IMG/VR virus record: IMGVR_UViG_3300042894_001036 | Span: 1 to 31,245 of that record | Source: a virus | Direction: 5' to 3' (one strand) | DNA length: 31,245 nt | In this document: positions 1 to 31,245 of the stretch, one piece after another | Layout of the letters: the number at the start of each line of letters is the position of its first letter | Position numbering within the stretch: the first letter of the stretch is position 1 | Program-made: the position numbers and the translations under genes | Notes under the pieces: model-generated | The model's input: the letters and a program-made list of their open reading frames with translations, nothing else | Databases searched by the model: none | Told to the model about the DNA's origin: nothing

Positions 1-96
1 TACGACATAGCACAGGAGAGATTACAAGTATCCAAAGAAGACCTTAAAAAGTTATTGAAGGAAAAGATTAGTAATGGGCAGCAAGAGTTATTCTAA
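1..96 (+). CDS. C-terminal end of DNA methyltransferase (partial)
   Basis: Frame 1 is open from the first base and reads YDIAQERLQ followed by a lysine-rich helix ending in QQELF and TAA at 94-96. An aromatic-x-IAxxRL segment is the usual last conserved piece of beta-class N6-adenine/N4-cytosine methyltransferases, a few residues after the SAM-binding motif and the IGIE-type strand. The methyltransferase that runs off the right end of the window stops just before this segment would be expected, so I infer these are two ends of one gene. The last 23 nt overlap the first cassette gene in another frame. The fragment alone is too short to prove identity. Confidence 0.75.
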   Translation, partial: YDIAQERLQVSKEDLKKLLKEKISNGQQELF

Positions 97-457
97 AGGT
101 ATTAGTTGGATAGATGATTGTAGGATTCCGTTTGTGGATGAGGGGGATAAGAGTATTGGGATTATAACAAAACAAAAACAAAATATATTTGGAAATGGAG
201 ATGGATTTATCAGAGGTGAATATCAACTAAACACTCAAGGTCGTTTCCCCGCTAATCTATTGGTAAGTGATGATATGTTGAATGACGGGGTTATTAGTAA
301 ATCAAATGATAATATTAGAAACAACAGAATAGAACAAAAAATATATGGTGGAGGAAAAGGAATACCACCACAATCAACAAATGGTTTCAACGACAAAGGA
401 ACGAATAGTCGTTATTACGACATAGATAAATGGTTTGATAATTTGATAGATGTATAG
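74..457 (+). CDS. TRD-like cassette 1 of five (methyltransferase recognition-segment paralogue)
   Basis: This 127-residue protein begins inside the methyltransferase tail. It has three conserved blocks: YSKGISWIDDCRIPF near residues 6-20, GRFPANLLVSDDMLNDG near 56-72, and GTNSRYYDIDKWF near 109-121. Two unrelated variable stretches lie between them. I recall this block order as an internal segment of phage beta-class DNA methyltransferases, between motif VIII and motif X where the target recognition domain lies. No SAM or catalytic motif is present, so it cannot methylate alone. The N-terminus MGSKS differs from the other cassettes, and Tyr6-Ser7 use different codons (TAT TCT). It could be a trans-acting specificity peptide or a recombination donor; the function is inferred. 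Confidence 0.7.
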   Translation: MGSKSYSKGISWIDDCRIPFVDEGDKSIGIITKQKQNIFGNGDGFIRGEYQLNTQGRFPANLLVSDDMLNDGVISKSNDNIRNNRIEQKIYGGGKGIPPQSTNGFNDKGTNSRYYDIDKWFDNLIDV

Positions 458-824
458 CAAGGGTATTAGTTGGATAGATGATTGTAGGATTCCTCATAAT
501 GAAGAAATCATGGTGGCAATAGATTATCAAGAAACCAAACAAAGTGATAATGGTTGGGGTACAAAAAATAGAATACTTGAACCATCCAATAGAGGTCGTT
601 TCCCCGCTAATCTATTAGTATCAGATGATATGTTGAATGATGGTGTTATTAGTAAGAGTGTGAGTGGAGGTAAAGGAAAGGCTTTACCCAACTCTGATGG
701 AAAAAATGACGGTATTAGAATGAGGCCTGAAACTGTAAAAGAAAGAGGTGGTTTCAACGACAAAGGAACAAATAGTCGTTATTACGACATAGATAAATGG
801 TTTGATAAAATAATAGATGTATAG
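450..824 (+). CDS. TRD-like cassette 2 of five
   Basis: The 124-residue protein starts at ATGTATAG, where its ATG overlaps the TAG stop of cassette 1 by 8 nt, suggesting termination-reinitiation. It keeps the N-terminal (GISWIDDCRIP), middle (GRFPANLLVSDDMLNDG) and C-terminal (GTNSRYYDIDKWF) blocks. Its first variable stretch is unlike the others (HNEEIMVAIDYQETKQ, later GWGTKNR) and the second is glycine- and lysine-rich. It is the only copy with His instead of Phe after CRIP and with DKIIDV instead of DNLIDV at the end. Serine in LLVSDD is TCA here but AGT in three copies, a silent difference. There are no catalytic motifs. Probable role: an alternative DNA-recognition segment. Confidence 0.7.
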   Translation: MYSKGISWIDDCRIPHNEEIMVAIDYQETKQSDNGWGTKNRILEPSNRGRFPANLLVSDDMLNDGVISKSVSGGKGKALPNSDGKNDGIRMRPETVKERGGFNDKGTNSRYYDIDKWFDKIIDV

Positions 825-1236
825 CAAGGGTATTAGTTGGATAGACGATTGTAGGATTCCGTTTGAGGATACACAAAACCCTGCTACCAATCCAAAATAT
901 AGATTACAAGGTGATTATAAGATGCCAGAAAAAGGACAGATAAGTGATGGGTCAATAACTCAATTTAGAAGTTCATTAAACGAAATAGATGTTAGGGGTC
1001 GTTTCCCCGCTAATCTATTGGTAAGTGATGATATGTTGAATGATGGTATAATTTATAGTAGTGGAAGTGGTGATGGAAAAATGGAAATGATAAACATAAA
1101 TGACGCACACCATTTCAATTTTATAGAAAAGAATAGAAAAGTTGTTAAAATGAAAGGAGTTCAATACAACGACAAAGGAACGAATAGTCGTTATTACGAC
1201 ATAGATAAATGGTTTGATAATTTGATAGATGTATAG
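817..1236 (+). CDS. TRD-like cassette 3 of five (longest)
   Basis: This is the longest copy, 139 residues, starting at the same ATGTATAG overlap. The first variable region is about 40 residues (after FEDTQNPATNPKY) and the second about 45, containing a His/Asn/Lys-rich stretch. Despite these extra lengths the frame is kept through all three conserved blocks, which argues that it encodes a selected protein. The middle block continues GIIYSSG where other copies have GVISKS. It has the same family logic as its neighbours: a detached recognition segment without SAM-binding or catalytic residues. Confidence 0.7.
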   Translation: MYSKGISWIDDCRIPFEDTQNPATNPKYRLQGDYKMPEKGQISDGSITQFRSSLNEIDVRGRFPANLLVSDDMLNDGIIYSSGSGDGKMEMININDAHHFNFIEKNRKVVKMKGVQYNDKGTNSRYYDIDKWFDNLIDV

Positions 1237-1597
1237 CAAGGGTATTAGTTGGATAGATGATTGTAGAATACCATTTGTGGATGAGGGGGATATAAAGTCA
1301 GCAACACCAGGTTCATTAAACGCAACAGGTGAGTTCAGTTCATTTGGATTTAAGAGTGGTAATGAATTAAATACCACAGGTCGTTTCCCCGCTAATCTAT
1401 TGGTGTCAGATGATATGTTGAATGATGGTAGTGTGAGTAAAAGTGGTTCTAATAGAAATAATACAAAATATTCTCCATCTAAATCTCAAGTGGTTTATTT
1501 TGGTGGAGGTAATAAGGACAGCGAACCAAAAGACAAAGGAACAAATAGTCGTTATTACGACATAGATAAATGGTTTGATAATTTGATAGATGTATAG
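1229..1597 (+). CDS. TRD-like cassette 4 of five (shortest)
   Basis: The 122-residue copy begins at the 8-nt ATGTATAG overlap. After CRIPFVDEGD, shared with cassette 1, comes a Ser/Gly/Phe-rich variable stretch. The middle block is followed by GSVSKSGSNRNN and then a stretch ending YFGGGNKDSEPK before DKGTNSRYYDIDKWF. Arg-Ile-Pro is written AGA ATA CCA here and in cassette 5, but AGG ATT CCG or CCT in cassettes 1-3, so the conserved block differs silently. No catalytic motif is seen. Its sequence between blocks is not shared with the other four. Confidence 0.7.
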   Translation: MYSKGISWIDDCRIPFVDEGDIKSATPGSLNATGEFSSFGFKSGNELNTTGRFPANLLVSDDMLNDGSVSKSGSNRNNTKYSPSKSQVVYFGGGNKDSEPKDKGTNSRYYDIDKWFDNLIDV

Positions 1598-1979
1598 CAA
1601 GGGTATTAGTTGGATAGATGATTGTAGAATACCATTTGTAGATGAGGTTGGTATTAAAATATCTGGTGATAAAAAACATCTACAAAAATGGAAAGAAAAA
1701 GATGGTCGTGAAAAAAGAAATATTGATGAGATACAAAATACACCTTACATAAACACTCAAGGCAGATTCCCCGCTAATCTATTGGTAAGTGATGATATGT
1801 TGAATGATGGTGTTATTACAAAAAGTGAAGGACGAAAGATATACGATAATGAAGATATAAACATAAATAATAATGTTTATAATGATGGATGGAAAAGACA
1901 AAAAAGTGATATTAAAGACAAAGGAACGAATAGTCGTTATTACGACATAGATAAATGGTTTGATAATTTGATAGAATAA
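1590..1979 (+). CDS. TRD-like cassette 5 of five (last)
   Basis: This 129-residue copy starts with ATGTATAG and ends DNLIE-TAA rather than DNLIDV-TAG. Its stop lies one base before the ATG of the next, unrelated gene, so the array ends exactly here. The first variable stretch is highly charged (KHLQKWKEKDGREKRN) and the second is Asn/Asp/Tyr-rich. Gly-Arg of GRFPANLL is written GGC AGA where the other copies have GGT CGT, again a silent change. It carries no methyltransferase catalytic motif. It may form a transcript with the methyltransferase upstream and the packaging genes downstream. Confidence 0.7.
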   Translation: MYSKGISWIDDCRIPFVDEVGIKISGDKKHLQKWKEKDGREKRNIDEIQNTPYINTQGRFPANLLVSDDMLNDGVITKSEGRKIYDNEDININNNVYNDGWKRQKSDIKDKGTNSRYYDIDKWFDNLIE

Positions 1980-1980
1980 T

Positions 1981-2184
1981 ATGCCAGAAAGTAAGAAACG
2001 TGGAGGCAAGAAAGCCCACAACAAAAGAGTTAAAGCGAGAAACGAAAAGATGAAAGGGAAGATTTGGGAGTTTGAGATGCTTAAACGAAAAATCTATGAG
2101 GAAGCCAAACATAGATATTTGGATGAACAAAATAAACCAACAGAATTAAAAATAAAAACAGATGACGGATATAATAATTCCTGA
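1981..2184 (+). CDS. Small basic protein upstream of terminase
   Basis: This 67-residue protein is strongly basic at the N-terminus (SKKRGGKKAHNKRVKARN) and is then probably helical, with many Glu, Lys and Tyr residues. I recall small RGGxKAHxKR proteins near terminase genes of Bacteroidota phages, but I know no established function. A nucleic-acid-binding or packaging role is a guess from charge and position. It starts one base after the stop of cassette 5 and overlaps the terminase small subunit by 23 nt, so it belongs to the same tightly packed operon. Confidence 0.7.
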   Translation: MPESKKRGGKKAHNKRVKARNEKMKGKIWEFEMLKRKIYEEAKHRYLDEQNKPTELKIKTDDGYNNS

Positions 2185-2626
2185 TGATGAATTACCCCTA
2201 ACACCAATACCTCCACGACCAGCGGGGAGACCAAAGGGTTCATACGCAAAAAGAATGACCGATGTTGAAAAAAGAACATTCATCAATAATGCGGCAAGAG
2301 AGATATTAGAAAACCACCTGTCTTATGGTGAGTTTGTAAAGTATTGTAAGGACAGCGCAAATATGTCTAAATCACAAGCAAATGAATATTGGGGTAAAGT
2401 ATGGGTATTACTGAAGAAAAAGTTTGAACTTGAAAAAGACAAACTTGTATTGAAACATACACAGAAATATTGGGACATATACGAACAAGCGTTGATGTCT
2501 AATGATTATACAAACGCAAGACAAGCATTAAATGACCTTGCTAAATTACAAGGTTTGAATGAACCTGAGAAAGTGCATATTACAGGAACCTCAATCAAAC
2601 TAAACTTTGGGGAACCGAGTGAATAA
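2162..2626 (+). CDS. terS: Terminase small subunit (probable)
   Basis: The 154-residue protein lies directly upstream of the large terminase. It has a proline-rich start (PIPPRPAGRPKGSY), a helical segment with NMSKSQANEYW that could be a DNA-binding helix-turn-helix, and a long helical half with ALMSNDYTNARQALNDLAKL. The latter resembles the oligomerisation helices of small terminases, which recognise the packaging site and regulate the large subunit. The C-terminal tail is short and acidic. Identification rests on length, position and helix pattern; small terminases diverge quickly, so sequence alone is only moderately convincing. Confidence 0.75.
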   Translation: MTDIIIPDDELPLTPIPPRPAGRPKGSYAKRMTDVEKRTFINNAAREILENHLSYGEFVKYCKDSANMSKSQANEYWGKVWVLLKKKFELEKDKLVLKHTQKYWDIYEQALMSNDYTNARQALNDLAKLQGLNEPEKVHITGTSIKLNFGEPSE

Positions 2627-2639
2627 ATAATATATTGTA

Positions 2640-3878
2640 ATGATTAAACAACTGACAGTTCAAGGTTTCACCCCTACCATTAAACAGAAGGAGATTATTG
2701 ATGCTTGTTTATCAAAGAACATCAAATACATAGTCGGTTGTTTTGGGAGACAATCAGGGAAATCATTTACTGCTATGAACCTACTATTGAAATGGGCTTT
2801 AGAAGATAATGGTTCAGTATCTATGTGGGTCTCACCAGTTTATTCACAAGCAAAAAAAGTATTCACAGAACTAACCAATACAATCGCAGGAACAGGACTT
2901 ACAAAATCTGTCAATAAGTCAGAACTAACCATCACCTTCATCAACGGGTCTGTGATGTATTTTAGGAGTGGTGAGAGAGAAGATACTTTGAGAGGTTATA
3001 CTTTGACCTATCTTGTTATTGATGAAGCGGCATACATCAAAGATAATGTTTGGATGGAAGTATTAAGACCGACAGTATTGGTTCAAGGTAAAAAGGTATT
3101 ATTCATATCTACACCAAAAGGAAAGAACTGGTTTCATCAAGTAGCATTACGAGGTATGAGTGATGAATACCCGACCTACAAAACATTCTTCGCTACATCA
3201 TTTGATACACCATTTATCACACACGAAGAATTGGAAGAAGCGAAATTATCTTTACCAGAAACAATCTATAAACAAGAGATACTAGCAGAGTTCATAGATG
3301 ATGGTGGGGAAGTATTCGGTTCATTAAAAAATAGTTGTGTATTGAATGATTACCCTGCCTATGACCCTTCCAAAAAGTATTATGCTGGTTTGGACTTTGG
3401 TCGTCAGAATGACTATACAGTTCTGACCATATTAAATGGGGATGGTGAGATGGTTGATTTTTATAGAGAAAGACAGAAGAGTTGGGACATCATCATTAGT
3501 GAAGTTGTTAATAAGTTGAAGAAATGGAGACCAGTATGTTTTGCTGAAGTTAATAGTATTGGAGATGTTCTTTATGAACAAATCAAAAAACAATACCCTT
3601 CAGTTCAACCATTCATAACCAGTAATGATAGTAAGCAAAACCTGATTGAAGATTTGATTATGGGTATGAATGAGACCAAAATTAAACTCCCCTCACCAGA
3701 CCTCAATACAGACCTTTACAAAGAACTTTCTGTTTTTACATATGAATACTCACCTAAGTCAAGAAAAGTCAAATACGGGTCTCCTAATGGGTTCCACGAC
3801 GACACAGTAATATCACTTGCATTATCATATCATTCCTACAAGAAAAAAGCAACTTATGGAACCTATGTTATTAGATAA
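2640..3878 (+). CDS. terL: Terminase large subunit, ATPase-nuclease
   Basis: This 412-residue protein is the packaging motor. The Walker A-like motif GRQSGKS is at residues 36-42, Walker B LVIDEA at 125-130, and the coupling motif LFISTPKGKNW follows near 153. The C-terminal RNase H-like nuclease begins with YAGLDFGRQNDYT, its first metal-binding Asp near 252. It ends with FHDDTVISLAL, with Asp387-Asp388 as the last acidic pair. Length fits a compact terminase. It translocates DNA into the prohead through the portal and cuts concatemers. The start follows an AT-rich 13-nt spacer after the small subunit, with no Shine-Dalgarno sequence. Confidence 0.96.
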   Translation: MIKQLTVQGFTPTIKQKEIIDACLSKNIKYIVGCFGRQSGKSFTAMNLLLKWALEDNGSVSMWVSPVYSQAKKVFTELTNTIAGTGLTKSVNKSELTITFINGSVMYFRSGEREDTLRGYTLTYLVIDEAAYIKDNVWMEVLRPTVLVQGKKVLFISTPKGKNWFHQVALRGMSDEYPTYKTFFATSFDTPFITHEELEEAKLSLPETIYKQEILAEFIDDGGEVFGSLKNSCVLNDYPAYDPSKKYYAGLDFGRQNDYTVLTILNGDGEMVDFYRERQKSWDIIISEVVNKLKKWRPVCFAEVNSIGDVLYEQIKKQYPSVQPFITSNDSKQNLIEDLIMGMNETKIKLPSPDLNTDLYKELSVFTYEYSPKSRKVKYGSPNGFHDDTVISLALSYHSYKKKATYGTYVIR

Positions 3879-3913
3879 GTTATGAATAAAAAAAACAATA
3901 AAGATATTTTTAT

Positions 3914-4606
3914 ATGATGAAGTTTAACTACCAAAACAAACAATACCAGATTGATGAACCCACCGTTGAAATGTGGTCTAAACTTACTTTATTACAGGAA
4001 TGGACTGATGAGCGTGAGTTCTGTGTAAAGTTATTATCATTCACCACAGGATTAACAGAAGAAGAAATTGAGAATAGTGATTACTTAGAAGTATTGAAAG
4101 TATCAAATGAGATTTCAGCATTCCTAAATGAGAGTGGGGATAAGTTCTATAATGAGTTTGACTTTAACAACAAAAAATACAGATTTTTAGATTTACCAAA
4201 TCTAACCTTTGGTGAGTTTATAGATATTGATACATACCTATCAAAAGAAGAACACGAAAAGAAAAGAGAGATGCCACTATTGATGGCTATGTTATACAGA
4301 GAAGTAGATGAGAAAGGAAACTACAAACCGTATAACTCAAAGGAATTACAACTTAAAGCAGAGGAGTTTAAGAAACTCCCCGTCCGTTATGTTCGTGGTT
4401 CTACCAATTTTTTTTTTCATTTAGACAAAACCTTGCAAGGCAATTTTCGGGGCTCTTTCGGGCTCCAGTTGAAGTTGATGGCAAAGATGATTTGGATACT
4501 CGTGAAGTTTATTCCTTTGATAAGTTTTGGGGTTGGTTCGCTACTCTTGTATCCTTGGCGAACGAAGATATTACAAAAATTGAAGAAATTACTAAATATC
4601 CGTTAG
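3914..4606 (+). CDS. Tail assembly chaperone-like protein, unshifted frame
   Basis: The frame is open for 230 codons, but it looks native only up to the T run at 4408-4417 (about residue 168). That part is acidic and helical, with NYQNKQYQIDEPTVEMWSKL at the start and FDFNNKKYRFLDLPNLTFGE near 85-105. After the T run the frame turns into a hydrophobic, then lysine-rich tail that resembles no domain I know. The -1 frame continues with a more protein-like segment. I infer a tail assembly chaperone made in short and frameshifted forms, as in many siphophages. It lies about 10 kb from the tape measure gene, which is unusual for this family. Confidence 0.6.
   Translation: MMKFNYQNKQYQIDEPTVEMWSKLTLLQEWTDEREFCVKLLSFTTGLTEEEIENSDYLEVLKVSNEISAFLNESGDKFYNEFDFNNKKYRFLDLPNLTFGEFIDIDTYLSKEEHEKKREMPLLMAMLYREVDEKGNYKPYNSKELQLKAEEFKKLPVRYVRGSTNFFFHLDKTLQGNFRGSFGLQLKLMAKMIWILVKFIPLISFGVGSLLLYPWRTKILQKLKKLLNIR
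4408..4417 (+). promoter_or_regulatory. Ten-T slippery run, candidate -1 frameshift site
   Basis: Ten consecutive T residues read AAT TTT TTT TTT CAT in the upstream frame. Moving back one base anywhere in the run keeps Phe codons paired and enters the frame that carries the GWF segment. Transcriptional slippage would act in the same place. It is also the kind of homopolymer where sequencing errors occur. Confidence 0.55.
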
Positions 4607-4701
4607 TGTTTGTTCTCAACTATTTATCATACACGAAGGATATAAACGACATCAGGAGACGAGAGGCTCAGAAGATACAACAACAAATGAAACAAAGATA
4701 A
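4417..4701 (+). CDS. Frameshift extension of the tail chaperone (-1 frame)
   Basis: This frame is open from about 4372 and has no ATG before the conserved part, so it probably needs a -1 slip from the upstream gene. It reads VEVDGKDDLDTREVYSFDKF, then GWFATLVSLANEDITKIEEI and a segment ending in a Gln/Lys-rich tail. The GWF...NEDI...EEITKYP...LNYLSY pattern resembles C-terminal parts of Bacteroidota phage tail chaperones as I recall them. A slip in the T run would give a protein of about 262 residues. The alternative is a homopolymer length error that splits one ordinary gene. A TTG start at 4492 is possible but less likely. Confidence 0.6.
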   Translation, partial: SFRQNLARQFSGLFRAPVEVDGKDDLDTREVYSFDKFWGWFATLVSLANEDITKIEEITKYPLVFVLNYLSYTKDINDIRRREAQKIQQQMKQR

Positions 4702-4702
4702 T

Positions 4703-5251
4703 ATGGCAAACGCAGTCGGCTACTATAACTTTAAGAAGATAATGGATTTGCTAAGACAATTAGCAGATTATCATGAACAAATACAATCATGGGGATTTGG
4801 TGATGTGGAACAACTTATTTACAATACGGAAATGAGATTGAAGCAAGATAATGTCCAAAGTAATCAAGCCCCATTCTATCCTGCTATGTGGGTTATTCCT
4901 AATGGAGCAAAAACAGATGGTAGGGAAACTACCTATGATTTTAGCATCTTGATTATGGATATACAGAATACCAAAAACTTTGATAATGAATTGGATACAT
5001 ATAGTGATACACTAGACATTCTCAAAGATGTTATAGCCCAATTAAAATACGCAACAGGAATGGAATGTTATTGTAATCTTGATATTGACTATCCAATAGA
5101 TATGACCCCATTTGGTGAGGCATACGACGACTATGTAAATGGATGGACTGGTAATATTAAGTTGAGAGTTCCTGATGCAATAAACAGATGTATCGCACCT
5201 TATGCGGCATTCCCTCCTTGTGATAATAATAGTGATGGATCAAGCGAGTAA
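4703..5251 (+). CDS. Virion connector or tail-terminator-like protein
   Basis: The 182-residue protein begins one base after the chaperone extension stops. The N-terminal half is helical (FKKIMDLLRQLADYHEQIQSW). It is followed by a beta-rich region with YPAMWVIPNGAKTDGRETTYDFSI and DTLDILKDVIAQL, ending in a Ser/Asp tail. The pattern of a helix, strands and a conserved MWVIP segment next to a connector gene is typical of tail-completion or terminator proteins of this phage group. I cannot tell which ring it forms. Confidence 0.55.
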   Translation: MANAVGYYNFKKIMDLLRQLADYHEQIQSWGFGDVEQLIYNTEMRLKQDNVQSNQAPFYPAMWVIPNGAKTDGRETTYDFSILIMDIQNTKNFDNELDTYSDTLDILKDVIAQLKYATGMECYCNLDIDYPIDMTPFGEAYDDYVNGWTGNIKLRVPDAINRCIAPYAAFPPCDNNSDGSSE

Positions 5252-5810
5252 GTATCAATATTATTCATTTCAACAAATACCACGACCTAACTATAATGAG
5301 GCGATGGAGGAACTTGCTGCCATGTTTGAAAAATCACTCAAGGCAAACTTAGCAAAACCCTATCCATACGCACCAGGTTTCTTCGGTCAAAAATCTGCTT
5401 CGGGAATAAGGAATATGAAACAAAAAACTGGTTCATTATACAACTCTATAAATGTATCCTTTGACGAAGGCACCAATAAGATGAAGATAAACATGCTGAA
5501 CTATTGGAAGTATGTAAATGACGGAAGACAACCAGGTCAATATGTTCCTTTGAAACCTCTTATGGCTTGGATGAGAACTAAGGGGATGAATAGAGACCCA
5601 AGAGGTAGGTTCAAGAAGTTCAATATTAAAGGTGCAGCATTTGCAATATCAAAATCTATAAAGGAGTTTGGTATTCAACCAACCAATTTCTATGATGATA
5701 GTTTTGATACTTTGATTGACGCATTCAACAATCCTAATGGGCCTGCGGCACAACTTGGTATTGACCTTCAAAAGTTCCTAACCAGTATAATTCAAGAACC
5801 AATCAAATAA
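5235..5810 (+). CDS. Neck or tail-completion protein (HK97 gp10-like)
   Basis: I choose the ATG at 5235 (191 residues, MDQASKYQYYS). The upstream ATG at 5202 adds a hydrophobic stretch that lies wholly over the previous gene. Features are KTGSLYNSINVSFDEG, NYWKYVNDGRQPGQYVP and a C-terminal helical region. The pattern 'S-L-x-N-S-I ... Y-W-x-Y-V-N-D-G-R-Q-P-G' matches the gp10-like minor virion proteins that join the tail to the connector. It overlaps the previous gene by 17 nt and is one base from the next. The family call is by motif recall and position. Confidence 0.6.
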   Translation: MDQASKYQYYSFQQIPRPNYNEAMEELAAMFEKSLKANLAKPYPYAPGFFGQKSASGIRNMKQKTGSLYNSINVSFDEGTNKMKINMLNYWKYVNDGRQPGQYVPLKPLMAWMRTKGMNRDPRGRFKKFNIKGAAFAISKSIKEFGIQPTNFYDDSFDTLIDAFNNPNGPAAQLGIDLQKFLTSIIQEPIK

Positions 5811-5811
5811 T

Positions 5812-7419
5812 ATGAGCGTTATAATAAATGTAGAACAATCACCACTAACTATTACCCCCAGTAATGGTGAGCACATCTATACACTTTCCTCCACAGGATA
5901 TACCTTACAAAACTTTAAGTTTGTAATAGACATATATTTTAGACCTGATAGTATAAACTTTTCAGGAACACCACAACCAACCGCAAGATTAAAGGTTCGT
6001 CCAAACTCTCATGGTAGAGCGATTGTTGAGTTGGAAGAAATTGTAAGAACATTCCTCAAAGCCAATCCACGTTTTTCAGGAACAACATATCCATACTTGA
6101 ACTATGTTGCTGACGAAAACTCTATATTGACTATGAGTGATGCTACACAGACAAGAACATTAAATGCGTTTAATATCTATGGGGGTAATAACTTGAGTGA
6201 TACTGTCCCTGTTTTATGGCACGCAGAACAATACCAAATAAAAGTTGGTTGTGAGTATGAAGACCCAAGCATATCTGCTATTGTTATAGATATGGATTTG
6301 TTGGCATCTTACCAACCACCAGCAGTCAATATATTTCCTGGTGTGGATAATAAACTTATTCCATCACCTTATTTATCAGGGGCTACACTAGGATCTGGTT
6401 ATATACAATCCCCTAACTTTTTCCAAGTAGATAATCAGTCATGGTATTATTATGATTTGTTTAGACACATCTATCAACCAGGTGATGATACAACTTGTGG
6501 GCCTCGTGAGTTATTAAATGCCGCAGGTAGAGAATACAAGACAATATCCCAAGATGGTTATGTATCACAAAGAGTTCGTAGAAGACAACATCACCCTGAT
6601 TGTCCTATAATCATTTCATTCCTTGATGGACAGAATGATTACTTCAACAATCAAACTACAAGAGTGGTAGTTCGTGGGGCTGACTTTCAAGGGGAGAATT
6701 ATACCTATTCAGCATATACTGCAAACAATTCTACATTAGTTAATAACTATGATATTTGGAAACAGGCGGTATTCTATATGCCGTGGAACATTACACAAAC
6801 AGGAACAAATGTAATCCCACAAGACGCACAGAAATTATGTTTCTATCTAACATCAGGTAGTGATATGAACTTCTCAGCAAGAACGAGTGAAATACTTGAG
6901 TTCTATATGGAAGACCCTGATTGTATAAATAATCCAATACATCTTTTGTTCCTTAATGGAAGGGGTATGTGGGACACTTATACATTTGGTAAGAAATCCA
7001 CTAAGACCTTTGAGGTTGATAGAAAACAATACAGACAAGAGAGTTCATTAGACAAATCTTGGTATTCAAGAGGAGCATACCAAAGAGGTACAACCATTTA
7101 CGACCAAGATGCAAGTTATACTATTGAATGTATGTCTAACTTTATGACTGATGAAGATACAGTTGTAGTGGAGGAATTATTCAACTCACCAGAGGTATAT
7201 GTTATTGAAGGGACAACAGAAATGATTGACCCTTGTGCTCAACCAGATATAGAGGATTGCCAGTCCTGTCTTGGTGAAATAAGACAATATCAATATCTTC
7301 TACCAGTTGTGATAAATAATAAAGAACTCAAGAAGTTCCAAAAACAATATCAAAAAATATTTCAATACACTTTTGATTTGAAATATGCTAATGTCAAACG
7401 TTATAGAACACAAGGATAA
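5812..7419 (+). CDS. Large virion protein, probably tail tip or baseplate
   Basis: The 535-residue protein is mostly beta-rich. It starts with MSVIINVEQSPLTITPSNGE, then has repeated aromatic, Asn and Thr stretches. An acidic, cysteine-containing segment lies near residues 480-495 (PCAQPDIEDCQSCLGE). I recognise similar proteins only as uncharacterised structural proteins of Bacteroidota phages. It lies between the connector genes and another very large tail protein, two bases after the former and three bases before the latter, so they are likely one transcription unit. No enzymatic motif or signal peptide is visible. Confidence 0.55.
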   Translation: MSVIINVEQSPLTITPSNGEHIYTLSSTGYTLQNFKFVIDIYFRPDSINFSGTPQPTARLKVRPNSHGRAIVELEEIVRTFLKANPRFSGTTYPYLNYVADENSILTMSDATQTRTLNAFNIYGGNNLSDTVPVLWHAEQYQIKVGCEYEDPSISAIVIDMDLLASYQPPAVNIFPGVDNKLIPSPYLSGATLGSGYIQSPNFFQVDNQSWYYYDLFRHIYQPGDDTTCGPRELLNAAGREYKTISQDGYVSQRVRRRQHHPDCPIIISFLDGQNDYFNNQTTRVVVRGADFQGENYTYSAYTANNSTLVNNYDIWKQAVFYMPWNITQTGTNVIPQDAQKLCFYLTSGSDMNFSARTSEILEFYMEDPDCINNPIHLLFLNGRGMWDTYTFGKKSTKTFEVDRKQYRQESSLDKSWYSRGAYQRGTTIYDQDASYTIECMSNFMTDEDTVVVEELFNSPEVYVIEGTTEMIDPCAQPDIEDCQSCLGEIRQYQYLLPVVINNKELKKFQKQYQKIFQYTFDLKYANVKRYRTQG

Positions 7420-7422
7420 AAT

Positions 7423-10400
7423 ATGGGATTACAAATTAGAACTTATGTGGAAGGAAACCAAGAGTTTATTGAACTTTATGGTAATGAAGAAATTGATATG
7501 GAGGTTTCCTTCGCTGAGATACAAGACATTACCAAAAAGAATAGTGCTTTCACAAAAGAGTTCAAAGTTCCTGGTTCAAAAAACAATAACTACATATTCA
7601 ACTACTTCTTTGATATAAACCAAGTATTCACAGATTGGAACCCCAAACAAAAGTTTGAGGCTGACCTAATATATGATGGTTATGAAATCTATAATGGATA
7701 TGTTAGGTTGAATAGTGTGTCTATAAACAAAATTGAAAAGGTATATTCTATCACCTTCTATTCTGCTGTGGGAGACCTTGTGGCAAACATAGGAGACAAA
7801 GCCTTATGTAATGTTGATACAACACCATTAAATCATTCTCTATATGACTTGGATGTAGCACAGAGTTTATTTTTTGATACATCATTACATAACCCATATT
7901 CATACAATCTTGCTAATCCAACCAATCCTACAACTATTACCCCAATCAACACAGGTGATGTCCAATATATTTTAGGACAGAGGGGGTATGATTATACTGG
8001 TTCAACCTTTAGAGATATTAGAGACATAAATGTTGCTAATACACCTCTATTGGATTTTTCAGGAATTACAGGATTTTTTGACTTTTCAGGAACCCCGCTC
8101 ATATCTTCGTATCTCATTCCTTCTGTTAGGACAAGAACATTATATGAACTTATAGTTAATCAGGCTGGTTATTATTTAGAGAGTGAGTTTTTTGATACTG
8201 ATTACTTTGGTAGATATTACATACCTTTGTCGTTCAATACTGAACAACCTTATATGGCACAAGCAGTCCCATACAAATATGAATGGGTAAATCTATCGGG
8301 TGAAACAAACTCGTATGTGCGTCAAGTTGAAAACATTTCAACATCGGTCGTCAGTACTGTAAATTGGTTCAAAACAAAAGACATAGTTGAGGAGAACCTC
8401 GGCTTTAATCCTCTTGAATATAGCGAGTATTCTGGGACAACATTATCTCAGAATGAGTTAGAAAACTATATGTTTGCTTTACCATTAAGCAACGGGCTTC
8501 CTTTTTCTTACAAGGCTAGTATTTCAATACGAAATACAGGGCCAGGCACTCCATTTGCCTACGGTAAATTACAATTATGGAAATATAGACAGAATACATC
8601 ACCATTATTGGCTGAACTAGTCCAAAGTAGTGATTATTTCAGTTCAAATCCATTTACAGGCATAACTGAAACATTTGATATTACGGGAACAACAACATCA
8701 GCAGGTTCAATTTATGGAACGGATTTATATTTTTTATCATATACAAAAAACGCATTACCATTTGAGGTAGTTGGTGCCTCATTTGAAATAACCAGTTCTC
8801 CTGTTGTTCTCCCCTTCACAATAGAGTTGAACAAGGAAATGGCTTGCGACCAGAAACAAATTGACTTTATCCAAAACATCAATAGGACATTTAATCTTGT
8901 TGTTGTAGAACATCCAGTCAAACCAAAAACACTCATAGTAGAACCTATGATTGATTATATTGGTAAAGGTGAAACTTTAGATTGGACTGAAAAAGTCAAT
9001 TTTGATGCAACACAAAATCTTTATCCAACAACCAACTTAATTAACGGAACAATATTTGCCGCAAATAAAGCCGACAAAGATTACATCAATACAGAATATA
9101 CAAAGAGGTCAAATAAGATATTCGGTCAAAACACTATTGACCTCAATATAGATTATAAAAACAAAACAACAGACCTAACACAAACATTAGGTCAGAATAC
9201 TGATTATTATTTGAATGCGACTGGTGATACTAACATCGCTTTACCTTGTTATTTCATCACCAAAGAAGACAACAATAATGGTATATCCACCTTTGAGTAT
9301 AGACCATTCCGTTCAATACCAAGACAAACATTTAAGTCGGTTTCAATACCAACAGGAAATACTCTAACTCGTCCGTTCTTCTATAGATATGCGGGGACAA
9401 ACAATCCATTTACAGTTATTGGATTAACAAGTATGGGGACATTCCTAAACTATAATAGATTGACGACATATCCATTTGCTATAAAGGATTTTTCACATTA
9501 TACCATTTATGATAGTAGTAATACTTTCACAGAAGATGAAATTATTTATCCAACATTAGAAAACCAATATGACAGATATTATAGAGATTATATTGAAGAT
9601 TTGACTAGTGATGAGAATAAGATTTATCAAGTTCAAATGTATCTAACGCCTTGGGAGGTTGCAAACTTATATTATAATGAAACTATTATTATCAAAAACG
9701 CAAAGTTCCGTATCAATAAGATTTCAGGATTATCATTATTAAGACCTGGTTTATGTAATGTTGAGTTGGTTAAACTTACAAGAGATTATACCCCAAGTCC
9801 TATTTTATTTTATGATTTAATTTCTTGTGATGACCCTTGTGATGTAATCCATACACACACAGACATATTGTATCCAATATGGGCTTTTGAAGATCAGTAT
9901 GTGGATATTTACAAAGGGCCTTTATCATCAGCCCCATTCAAGTTAGTTGAAAGATATAGAGTTATTAGAACCGAATATAATGAGGCATATACATATGAAG
10001 TACCTTACTTTGATATTTACAGAACTCAAACATCAAGTTATTACACTTTTTGGGATTATGCTGTGTATAACTCTTGTTCTGCGACAACACCATCATTTAA
10101 GTTAGAACCATTCAAAAATGAAACCATATCAGCCTTCACAGGTAATTGTGTTTCTATGACTATTACAAATAACGACATTATACCTCAAACATTTACCTTT
10201 AAGTATTGTGATGGAGTTGATGGTAGTTGGACGCTTGCTCCTTCAAGTGCCATAACTCTTTGTGGTTTATATGAAAGTTTCAATACAACAGGATTAACTT
10301 ATTGTTTGTCGGCGTTTTCTGCTTGTACCAGTTGGACACCATTACCGACACCAACCCCAAGCAATACACCAAACTTATCACCAAGTCCAACAAGAACTCC

Positions 10401-10677
10401 TACAGCGACACCTACGCCAACTGCGACACTAAATCAACCTACACCAACACCGAGTGCTACTCCGTCAGTATTATGTAGAATAAACACGACTTTGAATATA
10501 ACAAGTCCAGGTTGGGTTAGATATAATTTATGTAATGGAACTTTGACTTGGGAATATTTTGGTTCAACAGGAAGTAATACAATAACCACTTGTATTCAAC
10601 AAGGAAGCGTTGAGCCTGGTTTCCCTTACGCTGATTTGGCGGTATTTACAATAATAACATCAGGAACACCTTGTTAA
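7423..10677 (+). CDS. Very large tail protein with Pro/Thr-rich linker and terminal module
   Basis: This 1084-residue protein starts MGLQIRTYVEGNQEFIELYG and then EIDMEVSFAEIQDITKKNSA, a beginning I recall from structural proteins of related phages. About 950 residues of beta-rich sequence follow. Near residue 970 comes a linker with TPTPSNTPNLSPSPTRTPTA and related repeats, then a small cysteine-containing terminal module ending in TSGTPC. A body, linker and small terminal domain suggests a tail-tip or fibre protein presenting an exposed head. I see no hydrolase motif. The minus-strand frame inside (8712-8936) is a shadow. Confidence 0.6.
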   Translation: MGLQIRTYVEGNQEFIELYGNEEIDMEVSFAEIQDITKKNSAFTKEFKVPGSKNNNYIFNYFFDINQVFTDWNPKQKFEADLIYDGYEIYNGYVRLNSVSINKIEKVYSITFYSAVGDLVANIGDKALCNVDTTPLNHSLYDLDVAQSLFFDTSLHNPYSYNLANPTNPTTITPINTGDVQYILGQRGYDYTGSTFRDIRDINVANTPLLDFSGITGFFDFSGTPLISSYLIPSVRTRTLYELIVNQAGYYLESEFFDTDYFGRYYIPLSFNTEQPYMAQAVPYKYEWVNLSGETNSYVRQVENISTSVVSTVNWFKTKDIVEENLGFNPLEYSEYSGTTLSQNELENYMFALPLSNGLPFSYKASISIRNTGPGTPFAYGKLQLWKYRQNTSPLLAELVQSSDYFSSNPFTGITETFDITGTTTSAGSIYGTDLYFLSYTKNALPFEVVGASFEITSSPVVLPFTIELNKEMACDQKQIDFIQNINRTFNLVVVEHPVKPKTLIVEPMIDYIGKGETLDWTEKVNFDATQNLYPTTNLINGTIFAANKADKDYINTEYTKRSNKIFGQNTIDLNIDYKNKTTDLTQTLGQNTDYYLNATGDTNIALPCYFITKEDNNNGISTFEYRPFRSIPRQTFKSVSIPTGNTLTRPFFYRYAGTNNPFTVIGLTSMGTFLNYNRLTTYPFAIKDFSHYTIYDSSNTFTEDEIIYPTLENQYDRYYRDYIEDLTSDENKIYQVQMYLTPWEVANLYYNETIIIKNAKFRINKISGLSLLRPGLCNVELVKLTRDYTPSPILFYDLISCDDPCDVIHTHTDILYPIWAFEDQYVDIYKGPLSSAPFKLVERYRVIRTEYNEAYTYEVPYFDIYRTQTSSYYTFWDYAVYNSCSATTPSFKLEPFKNETISAFTGNCVSMTITNNDIIPQTFTFKYCDGVDGSWTLAPSSAITLCGLYESFNTTGLTYCLSAFSACTSWTPLPTPTPSNTPNLSPSPTRTPTATPTPTATLNQPTPTPSATPSVLCRINTTLNITSPGWVRYNLCNGTLTWEYFGSTGSNTITTCIQQGSVEPGFPYADLAVFTIITSGTPC

Positions 10678-10691
10678 AAAATATTTAAGAT

Positions 10692-11243
10692 ATGGCATTT
10701 AGATACACTCCCACACCAACTCCAAGTGTTAGTCCAACAATAAGTTTAACTCCGTCTATAACACCGAGTTTCACTCCAACAAGTACTTCGTGTCCTGGAA
10801 CTTCTCCTACGCCAACAAATACCGCAACAAATACACCAAGTCAAACACAAACTATTCAACCAACACAAAGCAATACTCCAACCAATACAGCAACACCTAC
10901 CATTACTCCAACACAAACGAACACTCCAACACCTTCACCATGTACTTTGATAATATACTTTGATGTATCACAATCACCTGGCACACAAGGATGGGATACT
11001 TCTGGTGATGCTTGTAATGGAACTGGAACACCATTAACAGTATATTTCACCAATTCTGGTGGTTGTCCTGATACATTCCAAGATGTATTTGATGATGGTA
11101 AAGTAATTTATACAAATGTCGGTTTGACTACTGTTCTTGCTGGTAATAGCAAATATTATAAGAGTGTTTCAGCGCCTAATTCAGGTATTGCTATACAAGT
11201 AGATAATAGTGGATTTATTCAAACATTAAGTGCTCCTTGTTAA
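10692..11243 (+). CDS. Pro/Thr-rich stalk with DACNG surface module
   Basis: The first roughly 80 of 183 residues are a low-complexity Pro/Thr/Ser/Asn stalk. The rest is a compact module with GWDTSGDACNG near residue 100, then VYF, TFQDVFDDGKVIY, KYYKSVSAPNSG and a final Cys. The same module recurs in the next gene ([11 protein letters not shown]...FQEA...KWFKSVGG). It looks like an exposed virion appendage; a receptor-contact role is inferred. There is a 14-nt gap from the previous gene and a 44-nt AT-rich gap to the next. It may be a decoration protein instead of a fibre. Confidence 0.6.
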   Translation: MAFRYTPTPTPSVSPTISLTPSITPSFTPTSTSCPGTSPTPTNTATNTPSQTQTIQPTQSNTPTNTATPTITPTQTNTPTPSPCTLIIYFDVSQSPGTQGWDTSGDACNGTGTPLTVYFTNSGGCPDTFQDVFDDGKVIYTNVGLTTVLAGNSKYYKSVSAPNSGIAIQVDNSGFIQTLSAPC

Positions 11244-11287
11244 TTTTGTGATACAACCAAAATAAAGAAAAATTATATTTATTGTAA

Positions 11288-14200
11288 ATGACTATTAGTA
11301 GATTAAGGGTTTCCCCCACTCCAAGTAATACAGCAACAATTACACCGTCAATTTCGCCGACCACTACCCAATGCCCTACCTTTACGGCTACTCCAACACA
11401 GACGGAAACTCCTACAAATACGCCAACATTTACTCCTACTAATACAATTACTCCAACAAATACAGAGACACCTACAGAAACTCCTACACAAACTCAAACT
11501 GAGACGCCTACTAACACACCTACAAATACAGAGACGCCTACAAATACGCCTACAAATACAAATACGCCTACAAATACAGAGACGCCTACTCAAACTGCGA
11601 CACAAACATTAACACCAACCAATACTGCTACACCTACGCAGACAGAGACACCTACGCAAACTGCAACACAAACATTAACACCAACCAATACTGCTACACC
11701 AACTCAGACAGAAACTCCTACTCAAACTGCGACACAAACATTAACACCAACCAATACTTTTACGCCTACTCCAACTAAGACAGATACAAGTAATTATTAT
11801 TTAGTAGATGTTTTAGATTGTGATTGTAATATAGTAGAAACTGATAAAGTTATTCTTGCCACTTTCTTTTTAACTACTGGACGTTATTATACGGCTCCAC
11901 AATACCCTAATAATAAGTTCTATATTAAACAAAAAATAACTGCCACTTCAGTTGATTATTTCTTTAATATATTTGGGATTTATAATTTCAATACTGATTG
12001 TGATTTGGTTCCAGGATGCCCTACAAGAACACCTACACCTACACCAACATTAACTCCAACAAACACTTCAACACCAACCAATACTTCAACACCAACCAAT
12101 ACAGAAACACCTACGCAAACACAGACACAAACACCTTCACAAACGGCGACTAACACTCCTACCCAAACACCAACCAATACACAAACACCGACCAATACAC
12201 AAACACCGACCAATACACAAACACCGACAAATACAGGAACTCCTACTAACACTCCATCTACAAGTCCAGTATCTGCTAATGTTTGTTTCTCAGGTCAAGG
12301 ATTTAATGCTCAAGTAGGTGCAATATCCAAAGTATCAGGTGGTAATAAATTGTATATTGGTGGAGCATTCACTAACTATCCATCAGGTACAACCTTGAAT
12401 AGAATGGTTAGAGTAAATGAGGATGGAACCCCTGACACATCTTTCAATATTGGAACTGGATTTAATAATACTATCAATTCTATTCAAGAAGAAACATCAA
12501 CAGGAAAAGTTTATGTTGGAGGTAATTTTACAACTTATACAGGTACAACAATTAACAGGTTCTTAAGGTTGAACTCTGATGGTTCAAGAGATACGACATT
12601 TAATGTTGGAACAGGATTTGCTGGAGGAGCGGTTTATGATAGTAAGATACAATCCGATGGAAAAATATTAGTATTTGGATATTTCACTTCTTATACAGGT
12701 GCTACTAATAATGGTATAATAAGGTTAAACTCTGATGGTTCGCAAGATACAACATTTAGTGCTGGTACAGGTTTCTCACCAGCGAACTCTCAAGTTAGTC
12801 ATGGTATAATTGACGCAAGTGGTAAGATACTTTGTGTGGGTCAATTCACAGGATATAATGGAACTTCGGTTGGTAGAATTGTTAGATTAAATACTAATGG
12901 TTCTATTGATAATACATTTAGTGCTGGTACAGGATTTAACAACTTTACTTATGGAGGTATTCATGAATTATCAAATGGTCAATATATGGTATTCGGTGAT
13001 TTCACAAACTATAATGGTATTAGTAGAACTAGAGCCGCAAGATTGAATAATAACGGAACTTTGGATACTGGATACACACCGTCAAGTATCAATAACTTTA
13101 TATTTGGTTCTGCAATTGACGCACAAAATAGAGCATATATCATAGGTGGTTTCACAACATTATCTGGAGTTTCAACAATCGGTATAGGAAGATTAACAAG
13201 TGGTGGTACTTATGACAATACTTATGCGACTGGTGTAGGATTTAATAATACACAAAGTAGTTTCATTCCGAGAGTGATGATAGAAAATAGTGGTTCAATT
13301 CTATGGGGTGGTACATTCACAAGTTATTCAGGACAGACAGGTATAAATAGAATATTGAGAACTGATACAAATGGTAATTCATTAAGATGTAGTTTAGATC
13401 CAAGTGTTTCACCAACACCTACACCATCACCGACATCAACACCAACCAATACAATTACACCAACCAATACAATTACACCGACAAATACACAGACACCGAC
13501 AAATACAATTACACCAACCAATACACAGACACCGACAAATACTTCTACAAACACACAAACACCAACAAATACAATTACACCAACCAATACACAGACACCA
13601 ACCAATACATCAACACCAACCAATACAATTACACCAACCAATACACAGACACCGACAAATACATCAACACCAACCACAACTGGTACGAACACACCTACTC
13701 CTTCACAAACTAACTTCTCATCATTAGTTCTATGTGTTGATACAGGTGGAATTGGATGGAATAGTGATACGGATGCTTGTAATGGTTTCTGTAATACCCA
13801 AACAGTATATGTTCCTCAGGCTGGTATAACTTCATTCCAAGAAGCAGCAATAACTTATGGATTACCAATTTATTCAAGTACAACATTCATAACTGCTAAT
13901 AAGTTTAATGGAAATGATAAATGGTTCAAGTCAGTCGGTGGAGATGAAGTATTCCAAGTTGGAACTGATGGTGCTATGTCAGTATTTAGTTCTTGTCCAA
14001 CTTTAACACCAACCGCAACATCAACACCGACGCAAACACCAACGGTAAGTTTGTCTTCAACTCCATCATCAACACCGAATAATACACCGACTAATACACC
14101 AACGAATACAAGAACTCAGACACCTACCCCAAGTATTACACCACAACCAACAATTTATACGCATGGTGCGGTATTAGGAACTTGTAGCGATTATTGTACT

Positions 14201-14422
14201 ACAAATTACAACATAACCACTCTGACTAACGCAGATGCGAGTTATGCGGCACTTACAATCGGTGATACAATTTACGGACAAGGTGGGGTTGCTGGATTTG
14301 TAGCATATTCAGACCAATCAACAGATACAACCACAGGCCCATTCCGTATCGCTGAAATAGATACAAATGGAGAAGTAATATCAATCTTGATTTGTGTTGG
14401 AGGAAGTTGCGACCCATTATAA
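11288..14422 (+). CDS. Multidomain fibre-like protein: Pro/Thr linkers, seven-blade propeller, DACNG module
   Basis: The 1044-residue order is: Pro/Thr/Asn linker (about 5-170), small module A ([16 protein letters not shown], about 172-240), linker, seven repeats of about 50 residues (about 335-700), linker, DACNG module (about 815-905), linker, terminal module C. The repeats carry RLNSDGSxDTTFxxGTGF-like signatures, matching the delta-60 beta-propeller family (DUF5122) as I know it. Linkers use TPTNTx, TPTQTx and similar units. The whole looks like domains on stalks for surface attachment. The start follows TATATTTATTGTAAATG, and minus-strand frames over the linkers are shadows. Low-complexity DNA may be assembled imperfectly. 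Confidence 0.7.
11582..11779 (+). repeat. 66-bp tandem repeat, three copies, in linker
   Basis: Three units begin at 11582, 11648 and 11714, coding for the 22-residue period [20 protein letters not shown] plus TE. The copies differ mostly at silent positions (CCT/CCA, GCG/GCA, ACG/ACA). The last copy ends TFTPTP. The length is a multiple of three, so copy-number change would lengthen the stalk without a frameshift. Confidence 0.85.
12167..12238 (+). repeat. 18-bp tandem repeat, four copies, in linker
   Basis: Units of ACACCGACCAATACACAA (first copy ACACCA, last copy diverging as ACACCGACAAATACAGGA) code for TPTNTQ. They lie just upstream of the propeller domain of the fibre-like protein and are in frame. 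Confidence 0.8.
13425..13680 (+). repeat. Degenerate 18-bp repeats in linker after the propeller
   Basis: Units such as ACACCAACCAATACAATT and ACACCGACAAATACACAG alternate, coding for [12 protein letters not shown] and TPTNTS. The mixture of CCA/CCG and AAC/ACA variants makes short-read assembly of exact copy number uncertain. Confidence 0.75.
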
Positions 14423-14464
14423 GACCTGATATAACTGAATAAATTAAATATGATATTTCATACT

Positions 14465-14641
14465 ATGATAGAAGAGAAAGTCCAAGAGAACGAACCTAAT
14501 GAGTTGATAGACCCTATTGGTGATTTAAGAAGATCCTTGAATGTTGAACTTCCAAAAAGGGATAAGTTCCATAAATGGTATATGCAATTAAAGAACTTAC
14601 CTGAGTTTTTTGAGATTGCTAAAAATAGAATTGATAAATAA
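14465..14641 (+). CDS. Small protein upstream of the tape measure
   Basis: I choose the ATG at 14465 (58 residues, MIEEKVQENEPNELIDPIGD), not 14450. The stretch GATATTTCATACTATG puts a GATATTT box six bases before it, as seen before other starts here. The protein is acidic at first, then has RRSLNVELPKRDKFHKWYMQ and a helical end. Its stop shares a base with the tape measure start (TAATG), so translation is coupled. It occupies the place where many phages have the second tail chaperone product, but I see no sequence support for that role. Function unknown. Confidence 0.6.
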   Translation: MIEEKVQENEPNELIDPIGDLRRSLNVELPKRDKFHKWYMQLKNLPEFFEIAKNRIDK

Positions 14642-16911
14642 TGGCACAAACACAAACTTTACAGGTTAGAGTTGATGCGGCGATTAACGCTGAAGGGACA
14701 TTAAAAAGCCTTCGTGAGTTAAAGAAACTACAAAGAGAAACCGTAGCAGGTAGTGCTGAGTTCAAACGAATACAGGAACGTATTAACGACATCGGTGATG
14801 CTACAAAAACCGCAAAAGGACAAAGTGAGGACTGGATTGATAGTTTAGCGGGAGCACCTGGTATTGTCGGTAAGTTAGGTAGAGGTTTAGACACTATCAC
14901 ATCTTCTACCAACAAGTTTGGTTTAGCACTCAAGGCGACTGGTATTGGATTAGTAGTTTCATTAGTAGGTATGTTAGTAAATGCCTTCACGCAGAATGAA
15001 AAAGCGATGAAGAAGTTGGAACCTATCATGATTGCTTTTGAGCAGATCTTGGGTGGTTTATTCAAAGCGTTTGAGCCAGTATTAGATGCTTTTGTAGAAA
15101 TGGCTTTAGAAGTCCTACCATACCTTATCAAAGGTATTGGAGCATACTACTCTGCCTTATATGGTTTATTCACCCTAATTAAAGAAGTTGGTGTAGGAGC
15201 AGGTAAATTATTGATTGGTATTTTTACAGGGAATGCTGAAATGTTGGGTGAAGGTATAGACCAACTCAAGAACTCTGTAAGTACTGCTGTTGATGCTGGT
15301 ATGGAGGCTTATGGAAGGTTTGATGAGGGAACAAAGGAAACAACTGAAACACAAAAGAAGAACCTGGAAGCCGCCGCTGAAGCACATAACAAATGGGTTG
15401 AAGGACAAAAAGCAAATTACGAACAACTTGAGAAGTTAAGACAGGCTGACCTTGATAAGGCTAAGGCTGTCGCTATGGCGAATGCCAAGACAGACCAAGA
15501 AAGATTTGATATTGAGAAAAAGTATGCTCAAGATGCATATAACTCAAAGAAATTATTATTACAACAGACACAAGCATTATATCCAAAAAACTCAAAAGAA
15601 TATAAGGATTATATTGCTCAACTTACCGCACTTGACGCTGAATATCTAAACAAACAGACAGAGTTTGCCAACAAACAAAAAGAACTTGATACGAAGGCTT
15701 TTCAAGATAGAGTTAAGAGCAAACAAACAGAGAACAAACAAATTATAGATGACCTCACAATCACTTATAGTTTAGTCAAAGATTTAACCAACGAAAACTC
15801 AGTTGAATCCAGAAGGGTTCAAGATGAAATATTTGCAGCACAAAAGAAAACCATTAGTGATGAACTTGCTTTATATGAGGAAAGAAAGAAACAAGTTGGA
15901 ACACTTACAGAAGAAGAAGCAAATAGAGTAAAGGAACTTGAACTTCAACAAAGACAACTCACAGCGACTATCCAAATTGAAAACAACAAGAGGTTTAGAA
16001 GTGATTTAGATAGAGCATTAAAAACTGCTGAAGAGAATAAGAAGGTTCAAGACCAGCAGTTCCAAGATATGATGAAGGCTGCGGAAGGGGACTTGCAACT
16101 TCAACAACAATTACTTGATGAGAAAAGAAGGTTGGACGAAGCATATTATGCTGAACAACTCGCTCGTGAAGGATTGACCGCAGAACAAATCAAGGCAATC
16201 AAGGACAAACAAACCGCCGATTTGAGGGCTAATGCTGAGGCACAGATAAGTATAGAGCAGAAGAAGTTTCAGGCACAACAACAATTATTAGGGGCAACAG
16301 CCGCAGCCTTAAACGCACTATCAGATATTGTTGGCAAAGACACAAAGAAAGGTAAAGCACTCGCAATTGCCGCATCGTTAATAAATACATATGCCGCAAT
16401 AGCGGGACAACTCAAAGCATTCTCTGGAGTTCCAGTACCCGCATATGCGATAGTTCAAGCGGTTGCGACAGGTCTTGTTGGTTTCAAGGCTGTTAATGAT
16501 ATTATCAAAACTCCTGTTGATGGAAATGCTGGTGGAGGTGGAGGTTCAACTGGATCTGGCACATCAGTTCCAAGACCAAGAGGTATGGCAACTGGTGGAT
16601 TGGTTCAAGGAATAGGAGGCCCTAAGAGTGATTTAATCCCCGCTATGTTAAGTAATGGTGAGAGTGTGATAAACGCAAAATCTACATCATTATTTAGACC
16701 ATTATTATCTTCAATCAATTCTATTGGTGGAGGTAAGAGATTTGCTGATGGAGGACTAGCAGTAGGGTCATTCTCACAAGACCAAGCACTACTAGATTTA
16801 CAGAACTCTTTGACTGTAAGTCAGGCACCTATCAAAACTTATGTAGTTGCTAGTGATATGACTAACCAACAAATGATGGATAGAAACATCAAAACTCGTT
16901 CAACAATATAA
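14641..16911 (+). CDS. Tail tape measure protein
   Basis: This 756-residue protein sets tail length and helps DNA pass through the membrane. The N-terminal 90 residues are helical and polar. Hydrophobic segments follow near 98-117 (GIGLVVSLVGMLVNAF) and 158-196. A long Lys/Glu/Gln-rich coiled coil spans about 215-560, then comes a hydrophobic Ala/Gly-rich stretch. The glycine-rich end includes SDLIPAMLSNGESVINAKS, a C-terminal signature I recall in tape measure proteins of Bacteroidota phages. The length would match a tail of roughly 110 nm by the usual 1.5 angstrom per residue rule. The start is fixed by the TAATG overlap. Confidence 0.88.
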   Translation: MAQTQTLQVRVDAAINAEGTLKSLRELKKLQRETVAGSAEFKRIQERINDIGDATKTAKGQSEDWIDSLAGAPGIVGKLGRGLDTITSSTNKFGLALKATGIGLVVSLVGMLVNAFTQNEKAMKKLEPIMIAFEQILGGLFKAFEPVLDAFVEMALEVLPYLIKGIGAYYSALYGLFTLIKEVGVGAGKLLIGIFTGNAEMLGEGIDQLKNSVSTAVDAGMEAYGRFDEGTKETTETQKKNLEAAAEAHNKWVEGQKANYEQLEKLRQADLDKAKAVAMANAKTDQERFDIEKKYAQDAYNSKKLLLQQTQALYPKNSKEYKDYIAQLTALDAEYLNKQTEFANKQKELDTKAFQDRVKSKQTENKQIIDDLTITYSLVKDLTNENSVESRRVQDEIFAAQKKTISDELALYEERKKQVGTLTEEEANRVKELELQQRQLTATIQIENNKRFRSDLDRALKTAEENKKVQDQQFQDMMKAAEGDLQLQQQLLDEKRRLDEAYYAEQLAREGLTAEQIKAIKDKQTADLRANAEAQISIEQKKFQAQQQLLGATAAALNALSDIVGKDTKKGKALAIAASLINTYAAIAGQLKAFSGVPVPAYAIVQAVATGLVGFKAVNDIIKTPVDGNAGGGGGSTGSGTSVPRPRGMATGGLVQGIGGPKSDLIPAMLSNGESVINAKSTSLFRPLLSSINSIGGGKRFADGGLAVGSFSQDQALLDLQNSLTVSQAPIKTYVVASDMTNQQMMDRNIKTRSTI

Positions 16912-16949
16912 AAATTGAACTTTATAAAAAAATTGATATTTAATAATAT

Positions 16950-19151
16950 ATGACCCCTAAAATTATTGAACTTATAATTCAGGACGGAGACGAAGAAGCG
17001 GGGCTTGATGGAATTGCATTAGTAGAAATGCCAGCACATGAAGCAAACTTTGAATACTTTAACCAAGAAGAAATATCACCTTGTGAGGATGGGAAATGTT
17101 CTCACTATATTTTAGCAGATGAAAAAATACCACAGGTGATACAAATGTTCCATGCTTATGGAGAACCACAAGGTTTCCTTGAGAAAGAAGGTTGGGAAAT
17201 TACATCAGTTAAAGCAGTTGGAAAACAAGAGTTCCAAATCATCAGTAATCCCAATTTACCATCAGCACAAGATACTCCTGATGTTAGATTTAGATATAAG
17301 TATGTTGGGCCTAAAGATGAACTCAATAGAACATTCTGTGCTGAAATGATGAATGCTCGTAGGGTATTCAGAATTGAGGACATTATGGAAATGAGTAATC
17401 GTTCTGTAAATGAAGTAGGCCCTGATGGATATGATATTTTTACATGGAGAGGGTCATATAATTGTCGTCATAGATGGGTACAACTTATGTATCAACAAGC
17501 AGGTAGAATTATCAATAATGATAAAATAACCACAGGGGTAGAAGATGAGGATGATATGCCAGGACCAGACACAAGAACCACAGCAACTATTGAAGCAGGT
17601 AATACCCCGCCAAGAGTTGGGTTCTCAACATCAAACCCTGATGTAAGTGCGTTAAGTCCTTATGTAGAACAAATCTCAAAACCAAAGAAAAAACCAGTTC
17701 TTGCTTCTTTACCTTTATTTGAGAAACAAGAAGACGCTGAAGCAATTGCTATGTTGATTGGTTGTGAGGGTTCGCATCCCCACGAATATGGCGGAAAAAC
17801 TTTATACATGCCTTGTAAGACACATCCAAAAGATGAGACAGAATATGAGACAGGTGAAGATGGAGAAGATGCTGATGATGTTGGAGGAAGTGATAATCCT
17901 ATGTTAAACTTTGGGGCTATACTTGAAGAGTTTGCTGTTGTAGGTGAAAGAGGTGGTATTAGAGAAAGTGATAAAGCACCAAAGAGTGATACACCAAATC
18001 CTAACCCAAAAGGTGAAGGAACTGCAAAGGGTGATGCATCAGGTAAGAGAGGTGCTGTGGTAAGTGAAAGAGTAGAAAAGATATTAGAAGATAAGGTTAA
18101 AGATTTCAACGAAAGATACAAAGACAAACTTGATTATGGCGTTGATAAGGGAATGTTGAAATCAGTTTATCAAAGAGGAGTTGGCGCGTATAATGTATCA
18201 CATTCACCAAAGGTTAGGTCAGCAGAGCAGTGGGCTCTTGCTCGTGTAAATGCGTTTCTTTATATTGTTAAAGAAGGACGACCTGAGAATAAAAAATATA
18301 CAGGTGATAATGATTTATTACCAAAGAAACATCCAAAGTATGAGAAAGCCTCAGCGGAGGTTTTTGCGTCTTATAATGACTATCCATCATCAGCAAAGAA
18401 CAACGCTTGTAAGGCAATCAAGTGGAAAGAAGAATATGGTGATGAGGTACAAGGAATGACCCAAGTTGGATGGATAAGAGCAAATCAGTTGTGTAAGGGT
18501 GAAAACATAAGTGAGGAAACAATAGCCAGAATGTCTGGTTTCCAAAGACATAAAAAGAATAGTGAAGTAGCACCTGAATACAAAGACACGCCTTGGAAAG
18601 ACAAGGGTTATGTTGCTTGGTTAGGATGGGGTGGAACAACAGGAATAGATTGGGCTGCAGACAAATTGAAATCTATAAGAAATGAGATGAGTTTTTCTGT
18701 ATTCAGTATGGAAGAAAAAATGGTAGTCGGCCCTGCTATGGTTCCTGATAAAATGATTATCAGGAGAAATGAAATAACTGGTGAAATCTATTATGTATAT
18801 TTCACAGTTGAAACTATAAAGAAACTTCAACAGAAGTTTATGTTGGAAAAATTATTAGACAAAACAAATGTAGAACACGGAAGAAGGTTTTTGAACGGAG
18901 TATCTGTCGTTGAAAGTTGGATTGTTAATGACCCAGCAAAAGATAAACAACAAGTTTTCGGTATGGATTATCCAAAAGGAACTTGGATGGTTTCTATGAA
19001 GATTGAAGACGACGCTATATGGCAAAAAGTCAAAGAAGGTAAATTGAATGGTTTTTCCGTTCAAGGTTATTTCCTTGAAAAAGCAAAGTTTAGTGCCGAC
19101 AACAATAAAATACTTAATGAAATCAAAAATATTCTAAAACAAATTATATGA
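16950..19151 (+). CDS. Large head morphogenesis protein with C-terminal XkdF-type protease
   Basis: The 733 residues appear to be several phage head segments in one chain. Near 165 is RGSYNCRHRWVQLMY. Near 270 a GCEGSHPHEYGGKTLYMPC segment could bind metal. About 370-450 holds YQRGVGAYNVSHSPKVRS, a DUF5824-like block. About 460-570 holds ASYNDYPSSAKNNACKAIKW and GWIRANQLCKGENIS, a module often seen next to head proteases. About 587-707 has VVGPAMVPDKMIIRR, NVEHGRR and GTWMVSMKI, matching the XkdF serine-protease family (Peptidase_S78_2). It likely trims scaffold and capsid. Its stop overlaps the next start (ATGA). Confidence 0.75.
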   Translation: MTPKIIELIIQDGDEEAGLDGIALVEMPAHEANFEYFNQEEISPCEDGKCSHYILADEKIPQVIQMFHAYGEPQGFLEKEGWEITSVKAVGKQEFQIISNPNLPSAQDTPDVRFRYKYVGPKDELNRTFCAEMMNARRVFRIEDIMEMSNRSVNEVGPDGYDIFTWRGSYNCRHRWVQLMYQQAGRIINNDKITTGVEDEDDMPGPDTRTTATIEAGNTPPRVGFSTSNPDVSALSPYVEQISKPKKKPVLASLPLFEKQEDAEAIAMLIGCEGSHPHEYGGKTLYMPCKTHPKDETEYETGEDGEDADDVGGSDNPMLNFGAILEEFAVVGERGGIRESDKAPKSDTPNPNPKGEGTAKGDASGKRGAVVSERVEKILEDKVKDFNERYKDKLDYGVDKGMLKSVYQRGVGAYNVSHSPKVRSAEQWALARVNAFLYIVKEGRPENKKYTGDNDLLPKKHPKYEKASAEVFASYNDYPSSAKNNACKAIKWKEEYGDEVQGMTQVGWIRANQLCKGENISEETIARMSGFQRHKKNSEVAPEYKDTPWKDKGYVAWLGWGGTTGIDWAADKLKSIRNEMSFSVFSMEEKMVVGPAMVPDKMIIRRNEITGEIYYVYFTVETIKKLQQKFMLEKLLDKTNVEHGRRFLNGVSVVESWIVNDPAKDKQQVFGMDYPKGTWMVSMKIEDDAIWQKVKEGKLNGFSVQGYFLEKAKFSADNNKILNEIKNILKQII

Positions 19152-19930
19152 AATACCAAGATGCTATACGCAGAATAAACAAGTTGCTAGGGTTGAATAA
19201 GTTTAATTCTTACAAAATCAAAGAAAATGGCAACGAAATTATCACCGAAGGTGATTTGGCTGTTGGAGAACCTATTTATATTATAAATAAAGACGGGCAA
19301 ATACCAGCACCTGATGGTGAGTTTGAGTTGGACGACACAACCAAAATAACAATTAAGGACGGATTAGTCCAAAAAATAAATTATGACAATATGGAACAAA
19401 AACAAAACTTCGTAGAAGCGATGCTAAAGGATGGAACGTTAGTGAAATCCCCAACATTTGACGTTGGTGAAGAAGTTATGGTAGTAAGTCCTGATGGAAA
19501 AGAACAACCAGCACCCGATGGAGAACATGAGTTGAAACTCAAAGACACAGAAGGTAAAGAAGTTCTCATCAAGATTATCACTAAAGACGGAAAAATTACT
19601 GAAAGAGAGAATGTTGAACTTGCCTCTGAAAAAGAAAAAGAAGTAGAGGAAGAAATGGGGATGACAACTCCCGCTCTATCACAAGGAAACGACAATATGG
19701 AAGGTTTCAAGAAGGAACTAATGGCTGTATTAGGAGAAATCAAAGACAAAATTGATAGTATCGTAGCAGACCAAGAGGAAATGAAAAAGAAGGTCTCCAA
19801 GTTTGCGAAGGAACCCGCAGGAGAACCTCTAAGAGTTGGTAAAAACCAAATCCAAACTGAACTAAACCAAGCGAAAGATGATTACATCTCTCAACTTGTT
19901 AGTATTAGACAAGGTTTCCACAAAAAATAA
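19148..19930 (+). CDS. Scaffold-like protein with duplicated domain
   Basis: The 260-residue protein sits between the protease and the major capsid protein, the usual place for scaffold. It contains two copies of a small domain: VGEPIYIINKDGQIPAPDGE near 40-60 and VGEEVMVVSPDGKEQPAPDG near 105-125, each followed by a KITIKDG/IKIITKDG strand. An acidic helical part and a likely coiled coil (FKKELMAVLGEIKDKIDSIV) follow. The C-terminal part is basic and amphipathic, as in scaffolds that bind capsid. Translation is coupled to the protease by ATGA. No direct homologue is recognised. Confidence 0.6.
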   Translation: MKYQDAIRRINKLLGLNKFNSYKIKENGNEIITEGDLAVGEPIYIINKDGQIPAPDGEFELDDTTKITIKDGLVQKINYDNMEQKQNFVEAMLKDGTLVKSPTFDVGEEVMVVSPDGKEQPAPDGEHELKLKDTEGKEVLIKIITKDGKITERENVELASEKEKEVEEEMGMTTPALSQGNDNMEGFKKELMAVLGEIKDKIDSIVADQEEMKKKVSKFAKEPAGEPLRVGKNQIQTELNQAKDDYISQLVSIRQGFHKK

Positions 19931-19958
19931 AATAAACTAAAAAAAAATAACTAAAGTT

Positions 19959-20912
19959 ATGGCAAACAAAAAGTATGACTTTTCATTCAATTTGTCTTCA
20001 TTATCAACTTACACAGACGAAGTTGGTGGAGAATTGATTAGAAGAGCAATTTTGGAAAGTGAGACAATCAAGTTGATTAAAGTTCAACCAGGTGTAAAGG
20101 GCTCACAGGCAATTAACCTTTTGAATAGTGATTTGTACGTTCAGGATGGTACTTGCGGATGGGATCCATCAGGTTCAACCATCTATACTCAAAGAGACAT
20201 CACAGTATGTCAATATAAAATCAACGAGACCTTGTGTCCTGCTGATTTGAATAATTACTGGTTAGGTCAGTTATTGACTCCAGGTTCAACACCAGAGACA
20301 GTTCCTTTTGAGCAACAAATATCTGAATTGAAAACGGCTCAGATTTCTCAGTATGTAGAAAACCAAATCTGGGGTGCTTCTTCAGGAACAACTTGCTTCT
20401 CAGGTTTGAAGCAGTTGGTTAGAGGTGTAAGTGGAACTACCGCTGATACTCAAACTATCACAGGTGGTATTGTTGTACCAGGTCAATCACCAATCAATTC
20501 TACAACTGCATTATCTCAAGTTGATGCTCTTATTGAGCAAATCCCTGATGATGTTGTAAATAGAACTGACTGGGTTGTATTCATGTCTCATAGCAACTAC
20601 CGTAAGTATTTAATTAACTACAGAACAGCGAACTACTACCACTTCAACCCTGAAGGGTCTTATGAGGAGTTCAAAACTTTCCACCCTGCTACAAACGTAT
20701 TGGTTCATCCAGTTGGTGGTTTGTTAAACTCTAATCTTGTTATGTTGGCTCCTGCTGGCTACGTAGTTGCTGGTGTGGATTTGATGTCTGACATGGACAA
20801 TCTTAAAATGTTCTATTCTGTTGATTTTGACGAAGTAAGATTAAGAGCAAACTTCAAAATTGGGGTTCAAATTGCTTGGCCTCAGTTCGTAATTACTAAC
20901 GGATTAACCTAA
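19959..20912 (+). CDS. Major capsid protein
   Basis: This 317-residue protein starts MANKKYDFSFNLSSLSTYTD and contains WDPSGSTIYTQRDITVCQYK, INETLCPADLNNYW and LVMLAPAGYVVAGVDLMSDM. I recall this set from major capsid proteins of Bacteroidota phages with an HK97-type fold. It directly follows the scaffold-like gene and precedes the tail-tube gene. Its codons are less A/T-skewed at third positions than its neighbours (for example CTT, GCT and AAC are common), consistent with high expression. The start follows CTAAAGTTATG, a leader shared with the next gene. Confidence 0.9.
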   Translation: MANKKYDFSFNLSSLSTYTDEVGGELIRRAILESETIKLIKVQPGVKGSQAINLLNSDLYVQDGTCGWDPSGSTIYTQRDITVCQYKINETLCPADLNNYWLGQLLTPGSTPETVPFEQQISELKTAQISQYVENQIWGASSGTTCFSGLKQLVRGVSGTTADTQTITGGIVVPGQSPINSTTALSQVDALIEQIPDDVVNRTDWVVFMSHSNYRKYLINYRTANYYHFNPEGSYEEFKTFHPATNVLVHPVGGLLNSNLVMLAPAGYVVAGVDLMSDMDNLKMFYSVDFDEVRLRANFKIGVQIAWPQFVITNGLT

Positions 20913-20956
20913 AAATAAACCGACTTGAAAAGTCAAAAAATTAAAAAACAAAAGTT

Positions 20957-21502
20957 ATGAGTTTTTCATCTTGTTTTGTATCATCTAATGTGTGCAAAGG
21001 ATGCCGTGATGCGGTTGGTGGTGTTAAAAATGTGTATGTCATCGCAGGCTGCGTGACTGGCACAACTGAAAACGGAGACCAAGAAATCCTTACAGTAGGT
21101 GGTACTGGTGGAACTGTATATCAGTTCCAAGTAGAAAAAAATACATCCAACTTTGTTGAGACAATCCAAGCGAGTTTAGAAAATGGAACCGTAGTATATA
21201 ATCAAATTGTTAATTTAGTATTCCTTAAATTACAACAATCTACGAGAAACCAAATAAAACTCTTGGCTCAAAATACCGATATGAAGGTATTTGTTGAGAC
21301 AAATGAAGGTGATGTATTTTATTTAGGCGAAGATTTTGGCATGGCCCTGCAAACAGGTACTGCCGAAACTGGAACCGCCTTTGCAGACCGATATGGTTAT
21401 ACTGTTGTCCTTGAAGGATTTGAAAAAGAACCTGCTAAGAAATTGGCTGGGTCTCTATCATCTACCCTTGTAGGATTTAGTTTAGCATCTTGTGCTTGCT
21501 AA
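20957..21502 (+). CDS. Major tail tube-like protein
   Basis: The 181-residue protein is rich in beta strands. It begins with cysteines (SSCFVSSNVCKGCRD), then GGVKNVYVIAGC, VYQFQVEKNTSNFVETIQAS, a STRNQIKLLAQNTDMKVFVE stretch and FADRYGYTVVLEGFEKEPAK. This order matches structural proteins that I know from gut Bacteroidota phages and that are generally taken as tail tube. It shares its CAAAAGTTATG leader style with the capsid gene and is followed at once by a hairpin terminator. It could instead be a capsid decoration protein. Confidence 0.65.
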   Translation: MSFSSCFVSSNVCKGCRDAVGGVKNVYVIAGCVTGTTENGDQEILTVGGTGGTVYQFQVEKNTSNFVETIQASLENGTVVYNQIVNLVFLKLQQSTRNQIKLLAQNTDMKVFVETNEGDVFYLGEDFGMALQTGTAETGTAFADRYGYTVVLEGFEKEPAKKLAGSLSSTLVGFSLASCAC

Positions 21503-21541
21503 AAAAAAATAATAGGAGGGGATTTATTCCCCTCTTATTTT
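21501..21541 (+). terminator. Rho-independent terminator after the capsid/tail-tube genes
   Basis: GAGGGGA (21516-21522), loop TTTAT, TCCCCTC (21528-21534), then TTATTTT. An A run lies just upstream, so it may work in both directions. It ends the most strongly expressed structural block. Confidence 0.85.
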
Positions 21542-21557
21542 AGCCACTCCAAAATAT

Positions 21558-22679
21558 ATGAGTAATAGAATAGACAAAAGATTATGGGGAGTATTAGGGA
21601 AACAACAAACCTTTTATTCTCCACAAAAACAAGTTGAAGGGAAGTCAAAAACTCCCTTAAATGTTAATGCTTTTGATAGTTGGGATGTCAAAAGGTCAAG
21701 GTTCAAAAGAGTTGATGGATATGAGAATGCTATTCAACAAGGTGGGACAGTTATAGGACAAACAACTCCAAGTCCTAATGTTTCACCAACACCGACGCCT
21801 AGCATTACTCCGAGTTCAACTTTGACACCAACACCAACCAATACGACTACACCAACAACTACACCAACAATAACACCAACTCCAAGTTCCACTCCACCAG
21901 CAAGTGGAACAACTGAGGCAAATGCTTATTTGACTGCCGTTGTTGATGCTGGTGGTACTGGTATTACTTCAACCGTATCCGCTGCAACTATTACATTATT
22001 TACTTCTTTGGTAAGTAATGGATTGTATGAGAAGATGGAAGCATTCTATCCGATGCTAGGGGGTAATAGTGATGGTTGTAAGTTTAATGGTAAAAACCCT
22101 GTTAATACGGATGCCGCATATAGATTGACCTTCTTTGGTGGTTGGACTTTCAACCCATCTGGTGCGACATCAAACGGAACAACCGCTTATGCTGATACAT
22201 TCTTGGCTCCATCGGCATTAACCTTGAATAGTCAGCATTATAGTATTTATATGGGGAATAATAATGTTCCTGTTGGTGGCACAAATTATTTCGGTTGCGC
22301 TGAAGTTGTCGGAGGATCACAATTATATAATGTTATAGCACAAGATGGAGGGCCTAGATGGTTCTATGGTGTTAGTTCTACTGGTGTAGGTACAACAACA
22401 ACACCTGATACACAAGGGTTTATATTGATGGCTTCAAGTGGTTCAAGTGATGAAACCTTATATCGTAATGCTACAATTATAGATACTACTAGCGTAAGTA
22501 GAGGTACGATGACGAGAAGTAATTATATTGCGGCTATGAATAATGGTACTCCAATACAACATTACGACAACGAATATAGATTTGTGAGTATTGGTTCAGG
22601 ATTAACCGCATCGGAAGTATCCACATTATCAACAATTATAAACACATTCCAAACAACATTAGGACGAAATACATATTAA
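21558..22679 (+). CDS. Pro/Thr-rich fibre-like protein with lectin-like body
   Basis: The 373-residue protein has an N-terminal anchor (about 1-65, MSNRIDKRLWGVLGKQQTFY), a Pro/Thr linker at about 70-115, and a globular body. The body includes LYEKMEAFYPMLGGNSDGCK, NSQHYSIYMGNNN and YRFVSIGSGLTASEVSTLST. I recall this layout from phage tail fibre bodies with a concanavalin/LamG-like fold, but this is not proven by residues I can see. It starts just after the terminator, so it may have its own promoter. A host-contact role is inferred. Confidence 0.6.
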   Translation: MSNRIDKRLWGVLGKQQTFYSPQKQVEGKSKTPLNVNAFDSWDVKRSRFKRVDGYENAIQQGGTVIGQTTPSPNVSPTPTPSITPSSTLTPTPTNTTTPTTTPTITPTPSSTPPASGTTEANAYLTAVVDAGGTGITSTVSAATITLFTSLVSNGLYEKMEAFYPMLGGNSDGCKFNGKNPVNTDAAYRLTFFGGWTFNPSGATSNGTTAYADTFLAPSALTLNSQHYSIYMGNNNVPVGGTNYFGCAEVVGGSQLYNVIAQDGGPRWFYGVSSTGVGTTTTPDTQGFILMASSGSSDETLYRNATIIDTTSVSRGTMTRSNYIAAMNNGTPIQHYDNEYRFVSIGSGLTASEVSTLSTIINTFQTTLGRNTY

Positions 22680-22680
22680 A

Positions 22681-22935
22681 ATGGAACAATTTGTAGCAAT
22701 ACTCACAATACATCAAAAAGATAGTTTAGTAGGACAATTAGTATGTTCTGATGTATATTTCAATCCAACACTAGACGCAAATCAGGATTGGTTTATTTCA
22801 AGTCAGGAAATAGATAATTCAATTTACCCAGAGCATGAATGGGTTAAGGATTTGACATTATCAGTTTATGTTGGGCCTTACATTCCACCCGCTCCAACAC
22901 CAATACCATCAGGTTCAACAATAAATGAAATATAA
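22681..22935 (+). CDS. Small protein linked to the fibre gene
   Basis: This 84-residue protein starts one base after the fibre gene ends. It has a short hydrophobic start (FVAILTIHQKDSLVGQLVCS), the acidic sequence NPTLDANQDWFISSQEID and a proline-rich tail (YIPPAPTPIPSGS). That tail is a very short version of the linkers seen elsewhere in the window. It has no recognised family. By position it may be an accessory or chaperone of the fibre. Confidence 0.6.
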   Translation: MEQFVAILTIHQKDSLVGQLVCSDVYFNPTLDANQDWFISSQEIDNSIYPEHEWVKDLTLSVYVGPYIPPAPTPIPSGSTINEI

Positions 22936-22943
22936 TTTTTTTT

Positions 22944-23027
22944 ATGAATATTTTATTTGTTTTGATAGATGATAAACTTGACGCACATTACATAATAAGC
23001 GAGAATGTTGATAATACGAAAAAATGA
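22944..23027 (+). CDS. Possible micro-gene of 27 residues
   Basis: ATG after a T-rich stretch opens a short frame, MNILFVLIDDKLDAHYIISE plus seven residues, ending TGA. It fills the gap between two genes with a plausible acidic composition. There is no family or conservation evidence, and chance cannot be excluded. Confidence 0.3.
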   Translation: MNILFVLIDDKLDAHYIISENVDNTKK

Positions 23028-23037
23028 GGTAAATAAT

Positions 23038-23520
23038 ATGATTGCTACGGTGTCTATGAATAAGACATTACCAAATCCATATTATCTATTCTCATTCCAA
23101 CATATAGCATCAAAGGAGAGAATAAGTTTCTATCCTCAAGTCATAACCAGTAATGTTCGTTATGATAAGTTTAGATTTGTGGAGGCACCGACAACTGTTC
23201 TTACTGGTACAACACCACAAGTCAATTTTGAATATTTGGGTCAGTATTACTATTCTATATATGAGAATATTACATCAGGTTCAACTAATATCGCTTTAGC
23301 CTACAATAAGTTAGAGAGTGGTAGAGCGTGGGTTATTGTCGGTAATGATAATACCCAAGATTGTTTCTTTGAACCTTATATTTCTAATGATGAGGACTTC
23401 GCACAGATAATCTATGTGAGTGAAGAAGAACAAGAGTGTCAGCAACCAATAGTAAGTCCAACACCGACGACAACCAATACTTCTACTCCAACACCCACAC
23501 CAACACCAACATCAACCTAA
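23038..23520 (+). CDS. Structural protein with Pro/Thr tail
   Basis: I choose ATG 23038 (160 residues, MIATVSMNKTLPNPYYLFSF). The start at 23005 would overlap the micro-frame and adds an unrelated polar stretch. The body includes SKERISFYPQVITSNVRYDK and GQYYYSIYENITSGSTNIAL, a beta-rich pattern I recall from virion proteins of this phage group. The last 20 residues are TPTPTPTPTST-like. The Pro/Thr tail has no domain after it, unlike the other linker proteins, so it may be truncated or serve as a flexible end. Confidence 0.6.
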   Translation: MIATVSMNKTLPNPYYLFSFQHIASKERISFYPQVITSNVRYDKFRFVEAPTTVLTGTTPQVNFEYLGQYYYSIYENITSGSTNIALAYNKLESGRAWVIVGNDNTQDCFFEPYISNDEDFAQIIYVSEEEQECQQPIVSPTPTTTNTSTPTPTPTPTST

Positions 23521-23567
23521 CTTATCTTGGATATAGATAAAATACAAACTTTAGATATTTATAAGTA

Positions 23568-24713
23568 ATGGATAATAAAAACAAATACGGATTTCATATA
23601 CAAGATTTCAACGCAGCCTATGTTCCGCAATATCAAGAAGTAATTAAAAACAAGCCGTGGGTCTTCTACGGGGACGACAACGCATTTCCAAATCACGTAT
23701 TAACCATTTATCAATATTCTCCAATTACCCGTGCTTCAGCGAACGCAACAATCTATGGTGTGAAGGGTAAAGACATTTTTGTTAAAGAAGGAGACCCTAA
23801 CAGAATTGGTATGGCTAATAGAAGTGAAACCTTATATGAGGTTTTTGAGAAATGTGTAAAAGACAGAATTATATTTGGTGGATTTGCATTAAATATTGTA
23901 AAATCTAATGATGGTGGTATTGCTGAAATATACCATACTGATTTCTCAAGATTGAGAGCAGGTAAGGAGGATATGTTCGGTAATGTTGGAACATACTATT
24001 ATTCTGTGGATTGGAAGGGAACACAAATCAATCCTCAAAAATGGAAGCCAGTTGAACTACCAGCATTTAATATGGTTGGTGAAGACAGCCCATCTCAAAT
24101 CTATTATGTAAAGAAATATCAGCCTATGATGTCGTATTATCCAGCACCTGATTGGATTGCGGCATTAACAACTGCTCAGTTAGATATTGAGATAAGAAAC
24201 TTCCATTTGAATAATACTCAAAATAGTATGATGCCAAGTATGAGTGTGAGTTTTGTAAATGGTGTTCCAAGTGAAGAAGAGAGAGATATTTTGATGAGAC
24301 AACTGGAATCCAAATATACTTCTACAAATCAGGCTGGTAAGATATTTTTATTTTTTAGTGAGAACCCTGAAACAGCACCTGTAATTGCTCCATTACCAAA
24401 TAATGCGAGTGATGCTTGGTATTCCAATATGGCACCACAAATAGACCAAACTATCCTCACGGCGTTTGGTATATCCTCCCCGATGCTCTTGGGCATAAAG
24501 ACACAGGGACAACTTGGGGGAAGAACTGAGATGTTAGATGCTTATAATTTATTCCTTCAAACACGAATTGTGCCTATTCAAGAAGAGATATTAAAGACAT
24601 TTGAGAAACTCTTATTTTTGAGAGATAAACAACCTATCAAATTGGGTCTAGAACAAAACCAGATCTTACCTGATATTGAAGAGACAAAAATAGATATAGA
24701 AAAAGGAATATAA
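23568..24713 (+). CDS. Portal protein
   Basis: The 381-residue protein starts MDNKNKYGFHIQDFNAAYVP. It contains KPWVFYGDDNAFPNHVLTIY, SPITRASANATIYGVKGKDI, APDWIAALTTAQLDIEIRNF and TILTAFGISSPMLLGIKTQG, then a C-terminal helix. These match the wing, clip and stem order of phage portals as I know them. The portal forms the dodecameric channel at the capsid vertex. It lies downstream of capsid and fibre genes, not directly after the terminase. The start lies behind GATATTTATAAGTAATG. Confidence 0.88.
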   Translation: MDNKNKYGFHIQDFNAAYVPQYQEVIKNKPWVFYGDDNAFPNHVLTIYQYSPITRASANATIYGVKGKDIFVKEGDPNRIGMANRSETLYEVFEKCVKDRIIFGGFALNIVKSNDGGIAEIYHTDFSRLRAGKEDMFGNVGTYYYSVDWKGTQINPQKWKPVELPAFNMVGEDSPSQIYYVKKYQPMMSYYPAPDWIAALTTAQLDIEIRNFHLNNTQNSMMPSMSVSFVNGVPSEEERDILMRQLESKYTSTNQAGKIFLFFSENPETAPVIAPLPNNASDAWYSNMAPQIDQTILTAFGISSPMLLGIKTQGQLGGRTEMLDAYNLFLQTRIVPIQEEILKTFEKLLFLRDKQPIKLGLEQNQILPDIEETKIDIEKGI

Positions 24714-24716
24714 CAG

Positions 24717-25331
24717 ATGCCTACAGTATTACTTATCAGCGAGACAAAATTAAAATCATTCTCAACTTTGAACCAGAATATAGATATGGCGTTATTGACT
24801 AACACAATCTATATGGCTCAGGAACTCGGTTTGCAAACTCTGATCGGGACAAAAGGGTATGACTATTATATGGACTTGGTTAAGTCAGTTCAATTATCAG
24901 GAGGGACTATGTCTCAAGCGGATAGTATTATGTTGAATGATTACATAGCCCCTTATTTAGTTCATAGAGCATTTTATGAAGCGATGCCTGAGGTATTTGC
25001 TCGTAAGATGAATAAAGCCATAACTGTGGGTAATACAGAACAAGGAACATCAATAGACATCAAGGGTATGTCTTATTTAAGAGATATTGAACAAGGTAGA
25101 TATGAGTTCTATGCTCAAAGATTATTAGACCGAGTTCAAGCATATCCAAGTGATTATCCCTGGTATTATTCATATACAGACAAAGATGGTATGCCATCAT
25201 CATCACAAACCTATTTTGCAGGTATTCACTTTGAACCTGGTATGAGAAGACCACCACGTAGAAATAGTTGGTATAAAAACCTTCCTTACTACCAAGGCCC
25301 AGAATATGATGCTTGTGTAAATTGCGACTAA
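24717..25331 (+). CDS. Head-tail adaptor protein
   Basis: The 204-residue protein is mainly helical at first (LLISETKLKSFSTLNQNIDM, then YMAQELGLQTLIGTKGYDYY). The signature NDYIAPYLVHRAFYEAMPEV follows, then an aromatic C-terminus with RRNSWYKNLPYYQG and two cysteines. I recall this as the gp6-like adaptor that binds the portal in Bacteroidota phages. It lies three bases after the portal gene, which fits. A connector role is supported by position and pattern, not by a defined active site. Confidence 0.7.
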   Translation: MPTVLLISETKLKSFSTLNQNIDMALLTNTIYMAQELGLQTLIGTKGYDYYMDLVKSVQLSGGTMSQADSIMLNDYIAPYLVHRAFYEAMPEVFARKMNKAITVGNTEQGTSIDIKGMSYLRDIEQGRYEFYAQRLLDRVQAYPSDYPWYYSYTDKDGMPSSSQTYFAGIHFEPGMRRPPRRNSWYKNLPYYQGPEYDACVNCD

Positions 25332-25332
25332 T

Positions 25333-25590
25333 ATGAACGAAACAATATTACTATTTTTATCTAATGCTTTGACTGGTATTGCTGGTTGGTTTGTGGGTCG
25401 TAAGAGACAACAAGCCGAGACGGACAACCAGACGCTCAGAAATCTTGAACTTGCAGTAAATCTTTATAAGAACATTATAGATGACTTGAAACAAGAGATA
25501 CAAAACTTGAATGTCAAAATACAGGATTTAGAAAAGAAGGTAGATGAATTACACACCGAGAATAAAAAATTAAAATCAGACAAATTATAA
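25333..25590 (+). CDS. Small membrane-anchored coiled-coil protein
   Basis: The 85-residue protein has one N-terminal membrane segment (ILLFLSNALTGIAGWFVG, about 4-21) followed by RKRQQ and a long coiled coil (LKQEIQNLNVKIQDLEKKVD) to the end. One-membrane-span plus coiled-coil proteins include spanins and phage membrane-associated accessory proteins. I see no lipoprotein or spanin partner here. Its place after the adaptor suggests a late gene. Lysis or inner-membrane anchoring are guesses. Confidence 0.65.
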   Translation: MNETILLFLSNALTGIAGWFVGRKRQQAETDNQTLRNLELAVNLYKNIIDDLKQEIQNLNVKIQDLEKKVDELHTENKKLKSDKL

Positions 25591-25593
25591 GTT

Positions 25594-26136
25594 ATGCCAA
25601 TCAAACCATCAAAAAACGAAACAGAACAAGAGTTTATCTCAAGATGTATGAGTGTTGAAAAAGATGCTTTACCAGAACAAGACCAAAGATTAGCAGTTTG
25701 TTATTCATATTGGACTAAAGAAGGTATGGCAACAGAAGATATTGAAGATATTGAAGATGACCTTGAAACAGAAACTGCTGCTGGTTTTGCGTTTGCCACA
25801 AAAGAGAGTGAGGATTTTGCTACATTACCAACAACTGATTGTATGGAAAAACATAAGTCGGCTGGTTATACAGAACAATATGCTAAACAAGCATGTCATG
25901 GAGCAAAACCAAATGATGCTCAACAAGGTGGGGTAGTTGGAATGAGTGAGGAGTTTGGTAGAAAGAAGTTTGAATATCAACCAAATCCAAAAGAAAGTTT
26001 GGGTGAGTTTATGGGTAGATGTATGAGTGATGATATGGTAAGAGAAAAGAAAAAGGACAGAGGTATTCGTGCTGGTTTCTGTTATACTCAATATCAGCAA
26101 AAATATATTGCTAATATTGCTATGGGTTGGAAGTAG
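25594..26136 (+). CDS. Late protein with two copies of an RCMS motif
   Basis: The 180-residue protein has two similar ends: SKNETEQEFISRCMSVEKDA...RLAVCYSYW at 6-41 and NPKESLGEFMGRCMSDDMVR...RAGFCYTQY near 132-166. Between them is an acidic, glutamate-rich stretch and a CMEKHKSAGYTEQYAKQAC segment. Such FxxRCMS...CY modules recur next to head proteases and scaffold genes of related phages as I recall. The conserved cysteine pairs could bind metal or form disulfides. It shares a TAAGTTATG leader with the capsid gene, so it may be a virion or assembly protein. Confidence 0.6.
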   Translation: MPIKPSKNETEQEFISRCMSVEKDALPEQDQRLAVCYSYWTKEGMATEDIEDIEDDLETETAAGFAFATKESEDFATLPTTDCMEKHKSAGYTEQYAKQACHGAKPNDAQQGGVVGMSEEFGRKKFEYQPNPKESLGEFMGRCMSDDMVREKKKDRGIRAGFCYTQYQQKYIANIAMGWK

Positions 26137-26190
26137 TCCTAAAAGGGACAGAAACACCCCTAATTTCAATTATCTTTATAAAGTAGTATT

Positions 26191-26562
26191 ATGACCCCAA
26201 ACGAAAAAAACCTCGTTGAAACGAAGATATGTTGTTCCTGTAAAAAGAAAAAATCAATCAAGTCGTTCTATAAGAGTAATGTTAAATCTATTATGAATAG
26301 ATGTAAGATATGTAATCAACAAGGGAAGATGTGTATAAATGAAAACCGAAGTAGATTAAAACACAAAAAAGAAGATGGCCCACAATTATTTAATGTGAGT
26401 AAAAACGATTGGATAAAAACTTTTTTATTTTTACAGAGTATTGGATATGATTTGGAAAAAGATATTCATTTACAGTTCTGTGAAAAACATAATTTTGAAC
26501 CTAACAAAAGGGGTTTTGAGAACTCTATAATTTATTCTCCAAAAGATTTGGGAATGATTTGA
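26191..26562 (+). CDS. Zinc-ribbon protein of unknown role
   Basis: The 123-residue protein has CCSCKKKKSIKSFYK...CKICN near 14-42, a four-cysteine zinc ribbon of the type found at the start of many phage endonuclease VII or HNH proteins. No HNH or catalytic histidines follow. The second half (SKNDWIKTFLFLQSIGYDLE) is helical and ends SPKDLGM. It may be a DNA- or RNA-binding protein or a reduced endonuclease. Just after it lies the structured RNA candidate. Confidence 0.6.
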   Translation: MTPNEKNLVETKICCSCKKKKSIKSFYKSNVKSIMNRCKICNQQGKMCINENRSRLKHKKEDGPQLFNVSKNDWIKTFLFLQSIGYDLEKDIHLQFCEKHNFEPNKRGFENSIIYSPKDLGMI

Positions 26563-26592
26563 TTTTTTATACTTTTTACTATATTTATTATT

Positions 26593-26704
26593 ACCACGCC
26601 TTCAAAGAAATATTAAATATCTTAAACTGATATATTATAAATTGGAGAACAGAGGGCGTGGTGGCTTAATGGTTCTCCTTTTTATTTTTATATCAGTTTT
26701 TTTT
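26593..26704 (+). ncRNA. Candidate pseudoknotted RNA ending in a terminator
   Basis: Three exact complementary pairs interlock: ACCACGCC (26593-26600) with GGCGTGGT (26655-26662), AAACTGATATA (26624-26634) with TATATCAGTTT (26689-26699), and GGAGAAC (26644-26650) with GTTCTCC (26672-26678). The second encloses the third, and the first pairs an upstream strand into the third's loop, making a pseudoknot. Eight T residues begin at 26697. It may be a stable RNA, a switch, or an unusual terminator after the zinc-ribbon gene. No known RNA family was recognised. Confidence 0.6.
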
Positions 26705-26929
26705 ATGTAGTTGAACCGACAGAAAAAGGTTTAATATCGCCCAGAGGGTATAATCGGCACGGAACGAGAGTATGGGTCTTACAGGTGGATAAATCCAAAT
26801 AGGAAATTGAGACATACCTGCTACGAAAAAGGTCAATAAGGATAAATAAGATATGGGGGAATACTTGAACTGGTCTTATGAAACTTATTGGGTGTGGTAA
26901 AAAAAATAGGGAACTAGAGGTCTGCTTAC
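26705..26929. other. Non-coding stretch with possible secondary structure
   Basis: No frame of convincing composition is present. There is a 15-codon frame at 26853 (MGEYLNWSYETYWVW) that looks incidental. Some pairings are possible (GTATG near 26770 with CATAC near 26813, CAGGT near 26791 with ACCTG near 26816), but they conflict with one another. The upstream extension of the next gene, from 26878, is open but looks unlike a protein and lies over the promoter. Confidence 0.5.
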
Positions 26930-26960
26930 TTGGTAATTATATTAAAGATTATTATATTTG
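26930..26960 (+). promoter_or_regulatory. Bacteroidota-type promoter
   Basis: TTG at 26930-26932, 20 nt, then TATATTTG at 26953-26960, a full match to TAnnTTTG. The ATG of the next gene is at 26965, so the transcript would start at or very near the start codon. Confidence 0.65.
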
Positions 26961-26964
26961 TAAT

Positions 26965-27132
26965 ATGAAACTACAAGAATGGCAAACAGGTGATAAATCA
27001 AAAATCAATTCTTTGAATAGAATGATGTATCATAATGATTGGTTAAAGCAGCAGCACTTAGATATTAAAAATATGATACAATCAAAAGTAATAGTTGAAG
27101 AAAAACCTATTCAAGGCTTCGTGAAGGATTGA
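26965..27132 (+). CDS. Small hypothetical protein
   Basis: I choose ATG 26965 (55 residues, MKLQEWQTGDKSKINSLNRM) since the promoter's -7 box ends five bases before it. An earlier ATG at 26878 would place the box inside the gene. The protein is polar, Lys/Asn/Gln-rich and helical, with HNDWLKQQHLDIKNMIQSKV. It has no known family. Three genes follow in close order, suggesting a small early-type unit. A leaderless transcript is possible. Confidence 0.5.
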   Translation: MKLQEWQTGDKSKINSLNRMMYHNDWLKQQHLDIKNMIQSKVIVEEKPIQGFVKD

Positions 27133-27134
27133 TT

Positions 27135-27227
27135 ATGTTGAAAACATTAAATCCTATGATATTAACATATTCGTTATTACTTTCATTCATTTTAATTGTA
27201 TTTCTGGTTAGAAAAAGAAAAAAGTAA
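27135..27227 (+). CDS. Micro membrane protein
   Basis: The frame encodes 30 residues: MLKTLNPMILTYSLLLSFI, then LIVFLVRKRKK, and TAA. It has one membrane span (about 8-24) and a strongly basic cytoplasmic end, a design shared by tiny holin-like or regulatory membrane peptides. It starts two bases after the previous gene. Short length keeps confidence modest, but the hydrophobic-then-RKRKK pattern is unlikely in random AT-rich sequence. Confidence 0.5.
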   Translation: MLKTLNPMILTYSLLLSFILIVFLVRKRKK

Positions 27228-27247
27228 TTTCTTTGATATTTATAAGT

Positions 27248-27472
27248 ATGATAAAGAAAACACATAAGATTTTAGATTATAAGTTAATCAAGGTTGAAAA
27301 GTTGTATAATAGAACTCAACCAAATAAATTATTTTATAATCTATATTTAGAAGATTTTGATGAGCCATTACTTATTGAAACCGAACAACCATTAAAATCT
27401 GGTATAGTAGGACAAAAGATTAAATATAAATTAAATGCTGATAATGAAGTCAGCGAATTTCAATTTCTATAA
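27248..27472 (+). CDS. Small hypothetical protein
   Basis: I choose ATG 27248 (74 residues, MIKKTHKILDYKLIKVEKLY), not the TTG at 27233, because the leader GATATTTATAAGT ends at it. Same-length leaders precede other genes here. It has alternating hydrophobic strands (KLFYNLYLEDFDEPLLIETE, then IVGQKIKYKLN) and may be a small beta-barrel. I do not recognise a family. It is followed by a long hairpin. Confidence 0.55.
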   Translation: MIKKTHKILDYKLIKVEKLYNRTQPNKLFYNLYLEDFDEPLLIETEQPLKSGIVGQKIKYKLNADNEVSEFQFL

Positions 27473-27477
27473 GTTCT

Positions 27478-27539
27478 TGAGGGGGAGGTGCATTAGTTTC
27501 AGTTTTCCCATTTTGTAATTTTTTTCTACCTTCCCCTCA
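27478..27539 (+). terminator. Hairpin with long loop between small genes
   Basis: GAGGGGGAGGT (27479-27489) pairs with ACCTTCCCCTC (27528-27538), 11 bp with one G-U pair, extendable by T27478-A27539. The loop is 38 nt and T-rich. It is followed by TCTTTATT. It could be a terminator for the upstream gene or a leader structure for the next. Confidence 0.5.
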
Positions 27540-27547
27540 TCTTTATT

Positions 27548-27913
27548 ATGCAATATCAACAATCAGTATCTGGTCTATTAGAGGATATAGTTAAAGATAA
27601 TCCTACTTTCAAGTTTCCAATAGAAAGTATCTATAAGGAACTTATGTCTTTATTTTTAGAACCTATGGAGTTTGATTACTTTATTATTCAAAGTTTCAGG
27701 AAACTGAAAAGAGATTTTGGTGATGTAATCGCTCATATTTTTTTACAGACACTAGAACTGAAGTTGAATATGAAACCACAGGAAGTAGCAAATCTTACAT
27801 TAGAAGAATACCACTCTTACATAGAAATCTTTATTAGTGCTTTGGAGAATATCTATATCACTAGAATTGATAGAAACTCTAGTGATGGAGAAATGCTTTC
27901 AGTTATGGGTTAA
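27548..27913 (+). CDS. Hypothetical helical protein
   Basis: The 121-residue protein is helical and acidic, with SGLLEDIVKDNPTFKFPIES, FDYFIIQSFRKLKRDFGDVI and LEEYHSYIEIFISALENIYI. I see no signal, membrane segment or metal site. It begins ten bases after the hairpin and converges with a minus-strand micro-gene just beyond its stop. Its family is unknown to me; a regulatory or anti-host role is only a guess from location. Confidence 0.55.
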   Translation: MQYQQSVSGLLEDIVKDNPTFKFPIESIYKELMSLFLEPMEFDYFIIQSFRKLKRDFGDVIAHIFLQTLELKLNMKPQEVANLTLEEYHSYIEIFISALENIYITRIDRNSSDGEMLSVMG

Positions 27914-27919
27914 TCCCTT

Positions 27920-28042
27920 TCAACTTTTTTGTAAGTCATTCAAATACGTTCTAAGTTGCTTAGAATTGTAATTTGCTCCCAAGCAATAGAAATAGTCATA
28001 TTCGTTGATTTTTTTGATTTGTTCTAACAATTGCTTTTTCAT
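27920..28042 (-). CDS. Minus-strand micro-gene of 40 residues
   Basis: The complement of CAT at 28040-28042 starts MKKQLLEQIKKINEYDYFYC, followed by LGANYNSKQLRTYLNDLQKS and TGA. The amphipathic helix and the later helix with Lys/Arg look protein-like, and no good plus-strand frame covers this stretch. It is the only minus-strand gene I can support in the window and ends seven bases from the convergent plus gene. It could be a small regulator. A chance frame is still possible. Confidence 0.55.
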   Translation of the reverse strand: MKKQLLEQIKKINEYDYFYCLGANYNSKQLRTYLNDLQKS

Positions 28043-28120
28043 TTCTGTCTTTGTTTAAGTTTGAAATTCAAAGGTCGTGAATATATTTTATACTGCAAAA
28101 TACTTTTCAAAAAAAGATAA

Positions 28121-28202
28121 AAAAAAACCCTTACTCATCGGAAGTAAGGGAAAAAGGCGGGAATACATGGCGTGCAATAGAAAGCCTTTTTTTTGATGTC
28201 TT
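28121..28202 (-). ncRNA. Candidate minus-strand small RNA or double hairpin
   Basis: Read on the minus strand, AAAAAGGC pairs with GCCTTTTT (28194-28151), then CCCTTAC pairs with GTAAGGG (28150-28128) and seven T residues follow. This is a strong minus-strand terminator preceded by a second hairpin. A GATATTTA box lies at 28214-28207 just upstream on that strand. On the plus strand GCCTTTTTTTT (28184-28194) may end a different transcript. Neither reading is proven. Confidence 0.4.
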
Positions 28203-28205
28203 AAT

Positions 28206-28246
28206 CTAAATATCATATTTTTTTATTTTTTTTCAACTAAATATCA
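28206..28246. promoter_or_regulatory. Direct repeat CTAAATATCA, two copies
   Basis: CTAAATATCA occurs at 28206-28215 and 28237-28246, 31 bp apart (about three helical turns), separated by a T-rich stretch. They lie just upstream of the plus-strand promoter at 28265. They could be operator sites, or minus-strand promoter boxes (GATATTTA). Confidence 0.4.
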
Positions 28247-28264
28247 AATATTTTTCTTGTAGGG

Positions 28265-28295
28265 TTTGACTTTTGTGGAGGTTGTGTTATATTTA
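28265..28295 (+). promoter_or_regulatory. Bacteroidota-type promoter for the small-gene operon
   Basis: TTTG at 28265-28268, 19 nt, TATATTTA at 28288-28295, one mismatch to TAnnTTTG. The next ATG is at 28315, leaving a leader of about 15 nt. It heads the co-directional run of genes from 28315 to 30175. Confidence 0.65.
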
Positions 28296-28314
28296 TATAT
28301 ATAACAATAACAAA

Positions 28315-28524
28315 ATGGAAAACACAATTAAAATCAAAACCTTACTAATCAGCGGAGATACATTACAAGAATGGAATGTAGATGAAATCCTTAAAGATAA
28401 AAAATCAAAGGAACAAGACATAGAAACTTTGGTTAGACATGAATGGGACAATACTATTGGAAAGTATTGTAATGGTATGACATACCTTGAAATTGAACAA
28501 ATGGATTATAAATACAACTACTAA
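28315..28524 (+). CDS. Small hypothetical protein, first of operon
   Basis: I choose ATG 28315 (69 residues, MENTIKIKTLLISGDTLQEW). A start at 28273 would lie over the promoter and codes for a Tyr/Asn stretch. It has VDEILKDKKSKEQDIETLVR in the middle and a Tyr-rich end. It has no family that I know. Being first behind a good promoter, it may be an early protein. The ACAAAATG leader shows no Shine-Dalgarno sequence. Confidence 0.6.
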   Translation: MENTIKIKTLLISGDTLQEWNVDEILKDKKSKEQDIETLVRHEWDNTIGKYCNGMTYLEIEQMDYKYNY

Positions 28525-28537
28525 AAAAAAAAGAAAC

Positions 28538-28717
28538 ATGGCACTAATAAAAAGATTTTTGGAGGACATCATAGAGGAAGAGTTCTACCCATGCGATTTA
28601 GATTATGAGTATCAGGAATGGGTCAAAAACAAAGAACTACAAAATCATGAAGATTATATTAACAACTATAAAGAGATGGTTGCAGCATATGAAGAAATGC
28701 TTGCAGACAGATACTAA
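28538..28717 (+). CDS. Small acidic hypothetical protein
   Basis: I choose ATG 28538 (59 residues, MALIKRFLEDIIEEEFYPCD), which follows GAAAC and is the first natural Met. An upstream ATG at 28487 lies inside the previous gene. It is very acidic (DLDYEYQEWVKNKELQNHED) and helical. An anti-host inhibitor would fit its acidity, but that is a guess. It is followed closely by the HNH endonuclease. Confidence 0.55.
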   Translation: MALIKRFLEDIIEEEFYPCDLDYEYQEWVKNKELQNHEDYINNYKEMVAAYEEMLADRY

Positions 28718-28742
28718 TAAACTTGATAAACAAGAAATACAA

Positions 28743-29264
28743 ATGAGTGAAGTATGGAAAACAATACCTATGTTCCCAACCTATGAGGCTTCCAACACAG
28801 GTAAGATTAAAAACAGCAGAAGAAATAAATTGATTACTCAAACCAGTATTGATAGTAGAAACTATCAAAGGGTCTGTATTTCCTATGAGAATAAACCATA
28901 TACCAAAAGAGTAGCAAGGTTAATATGGGCAGCATTCAACGGATGTGATTGTGCTGAAACAATAGACCATATTGATGGAAACGTTCAAAATAACAATATT
29001 GAAAACCTTAGGTGTGTCTCCAATAAAGAAAATTGTAAGAACAGAGATAATTATGGTATGAAGATAAACAAATATAATTTGGATGATAATAAAAAAAGAG
29101 AGATTATCAGAGCATATAAGACAAAAGAAAAGTCAGTATGGAAACTCTCTTTTGAATATAATATTCCAAGCAATTATCTATACACTACCATAAAAAGAGG
29201 TAGTTGGGAACATCTATGGATCAAAGAAGATACAATCAATACCTCCAACTCGCAAAAAGAATAA
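28743..29264 (+). CDS. HNH homing endonuclease with NUMOD4 domain
   Basis: I choose ATG 28743 (173 residues), since MSEVWKTIPMFPTYEASNTG is the usual beginning of NUMOD4-HNH proteins; the frame open from 28605 lies over the previous gene. The HNH core reads TIDHIDGNVQNNNIENLRCV near residues 74-93 with the expected His and Asn residues, then SNKENCKNR. The C-terminus (KREIIRAYKTKEKSVWKLSF) is a likely DNA-binding helix-turn-helix. Such genes are mobile and nick DNA near their insertion site. It overlaps the next gene by 49 nt. Confidence 0.88.
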   Translation: MSEVWKTIPMFPTYEASNTGKIKNSRRNKLITQTSIDSRNYQRVCISYENKPYTKRVARLIWAAFNGCDCAETIDHIDGNVQNNNIENLRCVSNKENCKNRDNYGMKINKYNLDDNKKREIIRAYKTKEKSVWKLSFEYNIPSNYLYTTIKRGSWEHLWIKEDTINTSNSQKE

Positions 29265-29710
29265 CAAAGGGTGATGAAAGACATATAGACCTTCTACATG
29301 ATGTTCTTATTCAACTTGAAACAAATGTGAAGTGGAATAACTTACAGACAAAAGAAGAACAAATGTATTTCCTAACAAGAGCACTCACCAATCAGTTCTA
29401 TTCAAATAACTCAAAGTTCCAAAGGACATACAGAATGTTGAACTCAGAACTAAAGGATATACCAGATGAGGAAGATCAACCCTATTATGATATACCAAAT
29501 ATTGAATGGTTGAATAACTTACTTGAACAGGAACTAATAAATAATCCTAACAACTGGTATAATGTGGGGTTATTTAGAATGTATATTGAATACAAAAAAA
29601 TAGAACCAATACATAAAAAAACAAAAATACCACAATATTCAATAAGACAGACAATAAGAGAAATGAAGAAGTGGGTAAATAAAAAATGGAATGAAGAATG
29701 GGACAAATAA
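29216..29710 (+). CDS. Sigma-factor-like protein
   Basis: I choose ATG 29216 (164 residues, MDQRRYNQYLQLAKRITKGD). HIDLLHDVLIQLETN and YFLTRALTNQFYSNNSKFQR resemble region 2 of sigma-70 factors, and THKKTKIPQYSIRQTIREMK-like sequence near the end resembles region 4, which reads the -35 box. Small sigma-like proteins of this form are common in Bacteroidota phages as I recall, and could direct host polymerase to late promoters such as the GATATTT boxes. The 5' end overlaps the HNH gene. No proof of promoter recognition exists here. Confidence 0.55.
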   Translation: MDQRRYNQYLQLAKRITKGDERHIDLLHDVLIQLETNVKWNNLQTKEEQMYFLTRALTNQFYSNNSKFQRTYRMLNSELKDIPDEEDQPYYDIPNIEWLNNLLEQELINNPNNWYNVGLFRMYIEYKKIEPIHKKTKIPQYSIRQTIREMKKWVNKKWNEEWDK

Positions 29711-29916
29711 AGTTAGATAAAGATGATATTGAACTCATCAAACATTTGTTAGAAAACACAACACTATATGACAGGGAAATAGCAGAAATGTTTGGCGTAT
29801 CACGAGGTCATATAACCAAAATAAAAAATAAAAAAAGATGGAATTATGAATACGGAAGAACAACCTGTGATGCAAACAGAAGAGAACTTGAAAGAAGAAT
29901 TATCTTTTCAAGATAA
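29698..29916 (+). CDS. Helix-turn-helix DNA-binding protein
   Basis: The 72-residue protein has DREIAEMFGVSRGHITKIKN near residues 25-44, a helix-turn-helix of the kind used by small phage regulators and HNH-linked DNA binders. The N-terminus is acidic and the end basic (RRELERRIIF). It overlaps the sigma-like gene by 13 nt and the next gene by 71 nt, so all are coupled. It may be a regulator of early or late genes. Confidence 0.65.
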   Translation: MGQIKLDKDDIELIKHLLENTTLYDREIAEMFGVSRGHITKIKNKKRWNYEYGRTTCDANRRELERRIIFSR

Positions 29917-30175
29917 AGAAATGGATTGTGAGGAATGTGAAAAAGAAAAAGAAGTTGAACTATCATTTGGTCTTTCAACAAGACATGAATGGGATAGTGT
30001 TATGACCTTAATAAAAAAGTATGGTCTATCCAGAGATGAAATAAATTACATTTATGGATTTTATAATAGAGAATTGAAACAAAATAAAAGACCTGGTTGT
30101 GGTAAATGTTTTTATAACATATGTAAGAGTTTAGAAAAGAGATATACAGCCCTAATAAACGGGGATATAGTATAG
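29846..30175 (+). CDS. Acidic protein with cysteine pairs
   Basis: This 109-residue protein begins with an acidic stretch including CEECEKEKEVELSF and continues with a helical part (HEWDSVMTLIKKYGLSRDEI). Near the end is KRPGCGKCFYNICKSLEKRY. The cysteine pairs could form a zinc site. It has no known role. Its 71-nt overlap with the helix-turn-helix gene is long, so the true start may be further inside, for example Met9 (29870). Confidence 0.55.
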   Translation: MNTEEQPVMQTEENLKEELSFQDKEMDCEECEKEKEVELSFGLSTRHEWDSVMTLIKKYGLSRDEINYIYGFYNRELKQNKRPGCGKCFYNICKSLEKRYTALINGDIV

Positions 30176-30206
30176 ACCCTTGTTTTGTTTTTGTTCTTCT
30201 AAATGT

Positions 30207-30237
30207 GGGGGAGTTGTAATTTTTTTACAATTTCCCC
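30207..30237 (+). terminator. Hairpin terminator before the methyltransferase
   Basis: GGGGGAGTTGTAA (30207-30219) pairs with TTACAATTTCCCC (30225-30237) around five T residues, 13 bp with two G-U pairs, followed by ATATTTATTT. A second, weaker hairpin (TAGGGTATT at 30249-30257 with AATAACCCTA at 30288-30297) lies in the leader that follows. It ends the small-gene operon. Confidence 0.7.
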
Positions 30238-30320
30238 ATATTTATTTATAGGGTATTCATATTATTTTTAATTTATAGAACAATAAAAATAACCCTAACT
30301 AATAAAAAACTTATAGATAT

Positions 30321-31245
30321 ATGAAACAAGAGACACAAATGTTCTGTGGGGACTCCGCAGAAAAACTTAAAGAAATAAAAGATAATAGTGTAGATATGTT
30401 ATGTAGCGACCCTCCCTACTCATATGGCTTCATGGGCAAAAAATGGGATCAGGTATTACCAGATACAGAAATATGGAGACAGAGTTATAGGGTATTGAAA
30501 CCTGGTGCGTTTATTACAGTTATGGCAGCACCAAGAACGGATGTATTATGGAGAATATCACGAGACCTTGAAGAAGCGGGGTTTGACTTATCATTCACCA
30601 ATATTGAATGGGTGTATCATAGTGGATTCCCCAAAGCAACAGATGTCAGTAAGTCATTAGACAAAAGGTTCAACGCTAAAGGTGAAGTTATTGGTGAATA
30701 TGAAAACTCTATACCACAAATAACGCCTTGGAAAGATGTAGATAGATTTGAGAGTAAGAATAGTATTACAGCACCAGCAACAGATGTAGCAAAGAAATAC
30801 GAAGGTAGTAAGGCAGGTTTCCAACCCAAGCCAGCAAGGGAAATAATCATCGTTGGAATGAAACCATTTAGTGAGGGGTCGTATGTTGATAAGGTATTAA
30901 ACTTTGAGGCATTACCTGATAATGTAAAGATGACTTATCCACTTATACAAACCCCAAAACCAGCAAAGAAGGAAAAGGACTTTGGATTAAGTGGTGAAGG
31001 TAAAAAAGAAACTATGTTTGGTAATGAAGATGGTATAAAACAATTAGGTAGAGCAACATTACCAGGCAACGAACATCAACCAAAGGAAGTTCAACCTAAA
31101 AAGAACGTACATCCAACGGTTAAACCAATTAAGTTAATGTCTTATTTGATTACCTTATTTACAAGACCTGGTGATTGGATTTTAGACCCCTTCGGTGGCA
31201 GCGGAACAACTGGTTTGGCTTGTAAGTTATTAGACAGAAACCATA
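30321..31245 (+). CDS. Beta-class DNA methyltransferase lacking its recognition segment (runs off end)
   Basis: The frame is open for 308 codons and unfinished. It has GDSAEKLKEI, the catalytic motif DPPY at 30-33, WVYHSGFPKATDV and PAREIIIVGM (motif VIII region), HPTVKPIKLMSYL at 264-276 (motif X) and DPFGGSGTT at 289-297 (SAM motif I). The order IV, VIII, X, I marks the beta class, acting on N6-adenine or N4-cytosine. Between VIII and X, where the recognition domain lies, I recall relatives having GISWxDDCRIP...GRFPANLL...SRYxDxDKWF. Here residues near 188 jump from YVDKVL to NFEALPDNV. The tail is probably bases 1-96, and the missing segment resembles the five downstream cassettes. It likely protects phage DNA from restriction. 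Confidence 0.85.
   Translation, partial: MKQETQMFCGDSAEKLKEIKDNSVDMLCSDPPYSYGFMGKKWDQVLPDTEIWRQSYRVLKPGAFITVMAAPRTDVLWRISRDLEEAGFDLSFTNIEWVYHSGFPKATDVSKSLDKRFNAKGEVIGEYENSIPQITPWKDVDRFESKNSITAPATDVAKKYEGSKAGFQPKPAREIIIVGMKPFSEGSYVDKVLNFEALPDNVKMTYPLIQTPKPAKKEKDFGLSGEGKKETMFGNEDGIKQLGRATLPGNEHQPKEVQPKKNVHPTVKPIKLMSYLITLFTRPGDWILDPFGGSGTTGLACKLLDRNH

Follow-up and report, generated by a model that had tools for sequence, protein, structure and literature searches.

In beta-class DNA methyltransferases, the target recognition region is located between motifs VIII and X, and the catalytic subunit of Type I systems, HsdM, is of the gamma class (N6_Mtase). Fused beta-class enzymes (phrog_67/PF01555) are encoded by Bacillus phage BSP18 (AYJ75797) and Pontimonas phage phiPsal1 (AUV61455), and two further examples, L153 from IMG/VR and L154 from an Omnitrophota MAG, are used in the present work. 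Type I systems include switching loci with multiple hsdS genes (PMC7394358), and hsdM and hsdS are overlapping, translationally coupled genes (PMC3510504). Naturally split C5 methyltransferases are known as well, namely M.AquI and M.EcoHK31I (PMC3404938), and the multispecific C5 methyltransferases of Bacillus phages carry several target-recognising domains per protein (PMC12707154, citing Trautner 1996). Here we describe a phage locus in which a methyltransferase core is accompanied by an array of small ORFs. In our reading, to which we assign a probability of roughly 0.8, these ORFs encode trans-acting, combinatorially shuffled specificity subunits for the one core; assembly in trans and the target motifs are inferred, and there is no biochemistry behind them. 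A prior description of such a split-core and cassette-array layout was not found in the open-access literature searched, which is not proof of novelty; a sequence-only reading of the same DNA had stated that no phage system of this layout was known to have been described.

The window, i.e. the whole stretch of 31,245 nucleotides that was analysed (IMG/VR virus record IMGVR_UViG_3300042894_001036), carries five intact overlapping ORFs of 122-139 aa each on the plus strand between positions 74 and 1979, hereafter called cassettes (Table 1). The sequence-only reading had noted three shared blocks and two unrelated variable stretches in each of the five frames, and this was borne out by alignment: the blocks YSKGISWIDDCRIP, GRFPANLLVSDDMLNDG and DKGTNSRYYDIDKWFD are conserved in all five cassettes, the invariant columns are concentrated there, and a non-alignable variable stretch (insert) lies between each pair of neighbouring blocks. 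At the DNA level, repeats of 129 and 74 nt are each present five times in the window, far beyond chance. The ATG of cassette 1 overlaps the methyltransferase stop codon by 23 nt, and successive cassettes overlap via ATGTATAG, the start of cassette 2 overlapping the stop of cassette 1. Two contigs from other samples, L003 and L016, are 100% identical to positions 354-6594 and 1378-6976 of the window, respectively, and the layout recurs in many contigs; hence the array is no assembly artefact; had it been one, the earlier reading would have been refuted.

No significant family match was obtained for any cassette in Pfam, PHROG, NCBIfam or PADLOC. Comparison of the cassettes with PDB sequences gave no match, the profile hmmsearch yielding chance matches only, and a tblastn search of GenBank phages with one cassette was equally without a match, so the standalone form is either absent from, or too divergent in, the GenBank phage records searched. 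The terminase large subunit gene downstream of the array shows that the window belongs to a tailed phage; its terminase relatives are only ~30% identical, and a placement of the phage was not obtained from them. Long repeats of the TPTPTNT type are present in proteins of the structural region (7423-14422 and 21558-23520).

Table 1. Positions in the window of the cassette array, the methyltransferase core and the neighbouring terminase genes.
Feature	Position	Strand	Remarks
Beta-class N6/N4 DNA methyltransferase core without recognition segment	30321-31245, off window end	+	PF01555 E 5.8e-22; phrog_67 E 4.7e-47
DPPY (motif IV) of core	30408-30419	+	aa 30
Split junction SYVDKVLNFEALPDNVKMTYPLIQTPKPAKKEK of core	around 30876-30980	+	
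HPTVKP (motif X) of core	31110-31127	+	aa 264
DPFGGSGTTG (motif I) of core	31185-31214	+	aa 289
Core C-terminus, YDIAQERLQVSKEDLKKLLKEKISNGQQELF	1-96	+	31 codons and stop; intact homologue L004
Cassette 1	74-457	+	127 aa; insert families a8/b14; detached recognition segment, by homology
Cassette 2	450-824	+	124 aa; insert families a10/b17
Cassette 3	817-1236	+	139 aa; insert families a2/b10
Cassette 4	1229-1597	+	122 aa; insert families a4/b6
Cassette 5	1590-1979	+	129 aa; insert families a3/b5
Small basic ORF	1981-2184	+	between array and terminase genes
Putative small terminase subunit (terS)	2162-2626	+	assigned from its place ahead of TerL; no match in Pfam above the cut-off
Terminase large subunit (terL)	2640-3878	+	PF03237 E 3e-17

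The methyltransferase core satisfies the test for a beta-class N6/N4 enzyme (PF01555), in that DPPY stands N-terminal to motif X and to the FxGxG SAM motif. It fails the criterion of a recognition region located between motifs VIII and X of the same polypeptide, this segment being encoded separately. In the intact homologue L004, whose protein is 97% identical over the core, the two pieces found at the window ends sit 26 nt apart. Since both ends of the window fall inside this one gene, the window is almost certainly an effectively circular genome missing ~26 nt; IMG/VR lists the record as linear. The earlier placement of the array beside a DNA methyltransferase therefore holds for the C-terminus of the enzyme and has to be refined for the body of the core, which lies at the opposite window end. 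Upstream of the core, an ORF for a homing-type endonuclease (NUMOD4-HNH) was found at 28605-29264, which could aid local recombination.

In IMG/VR contigs, 46 distinct split cores and ~117 full cassette ORFs were found, with 1-5 cassettes per locus. A cassette-only profile built from 25 standalone cassettes matched the fused enzymes L153 (E 3.7e-30), L154 (E 2.5e-24) and the BSP18 methylase (L081; E 5.5e-9), and in all three methyltransferase sequence flanks an internal cassette-like segment on both sides. Further fused enzymes came from the extended set (L156, twice, L157, L169 and L176), and when species genomes of bacteria and archaea were scanned, L154, located on a contig of an Omnitrophota MAG, was the sole locus obtained. 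Using hhalign, the whole cassette was aligned with residues 165-306 of L154 at 99.6% probability. Against the divergent fused enzyme of phiPsal1 (P0003) only the GRxPAN block was aligned (20.8%), so that distant fused enzymes need the closer intermediates L153 and L154. When 15 split cores were aligned with the fused enzymes, residues ~165-309 of L154 were missing from them, bar a few stray aligned residues, and the ends of the cassettes coincide with the ends of this excised piece. In the alignment with the fused enzymes, the three blocks (IDDCRI, GRFPAN and SRYFD) fall after the MKP region and before HPTVKP, as required of the recognition segment of phrog_67-type methyltransferases. Given the motif positions in L154 (DPPY at 30, HPTVKP at 333 and DPFGGSGTTG at 358), the excised piece occupies the position of the recognition region in beta-class enzymes, and the check set by the sequence-only reading, whether the cassettes match the part of a methyltransferase from motif VIII to motif X, comes out positive. 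Across the 46 distinct cores, what bridges the gap is in essence one and the same short linker, SYIDKVLNFEALPDNIKMTYP, which makes a near-invariant junction. Homology and position identify the cassettes as the detached recognition segment of this enzyme family; contact with DNA and specificity are inferred.

To describe the variable stretches, 107 distinct cassettes, three fused examples included, were sorted into insert families by single linkage at 60% identity and 70% coverage. This gave 63 families of insert 1 and 50 of insert 2, which occur in 102 combinations. At least two partners were found for 20 of the 21 multi-member insert-1 families and for all 21 multi-member insert-2 families, and both inserts were in common in only 6 of 311 related pairs; family a2 of cassette 3, for example, is paired elsewhere with three other insert-2 families. 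Mixing of strains in assemblies could be behind some of the shuffled combinations, but hardly behind all 102. Exchanges are also visible between individual loci: L009 and L013 are ~100% identical over ~3.2 kb except for ~150 nt that make up insert 1 of one cassette, and whole cassettes are replaced between L014 and L017 and between L041 and L044, the DNA to either side, or as far as the next cassette, being near-identical. The pattern of change in such swaps is whole-insert replacement, not point hypervariation, whereas a diversity-generating retroelement is defined by a reverse transcriptase and a template/variable repeat with adenine-specific changes. In the window, positions 997-1275 in the region of cassette 3 are 92% identical to L002 over a background of 77-84%, and block 1 with insert 1 of cassette 5 (1599-1823) shares 93% identity with both L009 and L001, the surrounding genomes being ~72-82% identical (~73% in the case of L009). 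Some insert families recur within fused enzymes (best E 2.7e-7), and each of the two halves of an L010 cassette is similar to BSP18 (E 6e-4 and 8.5e-4). These comparisons lend strong support to recombination between cassettes and between half-cassettes. The suggestion that the array is a set of alternative recognition segments is, given the homology described above, well supported at the sequence level.

The frames vary with the core. Cores of the MKPF type pair with GRFP(A/S)N/YDID cassettes and those of the MKPH type with GRF(T/S)PN/YDLD cassettes; the one exception concerns block 3 only, and the type of block 2 never crosses the core clade. This covariation of frame and core may in part reflect shared ancestry. 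Inserts are found across this division, 10 of 21 insert-1 families and 14 of 21 insert-2 families being present in both frame types. Judging from pN/pS, which is 0.14-0.20 for the frame and 0.27-0.29 for the inserts, frames and inserts are both under purifying selection.

Structure prediction was uninformative for the cassettes and shows neither docking nor a fold that would read DNA. In AlphaFold2 models of the fused L154 enzyme and of a cassette-stop-core read-through chain of L008, the cassette was mostly predicted with pLDDT <50; Gly and Asn abound in the inserts, which on their own could be disordered. The catalytic fold of the fused enzyme matches DNA-bound CcrM (Z 24.8), M.BceJIV, MboIIA and RsrI (VIA-align; catalytic part only). 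Inserts of such composition, which are not predicted to fold, leave room for the explanation that the cassettes do dock on the core but set a trait other than specificity, as clamps, activity regulators or decoys evading a host inhibitor, and hypervariability is also compatible with evasion of a host factor. We nevertheless consider this improbable: the cassettes sit where beta-class enzymes have their recognition domain, a fixed frame with two independently assorting inserts is the signature of recognition modules such as Type I HsdS, and multiple different cassettes are retained per genome.

In the viral contigs scanned, standalone cassettes share the strand of the core and follow it or, in some cases, precede it; the starts of the mapped cassettes overlap the upstream stop by 1-23 nt. 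In some genomes cassettes are placed away from the core, as after terL in L012 or as the distant third cassette of L005. Standalone cassettes and a fused enzyme were never found together in any examined locus. The sequence-only reading had offered action in trans and recombination into the enzyme as two ways of using the segments; the former is the better fit, in view of the lack of co-occurrence with a fused enzyme and of the start/stop overlaps, whereas the latter was never seen. A silent donor store, that is, idle or unexpressed templates recombining into the methyltransferase gene in a shufflon-like or gene-conversion-like manner, would agree with the conserved blocks around variable inserts, with the recombination of inserts between cassettes and with the occurrence elsewhere of fused enzymes containing the same segment. 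It seems very unlikely to us, however, as no cassette is inserted in any core adjoining standalone cassettes, the closed junction is kept in 46 of 46 distinct cores, and the mapped cassettes are intact, overlapping ORFs under purifying selection. That the cassettes act in trans, as specificity subunits, is an inference: the core is closed, the cassettes are separate and coupled genes, standalone cassettes and fused enzymes exclude each other, and in some genomes cassettes are located elsewhere.

Several loci depart from the common layout. Contig 3300047550_004232 (G001; L010/L012) carries four cassettes beside terS/terL, and a methyltransferase core was not found on its 32 kb; the place expected for the core is taken by an ORF that matches NUMOD3 weakly. 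Different versions of terS-terL at the two ends of the contig suggest that two strains have been joined in it. Methyltransferases of the small-molecule type (Methyltransf_24, FkbM) are inserted between terS and terL at L010:4406-5005 and L012:467-1105, and the one in L010 adjoins the cassettes. At L158:2111-4484 the enzyme is divided in another way, a DPPY N-half (2956-3642) lying between two alternative ORFs, each with a recognition region and motifs X/I, which suggests a second, differently placed split of the same enzyme. In the cores L009, L013, L018, L028 and L032, an insertion of ~100 aa follows the motif IV half and precedes the MKP region; that of L018 appears helix-turn-helix-like by eye and has a weak match to HTH_31 (E 0.008, below the Pfam cut-off). 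Pieces of an enzyme outside the enzyme, and one contig with cassettes but without a core, might be taken as signs of decay, with the array as the remains of methyltransferase genes that were duplicated and broken, yet this can practically be dismissed, because the cassettes are open, have the same start and end residues, overlap their neighbours uniformly and show pN/pS well below 1, and the identical array is present in three samples.

A hypothesis on how the specificity subunits operate may be put forward. The core is a single protein made of a DPPY half and a motif X/I half, from which the recognition segment has been excised and in which a short conserved linker bridges the gap. In the cassettes, the three conserved blocks may serve as a docking frame and the two variable inserts as DNA-reading elements. 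Cassettes would be translated by stop-start coupling in the same operon as the core, and each of them would dock on the core in trans, providing one specificity per cassette, although the formation of such a complex is inferred. With five cassettes, a single phage could have several motifs methylated, the motifs themselves being an inference. Recombination at the conserved blocks between co-circulating phages would then swap whole cassettes or single inserts and change the specificity combinatorially. The putative use is shielding of phage DNA from host restriction through multi-specific methylation; this anti-restriction role is inferred from phage methyltransferases in general, just as the N6-adenine target is inferred from DPPY. 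Comparison of sequences demonstrates the homology with an internal segment, the exact excision, the mutual exclusion with fused enzymes, the gene overlaps, the shuffling and swaps, and the purifying selection. The more complete picture is in our opinion quite likely: an operon of small recognition proteins, with two independently exchangeable half-recognition inserts in each, would serve one core in trans, and a phage population would thereby have a combinatorial set of methylation specificities that switches rapidly.

If this is true, the locus represents a natural programmable methyltransferase with a constant core and plug-in readers of ~125 aa, each having two swappable halves, and phages would track host restriction by trading recognition parts rather than whole enzymes. 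Natural swaps of the L009/L013 type could then reveal which insert reads which part of a motif, and the cassettes would make a ready kit for directing DNA methylation. In addition, small phage ORFs of a family left without annotation by all the libraries used acquire a likely role.

Among the systems described, the multispecific C5 enzymes of Bacillus phages are similar in purpose, as a single phage core works with multiple recognition modules to counter several restriction systems; in the present locus, however, the modules are separate genes, shuffled by halves, and the core is of the N6/N4 type. M.AquI is likewise a methyltransferase of two polypeptides and is split in the variable/recognition region. 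M.AquI and M.EcoHK31I, on the other hand, are C5-cytosine enzymes with a single fixed partner whose small subunit contains catalytic motifs, whereas the small subunit of the phage consists of the recognition segment only and comes in alternatives; the criterion for a split C5 enzyme failed, the core having DPPY and PF01555 and no match to a C5 family. The likeness to Type I HsdM/HsdS extends further: a catalytic subunit is combined with a separate specificity subunit that has two variable parts in a conserved frame, the genes overlap and are coupled, and the variable parts are exchanged by recombination. Nevertheless, the criteria for HsdS and HsdM failed too, since no cassette has a Methylase_S or Pfam match and the cassettes, at ~125 aa, are far shorter than HsdS with its two recognition domains kept apart by conserved helices, while the core belongs to PF01555, outside the HsdM family. 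Unlike Type I systems, the locus has a beta-class PF01555 core with DPPY before the SAM motif, no restriction subunit was seen, and the arrays are phage-borne. With the fused phrog_67 enzymes the locus has in common the catalytic motifs and their order, as well as the three-block segment that in those enzymes is flanked by the MKP region and HPTVKP. The fused enzymes are single polypeptides containing one segment, while the phage encodes it apart from a closed core, as a gene of its own that is present in as many as five variants.
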